Source: Magnetococcales bacterium | GTDB taxonomy: Bacteria; Pseudomonadota; Magnetococcia; Magnetococcales; Magnetaquicoccaceae | Length of the DNA: 64,000 nucleotides | NCBI GenBank assembly: GCA_011089965.1 | Contig: JAANAU010000004.1 | Span: 1 to 64,000, forward strand | Direction of reading: 5' to 3' | Shown here: positions 1 through 64,000 of the stretch, in pieces | How positions within the stretch are numbered: position 1 is the stretch's first letter | How the letters are laid out: each line of letters starts with the position of its first letter | Made by a program: the position numbers and the translations under genes | The notes under the pieces: generated by a model | The model's database searches: none | What the model was told of the DNA's origin: nothing | What the model saw: the letters and a program-made list of their open reading frames with translations, nothing else

Positions 1-1854
1 GGTTTGGTCTCATAATCTGCCGAAGCCAACAGGCGCACCTCGCCCGTGGATTCGTCTATCGAAAAAGCACCGGCATCGGGTCCGCCCAATGTAAAGGTCA
101 GAGGATCTCCTGCATTCGGATCCGTGGCGCTGGCATCATAGACCACGGTGGCAATCGGAGCATTCTCGGCCACACTCCCGCTGACAGAAGAAATGATGGT
201 CGGGGCCTGATTCGCCGGGGTCTCGTTGACATCGGTCACGGTGATCGACACGGCCTGGGTGTCGGTCAAACCACCCCCATCGGTCACGATCACTTCAATG
301 GCATAACTCGGTTTGGTCTCATAATCTGCCGACGCCAACAGGCGCACCTCGCCCGTGGATTCGTCTATCGAAAAAGCACCGGCATCATCTCCTCCCAGAG
401 AGAAGGTCAAACTGTCGCCAACATTCGGATCCGACGCGCTCGCCGTATAAACGACCGTGGTCACAGGGTCATTCTCGGCCACACTCCCGCTGACCGGAGA
501 GGTGACAGTCGGGGCCTGGTTGCCAGGGGTCTCGTTGACATCGGTCACGGTGATCGACACGGCCTGGGTGTCGGTCAAGCCACCCCCATCGGTCACGATC
601 ACTTCAATGGCATAACTCGGTTTGGTCTCATAATCTGCCGGAGCCAACAGACGCACCTCGCCCGTGGATTCGTCTATCAAGAAGGCACCGGCATCGGTTC
701 CGCCCAATGTAAAGGTCAAACTGTCGCCAACATCCGGATCCGACGCACTCGCCGTATAAACGACCGTGGTCTCCGGGTCATTCTCGGCCACACTCCCGCT
801 GACCGGAGAGGTGACGGTCGGGGCCTGATTCGCCGGGGTCTCGTTGACATCGGTCACGGTGATCGACACGGCCTGGGTGTCGGTCAAGCCTCCCGAATCG
901 GTCACGATCACATCGATGGCATAACTCGGTTTGGTCTCATAATCTGCCGACGCCAACAGGCGCACCTCGCCCGTGGATTCGTCTATCGAAAAAGCACCGG
1001 CATCCTCTCCTCCCAGAGAGAAAGTCAAACTGTCGCCAACATCCGGATCCGACGCACTCGCCGTATAAACGACCGTGGTCTCCGGGTCATTCTCGACCAC
1101 GCTGCCACTGACCGGAGAGGTGATGGTCGGGGCCTGATTCGCCGGGGTCTCGTTGACATCGGTCACGGCAATCGACACGGCCTGGGTGTCGGTCAAGCCT
1201 CCCGAATCGGTCACGATCACATCAATGGCATAACTCGGTTTGGACTCATAATCTGCCGAAGCCAACAGGCGCACCTCGCCCGTGGATTCGTCTATCGAGA
1301 AGGCACCGGCATCGGTTCCGCCCAATGTAAAGGTCAAACTGTCGCCAACATCCGGATCCGACGCACTCGCCGTATAAACGACCGTGGTCTCCGGGTCATT
1401 CTCGGCCACGCTGCCACTGACCGGAGAGGTGACGGTCGGTGCCTGATTCGCCGGGGTCTCGTTGACATCGGTCACGGTGATCGACACGGCCTGGGTGTCG
1501 GTCAAGCCTTCCGAATCGGTCACGATCACTTCAATGGCATAACTCGGTTTGGACTCATAATCTGCCGGAACCAACAGGCGCACCTCGCCGGTAGACGCAT
1601 CTATCCAAAAGGCACCGGCATCCTCTCCTCTCAGCGAGAAGATCAAATAGTCGCCAACATCCACATCCGACGCACTCGCCGTATAAACGACCGTGGTCTC
1701 CGGCTCGTTCTCGTCCACATTGCCCGTCGCTCCCGAAATCATGATCGGGGCATGGTTCGTCCCATGCCTTTCCTGCACCGACAGTGTGAAGGTGGTGCTG
1801 ACACTCCCGCCATATTGATCCGTGGCAGTGACCCGGATATCCAAACCGCCACCC
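1..1854 (-). repeat. Tandem 309-bp (103-aa) cadherin-like repeats
   Basis: The 11-mer that opens the window recurs, with at most one change, at 1, 310, 619, 928, 1237 and 1546, an exact spacing of 309 bp or 103 codons. Units encode a cadherin-like fold with motifs TASASDPDVGD, DAGAFSID, STGEVRLL and VTDVNETPANQAP. A more diverged unit lies just upstream in the gene (about 1550-1850). Near-identity between units, compared with the diverged repeats elsewhere in the same gene, points to recent duplication or gene conversion. The array continues beyond the window. Confidence 0.93.
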
Positions 1855-4800
1855 AGACCAACAAACAAACCATTCTTGAAATTGAACCACAAACTGTTCG
1901 GTTGATCGTCGATAGTCAGCATGTTGTAACCATGCTCTTCCACATCATAATAATCCGAACTGTTGCCGCTGCTCCAACCGGCTACCGTGTTGTTGTGATC
2001 CCAGTTGACCTCCTCGTAACGATATTCAACCGCAAAATCTCCGTGACCCATATTATAAAACCGCATCTGAAAAGCGTTCTGCGGTTCACCCTGGGTTCCA
2101 TAATACTCGGTCACATCGTCCCAGGTCACGCTCACCACACCATGGACCGTATCCAGATCCCAATAGGCCGCATTGGATCCGGTCGAGTTGCCCCCTTCAG
2201 ACGCATCCGTAGAAGCAGGACGCATATCGATATCGGCAAAGAACAGTGCAAACAACTTGTTGGTTGTGTAGGTGTTGTAATACGCCATATTGCCAAACGG
2301 ATTGGCAGTACTGAAAGTCCTGTTGAGATTGACCGTACCGTTATCATTGATCCAAATCGAGGAATGACGGGCACCATAGAAATTCAACCCTTGCGGAAAC
2401 ACGGAAGAGATATCCACCTCACGGGCAATATCATCGGATCCATCCCACATATTTTCGCCGAAACCGACATCCCCGCCCAGACCATGAATCAGATCCTGAC
2501 CTTCCACCCGTCCGGGAGCCTCTCCAGTCACATCACCACGTTCAGGCGTCCCGCTGAACTGCCGGGTTTCCGGGTCAAAAGTGAGCCAAACCGGCAAAGG
2601 CTGACCATTGGCCAGGGTCGCGGTATAGGTCAAATTGTCGCCAACATCAGGATCACCAAAGGTCTCTTGCGGCAAGGTGAACTCAAAGATTGCACCTGCT
2701 GTGGCACTCTGATCCGCAGGCGGATTCTCCACGGTCGGCGCATGATTGGTCACCGATTCATCCACATCGCTGACCAGAATGGTCACGGTTTGGGTTTCGA
2801 ACAAACCACCGGCATCGGTCACGCGCACATCGATCAGATAGATGGATTGGGTTTCATAATCGGCAGGGGCCAAAAGACGAATTGCGCCTGACGCCGGATC
2901 GATCTGAAACGCAGCCGCATCCTGACCACCCAAAGAGAAAGTCAAAACATCGCCCGCATCCGGATCGGTTGCTGTACCGACATAGACCACGGTGCCAATC
3001 GGTGCGCCCTCTTCCACCGTACCCGATTCACCCGCTGTACCCGAAGTGAGGGTGGGGTGGTCATTGACATTGACCACAGGTTCCGTGGATTCACTGGTGA
3101 CACTCTCCTCCCAGCCATAATCATCGGTATAATAGACCTCGACCTGAATGCGGGTGCCCACCATGGATTCCACCAGGGTCAAAGTGGCCTGGGTGGCATC
3201 ATGGATCAACCTCCCATACATATACCACCGATACTGAACACCACCGGGAATGCCGTCCAGATCGGTCAAGGCGGTCGTGACAAACAACTCTTCTCCCTGC
3301 CGTACCACACCACCGATGGTCACGCTGCCGGTCGGAGCATCATTGACATTGACAACCGGCCCAACCAGGTCACTGGTCACACTCTCCTGCGTACCGCCCA
3401 AATCGGTGTACGAGGCTGTCACCGTGATCGACTTGCCCACATGCAACTGACCAAGTTGCAACGTTGGCTCCGTAGCACCCTCCAACTCCTCCCCATCGGC
3501 AAACCACTGACAGGAGATCGCTCCCAAACCATCGGCATCGGCCAAACCCGAGAGATCCACGGTCAGGGTCTCATCCTGGGTCGTACTGCCAGTGATGACA
3601 ATGGATCCGGTCGGGGCATGGTTGATATGGCCGACTTCTTGAGTGGCAGGGCTGGTCACGCTCTCCAGCCAGCCATAACCATCGGTATAGCTGGCGGTCA
3701 CCGTAATCGCCTTGCCAACCTGCTCTGAGGTCAACACAAATGTTGCACCCGTAGCATCCGCAATCTCTACGCCATCTGCATACCACTGCCAACTCACGCT
3801 TCCCAGACCATCGCGGTCGGTCAGGTTGTGCGAAGCGAACAACTCTTCACCCAAAACAGGCGTTCCACTGATCGTCACCCTGCCGCCAGGGGCATCATTG
3901 CGATTGGCCACCTCCACAGTGGGACTGCTCGTGATCCGCTCCACGGTGCCATGTCCATCCGTGTAGCGTGCGGTCACGGTAATCACCTTGCCCACATGGG
4001 ATTGGGTCAGCAACAGATTGGAACCGGTGGCACCTGTAATGGCCACACCATCCGCACGCCACTGATAACTCAACACCCCCATGCCGTCCAGATCCGCCAG
4101 GGTGTTGCTGTTCGCTGTCAGGGGTTGCCCCTGAGTTGGCGTGCCGGAGATCATCACCGAACCGGTCGCCGGATCGTTCACGTTGGAAACCATCTGGGTC
4201 GACGTACTGATCACCTGTTCCGAGGTTCCATTTCGGTCCGTATATCGGGCGGCAACCGTCATCCTCTTGCCCACTTCAGATTCGGTCAACAGGAACGTGG
4301 CACCTGTGGCTCCGGTAATGGCCACCCCATCTGCACGCCATTGATAGGCAATCGTCCCCAAGCCATCCAAATCCGCCAAGGTATTGGAGGCCGTCAATCT
4401 CTGACCCTGCGTCGCATTGCCGGTAACGGTCACACCACCGGTCGGGGGATCGTTGACATCGACCACGCGCAGATCAAAGAAATCCGCCACCCGCTCCCCG
4501 GAGTGATCCACAGCCGTCAAGCGCACCGTGATGACCCCCACCTGACTCTGGCCCGGTCTGCCGGAAAAAACACCGGTTGCCGGATCAAAGGACAACCAGG
4601 AGGGCAATGCTTCACCACCGGACAGAGAGGCACTCACAACCAGTTGGTCTCCGGCATCCACATCGACAAACATATTCGCAGGCAACGCAAACCGGAATGT
4701 CTGATTCTGTTGGATCGTCTGGTCAGCCACCGGATGTGCAACCTCCGGGGCGTGATTGGATTCAATCACATCCAGTGCAAATGCCGAAGACACCTCAGCC

Positions 4801-7800
4801 CCAATTTGATCCCGTACTGTCACTTGGATCGGAATCGTTCCCACATCATCCGTGCCAGGGGTTCCGATCAGCCTGCCGGTCGTACCATCCAGAATCAACC
4901 AGGCAGGCCAAGCCAAACCATCACTGCGGGTGGCAACAAACTGCAAACGATCCCCGACATCCGCATCTCGAAAAGCTTCTCCCAGATTGCGTGCAAACGC
5001 TTCTCCTGTCACGACAGAGACATTCGGCAACGGTGTCAACACCTCCGGAGCGTCGTTGACGTTGTTGACCGTCACCCGCAATACACTGCTGACCGCAGCA
5101 CCATGCGGATCTCTGGCCGTCACACGCAGATACACCTCACCCACCGCCGCGTCCCCCGGAGTCCCGGAGAGAGTGGCGTTGGCGGCATTGAAGGTCAACC
5201 AGCCCGGCAATGCCTCATCCCCGCTCAATGGAGTGACCCGGTAGGTCAAACGATCCCCGTCCGCATCGGCAAAACTGTTGTTCGGAATCCTGAACCTGAA
5301 TGGCTGGTCTTCATGTACCGTTTGCGCAGCCAGCGGCGTCTCCACGGTTGGAGCACGATTAAAGACGGTCACAGTCAGATCGAACGTACCATTGGCCTCG
5401 GTGCCCGCACCATCCCGGGCCACCACACGCACGGCCACGGTGCCCACCTGCGCATGACCTGGTGTACCGCTGAAACTCAAGGTCTCGGCATGGAAGGTCA
5501 ACCAGGATGGCAAAGGCTGACCATTCGCCAAAGTCGCACTATAGGAGAGACGATCCCCGACATCGACATCGGTAAAGGTGTCCGGTGCCAGCACCAGGTT
5601 CAAGGCATTGCCCTCCTGGACGGTCACGGCATTCATCGGGGCATTCAGACGCGGGGCATCATTGGTGTTTTCGACTGCCAACGAGAAGAAATCCGCCGCT
5701 GATCCACCGCGACCATCCGAGGCCGTCACCTTGATGTTCCATGACCCGACATGGGCGTTGCGCGGGGTGCCGCTCAACACTCCTGTAGTCGGATTCACGG
5801 TCAGCCATGATGGCAGGGGTGAGCCATCCAAAGAGGTGATGGACCATTGCAAGGTATCGCTCGCATCCGCATCAAAGAAGGTGTTGGCCGGAATCTGATA
5901 GCGAAACGATTGATCTTCACGGGCATTGACGACCGTTGGCAATGGATTGAGGAGAACCGGTGCCGTATTGGACTGTGTGACATTCAGGGTGAAGGTGGTG
6001 GCCACAGAAGCCCCACTCCCATCCGTGGCCCGCAAACCAACCGCAAACGAACCCAAGGCGTTGGACAAGGTCGGCACCACACCGCTGAACGAACGGCTGG
6101 CCGGATCAAACCGCAACCAACCCGCGCCATTCGGCAAGGTGGCGCTCAAGGTCAGCACATCGCCGACATCCGAATCCGTAAACAGGTTATTCGGCACCTG
6201 GAAACGAAACGGCTGACCCTGATAGGCATACTGCTGACCCAGCGGAGCACTGACCACCGGGGCATCGTTGACGTTGGCCACGGTGATGGCAAACGATCCG
6301 GCTGCCGTGGCCTGTTGACCATCGGTCGCCACCACCTTGACACGGAGATTCCCCACATCCGCATTGGCCGGTGTCCCGGTAAAGGTCCGGCTGACCGGAT
6401 CAAAACGCAGCCACGTTGGCAACGGCTGACCGGACATGGTGGTTGCGGTCAGGGTCAGGGCATCTCCGGAATCGGCATCCTGGAACAGATCGGCGGGCAA
6501 CGTGACATGGAAACGTTGTCCTTGCGTTGCAGTCTGATCGCTCAACGGAGCCGTCAAGCTCGGGGCCGTATTGAGAACCCGCACGGTCAGATCAAAGGTG
6601 TCGGAAACAGTCGCCGTACCATCGCTCGCCGTCACCCGGACGGCATGGACTCCGGCATGGGAGTGCTCAGGAGTGGCGGTAAAAGTCCGGGTGACACCAT
6701 CAAACCGCAACCAACCCGGCAGATCGGCACCATTGGCCAAGGTGGCCTGATAACTCAACCGGTCACCCGCATCGATATCACGGAAGCTCTCGGCAGCGAA
6801 CTGGAAGGTCCATGGTTGACCGCTGATCACCAACTGGTCTGACAAGGGGGAGACCAACTGCGGGGCATCGTTGACATTGCGCACGGCAATCTGGAACAGT
6901 TGTGCCACCTGGGCACCAAATACATCCGTGGCCGTCACCCGAATCGCGGTCACACTGTTGGCAGCAGCATGATCGGGCGTGCCATAAAATTGTCCGCTCT
7001 GCGCATCAAAAAACAACCAATCCGGACGCACACCCAAAGTGGTCCAGGTCAGAGACAACAGATCTCCCGGATCCGCATCGGCAAAACCGGACCGCACCGA
7101 GATTTGGAACAATTGATTCTCGTCCACGGTCTGGTTGGCCAACACCGTGGCCACGGTCGGTGCATGATTGGTCTCTGCCACCCGCAGCGTAAAGATCTGA
7201 CTGACTGAACTGCGGGAGGGATCAGTAGCGGTCACACGCAGGTTGAGAGTGCCGACATCGGCAGCCGTGGGGGTTCCGGTCAGACTCAACGTGGCGGCAT
7301 CGACACGCAACCAGGCAGGCAAAGCCGAACCATTGGCATCTGCCAGTGTCACCCGATAACTCAACCGATCTCCCACATCCGGATCCTGGAACAATCCCTC
7401 CGACAAGGTCAGACGCCAGGTCTGTCCCACCAGAACCCCTTGGGCCGGAATCGACTGCATCACCACCGGGGCATCATTGACATTGGCCACCTGAATCCGG
7501 AAGGTTCCGGAAGCCGATCCTCCTGCACCATCCGCAGCAGTCAGACGCACGGTGAACGCACCAGTATCATTGTTGCCCGGAGTACCGGAAAAGGTGCGGC
7601 TGACCGGATCGAACCGCAACCAGGTCGGAAGTTCGCCATGCAACCCACGCGCCGAATAGGTCAGGGTGGTTCCCGGATCGCTATCGGTAAAAAGATTCCC
7701 GGGAACCGTGAACAGGAAGGGACGATCCTCCACCAGTTGCTGGTCCGACAAGGCACCGGTCAGAACCGGCGCACGATTGACCTCTCCCACGGTCAGTTGG

Positions 7801-10800
7801 AACGTCGTGCTGACTGCCGCTCCCGACAGATCGGTGGCTGTGAGCTGTATCGAGGAGCTGCCGCGCGCCTGGCCATCAGGACGGCCAGAAAAGGTGGCGG
7901 TTGCCGGGTCAAAAGTGAGCCAGGAGGGCAAACCGGCAGCCGTCAGGGTCAACCGGTCTCCGGCATCCGCATCGACAAAGCTCGCTGACGGCACCTGAAA
8001 CCGGAAAATCTCCCCGACATTGACCTGTTGATTGGCAACAGGCTGCTGGAGTTGGGGGGCATCGTTGGTATTGAGGACGTTCAATGCCACGGCCAGCGAG
8101 GCACTTTTACCATAGGGATCCGTGGCCGTGATCTTGATGGGAGTCGATCCCACATGGGCATTGAGTGGCCGCCCACTCAGACTCCGTGTGGCCGGATCAA
8201 AGCTGAGCCACTCCGGCAATGTGTTCCCCTCCAAAGAGACCACACTCAGGCTCAGCACATCCCCATCCGCATCGGTAAAGAGGCTGGCTGGCAACCGGAA
8301 GTTCAATGCCTGATCCTCAAGCACCTCGATCTGGGCAGGCAACAGCCCGCCCGTACCCACCGGGGCACGATTGATCGACCGCACCTCCAGATTGAACAAC
8401 ATCGAAGCCGAACTGCCAGACTGGTCCGCAGCCGTCACCTTGATGGCCATGCTCCCCAGATCCGAAGTGTCCGGCGTCCCGATCAAGGTGCGGCTGCTGG
8501 CATCAAAGCGCAACCAACCCGGCAAGGCTGAACCATCGGCCAGACTGGCACCAAAGGTCAAACGATCCCCGGCATCGACATCGACAAAGGCGTTGCGTGG
8601 AACGACATAGCGGAACGTTCCCCCCGGAAACGCGCGCTGGTCATTCAAGGGAATGGCGGCAACAGGCGCATCATTGACATTGATCACATCCAGGATGAAT
8701 GAACCCGAGGCCGCTCCACTTTGATGATCGGTCGCCGTCACCCGGACCGAAAAGGCCCCGACATCGGCATTGCGGGGAGTGCCACTGAAGGTGCGCGTCT
8801 GGGGATCAAAACGCAACCAGTCGGGAAGCATACCACCAGAGAGCGTTGTCGCGGCATAACTCAACGTGTCCCCGACGGCCAGATCGGCATCGGTGAACAG
8901 ATCGGCTGGCAGTTGATAAACGAATGGCTGATCCTGATGGACCGACCGGGCACTCAAGGGCTGGGTCAATACCGGCAAGGTGTTGGGAGTGGCCACCACC
9001 AGATTGAAGGCATCGCTCGCCAGCAAACCGGTACTGTCGGTGGCCGTGATCTTGATGGCATATTCTCCGCCCTGACTGGCTGTCGGCGTACCGGAAAACA
9101 TGCGCAAAGCCGGATCAAAGGTCAACCAGGTCGGCAAGGCCGTGCCATCGAGCCGGGTTGCGGAATAGCTTAACACCTCCCCTGGATCCACATCCCGGAA
9201 GGAGGCGGCATCCACACCGAAACGGAACGGCTGGCCGGTCTGGACGGTTCGATCCACCAGAGGGGTGACCAGTTCCGGTGCGTCCGGGGTGTTCATCACC
9301 GCAACCAGAATCGATTGCGCAGCCTCCAACCCACCGGCATCGGTGACCGTCAAGCGGATCGTGGTCGCTCCAATGGCGCTGTTGGTCGGCGTACCGCTCA
9401 AAGTACGGGTGGCCGGATCAAAGGTCATCCAGGAGGGCAGACCACTGGCCGCAAAGGTGAGCGTATCCCCTGCATCCGGATCGGAAAAGGCCGACACTGG
9501 AATCTGATACTGAAAAAACTGATCCTCGGCAGCGTTCTGATCGCTCAACGATGTCAACTGAGGGGCCTGGTTGCTGCCGGTCACACGGAACGTCACCTCC
9601 TGGCTGACCGCTCTGTTGGCCAGATCCGTGGCTGTCAGTTTGATCGCCAGGGTTCCAGGGGTTCCAACGGGAGTTCCCAGGAATGAACGGGTGGCCGGAT
9701 CAAACTTCAACCAGGCGGGCAGAGCCGTACCATCGGCCAGAGTGGCACCGTAACTCAGCCGATCCCCGACATCCACATCGGCAAACAGAGTCTCCGGAAC
9801 CTGAATGGCAAACTCACGACCGATGGCGAGAAACTGCGGCTGCCATCTCGTGGCCACCACCGGTGCATCGTTGACATTGGTCACCGTGATATTGAAACTG
9901 CCGGTCGTCTCCAGGCCGGTCTCATCCCGGGCGGTAATGCGCACACCCGTGACATTCACGTCCGCATTGCGCGGGGTGCCGGAAAGAATCCGGGTTTCCG
10001 GATCAAAGTGCAGCCAGGCAGGCAGACTGCCGTTCACACCCCCAGCAGAATAGGTGAGCGTGGCTCCGGCATCCGCATCCATGAAAGCCTTCTCAGGCAG
10101 GGTCAAAGCAAACGACTGATCCTCCAGAACCGTCAGATCCCCTGGAAATTGATCGGGTTGCAATTCCGGGGCATTGCCCACTGCCTGCACAGTGAGCTGA
10201 AAACCACCCGTCACCATACTCTGGGCGCGATCCGTTGCCATCACCCGCACAGCCAGACTCCCCAGATCCGCCGCACCCGGAGTCCCGATGAAGGTGGCGG
10301 TTGCGGGTTCAAAGGTCAGCCAGGTTGGCAAAGCCGAACCATTGGCCAAGGTTGCAGTCAGGGTCAAGAGGTCGCCCGCATCAACATCGATGAAGGTATC
10401 CAAGGGAAGTTGATATCGCCACGCCGTGCCAGGGGTGACAATCTGGGCTGTGAGCGCCCCGCTCAAAACCGGGGCATCATTGACATTGGCTACATGCAGG
10501 GTAAAGGGCACGGAACTGCTCTTGCCAGCACTGTCCGTGGCAGTCAGACGCAAGGCATGACTCCCAACCCCGGCATTGTCCGGATGCCCGGTCAGCAGTT
10601 GGGTCTCCGGATCAAAGCGCAACCAGGCAGGCACAGGATCGGTCGCGTTCAGGGCGGTCAAGGAGAATTTCAGATCACCGCCCTCTGGATCGGCGAACAA
10701 TCCGGCCATGGAGTGGAACAGTGGACGATCCTCGGTGGCATGCACATCGCTCACGGTGCCGATGGTCTGGGGTGGCTGATTGGCATCCACCACCGTCAGA

Positions 10801-13800
10801 TGGACCACACCCGAGGTGGCTGCCCCAGCCCGATCCGTGGCTGTGATGCGCAGATCAATGCCTGCGGTATTGACCGTCACCGGGGTGCCGGTCAATGTGC
10901 CCGTCGTGGCATCAAAGGTCAACCAGGAGGGCAACGCGGACCCTTGCAACGGTTCCACCCCATACACCAGACGCTCCCCGGCATCGACATCCGCAAACAT
11001 GGTGGCGGGTACACGGAACTGGAACAAGTCTCCCAGCGTGGCGAACAGATCATCCGGCAGCTCCGCTGTGGTGGGTGCATCATTGATGTTGGCCACGGTC
11101 AACGTGATCACCTTGGTGATCGTGGTGCCATCCGCCCCCCGGGCACTCACCTGCAACGGAGTCACGCCCACCGCGTTGTTGGCAGGGGTTCCGGAAAGCA
11201 AACCGCTCTGAGCATCCCACTCCAGCCAGGTCGGCAGGTTTGCACCCGCCAGATTGACCAGGCTCCATTGGGGACGATCCAGTCCGGCAAAAACCGGATC
11301 ATCGGCCAACCGATGACGAAACGCCACATCTTCGATGGCCGTCGGGTTGGCGGGTGAGGTGGAAAGTATGCCCGCACCAGAGGTTGCCGCCACCCGGATC
11401 AGGGTGTTCTGGAAGTGGGACCAGGCCTGGTCCACGCCCACCAGAGTGTTCTGCCCCGTGGCTGCGGTCAGGAAGGTTTGCAGCGCAGAGTCAGCGGCAA
11501 AGACCGAAAGATCACGATCAAAATGGATCTGCACCCCTTGGGCGGCAGCCCGTGCCGTCTGGGAGATGGTGATGCCATCTTCCGGATTGCCGTTGGCATC
11601 CAAAGTCTGCAAGAAACGCAACAGGTTGGTGGTGGCATTCCAATCCCCATGACCAACCAGGTCCAGCGGGGTCACGGTGGTGCCACCCAGAGTTTGACCC
11701 AACACGATGTCGCCGATGGAAAAGGTCACCTGCTCACCGGGCAAGAACTGAAAACCGCCGCTGGCTCCGGTCTCTCCCGACCGGGAGGCCGTGACAAAAT
11801 GGACCCCTTCCACTTCGCTGTCGAGCAACGTACCGGTCAGATGCTCCACCACTTGCAGGGTGAAGACATCCGAAACCGTCCGGTTGGAGCCATCCGTGGC
11901 CGTCACCTTGACATAGGTGCTCCCCAGGTTGGCAGCGGTGGGCACACCACTGAAGAGACCCGTGGCCGGATCAAAATGCAACCAGGAGGGCAGAGGGGTG
12001 TTCGGGGTGAGATTGGCCGCACTCAAGGTCAACCGGTCTCCGACATCCACATCGGCAAAGGTTGTCGTCGGAATCGAAAACAGAAAGGCCCTGCCCACCG
12101 CAGCCTGCTGATCGTGCAACGTGGTCACCAGTGTCGGGGCATCGTTGACATTGGTCACGTTCAGGACAAACAGATCAGACACCGCATCCCCAGCCCGATC
12201 CGTGGCTGTCAGACGCAATTCGAGTCGGGCCACATCTCCATTGTCCGGAGTTCCGCTCACCACCCGGGTCTCAGGATCGAAATGCAACCAACCCGGCAAC
12301 GCCGACCCATCCCCCATGGAGAGGGCCAGGGTCAAAACATCATCGACCGAGGCATCGGCAAAAACAGACTCGGGAATGCGCAACAGAAACGCCTGATCCT
12401 CGATGGCCACCTGATCTGCCAAGGGATTGGCCACGGTCGGAGCCACATTGGGTGCATGCACGGTCAAACGGAAGGTGTCTGCTGCCAGACTTCCTGCCGG
12501 ATCGGTCACCGTGACCTTGACATTCACGACTCCCAGATCATGTACCCCCGGAGTCCCGATCAAACCGTGCGTGACCGCATCAAAACGAAGCCAGGCAGGA
12601 AGATCCCCTCCTGTAGCCAGATCCTCGACGCTCCAGGTCAAGAGATCTCCATCCACATCGGCAAAGGTGGCCTCCGGCAGGGCGAAACGGAAAGAGCGAT
12701 CCTGGAAGGCATGTTGATCGGCCACCGGTTGCATTAACTCAGGGGCATCGTTGACATTGGCCACCTGGATGGTGAAGTGGGTCGCCACCCTGGCACCATC
12801 GCTGTCCGAGGCTGTCACGCGCACGCCCAAAGATCCGGTATCCCCATTGCCAGGCAAACCCGTAAACATGCCGGTCCGGGCATCAAAGGTCAACCAGGCT
12901 GGCAAAGGAGTGCCATCCAGGCGCGTCGCTTCCAGAGACAGGGGGGCATCACTGTCCGGATCCAGGAACAGACCATCCGGCAGATGGAAGCTGAAGGCGC
13001 TCTCTTCCGTGGCTTGTTGATCGGTCATACTCAACCGCACCTCCGGGGCGCGATTGGCCGCAGCCACGGTCAAGCGGAAACCATACGAGGCACTCAGCAG
13101 CCCACTGTCGGTGGCAGTCATCCGCAAATCATAGATGCCGGGTGCTGTGGGTGTGCCGCGCAACGCCCCGGTGACCGGATCGATGCTCAACCAGGCGGGC
13201 AGAGTGCCGCCGCCGCTGCGAAAGAGTTGATAACTCAAAGTATCGCCGGCATCCAGATCGCTGAAATGACCCACCCCCGCCGTTGTCACGGCCATGGACG
13301 CATCCACAAAGATCCGCAGATCTTCCAACGGAGTCGTCACCATCGGGGCATCGTTGACATTGTTGACCTGAACCGTCCAATCCACCTCGGCACTGACTCC
13401 GCGCTGATCCCGGGCCGTCACGCGCACACTCCACTCCCCAACCGCGCCAAAGTCCGGACGACCACTCAAACTGCGGGTCACCGGATCAAAATGGAGCCAT
13501 TCCGGCAAAGACGCGCCATCGGCCAGGGTGGCCGACCAGGTCAAAAGATCCCCGGCATCCGCATCGACAAACTGATCGGCAGGAAGTACCGCCAGAAACT
13601 CCTGATTTTCCAGAACCGTCACCCGGCTGGGTGCTGCCTTGGCCGTGGGTGCATGATTGGGATGGGTCACGGTCAACGTGAGCAACGACGCCCCCACGGC
13701 ACCCGCAGGATCAGTGGCAGTCAAACGCAAAAGCACACGGGTGGCATCGCTGGCCTCCAGAACCCGGGTGGAACTCAAGACACCCGTTACCGGATCGATC

Positions 13801-16800
13801 TGCAACCACTCCGGAACGCTCCCGCCACCCACTTTGGTCAACGCATACTGCAACCCATCCCCATCCGGGTCGGTAAAGGTTCCGGGCAACAGGGCATAGT
13901 GATAACGGGTGCCGTAATCGATGTATTGATCGGGTATGGCGATGGCCGCAACCGGGGCATCATTGACATTGGTCACCACCAGATCAAAATCAGACGAGAC
14001 CACTGCATTCCGACCATCCTGGGCGCTGACCCGGATGGGGTATGTCCCCACCTGGTCGTTGCCGGGACGGCCAAAAAACGTCCCGGTCGTCGGATCAAAC
14101 ACCAACCAGTCCGGCAGTGACGCACCATCGCTCAAGAGGGCACTTAAACTCAAACGATCATTGGCATCGACATCCTGAAAGGTATTGTCCGGAATGGTCA
14201 AGAAAAAGAGCTGATCCTGGGCAATCCTCTGCGTCGTCAAAGGATGGGCCACGGTGGGGGGATTGTTGCGCGGCAAGACATTCAAAACAAACAAATCCGC
14301 AGCCTGCGCCGCCCCGGAATCGGTGGCGCTGACCCGGATGGCCAATGGCCCGATCTCAGGTGTGGCAGTGGTGGTAAAGGTGCGGGTGTCCGCATCAAAC
14401 AGAAGCCAGGAGGGCAAGGCCGTCCCATCAGCCCGGGTGGCTGCCAGAGTCAAAGAGTCCCCGGCATCCATGTCGGTAAACAAATCCGCAGGCAAGGTAT
14501 AGACAAAACCCGCACCCACCTCTGTGGTCTGATCCGGCACAGGCTGGGTCAAAACCGGCGCATCGTTGACATTGACCACGTGCAGAGTGAACGGATTGGT
14601 CACCACCCCACCACGACCATCGCTGGCCGTGACGACAATGGCCAGATCCCCCACCTGCTCATTGCCTGCCACACCGGAAAAAAGCCGTGTCAATGGATCA
14701 AAGGTCAACCAGGATGGCAATGGCTCTCCATTGGCCAAACGGGCCGTATAGGTCAGAGTATCGCTCTCATCCGCATCCCGGAACGCTTCGGTATTCAACA
14801 TGAAATAAAACGATTGATCCTCGTGGACCGTCTGATCGCTCAACGGTGCCACCACCACCGGGAGATGATTGGGGCGGGTCACGGACAAAACGAACAGATC
14901 CGAGGCCACACCTCCGGCACCATCGTTCACCGTCACCCGAATGCCCTGACTGCCCAGATGGGCCACTGTCGGAGTACCGGTAAAGGTCCGGGTGGCCGGA
15001 TCAAAATGGAGCCAACCCGGCAACGGTGCACCACCCGAAAGCTGCGCACTCCAGGTCAACTGCGCGCCCGGATCGACATCGGTGAAAACATCGGTGCCCA
15101 ACTGCCACTCAAAAGGCTGATCGGTCACCGCATAGGCATCATCAATGGGTTGATTGACCACCGGCACATCATTGACATTGGCCACCTGCAACGCAAAGGT
15201 GTCGGTCACCCAGGCACCAGCCGGATCCTTGACATCAACCGCAATCTGAAGCGTCCCCACATCCCCGTTCTGCGGAGTGCCGAAAAAGAGCCGGGTGGCT
15301 GGATCAAAGCCCAACCAGGCCGGCAAAGGCAACCCGCCCACCAATGTCGGCGTGATCTCCAAACCCGCATTCCCATCCGGATCCACAAAAGCACCCTCCG
15401 GAATCTGAAACAGGAATGGATCACCCTGACGCGCGTTCTGATCTGCCAAAGGTTGCGCCACGGTGGGAGGTTCGTTCGGCAGGGTGACGAGCATCAAAAA
15501 CAGATCAGAGTTGGTGGCACCACCCAGATCGGTCACGGTCAGCCGCACATTGAGCAGTTGCCCCACATCGGCCTCACCAGGCGTACCGGACAAAGTCCAG
15601 CTCGCCGCATCAAACTGCAACCACTCCGGCAGTGGGGCACCATCCGACAAGGCAATGGACGGAGTCAAACGGTCGCCCGGATCCACATCCACAAAGGCCT
15701 CACTCAGGGTGACGCGCAACAAGATCCCCTGACTGGCAAAACGATTGACCAGCGGTTCCACCAGAAGCGGGGCATCATTGACATTGTGCAGATCAATTCC
15801 GAACGATACCGAGGCGCTTTCACCCCCGGTATCCGTGGCCGTCACCCGCACCGTGATCTGGTTGCCGGTGACATCGGTCAACAACCCGGAAAACTGCCGC
15901 GTGGCCGGATCAAAACGCAACCACTCCGGCAAGGGTGAACCATCCGGCAGATCGGCATGCCAGATCAAGGTCTGCCCGACATCGACATCCACGATCAGAC
16001 CCGCTGGCACAACCGCAGCAAAACCCTCCTGCTCACGCACGGTCCAGTCCGGAACCAGATCCGGGTTCACCACCGGTGGATGGTTGACCGTATTCACGGT
16101 CAGGGTGAAATCGGCAGACACGCTCGCTCCGGCCTGATCCCGGGCCGTTACCCGCACCTCATATCCCCCCTGACTGCCAAACGGCGGGGTGATGTCGAAA
16201 TGTCGCCCCTGGGGGTCAAACAACACCCACTCCGGCAAAGGGGTGCCATTCTTCAGGGTTGCGGCATAGGTCAACAGATCCCCGGGATCCAGATCCTGAA
16301 ACAAACCCGCAGCCAGATCAAAACCCAGCGTACCCCCGGTCAAGACCTCACGATCCGCAATCGATCCCATCACCTCCGGGGCATCGTTGACATTGGCCAC
16401 CTGGAGCTGAAATGCGCCAGAAACAGACAACCCGGCACGATCCGTGGCCGTAACCCGCAGATCCAAAACGCCCACATCCCCCTGACCCGGCGTACCGGAA
16501 AAACTCCTCGTCGCCCCATCAAACTGCAACCACTCCGGCAACGCCCCTCCTCCCAGACGTGCTGCCGTCAGGGTCAAGGTGTCGCCCGCATCAGGATCCG
16601 TAAACGTTCCCTCGGGCAGAACAAAACGGAACAGGGCATCCTCTTGCGCGGCCTGGTTGGCAATCTCCTGCGCCAAAGGTTGGCGATTCGGTGGCACCAC
16701 CCGCAACACGAAATCGGTGGCAGCTGTCAGCCCGGCTCTGTCTTGGACCGTCACACGAAGGGTCAGATCCCGATTGGCCTCTTCGGCAGGCGGTGTGCCG

Positions 16801-19742
16801 GAGAAACGACCATCGGCAGCATCAAAGGTCAACCAGGAGGGCAAAGAGCCACCATCGGCCAAGGTGGCACGCAGAGTCAGTTGATCCCCGGTCTGCATGG
16901 TCACGTCCGCATCGGTGATCATGCCAGCCGGAATCCGGTACTCGAATACCGTACCCGTCACGGCAGAGAGCATGCCCGGAACCGTTGCAAACAATGGAGC
17001 ATCGTTGACATTGGCCACCACCAGCTCAAAATTCTTGGCCGCACTCTGACCCACGCTGTTGGTGGCCGTCACACGAATGATCCGGGTGCCTATATCCAAG
17101 GGATCCGGAGTTCCGGCAAAGGTCAAGGTGTTGGGGGTGAAAGAGAGCCAATCCGGCAAGGGCGAACCATCTGCCAGGGTCGCCTGCACGGTCAACGGAT
17201 CGCCATTGGGATCGACAAAAAATCCTTGCGGAAGGGATGTTGCATAAAGTTGATTCTGAACCGCATGAAATTGCGGCAACAGGGTGAGCGGCACCGAAAT
17301 CCCGGCATCCAGGGTGCGCTGGAAATGGGCCAGCGCCGCTTCGGCACTCACCAGATCGCCAAAACCGGCACGGGTCAGAAAGGTGCGCAACACCGAATTG
17401 GCGGCAAACACCTCGGTTGGGACCGACAGATCCAGCTGCAAGCTCCCGGCCAACGCCACGGTGTTGGATGAGATGATGATCCCGTTCTCCGGATTGCCGT
17501 CGTTGTCCACGGTTTGCAGCAGTCGCAACAGATTGGTCAAGACATTTTGATTGGTGCCACCGCCAGAGGTTGCGGCCAGACTCAAAGGAGTCAAGACTAC
17601 GGTCGTTGGAGAAAGCTCACTGGTCTGAACCTCACCCAGCGTCAAACCACCCAGCTTGAAGGTGATGGTCTCTCCGGGTCGGTAATAAAAACCGCCGCGA
17701 CTGTCCGTCATTCCGGTCATGTTGCCGGACTGATAGATCAATCCTCCAGCGGGAGCATCCACGAAAAATCCCTGCTCCACCTGGACATACGGGGTATCGG
17801 CAGTGCGCATGGCCAGAAGGAAGGTATCGGTGGCGCTCATCCCGGCCTGATCCGTGGCCGTGACCCGAATCCCGTAACTGCCCACATCCGCAGGCAATGC
17901 CCCGACAACGGTCACGACTCGGGTGGCGGCATCGAACTGCAACCAGGAGGGCAACGGCTGCTGGTTGCCAGCACGATCCACCAACACCGCCGAATAGACC
18001 AATGCCTCCCCGGGATCCACACCCAGATCGGCATCGGCAAAAGTGGCAGACGGCAATTGAAAAGCATAACTGCCTCCCTCCACGGTCTGGGCCTGATAGG
18101 TGCCGCCCACATTCTTCAGCACCACGGTCCGATCCAGCAGCCCGGTCCCGGCAGTCACGGCCTGGGACACAACCGGGGCATCATTGACATTGTTCACGGT
18201 CAATGTGAACACCTGGTTCGTCACCGCAGACTGGATATCCCGGGCATTCAGTGTAATCGCCCACTGCCCGACATCACCACTTCCTGGTGTTCCGCTGAAC
18301 AGACCTGTGTCCGGATTGAAACTCAACCATGTCGGCAAGGCCGCACCATCCGCCAACCGGGCGCTCAAGGTCACGGCATCGCCATCCGGATCGCTCCAGC
18401 CAGCCAGCTGCAACACAAACCGTCCATCCTGATCCACCATCTGACTGGTCACGGCAGGCAAAAACGGTGGATGGTTGACACGTGTCACTGTTAGATCATA
18501 TGTCCCCAACGTGAACAACAGATTGTTGATGACAAAAGATGCGCCAGTGCCAGAAAGCTTCAACAATGCCGGATCGATCTGACTCCTCCCACCCAGAGAC
18601 TCTTCCAGAATCGTGAAACTGGCACCGTTCTTGACCAATGAATGCAGGGCATCCCAGGAGATCACCACCGGCTTGCCATCCGGATCCACGACCACAGTCC
18701 CGGTCTGTTCTCCGTCTCCAGGAGTCAGGGAGGAGCCGGGTTGATCGCCTCTCTGGTCTGGCTCCACCGGACGCGGATTCTCCTGTTGACGCCGTTCGGC
18801 TTCCCGCGCCCGAAAGATCGCCTGGTCTGAAACCTGACCATTCAGATGTTGCAGCAAGGAGTCCGGTGCCAGAAATACCGGCAAGGGCGCACCCCCTCCC
18901 AAACGCACTGCCGTGGCCGTACCCGGCTTGAGCAGAGTGACCACCCCCCGTCCCAACAGATCGGCAATTTCTAAGATACCGGCATTATGCACCACCGTGG
19001 TGCTGCCATCCGTCACCACTTCACCCAGCAATTCGCTCCCGCGCACGCCGATCTCGGCAGTCGGGGTTTTGATCACCGTATGCTTGCCAGGATTCAGTTG
19101 CGAAAGCTGTCCGCTGGCATAACGAAACGTCCCGGTCAAAACCGTGGCCGCAAACTGCCCCTTGCCAGCCTCTGGTTGAAAAACAAACTGATCCACCAAG
19201 GCACGCGCCGACTCGCCGACCTGAAAAACCGTGCCATCCTGCATCACGAACTTGGCCAGACTCTTCTCGCCCGTTGTGACCTGATCCCCTTCGTGAATCG
19301 GATCCCCCTCCTTGAGGGTACGGGTCACGCCATCCTTGCCTTTGGCCTCCACTGTACCCGTCAGAGAGTCGGCCTTGCCGATCAGCTTGCCCAACTCGCC
19401 ACCGGTCGGGGCTGCATCGCCAGCGGCCAGAACCGGACCATGATCAGCCAGTGCCAGCGCCTTGACCGTTTCAAAGGTCAGACCCGACCCGTTGGCCAAT
19501 ACCAGCAGCGGCGGATGCGACAGGGCAAAATAACCGGTAATCCGTATCATCGCCCCATCGGGATTGGTAATCAGCAAATCATACCCATCGCGGGCATACT
19601 CCCCTTGCAACAAAAACGAAGCATCGGGGAGCAGGATGGTTTCGTCTCCAGCCCCAGCATGCAACAGCAAGGGTGCTGTCGATTTGGCCACACTACCGAT
19701 GCTATGAAAAAAGGAAGTGGAGAGAGGCAGGGTACGAATCAT
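1..19742 (-). CDS. Giant FecR/cadherin-repeat surface adhesin (3' end cut by window)
   Basis: One continuous minus-strand frame gives about 6,580 codons and is still open at the left edge. The frame read at the start and the frame read in the last repeats agree. The start is ATG at 19742; an in-frame ATG lies 9 nt upstream (19751) just after a stop, and neither has a strong ribosome site. Approximate layout: residues 1-120 unique, with no Sec signal; 125-265 FecR-like; 420-5100 about 40 dystroglycan-type cadherin/putative-Ig repeats (ATLADG, LPxWLxFD, FSGTP, NVNDAP) interrupted by two other modules; 5100-5565 five repeats of about 92 aa; a cadherin and a putative-Ig repeat; 5757-5914 nidogen-like; about 5980 onward 103-aa cadherin repeats. 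Absence of an N-terminal signal together with Asp-rich, Ca-binding-type repeats suggests type I secretion with a C-terminal signal outside the window. A role in adhesion or aggregation is inference. Confidence 0.9.
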   Translation of the reverse strand, partial: MIRTLPLSTSFFHSIGSVAKSTAPLLLHAGAGDETILLPDASFLLQGEYARDGYDLLITNPDGAMIRITGYFALSHPPLLVLANGSGLTFETVKALALADHGPVLAAGDAAPTGGELGKLIGKADSLTGTVEAKGKDGVTRTLKEGDPIHEGDQVTTGEKSLAKFVMQDGTVFQVGESARALVDQFVFQPEAGKGQFAATVLTGTFRYASGQLSQLNPGKHTVIKTPTAEIGVRGSELLGEVVTDGSTTVVHNAGILEIADLLGRGVVTLLKPGTATAVRLGGGAPLPVFLAPDSLLQHLNGQVSDQAIFRAREAERRQQENPRPVEPDQRGDQPGSSLTPGDGEQTGTVVVDPDGKPVVISWDALHSLVKNGASFTILEESLGGRSQIDPALLKLSGTGASFVINNLLFTLGTYDLTVTRVNHPPFLPAVTSQMVDQDGRFVLQLAGWSDPDGDAVTLSARLADGAALPTWLSFNPDTGLFSGTPGSGDVGQWAITLNARDIQSAVTNQVFTLTVNNVNDAPVVSQAVTAGTGLLDRTVVLKNVGGTYQAQTVEGGSYAFQLPSATFADADLGVDPGEALVYSAVLVDRAGNQQPLPSWLQFDAATRVVTVVGALPADVGSYGIRVTATDQAGMSATDTFLLAMRTADTPYVQVEQGFFVDAPAGGLIYQSGNMTGMTDSRGGFYYRPGETITFKLGGLTLGEVQTSELSPTTVVLTPLSLAATSGGGTNQNVLTNLLRLLQTVDNDGNPENGIIISSNTVALAGSLQLDLSVPTEVFAANSVLRTFLTRAGFGDLVSAEAALAHFQRTLDAGISVPLTLLPQFHAVQNQLYATSLPQGFFVDPNGDPLTVQATLADGSPLPDWLSFTPNTLTFAGTPDPLDIGTRIIRVTATNSVGQSAAKNFELVVANVNDAPLFATVPGMLSAVTGTVFEYRIPAGMITDADVTMQTGDQLTLRATLADGGSLPSWLTFDAADGRFSGTPPAEEANRDLTLRVTVQDRAGLTAATDFVLRVVPPNRQPLAQEIANQAAQEDALFRFVLPEGTFTDPDAGDTLTLTAARLGGGALPEWLQFDGATRSFSGTPGQGDVGVLDLRVTATDRAGLSVSGAFQLQVANVNDAPEVMGSIADREVLTGGTLGFDLAAGLFQDLDPGDLLTYAATLKNGTPLPEWVLFDPQGRHFDITPPFGSQGGYEVRVTARDQAGASVSADFTLTVNTVNHPPVVNPDLVPDWTVREQEGFAAVVPAGLIVDVDVGQTLIWHADLPDGSPLPEWLRFDPATRQFSGLLTDVTGNQITVRVTATDTGGESASVSFGIDLHNVNDAPLLVEPLVNRFASQGILLRVTLSEAFVDVDPGDRLTPSIALSDGAPLPEWLQFDAASWTLSGTPGEADVGQLLNVRLTVTDLGGATNSDLFLMLVTLPNEPPTVAQPLADQNARQGDPFLFQIPEGAFVDPDGNAGLEITPTLVGGLPLPAWLGFDPATRLFFGTPQNGDVGTLQIAVDVKDPAGAWVTDTFALQVANVNDVPVVNQPIDDAYAVTDQPFEWQLGTDVFTDVDPGAQLTWSAQLSGGAPLPGWLHFDPATRTFTGTPTVAHLGSQGIRVTVNDGAGGVASDLFVLSVTRPNHLPVVVAPLSDQTVHEDQSFYFMLNTEAFRDADESDTLTYTARLANGEPLPSWLTFDPLTRLFSGVAGNEQVGDLAIVVTASDGRGGVVTNPFTLHVVNVNDAPVLTQPVPDQTTEVGAGFVYTLPADLFTDMDAGDSLTLAATRADGTALPSWLLFDADTRTFTTTATPEIGPLAIRVSATDSGAAQAADLFVLNVLPRNNPPTVAHPLTTQRIAQDQLFFLTIPDNTFQDVDANDRLSLSALLSDGASLPDWLVFDPTTGTFFGRPGNDQVGTYPIRVSAQDGRNAVVSSDFDLVVTNVNDAPVAAIAIPDQYIDYGTRYHYALLPGTFTDPDGDGLQYALTKVGGGSVPEWLQIDPVTGVLSSTRVLEASDATRVLLRLTATDPAGAVGASLLTLTVTHPNHAPTAKAAPSRVTVLENQEFLAVLPADQFVDADAGDLLTWSATLADGASLPEWLHFDPVTRSLSGRPDFGAVGEWSVRVTARDQRGVSAEVDWTVQVNNVNDAPMVTTPLEDLRIFVDASMAVTTAGVGHFSDLDAGDTLSYQLFRSGGGTLPAWLSIDPVTGALRGTPTAPGIYDLRMTATDSGLLSASYGFRLTVAAANRAPEVRLSMTDQQATEESAFSFHLPDGLFLDPDSDAPLSLEATRLDGTPLPAWLTFDARTGMFTGLPGNGDTGSLGVRVTASDSDGARVATHFTIQVANVNDAPELMQPVADQHAFQDRSFRFALPEATFADVDGDLLTWSVEDLATGGDLPAWLRFDAVTHGLIGTPGVHDLGVVNVKVTVTDPAGSLAADTFRLTVHAPNVAPTVANPLADQVAIEDQAFLLRIPESVFADASVDDVLTLALSMGDGSALPGWLHFDPETRVVSGTPDNGDVARLELRLTATDRAGDAVSDLFVLNVTNVNDAPTLVTTLHDQQAAVGRAFLFSIPTTTFADVDVGDRLTLSAANLTPNTPLPSWLHFDPATGLFSGVPTAANLGSTYVKVTATDGSNRTVSDVFTLQVVEHLTGTLLDSEVEGVHFVTASRSGETGASGGFQFLPGEQVTFSIGDIVLGQTLGGTTVTPLDLVGHGDWNATTNLLRFLQTLDANGNPEDGITISQTARAAAQGVQIHFDRDLSVFAADSALQTFLTAATGQNTLVGVDQAWSHFQNTLIRVAATSGAGILSTSPANPTAIEDVAFRHRLADDPVFAGLDRPQWSLVNLAGANLPTWLEWDAQSGLLSGTPANNAVGVTPLQVSARGADGTTITKVITLTVANINDAPTTAELPDDLFATLGDLFQFRVPATMFADVDAGERLVYGVEPLQGSALPSWLTFDATTGTLTGTPVTVNTAGIDLRITATDRAGAATSGVVHLTVVDANQPPQTIGTVSDVHATEDRPLFHSMAGLFADPEGGDLKFSLTALNATDPVPAWLRFDPETQLLTGHPDNAGVGSHALRLTATDSAGKSSSVPFTLHVANVNDAPVLSGALTAQIVTPGTAWRYQLPLDTFIDVDAGDLLTLTATLANGSALPTWLTFEPATATFIGTPGAADLGSLAVRVMATDRAQSMVTGGFQLTVQAVGNAPELQPDQFPGDLTVLEDQSFALTLPEKAFMDADAGATLTYSAGGVNGSLPAWLHFDPETRILSGTPRNADVNVTGVRITARDETGLETTGSFNITVTNVNDAPVVATRWQPQFLAIGREFAIQVPETLFADVDVGDRLSYGATLADGTALPAWLKFDPATRSFLGTPVGTPGTLAIKLTATDLANRAVSQEVTFRVTGSNQAPQLTSLSDQNAAEDQFFQYQIPVSAFSDPDAGDTLTFAASGLPSWMTFDPATRTLSGTPTNSAIGATTIRLTVTDAGGLEAAQSILVAVMNTPDAPELVTPLVDRTVQTGQPFRFGVDAASFRDVDPGEVLSYSATRLDGTALPTWLTFDPALRMFSGTPTASQGGEYAIKITATDSTGLLASDAFNLVVATPNTLPVLTQPLSARSVHQDQPFVYQLPADLFTDADLAVGDTLSYAATTLSGGMLPDWLRFDPQTRTFSGTPRNADVGAFSVRVTATDHQSGAASGSFILDVINVNDAPVAAIPLNDQRAFPGGTFRYVVPRNAFVDVDAGDRLTFGASLADGSALPGWLRFDASSRTLIGTPDTSDLGSMAIKVTAADQSGSSASMLFNLEVRSINRAPVGTGGLLPAQIEVLEDQALNFRLPASLFTDADGDVLSLSVVSLEGNTLPEWLSFDPATRSLSGRPLNAHVGSTPIKITATDPYGKSASLAVALNVLNTNDAPQLQQPVANQQVNVGEIFRFQVPSASFVDADAGDRLTLTAAGLPSWLTFDPATATFSGRPDGQARGSSSIQLTATDLSGAAVSTTFQLTVGEVNRAPVLTGALSDQQLVEDRPFLFTVPGNLFTDSDPGTTLTYSARGLHGELPTWLRFDPVSRTFSGTPGNNDTGAFTVRLTAADGAGGSASGTFRIQVANVNDAPVVMQSIPAQGVLVGQTWRLTLSEGLFQDPDVGDRLSYRVTLADANGSALPAWLRVDAATLSLTGTPTAADVGTLNLRVTATDPSRSSVSQIFTLRVAETNHAPTVATVLANQTVDENQLFQISVRSGFADADPGDLLSLTWTTLGVRPDWLFFDAQSGQFYGTPDHAAANSVTAIRVTATDVFGAQVAQLFQIAVRNVNDAPQLVSPLSDQLVISGQPWTFQFAAESFRDIDAGDRLSYQATLANGADLPGWLRFDGVTRTFTATPEHSHAGVHAVRVTASDGTATVSDTFDLTVRVLNTAPSLTAPLSDQTATQGQRFHVTLPADLFQDADSGDALTLTATTMSGQPLPTWLRFDPVSRTFTGTPANADVGNLRVKVVATDGQQATAAGSFAITVANVNDAPVVSAPLGQQYAYQGQPFRFQVPNNLFTDSDVGDVLTLSATLPNGAGWLRFDPASRSFSGVVPTLSNALGSFAVGLRATDGSGASVATTFTLNVTQSNTAPVLLNPLPTVVNAREDQSFRYQIPANTFFDADASDTLQWSITSLDGSPLPSWLTVNPTTGVLSGTPRNAHVGSWNIKVTASDGRGGSAADFFSLAVENTNDAPRLNAPMNAVTVQEGNALNLVLAPDTFTDVDVGDRLSYSATLANGQPLPSWLTFHAETLSFSGTPGHAQVGTVAVRVVARDGAGTEANGTFDLTVTVFNRAPTVETPLAAQTVHEDQPFRFRIPNNSFADADGDRLTYRVTPLSGDEALPGWLTFNAANATLSGTPGDAAVGEVYLRVTARDPHGAAVSSVLRVTVNNVNDAPEVLTPLPNVSVVTGEAFARNLGEAFRDADVGDRLQFVATRSDGLAWPAWLILDGTTGRLIGTPGTDDVGTIPIQVTVRDQIGAEVSSAFALDVIESNHAPEVAHPVADQTIQQNQTFRFALPANMFVDVDAGDQLVVSASLSGGEALPSWLSFDPATGVFSGRPGQSQVGVITVRLTAVDHSGERVADFFDLRVVDVNDPPTGGVTVTGNATQGQRLTASNTLADLDGLGTIAYQWRADGVAITGATGATFLLTESEVGKRMTVAARYTDRNGTSEQVISTSTQMVSNVNDPATGSVMISGTPTQGQPLTANSNTLADLDGMGVLSYQWRADGVAITGATGSNLLLTQSHVGKVITVTARYTDGHGTVERITSSPTVEVANRNDAPGGRVTISGTPVLGEELFASHNLTDRDGLGSVSWQWYADGVEIADATGATFVLTSEQVGKAITVTASYTDGYGWLESVTSPATQEVGHINHAPTGSIVITGSTTQDETLTVDLSGLADADGLGAISCQWFADGEELEGATEPTLQLGQLHVGKSITVTASYTDLGGTQESVTSDLVGPVVNVNDAPTGSVTIGGVVRQGEELFVTTALTDLDGIPGGVQYRWYMYGRLIHDATQATLTLVESMVGTRIQVEVYYTDDYGWEESVTSESTEPVVNVNDHPTLTSGTAGESGTVEEGAPIGTVVYVGTATDPDAGDVLTFSLGGQDAAAFQIDPASGAIRLLAPADYETQSIYLIDVRVTDAGGLFETQTVTILVSDVDESVTNHAPTVENPPADQSATAGAIFEFTLPQETFGDPDVGDNLTYTATLANGQPLPVWLTFDPETRQFSGTPERGDVTGEAPGRVEGQDLIHGLGGDVGFGENMWDGSDDIAREVDISSVFPQGLNFYGARHSSIWINDNGTVNLNRTFSTANPFGNMAYYNTYTTNKLFALFFADIDMRPASTDASEGGNSTGSNAAYWDLDTVHGVVSVTWDDVTEYYGTQGEPQNAFQMRFYNMGHGDFAVEYRYEEVNWDHNNTVAGWSSGNSSDYYDVEEHGYNMLTIDDQPNSLWFNFKNGLFVGLGGGLDIRVTATDQYGGSVSTTFTLSVQERHGTNHAPIMISGATGNVDENEPETTVVYTASASDVDVGDYLIFSLRGEDAGAFWIDASTGEVRLLVPADYESKPSYAIEVIVTDSEGLTDTQAVSITVTDVNETPANQAPTVTSPVSGSVAENDPETTVVYTASASDPDVGDSLTFTLGGTDAGAFSIDESTGEVRLLASADYESKPSYAIDVIVTDSGGLTDTQAVSIAVTDVNETPANQAPTITSPVSGSVVENDPETTVVYTASASDPDVGDSLTFSLGGEDAGAFSIDESTGEVRLLASADYETKPSYAIDVIVTDSGGLTDTQAVSITVTDVNETPANQAPTVTSPVSGSVAENDPETTVVYTASASDPDVGDSLTFTLGGTDAGAFLIDESTGEVRLLAPADYETKPSYAIEVIVTDGGGLTDTQAVSITVTDVNETPGNQAPTVTSPVSGSVAENDPVTTVVYTASASDPNVGDSLTFSLGGDDAGAFSIDESTGEVRLLASADYETKPSYAIEVIVTDGGGLTDTQAVSITVTDVNETPANQAPTIISSVSGSVAENAPIATVVYDASATDPNAGDPLTFTLGGPDAGAFSIDESTGEVRLLASADYETK
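1880..2470 (-). other. Nidogen-like (NIDO) domain within the giant adhesin
   Basis: This part of the giant protein breaks the repeat pattern and resembles the extracellular NIDO domain. Visible elements are GGDVGFGEN, the strand FYGARHSSIWINDNG, FFADIDMR, YWDLDTVHGVVSVTWDDV, QNAFQMRFYN and FAVEYRYEEVNWD. NIDO domains occur in animal basement-membrane proteins and in some bacterial surface proteins. It lies between a putative-Ig repeat and the terminal cadherin repeats, where a ligand-binding head would be expected. The binding function is inferred. Confidence 0.7.
3050..4450 (-). repeat. Five ~276-bp (92-aa) Ig-like adhesin repeats
   Basis: Five consecutive units of about 92 aa share GxxxxxxLTAxxxLADLDGLG, YQWxADG, ITGATG, VGKxITVTARYTD and a closing VxNVNDAP. 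The unit length and the YQW/YTD motifs differ from the flanking cadherin-type repeats. They resemble repeats common in RTX-type adhesins of proteobacteria. Unit boundaries fall near 3060, 3339, 3615, 3889, 4171 and 4447. Confidence 0.75.
11340..11850 (-). repeat. Inserted ~170-aa module, copy 2
   Basis: Copy of a module that interrupts the repeat array: a start resembling DSEVEGVHF, a GGFQFLPGEQVTFSIGDI strand pair, a TPLDL segment, NLLRFLQTLDANGNPEDGI, and a C-terminal helix-like FAADSALQTFLTAA. The closest relative in this window is the module at 17290-17810, with the same order of elements. Modules of this kind occur in large bacterial surface proteins. The function is unknown to me. Confidence 0.7.
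17290..17810 (-). repeat. Inserted ~170-aa module, copy 1
   Basis: Same module as at 11340-11850: FFVDAPAGGLIY, GGFYYRPGETITFKLGGL, a TPLSL segment, NLLRLLQTVDNDGNPENGI and FAANSVLRTFLTRAGF. The two copies sit about 2,000 residues apart in the protein, so they may act as regular interruptions of the rod. They are homologous but diverged, so the duplication is old. Confidence 0.7.
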
Positions 19743-19808
19743 GGCGATCATCCCGATAGGTCAGGAAGTCAATGTGGTCCGAACAAAAGCGCGTCCATGA
19801 CAACGCAC

Positions 19809-19836
19809 CCGGGCCACGCGGAACCCCGTGGCCCGG
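19809..19836 (-). promoter_or_regulatory. Perfect 10-bp hairpin ahead of the giant gene
   Basis: CCGGGCCACG (19809-19818) and CGTGGCCCGG (19827-19836) form a perfect 10-bp stem with an 8-nt loop. It lies between the stop of the 87-aa gene and the start of the giant gene. There is no T-tract on the minus strand, so it is not a standard intrinsic terminator. It could be an attenuator or RNA-stability element that lowers expression of the adhesin relative to the small upstream gene. Confidence 0.5.
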
Positions 19837-19856
19837 ATCACTTCACATCTTTGCAA

Positions 19857-20120
19857 TCAACGGGCCGCCGGAGCATTCCCTTCGCCAACCGGCGTCCGGC
19901 GCAGCACGCCGGCCTCGACCAACTTGTCAATCACCTGCTGGCTCATGCCGAAAGAGCGCAGAAATCCATCCACCGGCATGATCAAACGGGAACGGGTCTC
20001 CAACTTGGGATTGTTTTTGTCTGGGCTGTTGGGATCCAACGTAGCCAGATCAATACGAACGATATTGCCAGTCACGACAATATTGCCAAAGGTATCACAA
20101 TAGCTTTCCTGGACACTCAT
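19857..20120 (-). CDS. Small conserved-looking protein upstream of giant adhesin (87 aa)
   Basis: An 87-aa protein with no signal peptide or membrane segment. It contains an FGNIVVTGNIVRIDL strand, a basic RLIMPVDGFLRSFGM stretch and a C-terminal helix QVIDKLVEAGVL. The start ATG has a GGAG about 8 nt upstream. I do not recognise the family. The overall pattern (short, beta strand, then a Pro-containing helix start) is loosely like DUF3467 proteins, but I would not assign it. It is the only gene before the giant adhesin and probably shares its transcript, so a regulatory or secretion-accessory role is possible. Confidence 0.7.
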   Translation of the reverse strand: MSVQESYCDTFGNIVVTGNIVRIDLATLDPNSPDKNNPKLETRSRLIMPVDGFLRSFGMSQQVIDKLVEAGVLRRTPVGEGNAPAAR

Positions 20121-20362
20121 GCATGGGACTCCAATTCAATGTAAATACAAACCAACCGATCCATCACAGACCGGGGACGTGAACTCCACCACCATTCCGG
20201 ACAAACCTGTGGATTAGTATATATCCTGCTCATTCTGAATAAAAATGTCAAGAATTTCTTCGGATCACGAAAACGAGACGCACCTGTCTGCCACGATATT
20301 CAGATCGTCAGGTGCACCAAAAGATCCAGGGGAAACAGAAACAGGCGGGAAAAAAAAGCCGG
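20121..20362. other. Intergenic region upstream of the 87-aa gene
   Basis: No gene seen. It is AT-rich near 20215-20260, where the minus strand carries a TTGACA (20246-20251) and, further on, TATACT near 20222-20227. Their spacing of about 24 nt is too long for a standard sigma-70 pair, so a promoter here is only suggested. It should hold the promoter of the 87-aa gene and adhesin transcript and the 3' end of the hemerythrin gene. Confidence 0.4.
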
Positions 20363-20803
20363 TCAAACTTCGTGGGACGTGGGAGCGTGTTCCTGTAGAT
20401 AGAGACACAACTCCCGATCCACTTCGGCAATGTGATGGGTCAACCAGTCGTGCAAAAAGACCGCAACCTCTCCGGCAATGGCATTCGCCTCGTCCACGCT
20501 CTTGGCCTGTACAAAACGACCGCGCAACAAGGCCACATCCTGCCCCAGAACGCGATGCTCATGCACATGGGCCTCGATGCCTGGAAAACCGCTCCGGCGC
20601 ATCAATTGCTCTTCATGGGCGAAATGGGTGGCTGCATATCCGTTCAGACCCAGAAACACGGTCTCCAGATCGTAACACTCCGCCTCCTGCTGCTGTGAGG
20701 TGAGCAGTTCGTGATACATGGCAAAAATCAATTCGTGCTGCGTGTCTATCGAAGGACAACCGAGTTGGAACTCTTCAGGCATGAAACTCCGCTGTGCCAT
20801 CAT
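20363..20803 (-). CDS. Bacteriohemerythrin
   Basis: A soluble O2-binding di-iron protein of about 146 aa, the usual length for the family. All ligand motifs are visible: DTQH, the HxxxE pair in THFAHEE, HxxxH in AHVHEH, and HxxxxD in HHIAEVD. The frame is open further upstream (to 20875), but the ATG at 20803 follows AAGGAG at a spacing of 9 nt and gives the normal N-terminus, so I chose it. It probably stores or delivers O2 or protects oxygen-sensitive enzymes such as the ferredoxin oxidoreductases nearby. A second hemerythrin is at 60492. Confidence 0.9.
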   Translation of the reverse strand: MMAQRSFMPEEFQLGCPSIDTQHELIFAMYHELLTSQQQEAECYDLETVFLGLNGYAATHFAHEEQLMRRSGFPGIEAHVHEHRVLGQDVALLRGRFVQAKSVDEANAIAGEVAVFLHDWLTHHIAEVDRELCLYLQEHAPTSHEV

Positions 20804-20896
20804 CTCCTGGGTCTCCTTCCGCACACCATCTGCAAAACGAATTGGGGCCATGAAGCGCCAGTATAGCGCATTCATGGCCCCTGTTCAACCGTCAGA

Positions 20897-23119
20897 TCAA
20901 CCGATGATGGCGTTCAGGGTCGGACTCGGACGTTGCACCTTGGCAACCTTGACCGGATCCGGATGATAATAACCACCCACATCCATGGGAGACCCCTGAC
21001 CAATCTTCAGCTCTTCCTGGATCTGGGCATCCTTGCTCTCGATCTGTGCCGAGATGGAAGCAAAATGCTGCTTGAGATCCTGATCCTCGTTCTGCTCGGC
21101 CAAGGCACGCGCCCACTGCCTGGCGATGTAGTAATGGCTGCCTCGGTTGTCCAACTCGCCGACGGCGCGACCCGGTGACATGTTGTTGTCCAACAGCATG
21201 CCAATCGCCTGATCCAAAGTCTTGGCCAATACCAATGCCTTGGGATTGTTGCAGGTGTGGCCCAGATGCTCCAGAGAGGCCCCAAAGGCGGAAAACTCAC
21301 CCAACGAGTCCCAACGCAGATGCCCCTCTTCCACGAACTGTTGCACATGCTTGGGTGCAGAACCGCCAGCACCGGTCTCGAACAATCCACCTCCCTGCAT
21401 CAAGGGCACGATGGAGAGCATCTTGGCACTGGTACCCAACTCCAGAATCGGGAACAGGTCGGTCAAATAGTCACGCAACACGTTCCCGGTCACGGAAATC
21501 GTATCCTGACCATCCTTCATCCGTTGCAAGGAGAGGTTGGCTGCATCCTCTGGCGGCAAAATGCGGATATCCAGACCACTGGTATCGTGATCTTTCAGGT
21601 ACACCTCGGCCTTGGCAATCAACTGGGCATCGTGGGGACGGGCCTGGTTGAGCCAGAAAACCGCTGGTGCGCCACTCAAACGAGAGCGGGTCACGGCCAG
21701 CTTGACCCAGTCCTGAATCGCGGCATCCGTGGTCTGGCACATGCGCCAGATGTCACCGGTTTCAACCGTATGGGACATCAGGATCGTACCCGCTGCATCC
21801 ACCACCCGGATCACGCCGTTGCCCGGTGCCTTGAAGGTATTGTTGTGGGAACCATACTCTTCCGCCTTCTGGGCCATCAGACCGACATTCGGCACGCTGC
21901 CCATGGTGGCGGGGTTGAAAGCCCCATGCTGCTTGCAGAAATTGACCGTGGCATCATACACCCCGGCATACGAACGATCCGGAATCACCGCCTTGGTGTC
22001 ATTGGCCTTGCCATCCGGTCCCCATCCCTTGCCACCGTTGCGAATCATGGCCGGCATGGAGGCATCGATGATGATGTCGCTGGGCACATGCAGGTTGGTG
22101 ATGCCCCGATCCGAATCCACCATGTAGAGCGCCGGACGACTGGCATAACAGGCCTGAATATCGGCCTCGATCTCCTGACGCTGACCATCCGGAAGCGTGG
22201 CAATCTTGGCCAACACATCGCCAAAACCGTTATTGGGATCCACACCCAGTTCGGCAAACAGCCCCCCATGCTTGTCAAACAAATCCTTGAAGAACACCGT
22301 CACGGCATGTCCAAACATGATCGGGTCCGAGACCTTCATCATGGTGGCCTTCAGGTGCAAAGAAAACAGCACCCCCTGCTGTTTGGCATCCTCGATCTGC
22401 TCTGCCAGAAAGACTCGCAACGCCTGCACGCTCATGAAGGTGGCATCGATGACATCCCCTTTTTTCAGAGGAACTTTCTCCTTCAAGAGCTTGACCGTAC
22501 CATCACCTGCCACGAACTCGATCCGGGCCGCACCCACCGAAGCGTCACCCACAGTCACAGACTGCTCATTGCCAAAAAAATCCCCCCCCTGCATGGAGAC
22601 GACATGGGTCTTGGAATCCTTGCTCCAGGCACCCATTTTATGAGGATTTTTCTGCGCATACGCCTTGACGGAGAGCGGTGCGCGCCGGTCGGAGTTGCCT
22701 TCCCGCAACACCGGATTGACCGCACTCCCTTTGACCTTGTCATACCGGGCCTTGGCCTCACGCTCCTCATCGGTTTGCGGATCCTCGGGATAATCGGGCA
22801 GGGCATAACCCTGGGATTGCAACTCTTTGATGGCCGCCTTCAACTGCGGAACCGAGGCGCTGATATTGGGCAGTTTGATGACATTGGCTTCCGGAGTCTT
22901 GACCAGTTCTCCCAATTCGGCCAGATCATCCGCCTGCTGTTGGGCCGGAGTCAACTTTTCCGGGAAACTGGAGATGATACGACCGGCCAGAGAGATATCC
23001 CTGGTTCCGATGGTAATCCCGGCAACACGGGTAAAGGACTGGAGAATCGGCAGGAAAGAGCCGCTTGCCAGCTCTGGCGCTTCATCGACCTTGGTGTAGA
23101 TGATATCCGGTTGTGACAT
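20897..23119 (-). CDS. icd: NADP-dependent isocitrate dehydrogenase, monomeric type
   Basis: A 740-aa protein of the large monomeric IDH class, quite unlike the dimeric enzyme of about 420 aa. It interconverts isocitrate and 2-oxoglutarate using NADP and works in either TCA direction. The N-terminus [14 protein letters not shown] and the segments [20 protein letters not shown] and [14 protein letters not shown] are typical. The ATG at 23119 has AGGAG upstream; the frame is open for a further 57 codons, but that part looks non-coding. It follows the pyrophosphatase gene on the same strand at a gap of 190 bp and fits the reductive-TCA setting as the carboxylating IDH. Confidence 0.95.
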
Positions 23120-23209
23120 CGTTCTGTGTACTCCTGAAGTGAAGAGTTTGTATGCGGTAGGATCGACAACCGGTCTGCCATGCATCCGCAGCTTCCGGCT
23201 GTCAAGCGT

Positions 23210-23242
23210 CACCATGCCGCGTCCCCCCGACCCGGTATGGTG
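23210..23242 (-). other. Hairpin between hppA and icd
   Basis: CACCATGCC (23210-23218) pairs with GGTATGGTG (23234-23242), nine pairs with one wobble. There is no T-run, so the role is unclear; possibly transcript processing or weak termination between the two genes. Confidence 0.3.
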
Positions 23243-23309
23243 GCGTGCTTGAATCGGTTGCCGGTCCAGTGGGAGAAAAAGGACCGACAACCGAGGAGGG
23301 GAAACAGAA

Positions 23310-25343
23310 TCAGACGATCAGAGCCACGATCAACAAGGCCACAATATTGGTGATCTTGATCATCGGGTTGACAGCCGGTCCAGCCGTATCTTTGTAGGGG
23401 TCGCCCACCGTGTCACCGGTAACCGACGCCTTGTGGGCATCAGAACCCTTGCCACCGTGATTGCCCATCTCAATGTACTTCTTGGCATTGTCCCAGGCGC
23501 CACCACCGGTGGTCATGGAGATGGCCACGAAGATGCCGGTAATGATCGTACCCATGAGCACGCCACCCAAAGCCTGCGGACCAAGTGCAAAACCCACCAG
23601 CACCGGACCCAGCACCGGCAACAGTGACGGTACGATCATTTCAGAGATGGCGGCCTTGGTCAGCATATCCACCGCCTTGGAGTAGTCCGGCTTGGCCGTG
23701 CCTTCCATGATGCCCGGAATTTCACGGAACTGACGACGGACTTCGATCACCACGCTGCCGGCAGCGCGACCCACAGCCTCCATGCCCATGGCGGCAAAGA
23801 GATAGGGCATCAAACCACCGAGGAACAGACCCACGATCACCATATGATCCGACAGGCTGAAGGTTATGCCATGCACGAACTTCTCCAGTTCATGGGTGTA
23901 GTCGGCAAACAGCACCAGAGCAGCCAGACCGGCAGAGCCGATGGCATACCCTTTGGTCACGGCCTTGGTGGTGTTGCCAACGGCATCCAGAGGATCGGTG
24001 ATATCCCGGATCTCGGACGGGAGTTCAGCCATTTCCGCGATACCACCGGCGTTATCGGTGATCGGGCCATAGGCGTCCAGAGCCACGATGATACCGGTCA
24101 TGGAGAGCATGGAGGTGGCGGACACGGCAATGCCGTACAGTCCGGCCAACTCATAGGAAGCCACGATGCTGGCGCACACGGCAAGCACCGGAGCGGCAGT
24201 GGCCTTCATCGAGACAGCCAATCCGGCGATGACATTGGTACCGTGGCCGGTTTCAGAGGCTTTGGCAATGTCCTGGACAGGTTGATACTCGGTCGCGGTA
24301 TAGTATTCCGTGATCATCACCATGGCAGCGGTCAAGGCCAGACCGATCAGAGCTGTGGTATAAAGAGCAGCCACACTGTACATGCCGTTGCCACCCATGA
24401 TCCACTTGGTGATCGGCAGATAGACCACCGCAGCAATGCCGCCCGAAACGATCAGACCACGATAGAGCGCAGTCATGATCTTTTTGCCCGGCAGATACTT
24501 GACAAAATAGACCCCGGCAATGGAGGCGATGATCGAAAAGCCACCCAGAACCAACGGATAGATCACGGCATTGCCGAACTTCGGCATCACCAGAGCGCCC
24601 AACAGCATGGTGGCAACCACGGTCACCACATAGGTCTCGAACAGGTCAGCGGCCATGCCAGCGCAGTCGCCCACATTGTCGCCCACGTTGTCCGCGATCA
24701 CAGCCGGGTTGCGCGGGTCATCTTCAGGAATACCGGCTTCCACCTTGCCCACCAGGTCCGCACCCACATCTGCGCCCTTGGTAAAGATGCCACCACCCAG
24801 ACGGGCAAAGATCGAAATCAACGAACCACCAAAGGCCACACCCACCAGAGGTTTCATCACCTGGGCCATGGTCGTGGCGCCAGCAGCCTTGTACAGAACC
24901 AAAAAGAAGATGGCCACACCCAGCAGCCCCAAACCCACCACCAGCATGCCGGTGATGGCACCACCCCGGAAAGCCACTTGCAGGGCTGCATCCAGACCCT
25001 TTCTGGCGGCCTCGGCAGTACGCACGTTGGCTTTCACCGAAATGCCCATGCCAATGAAACCGGACATACCCGACAGCACTGCGCCCACCACAAATCCAAT
25101 GGCCGTACTCAGATCCAGGAACATGGCCATGAGCATGAACAACACACCACCCACATACCCAATGGTGGTATATTGACGCTTCATGTAGGCACGCGCGCCC
25201 TCTTCCACCGCCCCCGAGATCTCCTGCATCCGCTCGTTTCCGGCTGGCAGACCCAAAATCCAGGTTCGGGTGATCCACCCGTACACCACTGCGCCGATTC
25301 CGCACAGGATGCTGAAATACAACGCTCCCATCGATATTTCCAT
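23310..25343 (-). CDS. hppA: Membrane proton-pumping pyrophosphatase, K+-independent type
   Basis: A 677-aa polytopic integral membrane protein that couples PPi hydrolysis to H+ pumping. Substrate-binding motifs are present: [30 protein letters not shown] and [16 protein letters not shown]. The segment [11 protein letters not shown] has Lys at the position that, in this family, marks the K+-independent class; K+-dependent enzymes have Ala there. It would recover energy from PPi released by biosynthesis, useful in an autotroph. It lies 120 bp downstream of adk and upstream of icd on the same strand. Confidence 0.95.
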
Positions 25344-25463
25344 CGCCTCTTAACCCCTTCCTTATCTAGATTGTTTATCAACCGCCCAGGCGGTTCCTGG
25401 TTGTTTTATCTTGCCCGCGCCCTTCCATCACAATAACGACAGAACCGGCCCGATTATTGCATA

Positions 25464-26105
25464 CTAACCGATAATGGTGCACAGAGCGTCAAAGACCAAC
25501 TCCATGTCCTGCATGCCATCGACGCTTTTGACACCGCCTTGGCCACGATAGTAATCCAGCACCGGGGCAGTTTGGCCATGATAGACCGTCAAACGGTTAC
25601 GCACGGTCTCTTCGGTATCGTCGGCGCGCAGCACCAGGGAACCGCCACACTTGTCACAGACCCCTTCCGTGGCCGGTGCCTTGTGCTCAATGTGATACCC
25701 TTCACCGCACTTGCCACAGGTGCGACGACCGGTGATGCGTGACACCAGCGCCTCATCGTCTGCCGTGATGTCGATGATGTGGTCGATCTTCAGGCCCCGC
25801 TCCTGCAACATGGCATCCAGGGCTTGCGCCTGTCCGACCGTGCGGGGAAAACCGTCGAGAATGAAACCATTGGCACAATCAGACTCGCCAATGCGATCAC
25901 CAATGATGCCTACCACAATCGCATCGGTCACCAGACCGCCGCTCTCCATGGCGGCCTTGGCCTGCAATCCGACCGGTGTCCCGGCCTTGACCGCTGCCCG
26001 CAACATGTCCCCGGTGGAGAGTTGCGGAATGCCGTATTTCTCGGCAATGCGACGCGCCTGCGTACCCTTGCCGGCACCAGGCGGACCCATGAAAATCAAG
26101 TTCAT
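25464..26105 (-). CDS. adk: Adenylate kinase
   Basis: A 213-aa long-form adenylate kinase (ATP + AMP to 2 ADP). It shows the P-loop GPPGAGKGT, the NMP-binding STGDMLR and DGFPRT, and a LID domain with a Cys4 zinc site (CGKC and CDKC), a variant seen in some bacteria. AAGGAG precedes the ATG. It stands alone, with 168 bp of AT-rich DNA upstream that should hold its promoter. AMP and PPi metabolism link it functionally to the neighbouring pyrophosphatase. Confidence 0.96.
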   Translation of the reverse strand: MNLIFMGPPGAGKGTQARRIAEKYGIPQLSTGDMLRAAVKAGTPVGLQAKAAMESGGLVTDAIVVGIIGDRIGESDCANGFILDGFPRTVGQAQALDAMLQERGLKIDHIIDITADDEALVSRITGRRTCGKCGEGYHIEHKAPATEGVCDKCGGSLVLRADDTEETVRNRLTVYHGQTAPVLDYYRGQGGVKSVDGMQDMELVFDALCTIIG

Positions 26106-26273
26106 GCGTGACTCCTTGCACTAGAGATGACAACCAAAACCAAACCAAAGAACAGAGTTCGTTTATAAATATTTTTTTGTATATCAAAAGCAAATTAATC
26201 CGTAAACATTTTAAACCATTCGCAGCCGTTTGTCATACCCTAAAATCGCATCGACATAAAAAATCCCCAAACA

Positions 26274-26558
26274 TCACCGCTCCACCAGACAACGCCAAAG
26301 CTGTTCGTCCACATCCGCAGGAACCGGTTTGATCTGGGCCATCCAATCCAGAAGATCTGCATCCGGATACTCCAGCAACCGCTCAAAACGGTGACACTGC
26401 GCATCATCCAATTGGTTCAGTTCACGCACCAGAAAACCGTACAACATCTGCTCCACTTCCGCCATGGAACGCCGCGTGGCCCGATACAACACCCGCCGCT
26501 GCGCCGCTGTCGCAGGAGTCGGAATCTCCCCTTCCCACATGCCCCACTCACTCCCCAT
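26274..26558 (-). CDS. sdhE: SdhE-like FAD assembly factor (altered RGxxE motif)
   Basis: A 94-aa protein matching the SdhE/YgfY family in its C-terminal two thirds: RRVLYRATRR, a helix with LYGFL, FERLLEYPDADLLDWM. SdhE proteins promote covalent flavinylation of succinate dehydrogenase/fumarate reductase flavoproteins through an RGxxE motif. Here the matching segment reads RRSMAE, so the conserved Gly is Ser. The ATG at 26558 lies inside the 3' end of the pentapeptide-repeat gene (11-nt overlap), so translation is probably coupled. The flavoprotein encoded at 32148 lacks the usual His for covalent FAD, which may explain the drift. Confidence 0.75.
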   Translation of the reverse strand: MGSEWGMWEGEIPTPATAAQRRVLYRATRRSMAEVEQMLYGFLVRELNQLDDAQCHRFERLLEYPDADLLDWMAQIKPVPADVDEQLWRCLVER

Positions 26559-27186
26559 CAAACACCAACAACTCCCTGGCCCAATCCCGACCCGTAAGCG
26601 CTTCACCCCCCCAGGGCGGTTTGCCATAGAACATGGCATCATCCGTACACACCTGCCTGTAATCCGCGTGATGGAAATTGGTCTTGCGAAAATCCACGCC
26701 GCGCAGATCACACTGGTGAAAACAGGTCTCTTCCAACGACGTCTCACGCAACTGGGCCTGGGCCAAATTGGCTCCGGTCAGATCAGCCCGATCCAGATTG
26801 CTCTCCAAAATCTGCGCCTGAACAAACACCCCATGCCGGGCATTGACACCCGCCATCTGACAAATGAAAAACGACGCCTCCCGCGCCTCCACCCGCTCCA
26901 GCAGACAATCGATCAACTCCACCTTTTGCAAAAAGGCATGATCCAGCCTGGCCTGACGAAAATCCGCACGCACAAAACGGGTCTCCACAATATGCGCGCC
27001 GCTCAGATCGCAACCGGCAAAATTGACATCGATCCACTCCCCACCCGAAAGGTTGGCTCCGGACAGATTCATGCCCGACAGATCCACACCTTCCACCAGG
27101 AAATACATCATGTCCGCATCCGCCAGAGAGTCTCCCCCACCAGCGCACGCTTGCATGAGTGCCGTCTTGTCACGATAGGTTTGCAT
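26548..27186 (-). CDS. Pentapeptide-repeat protein
   Basis: A 212-aa cytoplasmic protein built largely of A(D/N)LxX-type pentapeptide repeats, for example VDLSG, MNLSG, ANLSG, CDLSG, ADFRQ, ADLTG, ANLAQ and VDFRK. These form a right-handed quadrilateral beta-helix. Regular repeats run from about residue 28 to 185, with a longer C-terminal tail. Pentapeptide proteins have varied or unknown functions; I see no feature pointing to gyrase protection. It overlaps sdhE by 11 nt, making a two-gene unit. Confidence 0.85.
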   Translation of the reverse strand: MQTYRDKTALMQACAGGGDSLADADMMYFLVEGVDLSGMNLSGANLSGGEWIDVNFAGCDLSGAHIVETRFVRADFRQARLDHAFLQKVELIDCLLERVEAREASFFICQMAGVNARHGVFVQAQILESNLDRADLTGANLAQAQLRETSLEETCFHQCDLRGVDFRKTNFHHADYRQVCTDDAMFYGKPPWGGEALTGRDWARELLVFDGE

Positions 27187-27320
27187 GCTGAAATTCAGAA
27201 ATTTCCCGAAAAGGTCAACCCGATCACCCGATCATCTCCCAGGATCAATGCGCAGTTTACCACACCAATCCGCATGCATCCAGGTGTAAATATGGTGACC
27301 ATTGAACATCCCAGGCCAGG

Positions 27321-27335
27321 ATCGGGCAGCCCGAT
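27321..27335. other. Short palindromic hairpin ATCGGG-CAG-CCCGAT
   Basis: A perfect 6-bp inverted repeat with a 3-nt loop, just downstream of the korB terminator and upstream of the pentapeptide-repeat gene. It may be an operator or a second stem of the terminator region. Confidence 0.35.
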
Positions 27336-27342
27336 TATACAC

Positions 27343-27366
27343 AAAAAAAAATCGGACTTTCCCGAT
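27343..27366 (-). terminator. Intrinsic terminator after korB
   Basis: On the minus strand ATCGG pairs with CCGAT around a 6-nt loop, followed directly by a run of about nine T. It begins 15 nt after the korB stop and should end the sucCD-korAB transcript. Confidence 0.75.
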
Positions 27367-27380
27367 CCCGGCAAACAGAC

Positions 27381-28259
27381 TCAGGGACGGAACTGATTGA
27401 TGATTTTGTTCTGGTCGTAATCCTTGCTGCCACCCACCAGCTTGACAATGGATGCCAGACGTTCGTCCATGGTCTCTTGCTGAACCTGGTACAACAGACC
27501 CATGGGCCGATGCCCCTCACCATCCCCACGCGCCAGATCCATGGCCTTGCCCAGATCCGTGGTATCGTGATCCGCCGGAATCTCCCGCATCAGATCCCGA
27601 TAATACTGGATGGTGTCGATATTGTTGTAGGTGACACACTGGGAGTAGATGTTGACATAAGAGAACCCCTTATGCTCCAGCGCCCCCTTGATCAGATCCG
27701 CACACACCTTGGGCTTGCCGGCAAACGCCTGGGCCACATAGGTTGCACCATAGGTCAACATGTAAAGCAACGGATTCATCGGGTCGTCCGGTCCGCCGTA
27801 TGGCGTGGTATACGCCTTCAATTCCCGACGGGAGGTGGGGGAATATTGCCCCTTGGTCAGACCATAGATGCCGTTGTCAAACAGGATGTAGGTCATGTTG
27901 ATGTTGCGACGGGCCATGTGAGGCATGTGACCGCCCCCGATGGCAAATCCATCCCCATCCCCACCAGTGACCACCACCATCTGATCCGGACGGGCCAGTT
28001 GCACTCCACTGGCCACCGCACCCGCACGACCGTGCAGGGTGTGCATCTTGTAGGACTGCATGAAATACGGAGTACGGGACGAACAACCAATCCCGGAAAC
28101 GCTCACCATATTGGTCGGATCCACACCCAGCTCGGAGACGGCACGCAAGATGGCGTTCAAAATGCCGTGATGACCGCAACCCGGACACCACACCACACTC
28201 ACGTCGGATTTGTACTCCTTGGGGGCCATTTCCTTCTTATGCAGCGCGGCAACGGACAT
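27381..28259 (-). CDS. korB: 2-oxoglutarate:ferredoxin oxidoreductase, beta subunit
   Basis: A 292-aa TPP-binding beta subunit. Typical motifs are VVWCPGCGHHGIL, SGIGCSSRTPYF, LHGRAGAVASGVQLARP and the TPP/Mg site GGDGDGFAIGGGH with NNxxY-like DNGIYGLTKGQ. With KorA it catalyses ferredoxin-dependent carboxylation of succinyl-CoA to 2-oxoglutarate, or the reverse. It shares one nucleotide with korA (TAATG), so the two subunits are translationally coupled. The substrate is assigned from the two-subunit organisation and the sucCD neighbours; other 2-oxoacids cannot be excluded. Confidence 0.93.
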   Translation of the reverse strand: MSVAALHKKEMAPKEYKSDVSVVWCPGCGHHGILNAILRAVSELGVDPTNMVSVSGIGCSSRTPYFMQSYKMHTLHGRAGAVASGVQLARPDQMVVVTGGDGDGFAIGGGHMPHMARRNINMTYILFDNGIYGLTKGQYSPTSRRELKAYTTPYGGPDDPMNPLLYMLTYGATYVAQAFAGKPKVCADLIKGALEHKGFSYVNIYSQCVTYNNIDTIQYYRDLMREIPADHDTTDLGKAMDLARGDGEGHRPMGLLYQVQQETMDERLASIVKLVGGSKDYDQNKIINQFRP

Positions 28260-29974
28260 TACAGCACCTCCTTCACTTTATTGATGATCATCACTGGATT
28301 GAAGGGCAACCCCCCACAAATGGTGTAGGAGATGGGCCGGATCGAGGTCTCGGCACGAATGAAGTGCGAAAGCTGTCCCTGGAAATTGACCTCGGGAACC
28401 AGAATCTTCTTGCAGGTGGCCGCAAACGCTTCGTACTGGGCAACCGGCATGGGCCACATCAACTTGGGATAGAACCCCTTGACCTTGATCCCCTCGGCGC
28501 GCAGACGCTCCACGGCCTCGCGCACCACACCGATGGTGCTGCCCCAAGTGATGATGCCCACATCCGCCTCGCCCTCACCGTCGATCTCAACCGGCTTGTA
28601 ACTCTCGGCCAACCCCTGGATCTTGCCAAAGCGCTTGCGTTGCATGGCCTCGTGATTGGCCGGAACCCAGGACGGCGCACCATTGGCACCATGCTCCAGG
28701 CCCGTGGCAATGTGTTCGCCACCTGGCGTACCCGGATCGGCAATCGGAGAGATCATGTCATCGGTCATGGCATAGCGGAAATACTTGCCCTGACCATCCC
28801 AACGCTTGCGATTGACAATGGTGTAGCTCTCGGGCTTGGGTGCCGGAACCGTCTGGGTGGAGAAGGCCAGCGACCCATCGGACAACAAAATGACCGGACA
28901 CTGAAACTGCTCGGCCATATTCAAGGCATCGACGGTCATATCGATGCAATCCTTCACATCTTCCACCGACAGCACGATACGCGGGGCATCCCCGTGGGTG
29001 CCGTGAATGGCCAAAAACAGATCCGACTGCTCATGCTTGGTCGGCAGACCCGTGGAAGGTCCACCACGCTGCACATCCACCACCAGAGTCGGAATCTCCC
29101 CCATGAAGGCCATGCCCAACAACTCACTCATCAAGGAGAGTCCAGGACCAGAGGTGGCGGTCATGGCCTTGCGACCAGCATACGAAGCCCCCAGCACCTG
29201 AGCCAGCGAAGCGATCTCATCTTCGGCCTGCACCAGAGTACCGGTCAACTTGGGAATGTGCGTGGCGACAAACTTGGCGATTTCCGTGGCCGGGGTGATC
29301 GGATAGGCCGAGAAGAACTCCAGACCACCCAACAAAGCACCCATACCCACAGCATCGTTGCCCGAAATGACGATCACATCCTTGGGCGTCACGGCATCGG
29401 CCACCCGCCAACTGTCGGACTTCTTCAGGGCCAGCCCCAACTCCTTGCCCTTGTCGAACGCCTTGAGATTGAAATTGAGAATTTCGTCACCCTTCTTTTT
29501 GAACTTTTTGGTCAGAACCTGCTTCAATGTCTCTTCGTTGATGTTGAAGAGGGCGGACAACGCACCCATGGCCACCATGTTCTTGGAACGGTAGGATCCC
29601 AGATCCTTGGCTGCCTGCGACATGGGCACCGGATAGCCATGCACCCCTTCCGGGATGACCGGATCAAAATCTCCGCCAGGATAGTCATACACAATGGCGG
29701 TTCCCGGGGTCAGCAGATGCTTGTTCAGCTCATACGCTTCACCATTCAGGGCACACAAAACATCGAAGGTATCGCCTTGATTGTAGACCCGGTTGGAACT
29801 GACCCGGATCTGGTACATGCAATACCCACCTTTGATTTCCGCCGGAAAGGTCTTGAAGGTGTACACCTCCAGCCCTGCCCGGGCACTGGCCGCGGCAATG
29901 AAGTCACCCGTGGAGACGACCCCCTCGCCCCCCTCCCCGGCAACCCGGATGATCAGGTCGTTTTCTTTTGACAT
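28259..29974 (-). CDS. korA: 2-oxoglutarate:ferredoxin oxidoreductase, fused gamma-alpha subunit
   Basis: A 571-aa fusion. The N-terminal gamma domain (about 1-190) begins with RVAGEGGEGVVSTGDF. The alpha domain follows from about residue 205, with SGNDAVGMGALLGG, FFSAYPITPATEIA and TSGPGLSLM; a C-terminal transketolase-type domain ends the protein. I chose the ATG at 29974, which has an AGAGGA upstream and starts right before the gamma domain; the frame stays open 20 codons further. It forms an operon with korB and follows sucD at a gap of 61 nt. Confidence 0.93.
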   Translation of the reverse strand: MSKENDLIIRVAGEGGEGVVSTGDFIAAASARAGLEVYTFKTFPAEIKGGYCMYQIRVSSNRVYNQGDTFDVLCALNGEAYELNKHLLTPGTAIVYDYPGGDFDPVIPEGVHGYPVPMSQAAKDLGSYRSKNMVAMGALSALFNINEETLKQVLTKKFKKKGDEILNFNLKAFDKGKELGLALKKSDSWRVADAVTPKDVIVISGNDAVGMGALLGGLEFFSAYPITPATEIAKFVATHIPKLTGTLVQAEDEIASLAQVLGASYAGRKAMTATSGPGLSLMSELLGMAFMGEIPTLVVDVQRGGPSTGLPTKHEQSDLFLAIHGTHGDAPRIVLSVEDVKDCIDMTVDALNMAEQFQCPVILLSDGSLAFSTQTVPAPKPESYTIVNRKRWDGQGKYFRYAMTDDMISPIADPGTPGGEHIATGLEHGANGAPSWVPANHEAMQRKRFGKIQGLAESYKPVEIDGEGEADVGIITWGSTIGVVREAVERLRAEGIKVKGFYPKLMWPMPVAQYEAFAATCKKILVPEVNFQGQLSHFIRAETSIRPISYTICGGLPFNPVMIINKVKEVL

Positions 29975-30035
29975 TGAGCGTTCCTCTTCTTGTTGAGTAA
30001 GCCGCTCCACCAAGCTGGAGCGGCGATTTTCCATC

Positions 30036-30908
30036 CTAGCCGTTCAGCGACCGTTTGACAACGATCCCCATCTCGGCTGGCGAACGGGCAATATGCACAC
30101 CGGCACTCTCCAGGGCGGCAAACTTCTCGCCAGCGGTCCCCTTCCCCCCAGAAATGATGGCACCCGCATGCCCCATACGTTTGCCCTTCGGTGCCGTCGC
30201 ACCGGCAATGAATGCGGTCACCGGTTTGGTCATGTGCTCCCGAATCCAGGCTGCCGCCTCCTCTTCGGCAGTGCCGCCGATCTCACCGATCATGATCACC
30301 GCCTCGGTCTGCGCATCTTCCTGGAACATGGACAAACAGTCGATGAAATTGGTCCCGTTGATCGGATCCCCACCCAGACCAACACAGGTGCTCTGTCCCA
30401 GTCCGACTGCCGTAGTCTGGGCCACAGCCTCATAGGTCAGGGTTCCGGAACGGGAGACCACTCCGACATTGCCCACCTTGTGAATGTGACCCGGCATGAT
30501 CCCGATCTTGCAGGCCCCGGGAGTGATCACACCCGGACAGTTCGGACCCACCAGACGGGTCGAACGGCCCGACAGAAACCGCTTCACCTTGACCATGTCC
30601 AACACCGGAATCCCCTCGGTGATGCACACCACCAACCGCACCCCGGCATCCGCCGCCTCCATGATGGCATCGGCAGCAAACGGCGGCGGCACGAAGATCA
30701 CCGAAGCATCCGCACCGGTCTCTTTCACGGCTTCAGCCACGGTGTTGAACACCGGACGATCCAGATGGCGTGTGCCCCCCTTGCCCGGCGTCACACCACC
30801 GACCAGTTGCGTGCCATAGGCAATGGCCTGCTCCGAGTGGAAGGTCCCGTTGGCCCCTGTGAACCCCTGGCAGATCACCCGGGTATTCTTGTCAACCAGA
30901 ATACTCAT
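30036..30908 (-). CDS. sucD: Succinyl-CoA synthetase, alpha subunit
   Basis: A 290-aa subunit, the standard length. It has the Rossmann CoA-binding start [40 protein letters not shown] and the phosphohistidine site GHAGAI near the C-terminus. With SucC it interconverts succinate, CoA and ATP with succinyl-CoA; in a reductive cycle it makes succinyl-CoA for KorAB just downstream. It lies 17 nt after sucC. Confidence 0.97.
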
Positions 30909-30925
30909 CGAAAACCCTCCCTTCC

Positions 30926-32086
30926 TTATTGAATGGCAGCCACCACCTTGGTGGCAGCATCGTCCAGATCGTCCGCAGGAATGATCGCCAGACCCGACTG
31001 ACGCAGAATTTCCTTGCCCAGATCCACATTGGTCCCAGCCAAACGCACCACCAAAGGCACCTTGACATCCACCTGACGCGCCGCAGCGATCACCCCCTGG
31101 GCAATCACGTCACACCGCATGATGCCGCCAAAGATGTTGATCAACACCCCCTTGACGCTCGCATCCGACAGAATCAACTGCAATGCCGCCGTCACCGCCT
31201 CGGTCGTGGCACCACCCCCCACATCCAGGAAATTGGCCGGGCTGGCCCCCTTGAGCTTGATGATGTCCATGGTGGCCATGGCCAGACCCGCGCCATTCAC
31301 CATACAACCGATATTTCCCTCCAGGCTGATGTAATTGAGTTCATGCTTGGAGGCTTCCACTTCCAACGGGTTCTCCTCATCCAGATCACGCAACTCCCGG
31401 ATCTCCGGATGGCGATACAAGGCGTTGCCATCGAAATTCATCTTGGCATCCAACGCCATCACATCCCCATCTTCCGTGACCACCAGAGGATTGATCTCCG
31501 CCAGAGAAGCATCGGTTGCCACAAAGGCCGTGTACAAGGCGGTCATGAACTGCACCCCCTTGTTGATCTGACCACCCACCAGACCCAGACCAAAGGCCAG
31601 ATTGCGCGCCTGATAGGGCTGAAAACCCACAGCCGGATCAATGGCCTCTTTCAGGATCTTCTCCGGGGTGCGCGCTGCCACCTCTTCGATCTCCATGCCC
31701 CCTTCGGTCGAGGCCATCATCGTGACCCGCCCGGTAGCCCGGTCGATCACCATACCCAGATACAGTTCACGGGCAATCCGACACCCCTCTTCCACATAAA
31801 TCCGCTTGACCTCCTTGCCCGCCGGGCCGGTCTGCTTGGTGACCAGGGTCATGCCAAGCATGCGGGTCGCCTCGGCGCGCACCTCATCCACGCTTTTGAC
31901 CACCTTCACCCCGCCACCCTTGCCACGGCCACCGGCATGAATCTGCGCCTTGACCACAAACACGGAGGATCCCAACGCTTCGGCCCCGGCCACTGCCTCA
32001 TCCGGAGTGAAGGCGACATGACCGCGAGGCACTTTCACCCCATAACCGGCCAGAATTTTCTTTGCCTGATATTCATGAATGTTCAT
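30926..32086 (-). CDS. sucC: Succinyl-CoA synthetase, beta subunit
   Basis: A 386-aa ATP-grasp subunit with canonical [12 protein letters not shown] start, [31 protein letters not shown], and the CoA-ligase C-domain with GGATTEAV and [10 protein letters not shown]. Length and motifs match true SucC rather than citryl-CoA synthetase, which is longer. It is first of the sucC-sucD-korA-korB run and lies 61 nt downstream of the fumarate-reductase-like flavoprotein, so the frd and suc/kor genes may share a transcript. Confidence 0.97.
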
Positions 32087-32147
32087 AATTGCTCACCAGT
32101 TCTCGCTCCAACGGTCAAAGTCAAGACACCCTGCTTTCAAGCAGTCC

Positions 32148-33818
32148 TCAAACAGGACGCACGGTCCCGTAGGCTGGCAGCAACCGGGGAGAACTCTGCA
32201 CCGGTTGAATACCTGCCCCATCCAATTGTTCCAGATAGGCTTCCAGATGACCCAACCCGGCATCCACCGCCAGTTTGGCACCCTTTGCAAAAGCGGCGGC
32301 AGCAGCTCCGGCGCGCCGTCCAAAGACCAGAATCTCCAACAAGGCATTGCCCATCAGCCGGTTGCGGCCATGCACTCCGCCGGTCACCTCCCCGGCGGCA
32401 AACAGACCGGGCATGTCCGTACCCCCATTGGGAAAGATCACCACACCGCCATTTTGATAATGCAGCGTGGGATAGGCCAACAAGGGAACCTGTCGCAAAT
32501 CCAACCCCATGTGCAGGTACTCCTTGAAACGCCCGGGAAACTCCCTTTCAATGGCACCGCGACCATGAATCCAGTCAATCAATGGAATATCCAGCCATAC
32601 GCCCACTCCGCCTCCAGGCAGATGCACCCCGTTTTCAAATTCGGAGCATTCCCGAATGATGGCAGCAGTCGTGACATCGCGCGGCTCCAGACCAAAGACA
32701 AATTCATCCCCATGACGGTTGAGCAACTGCGCCCCAAGCCCGCGAAACTTCTCGGTCAACAACAGACCGGTCAACTTCTCCGGAAAGACCACACCCGTGG
32801 GATGATATTGACAGTTTTGCAAGTCACGCAACGGCACCCCGGCACGATAGGCCAACACCAGACCATCTGCCGTGGCACCATGATGGTTGGAGGTGGGAAA
32901 ACCGTTCAAATGGAGCCGTCCCAACCCGCCGGTGGCCAACAGGACGGCCTTGGCATGGACGATCAGGGGCCGCCCACCGGGGAGCTGCTCCAGAATGGCT
33001 CCCACAGCACGTCCGGATTCGTCGGTCAGAAGTTCCACAGCCGGGGCAAACGGCACCACCGTGATCCCATCCAGACAGGCCAAACGATCCTTGAGTACCC
33101 GCATCAACTCCAGACCGGTGACATCTCCTGCTGCATGCAGACGTTGGCGGGAGGTTCCTCCTCCATGACGCACCTTCATGCGTCCGGTCGGGTATTTGTC
33201 AAACAGCATGCCCAGCTCTTCCAGCCAGCGCAGGACCGCCGGACCTGCGGTCACCAGGGCCTCCACCAGATCCGGATCGCTGGAAAAGTGACCACCACCC
33301 ATCACATCCAGAAAATGCTGGGCTGGTGAATCACACTCATGATCGGCCACCTGGATCCCCCCTTCGGCCATCACGGTATTGGAATCGCCCAAACGCAGTT
33401 TGGTCGCCACCACCACCCGCACCCCGGCTTCCGCCGCCACAATGGCCGCCGCACACCCGGCCCCACCGCCACCGATCACCAGCACATCCGTGGTCAGACT
33501 GGCCGCCAATCCTCCGTGGGTTCGCGCCCGTTCCATGAGATCCATCACCAGAGGACGAGGCCGTGCGTGCAGCAAAGCAACCAGCTCTTCCGGCAACCAA
33601 CTCCCCTGGGAAGGGCCAACCCGCAACTGCGCCCGCCCCTCCTCCCGATGGTCCGGATGAAACTCACGCAACAAGGCACGCCGGTCCGACAAGGACAACG
33701 GTTCCACCCGTTCTCCTCTCTGTCGTTTGGCCAGACGGCTCTCCCGACTCCTCTGGACCATCCGGACCGACTCGCGCAAGGCCTCGGGAAACAGACTCAA
33801 CGGACTGCTCGGCATCAT
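32148..33818 (-). CDS. frdA: Fumarate reductase/succinate dehydrogenase-like flavoprotein, noncovalent FAD predicted
   Basis: A 556-aa FAD protein. About 105 residues of basic extension precede the FAD-binding Rossmann fold (DVLVIGGGGAGCAAAI). Catalytic-type motifs follow: QYHPTG, TEKFRG, LFAAGEVTGG, and HGRNRLMGNALLE. At the position of the covalent-FAD His (SHT in FrdA/SdhA) this protein has SNT, so the flavin is probably noncovalent, as in L-aspartate oxidase. The usual long C-terminal domain seems reduced. With the Fe-S subunit just upstream (8-nt gap) and sucCD downstream, a role in fumarate/succinate interconversion is likely. L-aspartate oxidase is unlikely given the iron-sulfur partner. 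Confidence 0.85.
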   Translation of the reverse strand: MMPSSPLSLFPEALRESVRMVQRSRESRLAKRQRGERVEPLSLSDRRALLREFHPDHREEGRAQLRVGPSQGSWLPEELVALLHARPRPLVMDLMERARTHGGLAASLTTDVLVIGGGGAGCAAAIVAAEAGVRVVVATKLRLGDSNTVMAEGGIQVADHECDSPAQHFLDVMGGGHFSSDPDLVEALVTAGPAVLRWLEELGMLFDKYPTGRMKVRHGGGTSRQRLHAAGDVTGLELMRVLKDRLACLDGITVVPFAPAVELLTDESGRAVGAILEQLPGGRPLIVHAKAVLLATGGLGRLHLNGFPTSNHHGATADGLVLAYRAGVPLRDLQNCQYHPTGVVFPEKLTGLLLTEKFRGLGAQLLNRHGDEFVFGLEPRDVTTAAIIRECSEFENGVHLPGGGVGVWLDIPLIDWIHGRGAIEREFPGRFKEYLHMGLDLRQVPLLAYPTLHYQNGGVVIFPNGGTDMPGLFAAGEVTGGVHGRNRLMGNALLEILVFGRRAGAAAAAFAKGAKLAVDAGLGHLEAYLEQLDGAGIQPVQSSPRLLPAYGTVRPV

Positions 33819-33826
33819 GGCATGTC

Positions 33827-34549
33827 CTACAACAGCGCCCGGTCATCAGGCAACCAGGTGCCTGGCGGTGCATCGTCCGGTTCGCGCTCGCGCCGCAAAT
33901 AGAGGGCCTGGAACTCCATGGGATCCAGACGCCGCATCCAACGAAAAATCGGGGTGTAATGTCCGGAATCCACCTTGTCGAGCATGCGTGTCAGGTGATC
34001 GGCACGGGGTTCCTGATGCGCTCCGAACCACCGTCTGGCAGCCAGGGCGGCATTCGGTTGCGAGATGCTCGCCGGACAACGGATCACGCACAACTGACAG
34101 CCGATACAGGTAAAGGATGCGCGTGCCGCCCCCTTGAGATCGCCACGCTTGATCATACCCACATACCCCATGACATCGAGATGCATGGGACAGACCCGCA
34201 CACACTCACCGCACATCACACAATTGTTGACCTCGGGATAGAGGCGCAACACATGATGGGCCGGGGTTTCATCTTCCGGGAGTTCCAAACGATGCGGAAC
34301 TTTTTTGTTGGGAACATGCGGCAGGGGCAGGATCTCCATGCCATCCTGAACCGTCTCTTGACACATCAAGCCGGCAGACATGACATGGGTCTGTGACGAC
34401 ACCCGATAGAGTACGGCACAGGCTCCGCAAATCCCGCCACGACAACCGACACCGCGCACCAGACCGATCCCCGCTGCCTCCAGAGCAGCCAGTATGGTCT
34501 TGCCAGACGGAACCTCCATCCAGGTCTCGTCATAGCGGATGGAAACCAT
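33827..34549 (-). CDS. frdB: Fumarate reductase-like iron-sulfur subunit
   Basis: About 240 aa. The N-terminal [2Fe-2S] domain has CRGGICGAC and a later Cys (LMCQE); the C-terminal ferredoxin domain has two Cys clusters, CVMCGECVRVCP and CIGCQLCVIRCP. It passes electrons to the flavoprotein encoded 8 nt downstream. No membrane-anchor gene lies next to it, so the pair may be soluble or use a remote anchor. The ATG at 34549 starts right before the first beta strand; a TTG at 34576 would add nine residues. Neither has a clear ribosome site. Confidence 0.88.
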   Translation of the reverse strand: MVSIRYDETWMEVPSGKTILAALEAAGIGLVRGVGCRGGICGACAVLYRVSSQTHVMSAGLMCQETVQDGMEILPLPHVPNKKVPHRLELPEDETPAHHVLRLYPEVNNCVMCGECVRVCPMHLDVMGYVGMIKRGDLKGAARASFTCIGCQLCVIRCPASISQPNAALAARRWFGAHQEPRADHLTRMLDKVDSGHYTPIFRWMRRLDPMEFQALYLRREREPDDAPPGTWLPDDRALL

Positions 34550-34576
34550 AAACGGGGTATGTGCAGCTCTGTTCAA

Positions 34577-34954
34577 GGATCTGGCCGCGACCTGATTTTG
34601 AGGTTGGTTCGCTTTCGATAAACCCGTTCAATCATCCATAATCAGATTAACTCCAAACAAACTGGTCAATCATGCCATGATCCGTCAACGCGATCAAGGC
34701 AGGCTGGAATTTTTCCCGCTCTTTGAACTCCTGGATTCCATGAAATCGGTTTACCAAACGCAACCGGGGAGGTCACAATATAATCTGGGATTATTGAAAG
34801 GGAGTTGATGGTACATCAGGCTGGAATGCAAATAACAGGATCCGGATCCGACCAAACAATATGACAAAAAATGACCGGATCCAGAACGGCTTCAGGAAAC
34901 ACAACCAAACCGCTCCTGAAGAAATTCCAGCAACTCGGATCGACCTTTTGCATC
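34577..34954. other. 378-bp intergenic region between frdB and fkbM-like gene
   Basis: No coding sequence or RNA recognised. It is more AT-rich than its surroundings. It should contain the promoter for the frd/suc/kor genes and the 3' end of the methyltransferase transcript, but I see no convincing promoter boxes or terminator. Confidence 0.4.
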
Positions 34955-35749
34955 TCATCTGGTTCGGACGATATTCACCATGCCATTATCTTGTTGAAGG
35001 AATTCAACTCGTACCGGATTGCCAGGATGCTGGGCAACATACTCGTCGCCAATATTCACGGTGATTGCATAACCCAACTGACCAATATAATTCAACAATT
35101 CCTGCCTGCCCGCAGCAAACCAGGGGGCAGACCAGGTTTCAAAAATGATCGGCGGATAATTATGACGCGCAAGAAAATCCGTTGCTCCCTTGAGAACATT
35201 CAATTCATACCCTTCCACATCGATCTTGATCAAACTCGGCGATTTATCCAACACCAAAGAATCGAGCGTAATCATTGATACAGTCGATTTGGATGGCCTG
35301 GAATATTTCTCCAGATCCAGCAACTCTCTTACCCCCTTGTCCAAAGAAAATCCACCGATATTATCACTTTCAGCATAATTGATATCCGGAATCTCCAATT
35401 CGCCATTCATGTGACCGACCGCCTGGTTGAGGGCGACATAATTATCCAGTCCGTTGAGAATAATATTGCCACAAAGTTGATAATAAACAATTCGTTGCGG
35501 CTCAAACCCGATCACACGTCCCCCGACATCGTACAAACTCTTTGCCAAAGGAATCGAGTAGGCACCCAGATTCGCACCGATATCCAAGATCAATGGAGAG
35601 TCGATTCCTTGCACAAAGGTCCGCGAGATGGTCAGGAGATACTCCTCCCACTGACCGGTGATATACAAATTTCTGGATATGATATCATGTGTGGCAAAAA
35701 GGAGATAGCTTGCCTCTTTGCATCGTATAAGATTAACGGATGGCAGCAT
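34955..35749 (-). CDS. FkbM-family methyltransferase
   Basis: A 264-aa SAM-dependent methyltransferase. Motif I is LILDIGANLGAYSIPLAK, followed by GRVIGFEPQ and the FkbM hallmark IKIDVEGYELNVLKGA near the C-terminal half. FkbM enzymes O-methylate sugars or small molecules, often in polysaccharide loci. The ATG at 35749 follows AAGGAG; the frame is open 14 codons upstream. Base composition is visibly more AT-rich than the neighbours and there are no glycan genes around it, so it may be a transferred single gene. Confidence 0.88.
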   Translation of the reverse strand: MLPSVNLIRCKEASYLLFATHDIISRNLYITGQWEEYLLTISRTFVQGIDSPLILDIGANLGAYSIPLAKSLYDVGGRVIGFEPQRIVYYQLCGNIILNGLDNYVALNQAVGHMNGELEIPDINYAESDNIGGFSLDKGVRELLDLEKYSRPSKSTVSMITLDSLVLDKSPSLIKIDVEGYELNVLKGATDFLARHNYPPIIFETWSAPWFAAGRQELLNYIGQLGYAITVNIGDEYVAQHPGNPVRVEFLQQDNGMVNIVRTR

Positions 35750-35787
35750 ATGGACTCCTTGGGAAATCTTTCTGAGTGTGAGTGATA

Positions 35788-36582
35788 TCAACCAGCGAGC
35801 GGCACGCGGTCCAGATCTTCCAGAAGCGCCCGGGCCATGGTCACACGATGACGCCGCACGGATTCATCACAATAGCGCGAACGGATCGACTCGCCTTGTT
35901 TGTCTTCCAGGGCCGGATTGTTGAAGGTGGGATGCTCGGCGTCAATGCGATAGGATTCGATCAGACTCTGCAAACCGGTCACCAGATCGGCCTCCCCACG
36001 ACACCGGTAGGTACGCACGAATTCGGTCACGAACTCCATCTTGGCCACGGACATGGCACCCCCTGCCACCCAGGCCTGCACCACCCGCAGCAACAGACGA
36101 TTTCCATGAGGGGTCTGCCACACCGGACGACGCGCCAGACTGACGGCCATGTGTCGTTCCTGGCCCGACAAGAGCGACTCGATCCAGGTCACACACTCCG
36201 CAGGGACCGGCAGATCCAATCCCAACAAACGCACATAACGCGCCAATACCACCTCTGGGATCGGACAGAAGCCTTTCCGATCCCCGGTGGTCACTGGAAA
36301 TGACAACGTCTCCTGGACCAGGGATGCGATCAAATCCGCCATCGCATCCCTGGTCAAGCCGGAGGCCGCCAAACCAGCCTCACAGGCGGCCCGATCCTCC
36401 TGGACCGGGGTGAACAAAGAAGAGAGGAGGAGTTCCTGTTCAAACTCCTCCATTTTGAAAATCACTCCACTGGCATGGCCAGGTTGTGAATCCTCGGGAT
36501 TCAACGACAAGTCGATCCGGGTTGGCGGAGTTCGTGGCCGCTTGAGCTGACTGCGCACAATGGTCATCAGATCGACATTCAT
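35788..36582 (-). CDS. Hypothetical protein (264 aa), helical
   Basis: No family recognised. It is predicted soluble and mostly helical, with no signal peptide or membrane segment. The N-terminus (MNVDLMTIVRSQLKRP) is basic; the middle contains acidic helices, and the C-terminus has a SRYCDESVRRHRVTMARALL stretch. The ATG at 36582 sits 14 nt after the stop of the EAL-type gene, so both are probably co-transcribed and may act together in a signalling role. That is inference from position. Confidence 0.75.
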   Translation of the reverse strand: MNVDLMTIVRSQLKRPRTPPTRIDLSLNPEDSQPGHASGVIFKMEEFEQELLLSSLFTPVQEDRAACEAGLAASGLTRDAMADLIASLVQETLSFPVTTGDRKGFCPIPEVVLARYVRLLGLDLPVPAECVTWIESLLSGQERHMAVSLARRPVWQTPHGNRLLLRVVQAWVAGGAMSVAKMEFVTEFVRTYRCRGEADLVTGLQSLIESYRIDAEHPTFNNPALEDKQGESIRSRYCDESVRRHRVTMARALLEDLDRVPLAG

Positions 36583-36596
36583 GCTCTGTTCTCTCT

Positions 36597-37901
36597 TTAC
36601 CAGAAAATCTTGTCTTCGCTCCACTGCACATCGCAGCACAACACATACACATGACTGCCCTTGCGCAATGCCACCGACAGGGTCGTACAAATATTCAAGC
36701 TGGTATTCGAGCGGTAGGGCGGCGAAATCTGCACCACTCCCGGATTTTGAACGGCACTGTGAAAACTGATTCGCCGGGTCCAGGTGGCACCATAGGAGTC
36801 CAACAATGGTTTGTAACGGGGATCCACCCGTTTGAGCCGCTCTTCCGGAAAGATGTTCTGACTGACCTGAAGCCCCTTGTGATCCAGGAGATAGACACGC
36901 TCCAACCCCTTCATTCTCAACAACTTCTGCGCAGCCTCTTCCAGTGGCACCTCATCTCCGACCGCCCAGGCACACTCCATGAACTCATTGGTGTACTGCC
37001 CCATTTCGCGGTTATGGTTGTGAACTTCCTTGAACACCTCGCGCTCACATTGAGAGGCCAGATTGCGGAACGCACCATCCCAATCCACCGCACTGCGCCG
37101 CACTGCACGCTGGTCCAAACTCCCAAAATAGCGTCCCTGCACGAAATCCGCCTCCAGACGCATCACCAGATGGGCCTCCTGCTCGGTTTCGATCTTCTCC
37201 ATCAATACCAGACCGCCCGAAGCGTGGATCAACGACACCAGTTTGAACAGCATCCGTTTGGCGCGACCGCTTTTCAAGGCATTGTCGATCAGCGAATGAT
37301 CCAACTTGACAATGTCAGGGGACAAACGCCACAACCGGTCCAGATTGGCCGACTCGGCCCGGAAATCATCAAACAGCACCAGACACCCCAATTCTTTCAG
37401 TTGCGCCATGGTGCGGGTAAGTACCGTCTCGAAATTGCCGGCATGCTCACGCAAGGCAATCACCAACTGATGGGGCGGAAATCCGGTATGTTCCAGAACC
37501 TCAGCCAGAAATTGCACATCCGGATCCTTGACCCCAAGCATGACACGGGGATGCAGATTGGTCATCAACCAGCGATCCTCGATCTCTGCGGCCATGAAAT
37601 TCTTGAAATGCAACAACAGCCGCATCCGATCCATCTGGACGACATCATCCTGGTCGTGGATGTTGGAAAAGATGGAAGAGGCCGACCGGGTAGTGCCATC
37701 CTCTTCAATGGCCCGACAGAACGCCTCAAAACCCACCCCGCGTTGATGGGTGGTACTGTAGATCCTCTGAAAAAAAGTACCGACACGCCAAGACTGAAAA
37801 TCAGCTTGATACACTCCATCACGTTGGACAATCTGCCGATCCAACATGTTCAGATCCGTGGCCTTCAAGCCTCCGGGGGTGTTGCCATCCGGGGTTACCA
37901 T
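36597..37901 (-). CDS. Degenerate EAL-domain protein with C-terminal sensor-like domain
   Basis: 434 aa. Residues about 35-275 resemble an EAL domain: GFEAFCRA at the EAL position, TNLHPRV, LVIALREH, LFDDFRAE, DIVKLDHSLI, EKIETEQE and QGRYFG. Compared with active c-di-GMP phosphodiesterases, EAL reads EAF, DDFGxG reads DDFRAE and one expected metal-binding Glu appears to be Ala. It is therefore probably a c-di-GMP binder or protein-interaction domain rather than an enzyme. The C-terminal part (about 290-434) may be a cache-like domain, as in some EAL proteins. The ATG at 37901 has GGAGGAG upstream; five extra codons are possible. Confidence 0.75.
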   Translation of the reverse strand: MVTPDGNTPGGLKATDLNMLDRQIVQRDGVYQADFQSWRVGTFFQRIYSTTHQRGVGFEAFCRAIEEDGTTRSASSIFSNIHDQDDVVQMDRMRLLLHFKNFMAAEIEDRWLMTNLHPRVMLGVKDPDVQFLAEVLEHTGFPPHQLVIALREHAGNFETVLTRTMAQLKELGCLVLFDDFRAESANLDRLWRLSPDIVKLDHSLIDNALKSGRAKRMLFKLVSLIHASGGLVLMEKIETEQEAHLVMRLEADFVQGRYFGSLDQRAVRRSAVDWDGAFRNLASQCEREVFKEVHNHNREMGQYTNEFMECAWAVGDEVPLEEAAQKLLRMKGLERVYLLDHKGLQVSQNIFPEERLKRVDPRYKPLLDSYGATWTRRISFHSAVQNPGVVQISPPYRSNTSLNICTTLSVALRKGSHVYVLCCDVQWSEDKIFW

Positions 37902-38006
37902 GACCCACTCCTCCATAGCTGTTGCTGCGTGCCCATGATTGATCTGTCATTGGCCAGGCCCCGATCCGGAACCCGGCCATTCAAATCCTACAGGAAAGCA
38001 GGACGT

Positions 38007-39641
38007 TTATCCATTCCGTTCCAACTCTTCCATCCAGTCTTCGTTCTGGATGCGCGCCAACTCCTGAAGCAGACGCCAGTTCATCAAACGGTCCTTCTGG
38101 GAAAGCAGGAGGGTCTCACTCGGATTGCCGTTGGCGTCGAACTGTTTCTGGAATCGTCCCTCTCCCTTGGCAAAAGCCGCAAAGTCAAACGGCTTTTCCT
38201 CACCATTGGCATCCTTTTTGACGTGCCAGTCGCGCCGCATGGAGGGATTGCCCTGCAACGACAAACGGGAGGCCAAGGTCGGCCCCGCATCCGGATCATA
38301 GATGAAAACCGGAAAGGCACGGGATTCCACGGCCAGTATGGCCCGCTCGCACGACACTGCATCAGCCACCTGATGCTCGGGCTGGCAGGTGGTATAGACA
38401 TTGATCAAAGCCGGTCCATCAAACTCCAACGCCTGCTCGATGGATTTGTAAAAATGGTTGATCATCGGACCAACCGTCTGGGCCACAAAAACACGGGGAT
38501 GCATCAGGGCAATATTGGCAATCTCCTTGCGACGTTCCCATTTCCCTGGAACATGCGTGCCATGAATCGACATCTTGGCATCCTGACCGATAAAGGTCGC
38601 AGTCGAGGTTTGACCACCTGTATTGGAATAGACCTGGGTATCCAGAACCATCACCTTGATGTTCATTCCCGAGGTGAGCATGCGCGACAAGGCCTGAAAG
38701 CCGATATCGAGCATCGAACCGTCACCACCCAGAACCCAGATGTGGTGATCCTGCTTGCCAACCTGATCCCAATGGCTGCGCACCCCCATGGCCACAGTCG
38801 CTGCATTTTCAAACAGCGAATTGACCCACGGCACCCGATAGGGATTATAGGGATAGGTGGAGCCATAGACTGTATTGCAGCCCGTATTGGCAATAATGCC
38901 ATATTTATTGCCCACCTTGGCCTCGGTCATGGCCAGAAACTGCCGGATGACCGAAGTCTCGCCACACCCCATGCAGGAACCGGCCCCACCCACATACTGG
39001 TTGGCATTAGCCCGCAGCATGATATCTACTTTAAGCTTCGGGTTGATATAGCCTTTTGGGGTGTCGGGTGCCTTTTTGTAAAACTCCCACATGGTAAAGT
39101 AACCCGGCAGATTGACCGGAGTCTTTTTGATCATGGTCAATGCGTTATGGCTGCCGCACGCTGTCACGCATTCGCCGCACCCTTTGCATTTGGTCGGATC
39201 CACAAAAATCCCGAACCAGGCTCCACCCGGCGCATCGCTCCCCTTGACCTTTTTCTTGTCATAGGTCTTCCAGAACTTGGTGGTCTGCACCAACTGCTGA
39301 CGCAACAGCTCCTGGTCACTCTCTTCGGGAAACAGTTGCAGGGTGTTTTCCACGCTCTCCGGTGGCAACACCTTGCCCCAGATGGCCGAATCGGGACAGT
39401 TCTGCACGCACTCCATACAGGCCACACAGTTGCCGGCCTCGTACTCCGGCAGATCGGGCGCGATATAAGAAAAATCCCGATACGATCCGGTTCCTGCCGG
39501 AACAATGGAACAGGCCAGAAAGGCATCTGCCGGCTGCCCGGATCCTGCACCGGAGTTGTAGGCCAACATGATCTCTTTGGCCCGATTGGCATCGTACCAC
39601 TGAGGGGTGGCCTCGGAATAGATTAACGCTCGCTGAGTCAT
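38007..39641 (-). CDS. Pyruvate:ferredoxin oxidoreductase, delta-beta (ferredoxin + TPP) subunit
   Basis: 544 aa. The N-terminal part carries a two-cluster ferredoxin domain (CVACMECVQNCP about residues 72-83; CKGCGECVTAC about 151-161). The beta domain follows, with proximal cluster Cys in SCMGCGET and ANTGCNTVYGSTYPYNPY, and the TPP site LGGDGSMLDIGFQ with QVYSNTGGQTS. This corresponds to the C-terminal half of single-chain NifJ-type PFOR. It lies 45 nt downstream of the alpha-gamma gene. The enzyme carboxylates acetyl-CoA to pyruvate in a reductive TCA setting, or oxidises pyruvate. Confidence 0.93.
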   Translation of the reverse strand: MTQRALIYSEATPQWYDANRAKEIMLAYNSGAGSGQPADAFLACSIVPAGTGSYRDFSYIAPDLPEYEAGNCVACMECVQNCPDSAIWGKVLPPESVENTLQLFPEESDQELLRQQLVQTTKFWKTYDKKKVKGSDAPGGAWFGIFVDPTKCKGCGECVTACGSHNALTMIKKTPVNLPGYFTMWEFYKKAPDTPKGYINPKLKVDIMLRANANQYVGGAGSCMGCGETSVIRQFLAMTEAKVGNKYGIIANTGCNTVYGSTYPYNPYRVPWVNSLFENAATVAMGVRSHWDQVGKQDHHIWVLGGDGSMLDIGFQALSRMLTSGMNIKVMVLDTQVYSNTGGQTSTATFIGQDAKMSIHGTHVPGKWERRKEIANIALMHPRVFVAQTVGPMINHFYKSIEQALEFDGPALINVYTTCQPEHQVADAVSCERAILAVESRAFPVFIYDPDAGPTLASRLSLQGNPSMRRDWHVKKDANGEEKPFDFAAFAKGEGRFQKQFDANGNPSETLLLSQKDRLMNWRLLQELARIQNEDWMEELERNG

Positions 39642-39686
39642 GACGATCCTCCAAGGGAGACAGCTCTGTCGCGCTCCCGATCAGTC

Positions 39687-41726
39687 CTAGATGAAGAACG
39701 CATTCACGTCCTTGCCCTTTGCGTCCCACTCCTCTTTGCCCTGGGCGAGCAGTTCGGCAGGGGTGGCATCCATAATCGTGGGAGTCACCTCCATGACACG
39801 GGTATACCCCTTCTTGACCGCTGCCAGGTTGTCCTCGACCACCTTTTCGCCGCGCTTGCCAAAGTATTTTTTCAAAGGCTTGGCGACATTGTAGAACAAC
39901 TCCTCTTCGGACATGCCCGCATTCTCGCGGAACGGAGTGACGCGCAGGAAGACTCCCAGCAACACCACACCCTGGAACCGCTGGATCAAAGAGGAGTCGT
40001 TCTTGCAGGATTCACGGGCGATCTGGATGGTATCCACGCCATAGAAGCGAATCCGGTTGGTCTTCATGAAATACTTGGCATACGGCGGCAAGGATTCCCA
40101 CAACGCCTCGGGCGAGGTTTCATCGGTATGCTGGAATACGATCCCCCCTTCCTGCAAACCGACCAGAGGATTCCCCATATACCAGGTGGTGGGATCCATC
40201 AACGGCACAAACTCCACCTGTTTCAACTCGCAGTGGGTCAGGATCTTGCCTTCCGGGATCACCGTCAGATAGGTGTTGGTGGGCAACCCTTTCTTTTCCG
40301 AGCCATATTTCGGTGCAGCCTGCACCCGGAAGCCAAAAATGTCTCCCAACATGGAGGCGATGATCTTGTTGGTGGTGACCGAACCAAACCCACCCACCGA
40401 ATGGGCACGCACCGAAAACGACCCTTGAGGCCGCACATCGGGTTCGATTTCAAAAGGCAGAGCCGTGGGGTGATCGATACCCAGGGTGAAAAACCGTTTG
40501 CCCTTCACCGGACCTGCGATCATATTCTTGACCATGGCCAGAACATGACCCGGAGTCACATCCCGCGAACCCAAACCGGCCGCCCCGGAGAAAACCACAG
40601 GGATCCGCTCCAGCTTGTCAAAGCCGGGCAGGCCCATCATGGCCTTGGCCAGGGAGGCCTCCACATCGGTGGTCAAGGGGTTATCCACCATGGTGGGAAT
40701 GTCACACCGTTCGAGCACGGAGACGGCCTTGCAGTTCCCAATCGCCTTGGCCACCTGTGCAGCGGGAAATGGACGGTAACTGGTGACAATGACCACCCCC
40801 AGCTTGATCCCCATCTTCTCCCGGACGGTCTGAATGGCAGAAGTAGCCGTTTCCGCCGTGGTGCCCATGGCGAGAATCGCATAGTCGGCATCTTCCATCA
40901 TGACCGACTGGGCCAGCTCATAACGACGACCGGTCAGGCGATAAAACTCATCCATGCTGGCCTGAATGATGCCCGGCAGCTTGTCATAATACAGACGTTG
41001 GGCAACCTTGCCTTGCATGTAGGCGTCCTGATTCTGCACCACCCCGATTTGCAATGGCCTGGCCGGATCAAAGATCGCGCGCATCTTGTCACGAGGATTG
41101 CCCAGATATTCACGGATCAGATCATCCTCGGGAAAATTCAGATTCTCGATGGTATGCGTCCCCAGGAAACCATCCTGGACGTTCATCATCGGGGTGAACG
41201 CCTCCTCGGACGCACGCCGGGCAATCATGCACAGATCAGCCGAGGCTTGTACGCTATGGGAAAACAGGATGCCCCATCCGCAATCGGCCACGCCCATGAC
41301 ATCGTCATGACCGGCATGAACGTTCAATGCCTGGGAGGTCAACGCACGCGCGCCAATATTGAGCACCTGCGGCAGACGTTTACCCGAAATCGTATAGAGC
41401 ACCTCTTTCATCAGGATCAAACCTTGACCTGACGTGAAATTGGTCACCCGTCCCCCGGCCAGGGCAAATCCTTCGCAGGCCGAAGCCGAGGAGTGTTCCG
41501 ACTCCAGCTCCATCCAGGCCAAAGGTGTACCCCAGACATTTTTCGCACCATTGGCAACGGCCACCTGATACAACATGCCCATGTTGGTCGAAGAGGTGAT
41601 CGGATAAGCAGCGGCCCCATCAGTGGCGCGTGTCTCCACATAGGTCACCGCATCGGAGCCATCCCCAGTACCCGGAATCCCCGGATAGGGAAATGTCGCC
41701 TTTGCTTGGGCTGTTTGTTCACTCAT
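39687..41726 (-). CDS. Pyruvate:ferredoxin oxidoreductase, alpha-gamma subunit
   Basis: 679 aa, matching the N-terminal half of NifJ-type PFOR. Domain I starts about residue 35 with TDGAAAYPITSSTNMG; FTSGQGLILMKEVLYTISGKRLP and HAGHDDVMGV follow. Domain II is around 270-390, and the gamma domain starts about 430, with AHSVGGFGSVTTNKI. The usual single protein of about 1,200 aa is here split exactly between gamma and the ferredoxin domain. The long intergenic region upstream (124 bp) should hold the promoter of this two-gene unit. Confidence 0.93.
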   Translation of the reverse strand: MSEQTAQAKATFPYPGIPGTGDGSDAVTYVETRATDGAAAYPITSSTNMGMLYQVAVANGAKNVWGTPLAWMELESEHSSASACEGFALAGGRVTNFTSGQGLILMKEVLYTISGKRLPQVLNIGARALTSQALNVHAGHDDVMGVADCGWGILFSHSVQASADLCMIARRASEEAFTPMMNVQDGFLGTHTIENLNFPEDDLIREYLGNPRDKMRAIFDPARPLQIGVVQNQDAYMQGKVAQRLYYDKLPGIIQASMDEFYRLTGRRYELAQSVMMEDADYAILAMGTTAETATSAIQTVREKMGIKLGVVIVTSYRPFPAAQVAKAIGNCKAVSVLERCDIPTMVDNPLTTDVEASLAKAMMGLPGFDKLERIPVVFSGAAGLGSRDVTPGHVLAMVKNMIAGPVKGKRFFTLGIDHPTALPFEIEPDVRPQGSFSVRAHSVGGFGSVTTNKIIASMLGDIFGFRVQAAPKYGSEKKGLPTNTYLTVIPEGKILTHCELKQVEFVPLMDPTTWYMGNPLVGLQEGGIVFQHTDETSPEALWESLPPYAKYFMKTNRIRFYGVDTIQIARESCKNDSSLIQRFQGVVLLGVFLRVTPFRENAGMSEEELFYNVAKPLKKYFGKRGEKVVEDNLAAVKKGYTRVMEVTPTIMDATPAELLAQGKEEWDAKGKDVNAFFI

Positions 41727-41851
41727 AAGAAAAAGCCCTCCAGGGTTTGAGTTCCGTGCACGCCACGAAGTGAAATACAGATTTTATGTGTCTGAATCAT
41801 GGCATGGACGATCATTATATTTTGCACTGCAAAAGAGGTCAAGGATTCCTG

Positions 41852-42466
41852 TCAATCGCATGAATCCAAGCTGAATACACGCCGTCCCAACATGGCCTGA
41901 TACAACGTTGATTCATCCAGATATTCCAACTCGCCGCCCATGGGCAGACCGTGGGCCAGCCGGGTCACCCGCGCCACCAACGGTTGGGCCAGGTGGGCGA
42001 CAAAATGGGCTGTTGCCTCTCCTTCGACCGTGGGATTGGTGGCCACGATCAGCTCCAGACACCCCCCTTGCATCAATCTCTGCTCCAGAGATGCCAGGTG
42101 CAACGCATCCGGTCCCACTCCATCCAGAGGACTCAAACGCCCACCCAAAACATGATACACTCCCTGACCGAGACCAGCCTTTTCCATGGCCAACAGATCC
42201 GACGGCTCCTCAACCACACAGATGCGCCCCCGATCCCGGGAAGGATCGGCACAAATCCAACACAACGCAGCCTCGGAAAGATTATGACACTGTTCACAGG
42301 AACGGATCTGAGCGCGCATCCCTTCCAAGGCATCGATCAACTCGCCAGTTGCCTCCTGTCCCCGACGCAACAAATAATAGGCCATACGCCGCGCACTCTT
42401 CGGACCAATCCCTGGAAATCGGGACAAGACAACCACAACCCGCTCCAAAGATGGGAGTCCTTTCAT
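41852..42466 (-). CDS. recR: Recombination mediator RecR
   Basis: 204 aa, normal length. It has the N-terminal helix-hairpin-helix FPGIGPKSARRMAYYLL, a Cys4 zinc finger (CEQCHN and CWICADPSRD) and a Toprim domain (VVEEPSDLLAMEK; GGRLSPLDGVGP). RecR works with RecF/RecO in recombinational repair. It is the third gene of a dnaX-ybaB-recR set, a very common bacterial order. Confidence 0.96.
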   Translation of the reverse strand: MKGLPSLERVVVVLSRFPGIGPKSARRMAYYLLRRGQEATGELIDALEGMRAQIRSCEQCHNLSEAALCWICADPSRDRGRICVVEEPSDLLAMEKAGLGQGVYHVLGGRLSPLDGVGPDALHLASLEQRLMQGGCLELIVATNPTVEGEATAHFVAHLAQPLVARVTRLAHGLPMGGELEYLDESTLYQAMLGRRVFSLDSCD

Positions 42467-42496
42467 CTCTTCTTTCCTGATTGTCTGGATTTCAAA

Positions 42497-42817
42497 TCAA
42501 AAAGGAAGATTCAGCCCCGGGATTTTCAAACCTCCGGTCAGTTGCGCCATACTGTCGCGCGTGGCTTCCTGGACTTTGCGTTGGGCATCGTTGCACGCTG
42601 CGGCCACCAGATCCTCCAGCATCTCCACATCCTCCCGATCCACCACCGAAGGATCGATCTTGACACGCAAGATCTCCTGCTTGCCATTCATGGTGACCTC
42701 GACCATGCCACCGCCGGATTGCCCGGTCATGGTTTGCGCTGCCAGCTCTTCTTGCAGTTTGGCCATACGGGTTTGCATGGCCTGGGCCTGTTTCATGATC
42801 TCGCCGATATTCTTCAC
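42497..42817 (-). CDS. ybaB: YbaB/EbfC nucleoid-associated protein
   Basis: 106 aa. KNIGEIMKQAQAMQTRMAK is the typical N-terminal helix of the family, followed by the central beta sheet (GGMVEVTMNGKQE) and the C-terminal helical EDLVAAACNDA. It binds DNA as a dimer. The start is GTG at 42817, overlapping the dnaX stop by four bases (GTGA). An ATG seven codons later would remove part of the conserved helix. Confidence 0.95.
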   Translation of the reverse strand: MKNIGEIMKQAQAMQTRMAKLQEELAAQTMTGQSGGGMVEVTMNGKQEILRVKIDPSVVDREDVEMLEDLVAAACNDAQRKVQEATRDSMAQLTGGLKIPGLNLPF

Positions 42818-44529
42818 GCTCTACCCTCCATTCGCACTCCATCTGTTGGATCCACTCTGGCTGCCAAAGGTTCCACGGCTATCATTCTGGCAGAAAAAGT
42901 GGTGATCAAACGTTGCACATCCGGGCGCGCCAACAACTCCTGTTCAAGTTTGTAACGCAACTCCTTCTCCAACCGTTCTGCCCGCTCCTGCAAGGTTTCA
43001 GGACGGGAGGCGGAAGAGGCCGGTTCCACACGCACCCGGATATCGGACCGTCCACACCCCTGCAACAACTCCCCCATCAATTCGGTCATCCGTTCCGGAG
43101 TGCCGAAACACTCATCCACCAGTCGCAAACGCAACCACCGCTCGCCCTCGGAACGCTCCGCATCAAAGGAGAGACAAGCCACCTGTCCCCACATTTTCCG
43201 GGCAATCTCCTGACCATGACCGACAGCCGAAGACAACAGCCCTTCCCAGGCGGTCACGGTTGCACTCTCTTGCTGCTCTTTTTCCAGGGACGACGGTGGT
43301 TTGGTAATCGTGACACTTCCGGAGAGCACGGGACGAATGGCCGACGGTTCCGCACCCGGTGGCATGGAAAAAGCCGGAGCAGCTCCGGATGCCACCACGG
43401 AGGGGATCCCTGCCGGAACCGCTGGCGGTCCCCCGGAACCGGAAACAAGCATGGCAATGATTTTATCCAGATCGGGTATCGGCTTGAGATAGGCAGCCCG
43501 CAACAGGAGCATCTCCAATGCCTGGGCCGGCTGCTCTGCCAGTTTGATCTCCCCTTCCCCTTTCAGAAAGGTCTGATACACCATCTGCAATTGTTCCAGG
43601 GAGGGGCCGGACCCACCGGCAGAAGCACCACGGACCACCCTCTCACGGGTGCGACGATGCACCCGATCCAAAAGATCGCGCACCACGGCCAGCGGCTCCA
43701 CACCCGCCAGGTGAAACTGTTCCGCAGCCTGCAACACTGCGCTCCCCTGCCCGGCCAACACCTGGTCCAACAACCGTTCCACAGCCTCCAGATCGGTCAG
43801 GCCCAGCAATCCATGCACCGCAGCATGACGGACCTCGCCCTGCCCATGGGCAATCACCTGATCCAGCAGGGACAATCCATCCCGTACCGAACCATCCGCA
43901 GCGCGTGCCACCGCCTCCAGTGCGGCCTCATCCCAGGCGATCCCCTCTTGACGCAGGATGGTTTCCAAATGCCCGATCAATTGCGGCACGGTCAGCCGTT
44001 TGAGGTCGTGGCGCTGACACCGGCTCAGGATGGTGGCGGGAATCTTGCGGGGTTCGGTTGTGGCAAAAATGAATTTGACGTGGGCTGGCGGCTCTTCCAA
44101 GGTCTTCAACAGCGCGTTGAACGACTGGGTGGAGAGCATATGGATCTCATCGAGAATAAAAACCTTGAACGGAGAAGAGGCCGGGGCATAGGGAGCCAGC
44201 TCCAGAAGCTCCCGCATCTGCTCCACCTTGGTGCGGGAAGCGGCATCGATCTCCATGACATCCGGATGAGCACCGGCGATCACCTCCTGACAGGAGTCAC
44301 AGCCACCGCACGGCTCCGGGGTGGTCGTCTGACGACAGTTGAGCCGCATGGCCAGAATGCGCGCCAGGGTGGTCTTCCCGACACCGCGCGTTCCGGAAAA
44401 CAGAAAGGCATGGGGAACCCGTCCGGTACGAATGGCGTTTTGAAGCGCCTGCACCACGTGTTGCTGACCGACCAGCGCATCGAAACTCCTCGGCCGCCAG
44501 CGGCGTGCCAGCACGACATAAGAGGACAT
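42814..44529 (-). CDS. dnaX: DNA polymerase III subunits tau/gamma
   Basis: 571 aa clamp-loader ATPase. It has the start YVVLARRWRPRSFDALVGQ, Walker A GTRGVGKTT, a Cys4 zinc module (CGGCDSCQEV), Walker B FILDEIHML, and the arginine-finger SRCQR. Domains I-III end near residue 370; a Pro/Ser-rich linker and a C-terminal tau-like domain follow. A short A-run at 43279-43283 falls after domain III, and a -1 slip there would yield a protein of about 425 aa, like the E. coli gamma form. The run is weaker than the E. coli slippery site. The gene overlaps ybaB. Confidence 0.96.
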   Translation of the reverse strand: MSSYVVLARRWRPRSFDALVGQQHVVQALQNAIRTGRVPHAFLFSGTRGVGKTTLARILAMRLNCRQTTTPEPCGGCDSCQEVIAGAHPDVMEIDAASRTKVEQMRELLELAPYAPASSPFKVFILDEIHMLSTQSFNALLKTLEEPPAHVKFIFATTEPRKIPATILSRCQRHDLKRLTVPQLIGHLETILRQEGIAWDEAALEAVARAADGSVRDGLSLLDQVIAHGQGEVRHAAVHGLLGLTDLEAVERLLDQVLAGQGSAVLQAAEQFHLAGVEPLAVVRDLLDRVHRRTRERVVRGASAGGSGPSLEQLQMVYQTFLKGEGEIKLAEQPAQALEMLLLRAAYLKPIPDLDKIIAMLVSGSGGPPAVPAGIPSVVASGAAPAFSMPPGAEPSAIRPVLSGSVTITKPPSSLEKEQQESATVTAWEGLLSSAVGHGQEIARKMWGQVACLSFDAERSEGERWLRLRLVDECFGTPERMTELMGELLQGCGRSDIRVRVEPASSASRPETLQERAERLEKELRYKLEQELLARPDVQRLITTFSARMIAVEPLAARVDPTDGVRMEGRA

Positions 44530-44555
44530 GGATGCTTACCCTTGGGTTGGATTAA

Positions 44556-44673
44556 GGGCGGCTCCGGTCAGATGGAATACGGCACACAGAAGATCCCGCT
44601 GCCGCTGCTACCTTCCGGTCCTGACGGGGTTCACGGGTTTCTGTTGCGTATGACCTGACCATCAACGCCGCCC
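44556..44673 (-). ncRNA. ffs: Signal recognition particle RNA, small bacterial type
   Basis: The minus strand contains the universally conserved SRP helix 8 sequence GTCAGGACCGGAAGGTAGCAGC with its GGAA tetraloop and the asymmetric internal loop. The ends GGGCGGC and GCCGCCC pair to close the long rod. It should bind Ffh for co-translational membrane targeting. It lies 26 nt upstream of dnaX, where ffs is often found. The exact ends are estimated from the pairing. Confidence 0.92.
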
Positions 44674-44751
44674 ACAGATCAATAGACACGAAAGCGATGG
44701 CTTTCGGAGGGAGGATCAATGGGTTGGAGAAAGTCAATTCGTCTTGACAAG

Positions 44752-44841
44752 TGGCGGAGAGAGAGGGATTCGAACCCTCGGTACTGGTTAGAGTACACAC
44801 GCTTTCCAGGCGTGCACCTTCAACCGCTCGGTCATCTCTCC
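44752..44841 (-). tRNA. tRNA-Ser (anticodon GGA)
   Basis: A 90-nt class II tRNA with acceptor stem GGAGAGA/TCTCTCC, an encoded CCA end, a long variable arm, and the T-loop GGTTCGAATCC. The anticodon loop is CTGGAAA, giving anticodon GGA for the codons UCC and UCU. Confidence 0.96.
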
Positions 44842-44860
44842 ACGACCAATCTTGCTGACA

Positions 44861-45334
44861 TCACACCATTACATCACAATGAACGCCACAATTCAAGGAA
44901 GCACGTTTCATCCCGAAAAAAAATTGCAACAATCCCAGTGCCACTGGCGCATCCTGTTGTTCCTGAAAGCCAGACAACGTGGTGGCTGCGGGCAGTTCCA
45001 ACGGTCGCGGCGCCGCAAAACGCAACTCCGAGATGCGGGCCAGGGTGATGGCTTCACGACACATGGGACAGGGTTCCAAAGAGACGGTCAACCGGGTTCC
45101 AGGCAGACGATAGTTCCCCACCCGCTCGGCAGCCAGCCGCAACACCCGCACCTCGGCATGCCCGAGCGGATCCGAAGAGTCCACGCATCGGTTTCCCAAC
45201 AGAGCCAACGGACGGCCCACCGGATCGGTCAAAACCGCACCGACCGGGATTTCGGCCCGCGCGCCGGCCTCGGCAGCCGCAACCAATGCCAGCAGGCTCC
45301 AGGCCCGTGGGTTCTCCACCCAGATCCGACTCAC
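44861..45334 (-). CDS. Divergent TadA-like tRNA adenosine deaminase
   Basis: 157 aa, cytidine-deaminase fold. Zinc/catalytic motifs are intact: HAEVRVL (His and catalytic Glu) and EPCPMCREA (two Cys). IPVGAVLTD and NRCVDSSDPLGHAE also fit TadA, which converts A34 to inosine in tRNA-Arg. However, the usual segment after the second motif (in TadA a D-x-K-x-G-A stretch) reads AAPRPLELPA, and Ala-Gly in PCxMCAGA is Arg-Glu. It may be a true but fast-evolving TadA or a relative with another substrate. The start is GTG, overlapping the upstream stop (GTGA). Confidence 0.72.
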   Translation of the reverse strand: MSRIWVENPRAWSLLALVAAAEAGARAEIPVGAVLTDPVGRPLALLGNRCVDSSDPLGHAEVRVLRLAAERVGNYRLPGTRLTVSLEPCPMCREAITLARISELRFAAPRPLELPAATTLSGFQEQQDAPVALGLLQFFFGMKRASLNCGVHCDVMV

Positions 45335-45888
45335 CGCGCATCCACCTGTGGTGTATCGGCATGCCCCAAAAAGGTCAGATCAAAACGCGGGTGATCCCAG
45401 GCCGTCTGGGCCGAGTCGCGGGCAAACAACCACCCTTCATGGAAGGATTTGCGATCCGAATTTTTCAGCTCCACCCATACCGCCGGATTGACATGCCCTT
45501 CCGGACCATGGACCGCCTCGCCATCACGGATCACCAGATCCGGCGCATAGGCACGGGGCAGCAGCCATCCGCCCCAGGGGGTGGCATGCAACTCACCCAC
45601 GGCAATCACCAATTGATCGATTCGCATGGTCCGTTTGTCCAACAGACGAAACCGCATGGGCAGACCGGTCGAAGCGCGCGCCATGGCATCCGTAGGCCGG
45701 GCATGCAGTTGATGCACATGGGGAGCCAGAGGCAAACGCGGGGTTTTATTGGTATTGCTTTCCAGGGAGAGAAATTTGGATTTGGTCGTTGGTTCCGGCA
45801 ACCCTTTGACCAGACCCACCACTCCGCCTGCGATGAGCATCAACAACACCCAGGGCCACAGTCGCATGGTTCTTCCACTGTTTTTCAT
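45331..45888 (-). CDS. DUF2155-like exported protein
   Basis: 185 aa with an N-terminal membrane anchor or signal (MRLWPWVLLMLIAGGVVGLV, about residues 8-27). The exported part includes RFRLLDKRTMRIDQLVIAVGE and ends HEGWLFARDSAQTAWDHP followed by FDLTFLG. Conversion of a dye-like GW-F-A-P-H-P-FD pattern resembles DUF2155 proteins of alphaproteobacteria; I am not certain. The start ATG at 45888 has a GGTGA upstream. It overlaps the TadA-like gene and follows the ferredoxin gene at 4 nt. The function is unknown. Confidence 0.6.
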   Translation of the reverse strand: MKNSGRTMRLWPWVLLMLIAGGVVGLVKGLPEPTTKSKFLSLESNTNKTPRLPLAPHVHQLHARPTDAMARASTGLPMRFRLLDKRTMRIDQLVIAVGELHATPWGGWLLPRAYAPDLVIRDGEAVHGPEGHVNPAVWVELKNSDRKSFHEGWLFARDSAQTAWDHPRFDLTFLGHADTPQVDAR

Positions 45889-45892
45889 GGAT

Positions 45893-46255
45893 TCACCCCA
45901 CTGGAGGCTGCGTGGCGTCGTGGCGCAACAACAAACGCTCCACCCGTTCACCCGCCACAATATGGCGATCCAGGATTTCGTCCACGTCTGCCAACGTGCG
46001 GTAGTGATACCACACCCCTTCCGGATAGATCACCAGCACCGGACCCAGTTCACAACGGTCCAGACAGCCGGATTGGTTGATGCGCACACTGCCCAGATTG
46101 GGCATGGCCTTGGCACGAAATTTCAAATGGCCCTGCAAATCCACCGCCCCCTTGCGGGCACAATCCCCTCTGGGATGGGCCGGATCGCGGCTGTTGGTGC
46201 AGCAAAATACATGAATATCATAAAACAAACCCTCTGAACCCTGTGACACCATCAC
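45893..46255 (-). CDS. Thioredoxin-like [2Fe-2S] ferredoxin
   Basis: 120 aa with the four-Cys pattern of thioredoxin-fold [2Fe-2S] ferredoxins: CCTNSRDPAHPRGDCARKG near the N-terminus and SGCLDRCELGPVLVIYPEG in the second half. It is probably a soluble electron carrier. Two ATG codons in a row start the gene (46255 or 46252). It heads the three-gene minus-strand unit with the DUF2155-like and TadA-like genes, and is divergent from the copper-type operon. Confidence 0.85.
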   Translation of the reverse strand: MMVSQGSEGLFYDIHVFCCTNSRDPAHPRGDCARKGAVDLQGHLKFRAKAMPNLGSVRINQSGCLDRCELGPVLVIYPEGVWYHYRTLADVDEILDRHIVAGERVERLLLRHDATQPPVG

Positions 46256-46546
46256 GCTCTCCTCAATTCACGAACATCCCGATTCCGCAACATTTGGAAA
46301 ACTCTCTCCAAAGATGATCCTATATCCTATCCGGAATCACCAGCACCTTGGTACAAAATCCTCATCATTGGCCGCTTTTCCTGCTGTGTCAGCGGTGTGT
46401 CAAATGACCGCATGCGTGTGGCAAATCACACACCAGAGAGATCAAGAGGATATTTATTTGTTTTTATATCATATAATTATCAGTTGGTCATCCATGTGCA
46501 ATCCCTCTCATTGGGATCACCATCATACCAAACTCAGGAGCTGCTC
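46256..46546. promoter_or_regulatory. Divergent intergenic region before the 14-gene operon
   Basis: 291 bp without a convincing gene. It is AT-rich toward the right (46440-46490), consistent with a promoter for the plus-strand operon, and it must also hold the promoter for the ferredoxin gene. I see no clear copper-responsive (CueR/CopY-type) dyad by eye. Confidence 0.4.
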
Positions 46547-46732
46547 ATGAAGTCATCCGCCCCGGGCGCAGCGCATCACAAACCGGTGCCGTTGGGTTCT
46601 TTATTGCTGGGAACGGGTCTGACCCTGACCGCACTCATTCTGATCCCGGCGCTGGCCCAACGCTGGGGCATTGGTGCCGGTCTGACCGGAGCCTTGCGCG
46701 TGGCTGCCACACGCGCTGCGCAAAAAATATGA
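46547..46732 (+). CDS. Small single-pass membrane protein, first gene of the copper-type operon
   Basis: 61 aa with one transmembrane helix (about residues 17-37, LGSLLLGTGLTLTALILIPA) and a basic C-terminus. The ATG has AGGAG about 7 nt upstream. No family recognised. It overlaps the next gene by four bases (ATGA), which supports it being real. As the opener of the operon it may be a small subunit of the ABC transporter below. Confidence 0.65.
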   Translation: MKSSAPGAAHHKPVPLGSLLLGTGLTLTALILIPALAQRWGIGAGLTGALRVAATRAAQKI

Positions 46733-47100
46733 ATCGATCCTGTTCTCCCCGGAACCGTGGCATGCCTGGCTGGGCATGGCGACCTGCCACCGTGGTGGCC
46801 TGGCTGGCCGTTCTGACCCTGTTGGCTTTTGGCGCAACCGTGCTGGATGCCTGGTGGTGGCGCGGCACCCGAACCACTCACGCCACAACGCAACAACTGG
46901 TGGGACAACTCCTTTTGACCGATCTGGCCCTGTTTACCGAAGCCCGCTACACCCGCCATATCAGTCAGGCGGATCGTCACACCCCATTTCAGGATCATCC
47001 GGTGGCGCTGGAACACTTCCCGAGCGGTTCTCTGGTCTCCCCTGTACGGATTCCGACGCACATGCCCACGGATCAGCCCGATGCCCACACCCTGGATTGA
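46729..47100 (+). CDS. Membrane-anchored periplasmic protein, unknown
   Basis: 123 aa with one N-terminal membrane helix (about 20-40: VVAWLAVLTLLAFGATVLDA) and a periplasmic-side tail rich in His and Thr. Tryptophans cluster after the helix (WWWRG). No family recognised. It overlaps both neighbours (4 nt upstream, 20 nt downstream). It could be an accessory subunit for the permease encoded next. Confidence 0.65.
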   Translation: MNRSCSPRNRGMPGWAWRPATVVAWLAVLTLLAFGATVLDAWWWRGTRTTHATTQQLVGQLLLTDLALFTEARYTRHISQADRHTPFQDHPVALEHFPSGSLVSPVRIPTHMPTDQPDAHTLD

Positions 47101-48217
47101 ACGACAGGCAGCCTTCATCGATCATGCCGTGCGCGCCATGGGCAGACGACGCACCCACCAGATCGGTTTGTGGCTGGTCTATACCCTGCTGGTGTTTCTG
47201 CTGGCATCGGTGATGCTGTTTGCCCACGCCTTGCGCCACGAAGCGCGCCTGCTGTTGCAGGATGCCCCGGAACTGGTGGTCCAACGCCTGGAAGGGGGAC
47301 GTCACGCCCTGATCTCTGAAACCCATCTTCAAATCTTGCACGGCATTCGGGGGGTGGGAACGATCACGCCCCGGCTGTGGGGCTATTACTATGATCCGGT
47401 CTCCCGCGCCAACTACACCCTGATGACCCCGCCCGCCAATCCACCACCACCCGGTCAGATGACCATCGGTGCCGGAGTCTCCCGAGTGAGCGGATTGACC
47501 AGCGGAGATCTCTTTTCCATGCCAGGCAGTGACGGCATCAAACGTACCCTGGTGGTGCGCGATCTGTTGTCCGCGGCCTCGGAACTGGTCAGCAGCGATC
47601 TGATCCTGATGAACGCTGCCGATCTGCGCCCATTGCTGGGCATTCCGGCTGGCTGGTACACCGATGTCGCCCTGACCGTGGCCCAACCCAGAGAAGTGAA
47701 CAAAGTGGCCGAAAAGGTGATGCAACGCATGCCGGATGCGCGCCCGATCCAACGCCAGGAGCTGTTGCGCACCTATCATGCCCTGTTCGACTGGCGCGAA
47801 GGGATTCTGCTCACCCTCCTGGGCGTGGTCCTGTTGGCGTTTGCGATCCTGGTCTGGGACAAAGCCAGCGGCCTGAGCGCCGATGAACGACGGGAGATCG
47901 GCATTCTCAAGGCCATTGGCTGGCAAACCGGCGAAGTGCTCGCCATGAAACTCTGGGAGGGAACCCTGGTCTCCATGAGTGCCTTTCTGATTGGCTATGT
48001 GACAGCCTATGTGCATGTCTTCGTGACTCCGGCCCCTCTGATCGGTGCGGTACTCAAGGGATGGGCCGTACTCTATCCGGAGTTCGTACTGACCCCGCGC
48101 GTGGAGGGCTTGCAGGTGCTGACTCTGTTCTTTTTCACGGTCTTTCCCTTTATTGCCGCCCTGGTGATCCCGGCCTGGAAGGCTGCCATCACGGATCCGG
48201 ACGCGGTCATGCGATGA
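47081..48217 (+). CDS. MacB/FtsX-type ABC transporter permease
   Basis: 378 aa with the FtsX/MacB plan: helix 1 at about 28-50, a large periplasmic domain about 51-240, then three helices near 247-270, 295-320 and 347-370. ERREIGILKAIGW after helix 2 is the classic coupling motif of the family. It pairs with the ATPase encoded next through a four-base ATGA overlap. MacB-type systems work as mechanotransducers or exporters of lipoproteins and other substrates; here the neighbours suggest a link with copper-protein maturation. Confidence 0.9.
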   Translation: MPTPWIERQAAFIDHAVRAMGRRRTHQIGLWLVYTLLVFLLASVMLFAHALRHEARLLLQDAPELVVQRLEGGRHALISETHLQILHGIRGVGTITPRLWGYYYDPVSRANYTLMTPPANPPPPGQMTIGAGVSRVSGLTSGDLFSMPGSDGIKRTLVVRDLLSAASELVSSDLILMNAADLRPLLGIPAGWYTDVALTVAQPREVNKVAEKVMQRMPDARPIQRQELLRTYHALFDWREGILLTLLGVVLLAFAILVWDKASGLSADERREIGILKAIGWQTGEVLAMKLWEGTLVSMSAFLIGYVTAYVHVFVTPAPLIGAVLKGWAVLYPEFVLTPRVEGLQVLTLFFFTVFPFIAALVIPAWKAAITDPDAVMR

Positions 48218-48891
48218 TCGAACTGACCGGTGTGAGTAAAATTTTCAACGAGGGTCAACCGAACGCCTTCCCCGCCGTGGATGGTATTGACCTGCTCCTG
48301 CCATCCGGGGAGGTGACCCTGTTCACCGGTCCTTCGGGGTCGGGCAAAACCACGCTGCTGACCTTGATCGGCTGTCTGGCCAAACCCAGCATGGGACGGA
48401 TCCGCATCGATGGTCAGGCGGTTTCCGGATTGCCGGAGCGTTTTCTGACCGCATTGCGCCGTACCACGTTCGGTTTTGTATTTCAGAAATTCAATCTGAT
48501 TCACGGTCTGAGCGTGCTGGAAAACGTCATGCTGCCCGCTGCCCCCCTGGGTCTGCCCCGGCAACAGGTGATGCGGACCGCCATGGAAATCCTGGAAAAA
48601 CTCGACCTGACACGCAAAGCCCATGCCCGGGTGGAGTGGCTTTCAGGAGGAGAGGCGCAACGGACGGCCATGGCCCGCGCCCTGATCAACCGCCCGCGTG
48701 TGGTGATCGCCGACGAACCCACGGCCAATCTCGATTCGCGGCTGGGCAGCGCCTTTCTCCAGATCATCGCAGACCTGCGTCATGACGGACACACGGTATT
48801 GATTTCAAGTCATGACCCTTTGGTGTTGCATGCACCGGTTGTGGAACGGGTGGTGACAATGCGCGATGGTCGCATCGTGGAGAGGGGCTGA
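48214..48891 (+). CDS. ABC transporter ATP-binding protein (MacB/LolD-like)
   Basis: 225 aa, complete: Walker A GPSGSGKTT, Q-loop VFQKFNLIHGLSVLENV, signature WLSGGEAQR, Walker B VVIADEPTANLDS, H-loop ISSHDP. The type fits LolD/MacB/FtsE. It partners the permease just upstream and is directly followed by the next gene without a gap. Confidence 0.93.
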   Translation: MIELTGVSKIFNEGQPNAFPAVDGIDLLLPSGEVTLFTGPSGSGKTTLLTLIGCLAKPSMGRIRIDGQAVSGLPERFLTALRRTTFGFVFQKFNLIHGLSVLENVMLPAAPLGLPRQQVMRTAMEILEKLDLTRKAHARVEWLSGGEAQRTAMARALINRPRVVIADEPTANLDSRLGSAFLQIIADLRHDGHTVLISSHDPLVLHAPVVERVVTMRDGRIVERG

Positions 48892-49890
48892 ATGATCTTC
48901 CAACCTGCGATTCTCGCCCTGCTGTTTGCCGATCTGGTGGCAATCGCGCTGCTCGCCTGGACCGTAATACTGGCCTATCGGGTGGTGCGTCATTGGGATC
49001 TCAATCTGGGATCGGCCCGGCAGTTGCGTCTGGAGAGAGAGACGGTGCTGGCAACGACTCTGGTCCTGTTTGCCTGTCTGACCCAGGCATTGGCGTTATT
49101 GCTGTTCGTGCATACGGCCAACGCCTTGTCGGAGCTGTTCACCGGGGCCATGTGCGCCGTGGGCACGCTCAACGCCGCACCCGGAGGCAACGATGCCCTG
49201 CTGCTGCGCATGGGATTGTTCTTCTTTGCCGCCTCCTGGCTGGTGGTGCATCACCTGGATCAGCAGTGTCCGGATTACCCTTTGACCCGTGGCAAATTCG
49301 GCCTGCTGTTGGGACTGCTGCCCTTGTCCATGCTGACCGCCTGGTGGCAGGGCCGCTATTTTCTCGGACTGAAAAGCGATGTCATCACCTCCTGTTGCGG
49401 CGGACTGTTCGATGCGCGGAGCATGACTGTGGTTGCCGAATGGAGTGGCTGGCCGGTCCGGTCTGCCATGTGGGCCGTCGCCATCTCCTGGTTGGCCGTG
49501 ATCATCACAACGGCCCGAGTGGCCATCAGCGGACGCGGTGCCCGTCTGTCGGCCCTGCTGGCCGGAGTCAATCTGCCAATCGCCCTGGCCGGGGTGATCT
49601 CGTTCGTCTCCTCTTATGTCTACGAACATCCCAATCACCATTGCCCATTCTGTCTGTTTAAAACAGAATATCACGGCATCGGCTATGCGCTCTATGTGCC
49701 GTTGTTCCTGGCCACGGCTTTGTCACTGGGATTGGGGGTGGCTGCGCACCTGAGTGGTGTGGGCGCCATTCCTGGACCAGCCCTGCCTGTAGCCCGCCGC
49801 ATGGCCAATACGGTCATCGGGCTGCAAGGGTGGCTGGCCGTGTTGATCCTTGGGGTGATTTCCGGTTCTCATCTGCGTTTGATGGAGTGA
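48892..49890 (+). CDS. Polytopic membrane protein with Cys/His motifs
   Basis: 332 aa with about eight membrane helices. Between helices are conserved-looking metal- or thiol-type motifs: HHLDQQCPDYP, SCCGGLFD and HPNHHCPFCLFK. No family I can name. The clustered Cys and His on loops, and the genes for a TlpA-like thioredoxin, P1B-ATPase and NosL proteins around it, suggest a membrane copper-binding or redox protein. Start directly abuts the ATPase stop. Confidence 0.75.
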   Translation: MIFQPAILALLFADLVAIALLAWTVILAYRVVRHWDLNLGSARQLRLERETVLATTLVLFACLTQALALLLFVHTANALSELFTGAMCAVGTLNAAPGGNDALLLRMGLFFFAASWLVVHHLDQQCPDYPLTRGKFGLLLGLLPLSMLTAWWQGRYFLGLKSDVITSCCGGLFDARSMTVVAEWSGWPVRSAMWAVAISWLAVIITTARVAISGRGARLSALLAGVNLPIALAGVISFVSSYVYEHPNHHCPFCLFKTEYHGIGYALYVPLFLATALSLGLGVAAHLSGVGAIPGPALPVARRMANTVIGLQGWLAVLILGVISGSHLRLME

Positions 49891-49893
49891 TGC

Positions 49894-50412
49894 ATGCTGG
49901 CAAAATGGCAATTGGCCGTGGTGGTGATGGTGGTACTCCTGATGGCCGGGCTGATGGGTGCGTGCGACAAAGCACCGGTGCTGGCCAAAGGGGATCCGGC
50001 ACCCCCGTTTGCACTGGAAGATCTGCGTGGTGCCACGCGACCGTTTCCGGAAAGGTTTGCCGGTCAACCCGTCGTGATCCGCTTCTGGGCCGACTGGTGT
50101 CCGGCCTGCCGGTCGGACATGAAGGTGCTGGATCAACACTATCGTCAACGCCAGGAGCAAGGACTTAAAGTGCTGGCAGTCAATGTGGGTCAGGATCGGG
50201 CCACGGCGCAACGCTTTACCGATGAATATCAACTGACCTTCGACGTATTGCTGGACCGATCCTCCGAAATCGCCCGACGCTACGGAGTGAATGCCTTGCC
50301 CATGACCTATCTGATCGCTCCGGATGGCAAAATAATTAATAAAATCATCGGAGAGACCGATACCGCCACCCTCACCAACCAACTGAACCGGCTGATGGGA
50401 GGAAACCGGTGA
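49894..50412 (+). CDS. TlpA/ResA-like periplasmic thioredoxin (probable lipoprotein)
   Basis: 172 aa. The N-terminal signal ends in a lipobox-like MGAC, suggesting a lipoprotein. The thioredoxin domain has FWADWCPACRSDM (active CPAC) and the cis-Pro region NALPMTYLI. TlpA/ResA/Sco-type proteins reduce Cys in copper sites or cytochrome c apoproteins; the operon points to copper. It overlaps the next gene by four bases. Confidence 0.9.
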   Translation: MLAKWQLAVVVMVVLLMAGLMGACDKAPVLAKGDPAPPFALEDLRGATRPFPERFAGQPVVIRFWADWCPACRSDMKVLDQHYRQRQEQGLKVLAVNVGQDRATAQRFTDEYQLTFDVLLDRSSEIARRYGVNALPMTYLIAPDGKIINKIIGETDTATLTNQLNRLMGGNR

Positions 50413-50612
50413 TGCCACCCGCATCCAATGTCTGTCATTTGTGTGGCTTGCCCTTGCCCGGCAACCCGACCGCCGTACACACAAACGATGGGATGCTCTT
50501 GAGATTTTGCTGTGACAGTTGCCGCCAGATCCATCACATGCTCCATCCCGGGACACCCTCTGGCGGACGCGGCATGGATCCGACCCACCGGTCTGATCTG
50601 GAATTTTCATGA
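50409..50612 (+). CDS. Stand-alone Cys-rich metal-binding protein (CcoI-N-like)
   Basis: 67 aa. CHLCGLPLPG at the start and FCCDSCRQIHHML further on match the pattern of the metal-binding domain found at the N-terminus of CcoI/FixI copper ATPases (CxxCGxPxP, FCCxGC). Here it is a separate protein, with the second motif FCCDSC. It may load the P1B-ATPase encoded three genes downstream or sense metal. It overlaps the TlpA-like gene by four bases. Confidence 0.75.
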   Translation: MMPPASNVCHLCGLPLPGNPTAVHTNDGMLLRFCCDSCRQIHHMLHPGTPSGGRGMDPTHRSDLEFS

Positions 50613-50648
50613 ATCAAACACAACCACCCTTTCAATCAAGGAACCCGC

Positions 50649-50885
50649 ATGGCCATCAACCCTTCGTTCTTTCGTCATCCTGTCGTCATGTTCGCGCTGG
50701 GTGCCGCCACCGGCATCATGGCCTACAAATACCGCAAGGAGATCATGGAAGCTGTTTCACGCGCCAGCGATGCCAGCCGTGATTTCATGTTGCATCAAAA
50801 AGAGTCGCTCAACGATCTTCTGGAGGAGGCGCGTGCCGCTGAAGCCCAAGGTGGTGGCCACGCAGCACCCCGCCACGATTCATGA
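50649..50885 (+). CDS. Small membrane-anchored protein next to the P1B-ATPase (YtxH/DUF5132-like)
   Basis: 78 aa with one hydrophobic helix (about 11-27) then a charged amphipathic tail (YRKEIMEAVSRASDASRDF). Short proteins of this shape (YtxH- or DUF5132-like) are found beside heavy-metal ATPases in other bacteria; this assignment is by pattern only. It overlaps the next gene by four bases (ATGA). Confidence 0.65.
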   Translation: MAINPSFFRHPVVMFALGAATGIMAYKYRKEIMEAVSRASDASRDFMLHQKESLNDLLEEARAAEAQGGGHAAPRHDS

Positions 50886-51514
50886 ACGATCCGACGACCC
50901 TGTTCACCCAGGTCGTGGTGCGCTATCGGGGTGAGGGCCTGTTGCGTCTGGAACTGCCCTCTTCCCTGCGCCATCCTGCGGTGGGACGCTATTTGACAGC
51001 TGCCCTGCACAACGGTTTCGGCGTGCGCCGCGTGGGTTTTGAGGTGGAAAGCGGACGGCTGGCCATCCACTATGAACCCACCATGACCGATGACCGGCGC
51101 ATGGCCCAACACCTGGCGCAACTTCTGATTCAACTTCAATCCCCGGCGACCCGGATCCCCCCCAAACCCGCCTCCCCAACGCTCAAGGAGCGCCTGCTCG
51201 CGGTTCCGGCCCTGCGCTCCATGATGCGCCGCGTGCCGATATGGCGCGCCCAGGCGCTGATCATGAAACAGATCATCGGACAACAGATGGAAAACCGTCC
51301 GGCCCTGCAAATCTTCGGCAAGAAACCCGAAACCGCTGTCATCAATTTCATCAACGAAATGGTGACTTTTTACCTGATCCGCACCCATTGGGACCGGATC
51401 ACCCGGGTCTGGTTGCGGGATCCCCTCGGTCATTACAAAGAGTGGCTGACGTTATGCTATCTGGTCTTCCTGCTGGTGCGTTCCCGACGGAGAGAGGATG
51501 ATGACAACGCCTGA
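50882..51514 (+). CDS. HMA-like domain protein with C-terminal hydrophobic segment
   Basis: 210 aa. The first 85 residues form an HMA-like ferredoxin fold without the CxxC motif, similar to the N-terminal part of the ATPase encoded next (shared pattern: R-L-R-L...HPAV...VRRV-FEVESGRLAIHYEP). A middle basic region and a C-terminal hydrophobic stretch (about 182-198) follow. Such HMA_2-type domains accompany P1B-ATPases. It overlaps the ATPase gene by 17 nt. Confidence 0.7.
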   Translation: MNDPTTLFTQVVVRYRGEGLLRLELPSSLRHPAVGRYLTAALHNGFGVRRVGFEVESGRLAIHYEPTMTDDRRMAQHLAQLLIQLQSPATRIPPKPASPTLKERLLAVPALRSMMRRVPIWRAQALIMKQIIGQQMENRPALQIFGKKPETAVINFINEMVTFYLIRTHWDRITRVWLRDPLGHYKEWLTLCYLVFLLVRSRRREDDDNA

Positions 51515-53981
51515 CACCCGGTTTCACGTGGTGCATCGGCTGCACCGCCGGATCCGGGTGGTGATTCCCGGCTTGCAACGCGATGCCGAGCGGTGCGCGC
51601 TGGTCGCCGTATTGCTGAACAAGCACCCCGCCGTACGCAAAGTCCGGGTCGAAGCGCGCATCGGTTCTCTGGCCATCCATTTTGATCCGGAGTCGATGCC
51701 CCCAGACCTCCTGCTCGCACTGCTCGACAGAATGCTGACCTCGGTCCTGGCCGCCCAAAACCCATCCACATCCTGTGCCGATCCATCCGCACCCGCAGAG
51801 CTGGAGACAACCGGCATGGGAACAACCCTCGCAGTCGAAGGGATGAGTTGCGCGTCATGCGCCATGCTGATCGAAATGCGTTTGCGTCGCCATCCGGGCG
51901 TGACCCGGGCCAAGGTCCATTTCACCTCCGGGATGCTGGAGGTGGCTGGACGCATGGAACGCCGCGAGGTCGTACAGGTGGTGGGGGCATTGGGATATGT
52001 GGTGCGTCCCCTGGATACCCTGGCCCAGCGCCGCCTGGTGATTGAACGGGAGCGGCAGTTGCTGGCCCAGGCACGACGGCGTCTGTGGCTGGCCGCAGGC
52101 TTGACCCTGCCCGTGATGATCCTGGGCATGCTCATGCCCCGGTCGTGGATCTGGAAGAGCCTGGAATTTTTGTTGACAACCCCGGTCGTCTTCGGGACCG
52201 GAGCACCGATCTTCCAAAGAGCCTGGCGGCTGGCACGTCACGGCAGCGCCAACATGGACACCCTGATCGCCATCGGAGCCGGAGCCGCCTACACCTACTC
52301 CGTACCGGTCTGGTTGCGCGGTGGGCACCATCTCTATTTCGAGGCCGCAGCCAGCATCATCACCTTTGTGTTGTTGGGACGCTATCTGGAAGAGAAGGCC
52401 AAAGGCAAAGCCGGAGACGCCATTCGTCAATTGATGGATCTCCAACCCGAGACCGCCACCCGGATCCTGGCCAATGGTCACGAGGAGATCGTGCCGATTG
52501 ATGCCTTGCAGGTCGGCGAACGGATTTTGATCCGGCCCGGCGAACGCATTGCCGCAGACGGGGTGGTGGTGGCGGGAACTTCTGCCGTGGATGAATCCCT
52601 GCTGACCGGCGAAAGCCTGCCAGTCAACAAATCCCGGGATGACAAGGTTGTGGCCGGATGCATCAATGGTGCCGGAGCATTACGGGTGGAGGTGCGTGCT
52701 GTCGGCACGGAAACGGTCCTGGCCGGCATCATCCATCTGGTGGAACAGGCACAAAACAGCCGGTTGCCGGTGCAAAAGCTGGTGGATCAGGTGTCGGCCC
52801 GCTTTGTGCCGGGTGTCCTGATCCTGGCTGGCATGACCGCCTTGTATTGGTTGGGCCGTGGTCGGCCACTCGGCGTGGCGCTGACCAATGCGGTCTCGGT
52901 GCTGTTGATCGCCTGCCCCTGCGCCCTGGGACTGGCCACGCCAACGGCGATCATGGCCGGAACCGGACATGCGGCACGCCGGGGCATCTATATTCGCGGC
53001 GGGGAGAGCCTGGAGATTGCCTCCCGCTTGCAGGTGGTCATTCTCGACAAAACCGGCACTCTGACCGCAGGTCATCCCCATGTGGTCGATTTTCACAACG
53101 TCTCCTCCCTGCCGAAACGAGAGATCCTGGCCCTGGCGGGCAGTGCGGAACAGCCATCCGAACACTTCCTCGGACGGGCGGTGGTCAACCATGTGCGCGC
53201 AGCCCGAATCAAAATTGCGCCGTGCGACGGATTTCAGGTCCATCCGGGCCAGGGAGTGGAAGCGCAGGTGGCCGGTCGTTCCGTGTTGATCGGCACAGCG
53301 GCCTGGTTGACAGAGCGCCAGATCGATCCTCAACCTGTGCTGGACTCTGCCGCACGGTGGGCAGACCAGGGAATGACCCCGCTCTTGATGGCCATTGACG
53401 GTCAGGCGAGCGCGGTCTTTGCCGTGGCTGATCCGATACGCAGCGATGCCCGTTTGGCTGTCAAACGGTTGCAGCAGATGGGATTGCGGGTGGTGATGGT
53501 GACCGGCGATCTGCGCGCCACCGCGCAACATGTCGCAACCAGCGTGGGCATCCGGGATGTTCTGGCCGAAGCGCGTCCGCATCACAAAGTGGCGGTGGTA
53601 CACCAGCTCAAGGCCAAAGGGTGGCGCGTGGCCATGGTCGGGGATGGCATCAACGATGCCCCAGCTCTGGCCGCTGCGGATGTGGGATTCGCCATGGGCA
53701 GCGGGGCAGATATCGCCATGGAGAGTGCAGGCATGACCCTGGTGGGCGGAGAGCTGCTCAAACTGCCCGAGGCGATTCTGTTGAGTCGTCGCACCCTCTC
53801 TGTGATCCGACAAAATCTCTTCTGGGCGTTGATCTACAACCTGGTGGCCATTCCCGAGGCTGCCCGGGGACGGCTCAACCCGATGATCGCCTCGGCAGCC
53901 ATGGCCATGAGTTCGGTATCGGTCGTCTTGAGCGCCCTGCGCCTGCAACATGTCCCACCGGAAGGAACCAAACATGACTGA
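51498..53981 (+). CDS. Copper-type P1B-ATPase
   Basis: 827 aa. An HMA-like domain without CxxC (about 1-85) and a true HMA (GMSCASCAMLIE) lead into the core. Motifs: TGE in LLTGESLPVNK, CPC in LIACPCALGLATPT, phosphorylation site ILDKTGTLTAG, hinge VGDGINDAPAL, and the last helices with YNLVAIPEAA and MAMSSVSVVLSALRL, typical of Cu+ ATPases. The SEHPLG motif reads SEHFLG, so the usual Pro is Phe. Start ATG at 51498 (or 51501). It should export Cu+ to the periplasm for detoxification or for loading copper enzymes. Confidence 0.93.
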   Translation: MMTTPDTRFHVVHRLHRRIRVVIPGLQRDAERCALVAVLLNKHPAVRKVRVEARIGSLAIHFDPESMPPDLLLALLDRMLTSVLAAQNPSTSCADPSAPAELETTGMGTTLAVEGMSCASCAMLIEMRLRRHPGVTRAKVHFTSGMLEVAGRMERREVVQVVGALGYVVRPLDTLAQRRLVIERERQLLAQARRRLWLAAGLTLPVMILGMLMPRSWIWKSLEFLLTTPVVFGTGAPIFQRAWRLARHGSANMDTLIAIGAGAAYTYSVPVWLRGGHHLYFEAAASIITFVLLGRYLEEKAKGKAGDAIRQLMDLQPETATRILANGHEEIVPIDALQVGERILIRPGERIAADGVVVAGTSAVDESLLTGESLPVNKSRDDKVVAGCINGAGALRVEVRAVGTETVLAGIIHLVEQAQNSRLPVQKLVDQVSARFVPGVLILAGMTALYWLGRGRPLGVALTNAVSVLLIACPCALGLATPTAIMAGTGHAARRGIYIRGGESLEIASRLQVVILDKTGTLTAGHPHVVDFHNVSSLPKREILALAGSAEQPSEHFLGRAVVNHVRAARIKIAPCDGFQVHPGQGVEAQVAGRSVLIGTAAWLTERQIDPQPVLDSAARWADQGMTPLLMAIDGQASAVFAVADPIRSDARLAVKRLQQMGLRVVMVTGDLRATAQHVATSVGIRDVLAEARPHHKVAVVHQLKAKGWRVAMVGDGINDAPALAAADVGFAMGSGADIAMESAGMTLVGGELLKLPEAILLSRRTLSVIRQNLFWALIYNLVAIPEAARGRLNPMIASAAMAMSSVSVVLSALRLQHVPPEGTKHD

Positions 53982-54657
53982 GACCCTCTTCATGGCCTTT
54001 CTGGCCGGATTGCTGGGGAGCGGCCACTGTCTGGGCATGTGCGGCAGTCTGGTATCGGCCTTTTTCGTGCGCTTTGTACCGCCCCACGCCCGGTTGGGGG
54101 CCATGGTGGCCTATCACGGGGGACGGGTGGCCATCTACACCCTGGTTGGCCTGTTGGCAGGGGCCTTGGGCATGGCTTTGACCTCCACGGGTCTGATCGG
54201 CAAGGTGCAAGGGGTGTTGCAGATCGTTGTCGGGGTGATCGTGATCGCTCTGGGTCTGGATCTGCTCGGTGTGAGCTGGTTTCGGATCCGCTACGACTTC
54301 TGGCCGATCAACCGTCTGCAACGGTTTTTCATACGCGCCGGGGAGAACGGGCCTGTCCGGGGGGCATTGGTGGGCGGCATGGTCAACGGGGTGATGCCCT
54401 GTTCACTCACCCTGGCCATGGCGGTCAAGGCCACGGCCACGGAGAGTGCTTTGACAGGCGGCGCTCTGATGTTGGCCTTTGGATGCGGCACCCTGCCGGC
54501 CATGCTGTTTGTCAGCACCCTGTTCGGACGGCTGGGTGCCACGGTACGCGGTCATCTGCTCAAGGCGGCGGCAGTGGTGGTGATCATTCTGGGTGTTGGC
54601 ACTCTGATTCAAGGTATCCGTTATTTCAGCATCATGAGACATCTGGCAGACCACTAA
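53974..54657 (+). CDS. SafE/DsbD-type six-helix membrane protein
   Basis: About 227 aa, six membrane helices. GSGHCLGMCGSLVSAF near the start and NGVMPCSLTLAMAVKA later are the paired Cys motifs of the sulfite-exporter TauE/SafE/DsbD-like family (also seen near cbb3 oxidase assembly genes). It probably moves reducing equivalents or copper across the membrane. Its ATG overlaps the ATPase stop by 8 nt. Confidence 0.88.
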   Translation: MTETLFMAFLAGLLGSGHCLGMCGSLVSAFFVRFVPPHARLGAMVAYHGGRVAIYTLVGLLAGALGMALTSTGLIGKVQGVLQIVVGVIVIALGLDLLGVSWFRIRYDFWPINRLQRFFIRAGENGPVRGALVGGMVNGVMPCSLTLAMAVKATATESALTGGALMLAFGCGTLPAMLFVSTLFGRLGATVRGHLLKAAAVVVIILGVGTLIQGIRYFSIMRHLADH

Positions 54658-54675
54658 TCAAAAAATCGGGAGAAT

Positions 54676-55296
54676 ATGGAACACATGCATACCAGTCGTC
54701 GTCAATTGGTGTTGGGAATGTTGGTGGGAGGGGCATGGGCCGGAGATCTGATGCCAGAGGCCCTGGCAACCACCTGCCCGACCAATGGAACCCCTGAGCA
54801 GTTCACCCCAAAAAAACCCAAAGACCCCAACCCCCTGGAACAAGAACTGGAAAAATATCCCAACTGTCCTTATTGCGGCATGAATCGGCGGGAACACCAT
54901 GCCAGCCGCCATTTGATCCACTTCGAGGATGATCTGGTCGATGGGGTCTGTTCGCTGCATTGTGCGGCGATCAGTCTGGCAATCAACCTGGATCGTGGTC
55001 CAAAAGCCATATATGTCGCTGATTTTGGCGAAAAACAGGAACCGCGTCCCCTGGTGGGAACCGGTTCAGCGGTCTATCTTCTCGGTTCCACGATCCAGAC
55101 GGCCATGACCACACGGGGCAAACCGGGTTTTGCAGATCGGAACGTGGCTGCTGCCATGCAAACCGAAAAGGGTGGGACAGTGGTCGATTTTGAGGCCGCA
55201 CTGGTGGCAGCCTATGGGGATATGGCCAAGGACACCCTGGCCATTCGCAAACGGCGCCTGGAACGCCGCAAGAAAATGAATCAGGGTGGTGAATGA
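54676..55296 (+). CDS. NosL-like protein with Tat-type signal
   Basis: 206 aa. The start contains SRRQLVLGMLVGGAWAG, a twin-arginine-like signal. The mature part has the NosL hallmark NCPYCGMNRREHHASRH (CxxCGM), then the DLVDGVCSLHCAA region and a basic C-terminus (RKRRLERRKK). NosL proteins bind Cu(I) for N2O reductase; related ones occur elsewhere in copper-enzyme assembly. The start has GGGAG close by; ATG at 54685 is an alternative. It is followed by a second NosL-like gene overlapping by 4 nt. Confidence 0.85.
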   Translation: MEHMHTSRRQLVLGMLVGGAWAGDLMPEALATTCPTNGTPEQFTPKKPKDPNPLEQELEKYPNCPYCGMNRREHHASRHLIHFEDDLVDGVCSLHCAAISLAINLDRGPKAIYVADFGEKQEPRPLVGTGSAVYLLGSTIQTAMTTRGKPGFADRNVAAAMQTEKGGTVVDFEAALVAAYGDMAKDTLAIRKRRLERRKKMNQGGE

Positions 55297-55799
55297 TTAT
55301 ACGTGCATTCTGGCTGCTCTGGCTGATTCTGGCCCTGGAAATCTGGCCGGGGAACGCGCTGTCTGGATCGCCGCCCACCGACCAGGCCGTTCCGGCTGGT
55401 GCCAAATGTCCGGTCTGTGGCATGTTCGTCGCCAAATACCCGGAATGGGTCGCCCTGATCGTCTGGCAGAATCATGACGTGAGCCACTTTGATGGAGCCA
55501 AGGATCTGATGCGTTTTCTGCTGCATCCGGAGCGCCACCCATCTGGACAGGACCGGTCACAGATTGCCAATCTGTATGTGACGGAATACTATGGCCTGAA
55601 GCGTATTCCCGCCCGTTTGGCCTGGTATGTGACCGGATCGGATGTCCATGGTCCCATGGGACACGAATTGATCCCTTTGGCCAATGAACAGGATGCGCAG
55701 GAGTTCATGCGCGATCATGCCGGACGCACCATTCTGCGGTTTGATCAGATCACGCCGCAGATTCTCTCCACTCTGGAATCATCAGGAGCCACACCATGA
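55293..55799 (+). CDS. Second NosL-like exported protein
   Basis: 168 aa, with an N-terminal Sec-type signal (about 1-25). CPVCGMFVAKYPEW is the NosL CxxCGM motif; the rest includes HDVSHFDGAKDLMRF and YYGLKRIPARLAWYVTGSD, and HGPMGHELIP. This copy is more typical than the preceding one (54676), and the two are not close to each other. Its start overlaps the previous stop by four bases (ATGA), as does its own stop with the next start. Confidence 0.88.
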   Translation: MIIRAFWLLWLILALEIWPGNALSGSPPTDQAVPAGAKCPVCGMFVAKYPEWVALIVWQNHDVSHFDGAKDLMRFLLHPERHPSGQDRSQIANLYVTEYYGLKRIPARLAWYVTGSDVHGPMGHELIPLANEQDAQEFMRDHAGRTILRFDQITPQILSTLESSGATP

Positions 55800-56068
55800 C
55801 AACCCAGTCACTGATTCCACGGCATCACCCGGCAGTTCGGGAACGGCATCAACAACGACAAATGGCCAAGGTGGGCATGGGTGCTGCCATGGTCACGCTG
55901 GTATGCACGGGTCTGGTGGGTGGACGCACCTTGAAACAGGTTCATCTGGTGGCCGGAATGGCCTTGTTGGGGTTCACCTTCTGGCATTGGCAGCTCAATC
56001 AACCGGTCCCACGACTCACTTCCCGCCACACCCCGGAAGAGATGGACGATGATCGAAAACCTCAATGA
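55796..56068 (+). CDS. Small membrane protein, last gene of the copper-type operon
   Basis: 90 aa with two hydrophobic helices (about 27-45, 50-67) and HxxxxxHW residues (KQVHLVAGM; FWHWQLN). The start overlaps the upstream stop (ATGA). No family recognised. The His and Trp pattern resembles small haem or metal membrane subunits but proves nothing. No terminator is visible before the convergent gene 36 bp away. Confidence 0.65.
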   Translation: MTTQSLIPRHHPAVRERHQQRQMAKVGMGAAMVTLVCTGLVGGRTLKQVHLVAGMALLGFTFWHWQLNQPVPRLTSRHTPEEMDDDRKPQ

Positions 56069-56104
56069 CCATCCAGCGTTGACTGCACCTCTCGAACATG
56101 CATC

Positions 56105-56650
56105 TCACCCCTCCTGGATCTCTCCCTCGATCCATCCCCCATCCGCTTCCTGGTGTCCCTCACCATCCATGACTTTGAACAGCAAACCATAGGAGACGCG
56201 CCAACGCATCCCTTCGCGGGTGACAATGGAAACCGTTTTCTGGTTGAGTTGGCGGATGATTCCATACTGCTCCCGGTTTTGACGATCATGGAAGCCGATG
56301 GAGTCACCAATCCTCAATTGATTCTTGTCCAGGCGATTCTGTCCCTGATGTGGATGGATATCCGTATCCACACCGGCCAGATTCACGGCATGAAGGGGGA
56401 CGTTCCATCGCTGCCCATCCGTCTTGTCCAACACCAGTACGTTGGTGCGCTGAACGTCGATCACCTCAGCAACAGACTGTCGGTTCTTTCGACCGTTGAA
56501 GTAAGAGATCACCATCCCTGGGTGCAGATGCCGTTTGACTTGCGCCAGGCGCTCCGGTTGATCCAACATACCCTCGATACCAACCTTCAATCGATACAGA
56601 TCGAACAGGGTGGCACCTTGCAATTCCTGAAGTATTGCCGAATAATCCAT
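56105..56650 (-). CDS. Hypothetical protein (181 aa)
   Basis: No recognised family. An N-terminal helix (SAILQELQGATLFDLYRLKVGIEGM) is followed by two or three small beta-rich units of related look (GMVISYFNGRKNRQ; DSIGFHDRQNREQYG; KTVSIVTREGMRWRV), perhaps repeats of an SH3-like fold with an RW ending. No signal or membrane segment. It converges on the copper-type operon and lies 118 bp downstream of the 73-aa gene. Confidence 0.7.
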   Translation of the reverse strand: MDYSAILQELQGATLFDLYRLKVGIEGMLDQPERLAQVKRHLHPGMVISYFNGRKNRQSVAEVIDVQRTNVLVLDKTDGQRWNVPLHAVNLAGVDTDIHPHQGQNRLDKNQLRIGDSIGFHDRQNREQYGIIRQLNQKTVSIVTREGMRWRVSYGLLFKVMDGEGHQEADGGWIEGEIQEG

Positions 56651-56768
56651 GCTCTACGCTCTTTTCATACCCATCTTTGACCGGATCCACCCAGGAGCCG
56701 GGGGGGGGATGGTTTGGAGAGGTGCTGACTCCGCTCTTTCCCCGACTCCTGTGCCCCCATCCCGGGGT

Positions 56769-56990
56769 TCAGGCTGCTTCCCGCCTGGTCATCTCATTGA
56801 TGTTGAAATACATATCCGTCAAGATCTTGCGACACTCCTCTGATTCCACATAAACGTCGATGGCCTGAATCGACCCTCCTACATCATACGACTCCTCCAG
56901 ATAGATTTTCGCATTCAACCCCGAGGCCACATCCAGCAAGCACCCCAACCCCTCACTGTTGATCTGACCAAGAAACACTTTCCCTTCCAT
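56769..56990 (-). CDS. Small hypothetical protein (73 aa)
   Basis: 73 aa, no family recognised. Acidic, with VFLGQINSEGLGCLLDVAS and a helix CRKILTDMYFNINEM near the C-terminus. The ATG at 56990 follows GGGGGAA at a good spacing; a longer frame exists upstream but has no such support. It may form an operon with the 181-aa gene downstream. Confidence 0.65.
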   Translation of the reverse strand: MEGKVFLGQINSEGLGCLLDVASGLNAKIYLEESYDVGGSIQAIDVYVESEECRKILTDMYFNINEMTRREAA

Positions 56991-57128
56991 AATGATTCCC
57001 CCTTCTCGGTTTACCGGTTGATTTCCCCAAGCGCATGTTTTCGATCCAGACGTGCATGGATCACACAGCCAAAATCCCTGGCGCATCCTCTCATCACCGT
57101 CATACCACCCCCATTCTAGGCAACACAA

Positions 57129-57551
57129 TAAACGAAATCTGCTGCGCTGGCAAACGATTTTATTAGAAAATAATAATAATCTAATTCGATTTTATTCCAT
57201 TTCTAAAAATTCTTAAAGTTTTTGCAATCCACAAAAACAAAATCTGATTCGACTAATCGCAGTAGTTTGCTTGACAAGTAATTACTTTAGATATTAAATT
57301 CTCAACAAATCAACAGGGCCGAACAGACGGCAAGAAGGCCGCAAGCGGTCAATTTCTGACGGCATTGACCTGAAGATAAAGCTGTTTTTCGCCTTAAACG
57401 CTGATCAGAGTGATCTGACCGCTGGACGCAACAGCACCGACACGCAGACACGACAAACAGATCATGATGCTCATGATGTTCATCAGACGGATCTTCAGCC
57501 ACTGCCAGCATCAACAAGGGCAATCAGAACAGTCGAAGATCAATGCTGTCT
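57129..57551. promoter_or_regulatory. AT-rich 420-bp gap with a promoter-like site and palindromes
   Basis: No convincing gene. On the plus strand TTGACA (57271-57276) and TTAAAT (57294-57299) are 17 nt apart, a sigma-70-like pair. AAGTAATTACTT (57276-57287) is a perfect 12-bp palindrome inside the spacer, placed like an operator. GGTCAAT (57347-57353) and ATTGACC (57364-57370) form a second inverted repeat downstream. The predicted transcript would run into the gap and antisense to the cheX-like gene; a small RNA is possible but unproven. Confidence 0.35.
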
Positions 57552-58031
57552 CTAATATCTCCGGTAGAACACTTCCACAAAGAACGGGCCTTCATCCGAG
57601 CGGAAATAGCATTTGGTGCTTTCCAGAGGTTTGGTGTAGCCGATTTGATGATCCCGGCCTACGACCACTTGAGGCGGGGTCAGATTGATCTGATCGTCGC
57701 AGATGCGGCTTTTGACTGCTCCGGCAATGATGTTGGCCAGCTCGCCGATGGCATCTTTGGCCGTGATGTTGAACGAGGGAATCTCCTCGCCGGAAAAGGC
57801 AGCGGCCAACGCCACGGCTGCATGAAACGGTGCCGAGACATGCAATCCACCCTCGATGATGCCATTGAAAGCAATGATGGCCGTGACATCTGCCTGCGGA
57901 GGCACATACGGTTGATCCGCCGATGTGGTCACGGATGGTCCGGCCTTGATGCCGATATCCGTGGTAAAAAAGGCGACCGAGGTTTCTTCAATGGCTTCCC
58001 GGATCACTTCGGCAAGATTTGCGACCTGCAT
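57552..58031 (-). CDS. CheX-like chemotaxis phosphatase
   Basis: 159 aa, the usual size for CheX. The central DVTAIIAFNGIIEGGLHVSA and the catalytic-type helix DAIGELANIIAGAVKSRI (E-x-x-N) match the CheC/CheX/FliY family, which dephosphorylates CheY-P. Start ATG at 58031 is right before the first helix (QVANLAEVIREAIEE). No other chemotaxis genes lie nearby. It is divergent from groES. Confidence 0.85.
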   Translation of the reverse strand: MQVANLAEVIREAIEETSVAFFTTDIGIKAGPSVTTSADQPYVPPQADVTAIIAFNGIIEGGLHVSAPFHAAVALAAAFSGEEIPSFNITAKDAIGELANIIAGAVKSRICDDQINLTPPQVVVGRDHQIGYTKPLESTKCYFRSDEGPFFVEVFYRRY

Positions 58032-58215
58032 GGTTTCAGACTCCCAAAGGGGTGACTCCAGTGGTCCAACGCCCGTCAACAATTAATGCGCGTTAATAAA
58101 AGACCACCACTTCGTGATTTTATCATCACAGATTTACATCTGACTTTCAATGTCTGATCGCGCAAAATTTGCCAACAACTCCCCTGCCTCATGAAAAAAA
58201 ACTGCTCCCGATCCC

Positions 58216-58244
58216 CTTGCGCGCCGGGAACATCGTGTCCATCT
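58216..58244 (+). promoter_or_regulatory. Possible heat-shock sigma-32-type promoter for groESL
   Basis: CTTGCGC (58216-58222) and GTCCATCT (58237-58244), spaced 14 nt, resemble the sigma-32 boxes CTTGAAA and CCCCATNT at an allowed spacing. The groES start is 54 nt downstream. No CIRCE repeat (TTAGCACTC inverted pair) was seen, which agrees with sigma-32-type control. By-eye match only. Confidence 0.4.
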
Positions 58245-58297
58245 GTTAGAACAACTTTCTGGAGCAGGCACTTAGCGATTGGGAGCAGCAACCAGCC

Positions 58298-58594
58298 ATG
58301 ACTATTGCATTTCAACCCATGCATGATCGAATCCTGGTCAAACGGATCGAACAGGAAGAAAAAACCGCAGGCGGGATCATCCTGCCCGACACTGCCAGGG
58401 AAAAACCGGTCCAGGGGGCGGTTCTGGCCGTGGGCAAGGGTGCCCATCAACCGGATGGCACACTGCGTCCTCTGGAAGTGCGGATCGGGGATCGCGTCCT
58501 GTTTGGCAAATACAGTGGAACCGAGGTCAAGATGAACGGCGAGGAGTATCTGATCTTGCGTGAATCCGATCTCATGGGTGTGATCGAAGAGTGA
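58298..58594 (+). CDS. groES: Co-chaperonin GroES
   Basis: 98 aa, normal length. [21 protein letters not shown] includes the typical start; the mobile loop ([13 protein letters not shown]) and [15 protein letters not shown] fit the family. It caps the GroEL cylinder encoded 42 nt downstream. A GGGAG lies upstream of the start at a slightly long spacing. Confidence 0.97.
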
Positions 58595-60271
<1,677 letters not shown>

Positions 60272-60300
60272 TCTGACCTGTCATCACATCCATAGCATCG

Positions 60301-60333
60301 CGAAACGGGCTTCTACAGCCCGTTTCGTTTTTT
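60301..60333 (+). terminator. Intrinsic terminator after groEL
   Basis: CGAAACGGGC (60301-60310) and GCCCGTTTCG (60318-60327) form a perfect 10-bp stem around a 7-nt loop, followed by six T. It lies 30 nt after the groEL stop. Confidence 0.93.
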
Positions 60334-60491
60334 CCATTCCGCGCATTCCAGATTGCAGGCCATTGATTTACAGGATGCAATCGTCTACAAATAGCAGGCA
60401 ATATCGGCGTCTGTGCGTATCGGATGCCACACATTCAACTACGCTACATGCCGTCGGTTTTTGTCTTTCACTCTGAATGGAGTACACCTGC

Positions 60492-61049
60492 ATGAACACC
60501 AAAATCGAAACGCTGGAATGGGTCATCTGGACAGGCTTTGCCGCGTTTGTCGGACTGATGGGCTGGATTTTCGGTCTGGCTGTGGCATTGGCCATGTGCC
60601 TGTCCATTCCTTTTGTCATTATGCTGAAAAATGACTTCATCCGTCGCCGTTTCACCTGGCAATCCGACTACAGCGTCGGGATCACGGTTTTGGATGAGGA
60701 TCACAAGAGACTGTTTGAATTGATCTTTGAAATGTACAAATCCATGCAGAAAGCCTACGGCAAAGAAGATGCCGCGCGCATTCTGACCGAGTTGCAGGAG
60801 TACACCATCACCCATTTTGACCGGGAAGAGGCCGTGATGCAAAAACATGGCTATCCGGAACTGGAAAGCCATCGCCGCGAGCATGAAGTGATGAAAGAAA
60901 AGGTGAACCACTTCAGTGCCGCCCTGGCTGCCAACAGCATGGAGGTGTCCAAGGATGTGGTACGTTTCCTTCAAAACTGGTTGATCAACCACATCAATAA
61001 AACCGACAAAGCCTATTCCGCCTTTTTGACGGCCAAGGGCGAACGCTGA
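60492..61049 (+). CDS. Membrane-anchored bacteriohemerythrin
   Basis: About 185 aa. Two membrane helices (about 12-30, 32-50; VIWTGFAAFVGLMGWIFG and the next) precede a full hemerythrin domain. Ligands: DEDH, HFDREE, SHRREH, and HINKTD, the standard seven-residue di-iron set. Start: ATG at 60492 follows GGAG at 9 nt; the frame is also open from 60477. It would bind O2 at the membrane, maybe to supply an oxidase or to sense oxygen. A soluble relative is at 20363. Confidence 0.9.
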   Translation: MNTKIETLEWVIWTGFAAFVGLMGWIFGLAVALAMCLSIPFVIMLKNDFIRRRFTWQSDYSVGITVLDEDHKRLFELIFEMYKSMQKAYGKEDAARILTELQEYTITHFDREEAVMQKHGYPELESHRREHEVMKEKVNHFSAALAANSMEVSKDVVRFLQNWLINHINKTDKAYSAFLTAKGER

Positions 61050-61080
61050 ACCTTCGACAGCAAGCATGAGGAGTGGCAGG

Positions 61081-62520
61081 ATGAAGATCACAAGGTCAAC
61101 CCGCCTGGGGGGCCATTGGAGCTGGTGGCTGGGTCTGACCATGCTCTGGCTGTACAGCTCCTCTGTGGCTTTCGCCCGATCATTACCCGATCTGACCGGA
61201 TTGGTGGAAGAGCTGAAACCGGTGGTGGTCAACATCCAAACAACCAAAAAAGGCCGGGCAGAGCATGGAACCATGCCCCGCAATCATCCATTCAAAAACA
61301 ATCCGTTCGAGGAGTTTTTCCAACCCTTCCTGGATCGTTTGCCCCAGGCTGAAAAACAGACCCGCAATCTGGGATCTGGCGTGATCATCGATGCAGATGG
61401 ATTCATCCTCACCAACCATCATGTCATCGATGGAGCCGACGAGATCAAGGTACGACTGACCGACGAACGGGAGTTCATTGCCAAGGTGATCGGCAGCGAC
61501 TCGAAAACCGATCTGGCCCTGATTCAGATCCCGGTCAAACAGAAATTGAACATCGCCAGGCTGGGTGATTCGGATGCCCTGAAGGTCGGAGCCTGGGTGG
61601 TGGCGATTGGCAATCCGTTCGGTCTGGAGGCCACGGTGACTGCCGGTATCATTTCGGCCAAAGGACGCTCCATCGGCAACGGTCCCTACGAGGATTTTCT
61701 GCAAACCGATGCTGCGATCAATCCCGGCAACTCCGGAGGACCGCTGTTTGATCTCGATGGCCATGTGATCGGCATCAACACGGCGATCTTTTCCCGTTCC
61801 GGTGGTTACATGGGCATTGGCTTCGCCATTCCCGTCAACATGGCCAAAGGGATTGTCGCCCAACTCAAAAGCAGCGGCCAGGTCAAGCGCGGATGGCTGG
61901 GGATTGGCATCCAGCTCGTCACCCCTGAATTGGCCACAGCCCTGGGTCTGGATGCGGCCAAAGGTGCCCTGATCAGTCAGGTGCACAAAAATGGACCAGC
62001 CGCTGATGCGGGCATCAAGCCCGGGGATGTCATCATCCAATTCAACGGCCAGGAGATCCACAAAATGCGCGGACTCCCGGCTCTGGTGGCCATGACCCCG
62101 GTGGGCAGCAAAGTGCCGGTGGTGATTCTGCGCGATGGCAAGGAGCGCACCTTGCAGGTGCGCATCGATGAGATGCCCCGTGATGAGGCGTCCCAGGCCT
62201 CGACACCCACAGCAGAGACTGCTTCCAAAACCGATCCTCTCGGCATCAAGGTGGCCTCCCTGAACGAAGAGCAACGCCGGAAAACACGTATGGGAGATGA
62301 CATCCGGGGAGTCGCCGTGGTTCAGGTTGATCCGGACAGCCCGGCAGGACGTTCCGGACTCAAAAATGGCGATGTGATCATGGACATCAACCGCAACCCG
62401 GTGGAAAACGTACGCGATTACGAACAGGTGATGGACAAGCTGGGCACTACCGGCAATCTGTTGTTACGGGTTGCTCGTGAACGCGGAGTGCTGTTCATTG
62501 CCATCAACCTGGAAAAATGA
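61081..62520 (+). CDS. DegP/HtrA-type periplasmic serine protease
   Basis: About 479 aa. An N-terminal signal (about 15-35) precedes the trypsin-like domain with the catalytic triad visible as TNHHVIDGADE (His), SDSKTDLALIQI (Asp) and INPGNSGGPLFD (Ser). Two PDZ domains follow, around 270-370 and 395-475. It degrades or chaperones misfolded envelope proteins, often under sigma-E or heat-shock control. ATG at 61081 follows AGGAGTGGCAGG. The gene before it (hemerythrin) is 31 nt away and may be co-transcribed. Confidence 0.93.
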   Translation: MKITRSTRLGGHWSWWLGLTMLWLYSSSVAFARSLPDLTGLVEELKPVVVNIQTTKKGRAEHGTMPRNHPFKNNPFEEFFQPFLDRLPQAEKQTRNLGSGVIIDADGFILTNHHVIDGADEIKVRLTDEREFIAKVIGSDSKTDLALIQIPVKQKLNIARLGDSDALKVGAWVVAIGNPFGLEATVTAGIISAKGRSIGNGPYEDFLQTDAAINPGNSGGPLFDLDGHVIGINTAIFSRSGGYMGIGFAIPVNMAKGIVAQLKSSGQVKRGWLGIGIQLVTPELATALGLDAAKGALISQVHKNGPAADAGIKPGDVIIQFNGQEIHKMRGLPALVAMTPVGSKVPVVILRDGKERTLQVRIDEMPRDEASQASTPTAETASKTDPLGIKVASLNEEQRRKTRMGDDIRGVAVVQVDPDSPAGRSGLKNGDVIMDINRNPVENVRDYEQVMDKLGTTGNLLLRVARERGVLFIAINLEK

Positions 62521-62650
62521 GGAACATCCAAGAGGTGAGCGACCATCGCTCTGCATAATGGCACAAAAGATGCAGAAAGGCTGGGGTCAGCGTGTCTGGC
62601 CTGCTCCCAGCCGCCTTCTACGACTCTAATGCCATGAGAGAGAGAGATTC

Positions 62651-62845
62651 ATGTCCAACACCATCCTGACCACACAGCTCCCTTTCGTCATGAAACCGAC
62701 ACCAGCCAGCCATGCGGCAGCGCATCCACCCATGGGCAGCCCTGCCACCCAGCGCACCGGAGGCGGACTGTTTGACCAGTTTCTGACCCAGGCTGAAAAA
62801 GAGTTTCTGGCCAACCAACTGCAACAGATCCATTGGTCCAGATAA
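62651..62845 (+). CDS. Small putative protein (64 aa)
   Basis: 64 aa, no family recognised. Purine-rich GAGAGAGAGA precedes the ATG at 62651, a plausible ribosome site. Low-complexity His/Pro/Ala start, then a helix-like LFDQFLTQAEKEFLANQLQQI. It sits alone between the DegP gene and a convergent gene. Could be a real small protein or a chance frame. Confidence 0.45.
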   Translation: MSNTILTTQLPFVMKPTPASHAAAHPPMGSPATQRTGGGLFDQFLTQAEKEFLANQLQQIHWSR

Positions 62846-62877
62846 CCAGAGGATCCTCTTGACCTGAATGGCATGGT

Positions 62878-62923
62878 TCCTCCCACAGCTGCATTGCTCT
62901 GCACAGGCACGGCTGCGGGAGGA
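62878..62923. terminator. Inverted repeat between convergent genes (possible bidirectional terminator)
   Basis: TCCTCCC-A-CAGC (62878-62889) and GCTG-C-GGGAGGA (62912-62923) pair over 11 of 12 positions, with one mismatch. It lies between the ends of a plus-strand small gene and a minus-strand gene, as a shared terminator would. There is no T-tract, so it would act as a weak or factor-assisted terminator. Confidence 0.5.
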
Positions 62924-62931
62924 GAGTCGGG

Positions 62932-63630
62932 TCAGGAGATCTGCACCACGATGTCATGCAACACGTCAGCGGCTTCGGCCATCTTGTCAGCGGTATTGGA
63001 GAGATGGCGATAAAGTTCACGCCGTTTGAAAATCTCCATGATATGGACCAGGGCTGCTGATTTGGCGTGGGGTTCGTCATTGTCCAGGGCGCGCATCTGC
63101 GCATCCACCATGAACAGATCAGAGATGGCACGACGATAAGCCTTCTCGGTGTTGCGCTCGGCCTTGCGCACTGCATCTGCGTCCTGGTCGGCCAGGGCCG
63201 GGGTTACACCCAGCTTCTGAAAACCACGCTTCAAGGCGTCCACACCCTCGCGCATCATCTGCACCATTTCACGGGTATGCTCGTCAGGCTGGAGACCCAA
63301 CCCCTCCATCTCGCGGATCGTGGTCTTGGCATAGTTGATGATCTGATCGATGGCTGTAATCGCGCGATAGATGTCTTCGCGATCCATCGGTGTGGCAAAG
63401 GCCTGATTCAAGACGTTCATATTGCGTATTTTGATCTCATCGCCCTTCTTCTCAAGCTCGCGGACCAACAGACCCTTGTCTGTGGATCCACTTTCCATGA
63501 ACTCGGCGAGCGCATCCATGGTCTGCGCACAAATATCGCACTGATCATTGATCATGCCATAGAAATCCGGCACGCGCGGAAAGACGTTGTTGAGAATTCT
63601 GGAAGCGAACGAATTGGAACTGCCACTCAT
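62932..63630 (-). CDS. DUF47/PhoU-like phosphate-transport accessory protein
   Basis: About 232 aa, soluble and helical, of the DUF47 (TIGR00153-like) family related to PhoU. Motifs: FPRVPDFYGMINDQCDICAQ, RELEKKGDEIKIRNMNVLNQ, and a second-half helix with KRRELYRHLSNTADKMAEAAD. The start ATG at 63630 has a GGAG upstream; the frame stays open to 63825 without support. DUF47 genes are usual partners of PiT phosphate transporters, like the one immediately upstream here. Confidence 0.93.
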   Translation of the reverse strand: MSGSSNSFASRILNNVFPRVPDFYGMINDQCDICAQTMDALAEFMESGSTDKGLLVRELEKKGDEIKIRNMNVLNQAFATPMDREDIYRAITAIDQIINYAKTTIREMEGLGLQPDEHTREMVQMMREGVDALKRGFQKLGVTPALADQDADAVRKAERNTEKAYRRAISDLFMVDAQMRALDNDEPHAKSAALVHIMEIFKRRELYRHLSNTADKMAEAADVLHDIVVQIS

Positions 63631-63710
63631 GGTTGAATCTCCTTGTTGTTGCATAGGGGTCATTTTGACCCGATGAAATGGATGTGGATCGGACGAAGCT
63701 GCCTGCGGAA

Positions 63711-64000
63711 TCAAATCGCACCGCCGGTCAACAGTTTGACCAGATAGTAGGTCATGGCACCCACCACGCCAGAACTGGGAATCGTGATAACCCAAGTACT
63801 GACAATCTCTTTGGCTTTGGCCCAACGGACCGCCTTGGGACGCTCCGAGGCACCGATTCCCATGATGGCCGAGCTGACCACATGCGTGGTGGAGACCGGT
63901 GCGCCGAGCAGAGATGCGGAAAGGATCAGCGTGCCAGAGGTCAACTGGGTATCCAGGGCATGCAGGGGACGCACCTTGAAGATACCAAAACCCACAGTAC
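63711..64000 (-). CDS. PiT-family inorganic phosphate transporter (C-terminal part, cut by window)
   Basis: Only the last 96 or so codons lie in the window; the start is beyond the right edge. GAPVSTTHVVSSAIMGIG is the C-terminal PiT signature (PVSTTH), followed by the final membrane helix (SGVVGAMTYYLVKLL). It imports phosphate (or metal-phosphate complex) by ion symport. It precedes the DUF47 gene on the same strand, the common pair. Confidence 0.93.
   Translation of the reverse strand, partial: TVGFGIFKVRPLHALDTQLTSGTLILSASLLGAPVSTTHVVSSAIMGIGASERPKAVRWAKAKEIVSTWVITIPSSGVVGAMTYYLVKLLTGGAI

Follow-up and report, generated by a model that had tools for sequence, protein, structure and literature searches.

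What is the role of two dissimilar NosL-like proteins, here called NosL1 and NosL2, that are encoded one after the other and seem to leave the cytoplasm by different routes? We asked this of a pair of genes in the window, i.e. the whole stretch of 64,000 nucleotides of Magnetococcales DNA that was analysed. An earlier note on the same DNA proposed that two export routes suggest that one of the proteins may bind metal before export. The accessible text of PMC6530538 regards N2O reductase as the one pivotal enzyme in the destruction of N2O and shows that the copper which NosL supplies to it is limiting. In the accessible literature that was searched, neither a Tat-type NosL nor a NosL pair was found described. 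If the reading preferred below is true, a two-chaperone module tied to clade II nosZ and using opposite export routes would be an undescribed branch of the copper supply to N2O reductase.

The membership of both proteins in the NosL family is well supported. NosL1 scores 47.1 bits and NosL2 110.7 bits against PF05573 (NosL), where the gathering cut-off is 24, and at E up to 1 the same profile matches 45 of 45 NosL1 relatives and 39 of 39 NosL2 relatives. The two sequences are 23% identical in BLASTP (E 3e-4), i.e. they are related yet dissimilar, and the end of NosL1 and the start of NosL2 share the sequence ATGA. The tandem of unlike proteins reported in the earlier note was thus real, and its coordinates exact, Table 1. 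In a tree of 47 sequences NosL1, NosL2 and ordinary NosL each have a clade of their own, with support of 1.0, 0.88 and 0.87, respectively. A copper-RiPP-related profile, NF050125, also weakly matched 12 of 45 NosL1 relatives (best E 0.0004; window E 0.33), which we judged to be chance similarity.

For NosL1 a sequence search of solved structures gave at best E 0.5, so that a comparison of folds was needed. The AlphaFold models of NosL1 and NosL2 have a pLDDT of 88.5 and 88.8, respectively, and the top Foldseek matches of both are solved NosL chains. Against 7og7, Foldseek gives a TMt of 0.70 for the NosL1 model and 0.77 for that of NosL2. VIA-align superposes 128 residues of NosL1 on 7og7 (Z 14.0, rmsd 2.8).

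Table 1. The NosL pair and the other genes of its same-strand run, in window coordinates. Some bit scores are followed by the family cut-off.
Product	Coordinates	Strand	Characteristics
Small protein, 123 aa	46729..47100	+	Likely membrane anchor; no Pfam/NCBIfam match; conserved LTDLALFTEARYTRH...FQDHP.ALEHFP.GSL
FtsX-type ABC permease, 378 aa	47081..48217	+	Weakly LolCE-like; PF02687 28.5 bits; TIGR02212 41.4 bits, below cut-off 362
ABC transporter ATPase, MacB/LolD/FtsE kind	48208..48891	+	PF00005 102.7 bits; start chosen by us (longest ORF begins at 48061)
332-aa protein	48892..49890	+	Probably multi-spanning membrane protein; contains SCCG and HHHCPFC; no family scores above its cut-off
TlpA/ResA-like thioredoxin	49894..50412	+	WCPAC; PF00578 94 bits; PRK03147 ResA 117.2 bits, below cut-off 170
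67-aa Cys-rich ORF, tentative	50409..50612	+	GTG start; PF12156 19.1 bits, below cut-off 27
78-aa ORF, tentative	50649..50885	+	One likely membrane segment
210-aa protein	50882..51514	+	No Pfam match; precedes the ATPase, as it does in relatives
Copper-type P1B ATPase, 827 aa	51498..53981	+	Heavy-metal domains; TIGR01511 560 bits, above cut-off 397
DsbD_2-type membrane protein	53974..54657	+	PF13386 145 bits (scanned from 53950); overlaps the ATPase stop
NosL1, 206 aa	54676..55296	+	Tat-type NosL-fold protein; CPYCGM and CSLHC; basic C-terminal helix
NosL2, 168 aa	55293..55799	+	Sec-type NosL-fold protein; CPVCGM and GPMGHE
90-aa ORF	55796..56068	+	Start overlaps the NosL2 stop

Relatives were collected with a scan based on a three-member NosL1 alignment, which matched 159 stretches, of which 120 were confirmed and the best 80 kept. 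These 80 best loci of the 120 come mainly from Pseudomonadota, with Desulfobacterota, SAR324 and one acidobacterial MAG; by accession, L078 shares a genome with L105 and L086 with L112. In 70 of the 80, NosL2 adjoins NosL1 and has the same orientation. It lies 948 bases further on in L102 and is inverted nearby in L114, and it was not found in the remaining eight. In three of these eight (L038, L056, L092) the reason is a contig end no more than 130 bases away, and in five (L040, L041, L087, L093, L112) NosL1 is apparently alone, at least 1.8 kb of downstream sequence holding no NosL2 match. In L112 an apparent gene for a TonB-dependent receptor (6639-9002) ends 11 bases before NosL1 (9013), and matches to TonB-type receptors also lie near NosL1 in L087, L093, L108 and L114.

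Pairing was also surveyed in two genome sets. Among 48 genomes of the organism's own order, two adjacent NosL matches occur in G000, G031 and G038 only (the G031 locus and L036 are probably one and the same contig, each contig having a length of 51077 bases). Among 150 genomes from the family of Thauera (G081), 24 have a NosL1 match of at least 160 bits, and the remaining matching genomes reach at most 45 bits. NosL2 matches of at least 190 bits are found in 23 genomes, all within the 24 and each with a NosL1 as same-strand neighbour; the sole one of the 24 without NosL2, G215, has its NosL1 at a contig edge. NosL2 was never seen without NosL1 in the 150 genomes. Extra NosL1 copies without NosL2 are present in G094, G114, G188 and G194, and G188 has four NosL1-type matches with a single NosL2. 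A tblastn search of plasmid records with NosL1 gave no match.

Conserved residues were counted in 79 NosL1 proteins (77 of the best 80 loci, L035 and the window, three without CxxCG being dropped) and in 74 NosL2 proteins (72 loci, L035 and the window). The CxxCGM motif that had been read in both window proteins takes the form CPYCGM in NosL1 and CPVCGM in NosL2, and its C, C, G and M are invariant in 79 of 79 and 74 of 74 sequences, respectively. Equally invariant are one later Met in NosL1 and the Met of GPMG in NosL2, where the following H is kept in 70 of 74 proteins. A further invariant motif of NosL1, C-S-x-H-C, is absent from NosL2 and was missed at the first reading; its C, S, H and C are all found in 79 of 79. 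In total, the invariant residues of NosL1 include four cysteines and one histidine, compared with two cysteines in NosL2. The basic tail described in the earlier note is also confirmed: the window protein ends in IRKRRLERRKKMNQGGE, and two tail arginines, R188 and R191 (numbering from the second ATG), are invariant in all 79.

In the accessible text of PMC6530538 the likely copper binding of NosL is assigned to a C-x-M motif. This motif and a conserved later Met are present and invariant in both subfamilies, and the CSxHC of NosL1 is an extra beyond it. We consider it probable that NosL1 and NosL2 act as paired copper chaperones, as predicted from these residues, the fold and the conserved adjacency.

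The pair comes towards the end of a series of same-strand genes, 46729-56068, with overlaps between the ends of the ATPase and DsbD_2 genes, of NosL1 and NosL2, and of NosL2 and the 90-aa ORF. From this layout and the overlaps we infer a single operon. At gathering score no RNA elements were found within 46000-57200. The 123-aa protein contains a strongly conserved TEARYTRH...FQDHP.ALEHFP.GSL and in relatives directly precedes the FtsX permease. The 67-aa ORF, upstream of the P-ATPase, weakly resembles the metal-binding domain of cation ATPases. Of the other 81 loci compared, only four contain sequences similar to the 90-aa ORF, in three of them not beside NosL2. For the 332-aa protein, CPFC is present in 45 of 45 relatives' frames and SCCG in 38 of 45, which makes it a candidate copper or thiol-redox membrane protein. 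Together, the FtsX, ABC ATPase and 332-aa genes (each above 140 bits) accompany 45 of the best 80 loci of 120, and 26 of the 41 loci longer than 18 kb. The permease and the ATPase belong to the same families as LolCDE/MacB-type ABC transporters, but they fall below the lolCE and LolD cut-offs, and no adaptor protein is among the Pfam matches of the operon.

We lean towards reading the pair as a periplasmic Cu(I) chaperone module at the end of a copper operon, with N2O reductase as the likeliest client. According to this model, the P1B ATPase would move Cu(I) into the periplasm, and the TlpA-like thioredoxin, the DsbD-like protein and the CPFC membrane protein would keep the thiols of chaperones and client reduced; the ABC transporter presumably has a role as well. 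NosL1 would arrive folded via Tat and NosL2 via Sec, and the two would hold Cu(I) and pass it on to a cuproenzyme of the periplasm, for which N2O reductase is the likeliest candidate.

In 12 of the best 80 loci of 120 (L065, L076, L079, L080, L083, L088, L096, L102, L104, L105, L106, L113), several nos genes are found no more than about 9 kb from the pair, where we roughly estimate that about one in 80 would be expected by chance. The queries for this search were proteins from L033, L065, L080, L104 and L112. Weak or single matches to NosF, NosG, NosH or NosD in L037, L041, L086 and L112 were not counted, and matches to NosC or NosL-type queries alone at other loci were excluded. L104 has nosZ-C-B-D-F-Y on one side of the pair and the FtsX set, and on the other side two NosL genes, NosG and NosH. 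NosZ and NosD were identified there by Pfam, whose cut-off is narrowly missed by one of the two NosL genes; the remaining genes we take to be NosC, B, F, Y, G and H, after the naming of clade II clusters. The same genes are found in L113, with nosZ lying outside the stretch examined. In L065, L080 and L105 the pair is followed by a gene of presumed Crp type, presumable PCuAC and Sco genes (we assigned these three names from the sequences) and nosZ; the NosZ of L065 is of the Sec-dependent type. Laboratory denitrifiers with the pair include Thauera aminoaromatica S2 and Sulfurisoma sediminicola, in the latter of which nosZ is nearby.

The 150 genomes show the same link. Clade II nosZ is present in 18 of 24 genomes with the pair and in 25 of 126 others (Fisher 3e-7), and for nosZ of any kind the figures are 21 of 24 and 69 of 126 (p 0.003), while clade I nosZ alone is if anything under-represented (3 of 24 with the pair, 44 of 126 without, p 0.03); all these Fisher values overstate independence because the genomes are related by descent. 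Among the three pair genomes counted as lacking nosZ, G103 has pieces of a broken clade II nosZ, and G098 and G059 have weak matches only. The pair is not required for clade II nosZ, since 25 of 43 genomes with clade II nosZ lack it; of all 90 nosZ-bearing genomes in the sample, 69 are without the pair. In the organism's own order all three genomes with the pair have a NosZ match, as do 22 of the other 45. NirK was rejected as a client: it is over the cut-off in 3 of the 150 genomes, none of which has the pair. Clustering of NosL in general with N2O reductase had been seen earlier in a survey of beta-proteobacteria (PMC6769254, accessible part). Taken on its own, the claim that N2O reductase is the main client appears to us moderately likely.

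In the genome of the window the nos cluster is on another contig (C58). There NosR-like, NosZ, NosD and NosL were identified by Pfam and NosF and NosY by position, NosF also by a weak match. The NosZ is of clade I, the Tat-dependent type (1053 bits), and the ordinary NosL is a lipoprotein with an LTAC lipobox, separate from the window pair. The pair is not beside nosZ, and its neighbourhood in the window names no client. That it is the NosL of N2O reductase in the strict sense is not supported, because the pair has no lipobox and no nosDFY neighbourhood; none of the adjoining window genes scanned is nosD, nosF or nosY. The window pair is probably an accessory route to N2O reductase, beside the ordinary lipoprotein NosL. 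In the accessible text of PMC6530538, NosL serves CuZ and may supply CuA under copper shortage.

The position away from nosZ would suit a pair that matures some other periplasmic cuproenzyme, for instance a CuA/CuB haem-copper oxidase, with the link to nos reflecting a shared need for copper in denitrifiers. In the genomes of 50 of the best 80 loci, a NosZ search (E 0.001) found 33 with a match (4 of them fragments only) and 17 with none, which fits this alternative, as does the thioredoxin: TlpA reduces the CuA ligands in oxidase assembly, according to the accessible part of PMC7558416. All three Competibacteraceae/Contendobacter loci (L041, L044, L050) are among the 17, and in L044 and L050 a TlpA-like gene is ahead of the pair, without the FtsX set. 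However, the several nos genes near 12 of the best 80 loci of 120 and the enrichment of clade II nosZ speak against it, and we regard another client as rather unlikely, though it is the best of the alternatives.

A further question is how the two putative chaperones would reach the periplasm. The window NosL1 begins MEHMHTSRRQLVLG...ALATT, with the twin-arginine motif TSRRQLVLG before a moderately hydrophobic stretch. NosL2 begins MIIRAFWLLWLILALEIWPGNALS and has no RR. These are the twin-arginine-type and Sec-type starts of the earlier note, and they are typical of the two subfamilies. With start codons picked by ribosome-site score, RR is present in all 79 NosL1 proteins, followed by x-hydrophobic in 78, with a lysine at the Tat position in 55; the corresponding numbers for the 74 NosL2 proteins are 21, 19 and 1. 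With the pattern used, no lipobox was found in either set; L097, a relative dropped from the NosL1 set, has a VAGC lipobox. A count of RR over the whole upstream frame (42 of 74 NosL2) was discarded, as many frames ran into sequence overlapping NosL1 in another frame. Mean peak hydropathy is 1.66 for NosL1 and 2.30 for NosL2, in the direction expected for Tat versus Sec.

Tat profiles point the same way among the relatives. At E up to 1, TIGR01409 matches 20 of 45 NosL1 and 1 of 39 NosL2 sequences (best E 0.0006), and PF10518 17 of 45 and 1 of 39 (best E 0.0003). The signal was not selected by the scan, because its patterns, [ET]KYPxCPY and DGxCSLHC, lay in the protein body, although the tblastn ranking could slightly favour signal-bearing relatives. 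The host genome carries tatC (245 bits). Judged from signal sequences, export of NosL1 by Tat and of NosL2 by Sec is well supported. The earlier claim of two routes holds for the subfamilies at the level of sequence, with two reservations: a minority of NosL2 proteins look Tat-like, and the window NosL1 itself matches neither TIGR01409 nor PF10518 at E up to 1. The NosL2 proteins of L110, L111 and L113 start Tat-like, i.e. the split is not absolute, and the NosL2 export route appears to switch in some lineages.

Does a Tat signal mean that NosL1 is loaded with metal before export? We consider such loading improbable. In the accessible text of PMC6530538, N2O reductase with a mutated Tat leader stays in the cytoplasm, folded and copper-free, which argues against the simple inference from Tat export to loading before export, and the assembly of N2O reductase is largely periplasmic according to the accessible part of the review PMC7558416. 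The full version, in which NosL1 would take up Cu(I), or a mixed metal site formed with its CSxHC cysteines, in the cytoplasm, fold around the metal, cross Tat loaded and hand the metal to NosL2, which would feed N2O reductase, seems to us if anything a little less probable. The pair would be a clean test case for Tat delivery of a pre-loaded copper chaperone.

The operon could also serve copper tolerance, i.e. export and buffer a surplus of copper, for which NosL1 and NosL2 would act as sinks in the periplasm. The P1B ATPase within the operon fits this, as do matches to TonB-type receptors, which lie no further than 9 kb away in 5 of 80 loci, one of which supplied the query. On the other hand, only 10 of the 41 loci that exceed 18 kb contain the ATPase (above 600 bits), it was not found in L035 (from G038), and the thioredoxin and DsbD-like neighbours and the linkage to nosZ fit assembly better, so we hold tolerance to be very unlikely. 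Just as improbable in our view is a NosL1 that mainly reduces thiols or metal for its partner NosL2 instead of carrying copper, with CPYC and CSxHC as a redox or mixed-metal site, since the surplus of invariant cysteines and the thioredoxin and DsbD-like neighbours would suit it but NosL1 retains the NosL fold and conserves the CGM Met and the later Met, the residue types proposed for NosL copper binding in the accessible text of PMC6530538.

As paired chaperones, NosL1 and NosL2 can be compared with known systems. They share with NosL from Paracoccus denitrificans and Shewanella denitrificans a common fold (7og7, 7osf, 7znq), the C-x-M motif, the later Met and the link to nos. The known NosL is a Sec-signal lipoprotein of the nosDFYL set, as far as the accessible parts of PMC6530538 and PMC7558416 describe it, whereas the window pair is a tandem without lipobox in a separate copper operon, one member being Tat-type with CSxHC and a basic tail. 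A co-encoded nosDFY was not found among the adjoining window genes scanned but is present in relatives such as L104 and L113. Bacillus azotoformans likewise has more than one NosL per genome, but there the copies belong to separate nos clusters, and the accessible text of PMC3475470 describes NosL as a lipoprotein and no Tat-type. Csp1 copper storage proteins are likewise copper proteins with a Tat signal (PMC7558416, accessible part), but Csp1 is, by the family name of TIGR04401, a four-helix bundle and serves storage, unlike a chaperone pair with the NosL fold. The TlpA-Sco-PCuAC pathway for CuA also combines a thioredoxin with periplasmic copper chaperones (PMC7558416, accessible part); Sco and PCuAC are near the pair in L065, L080 and L105, and the window operon has NosL-fold proteins instead.

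The desulfobacterial cluster L104 contains a third, more distant protein of the NosL family (13324-13833, 70.9 bits) after the 332-aa gene, and a NosL-like gene is also found there at 14027.
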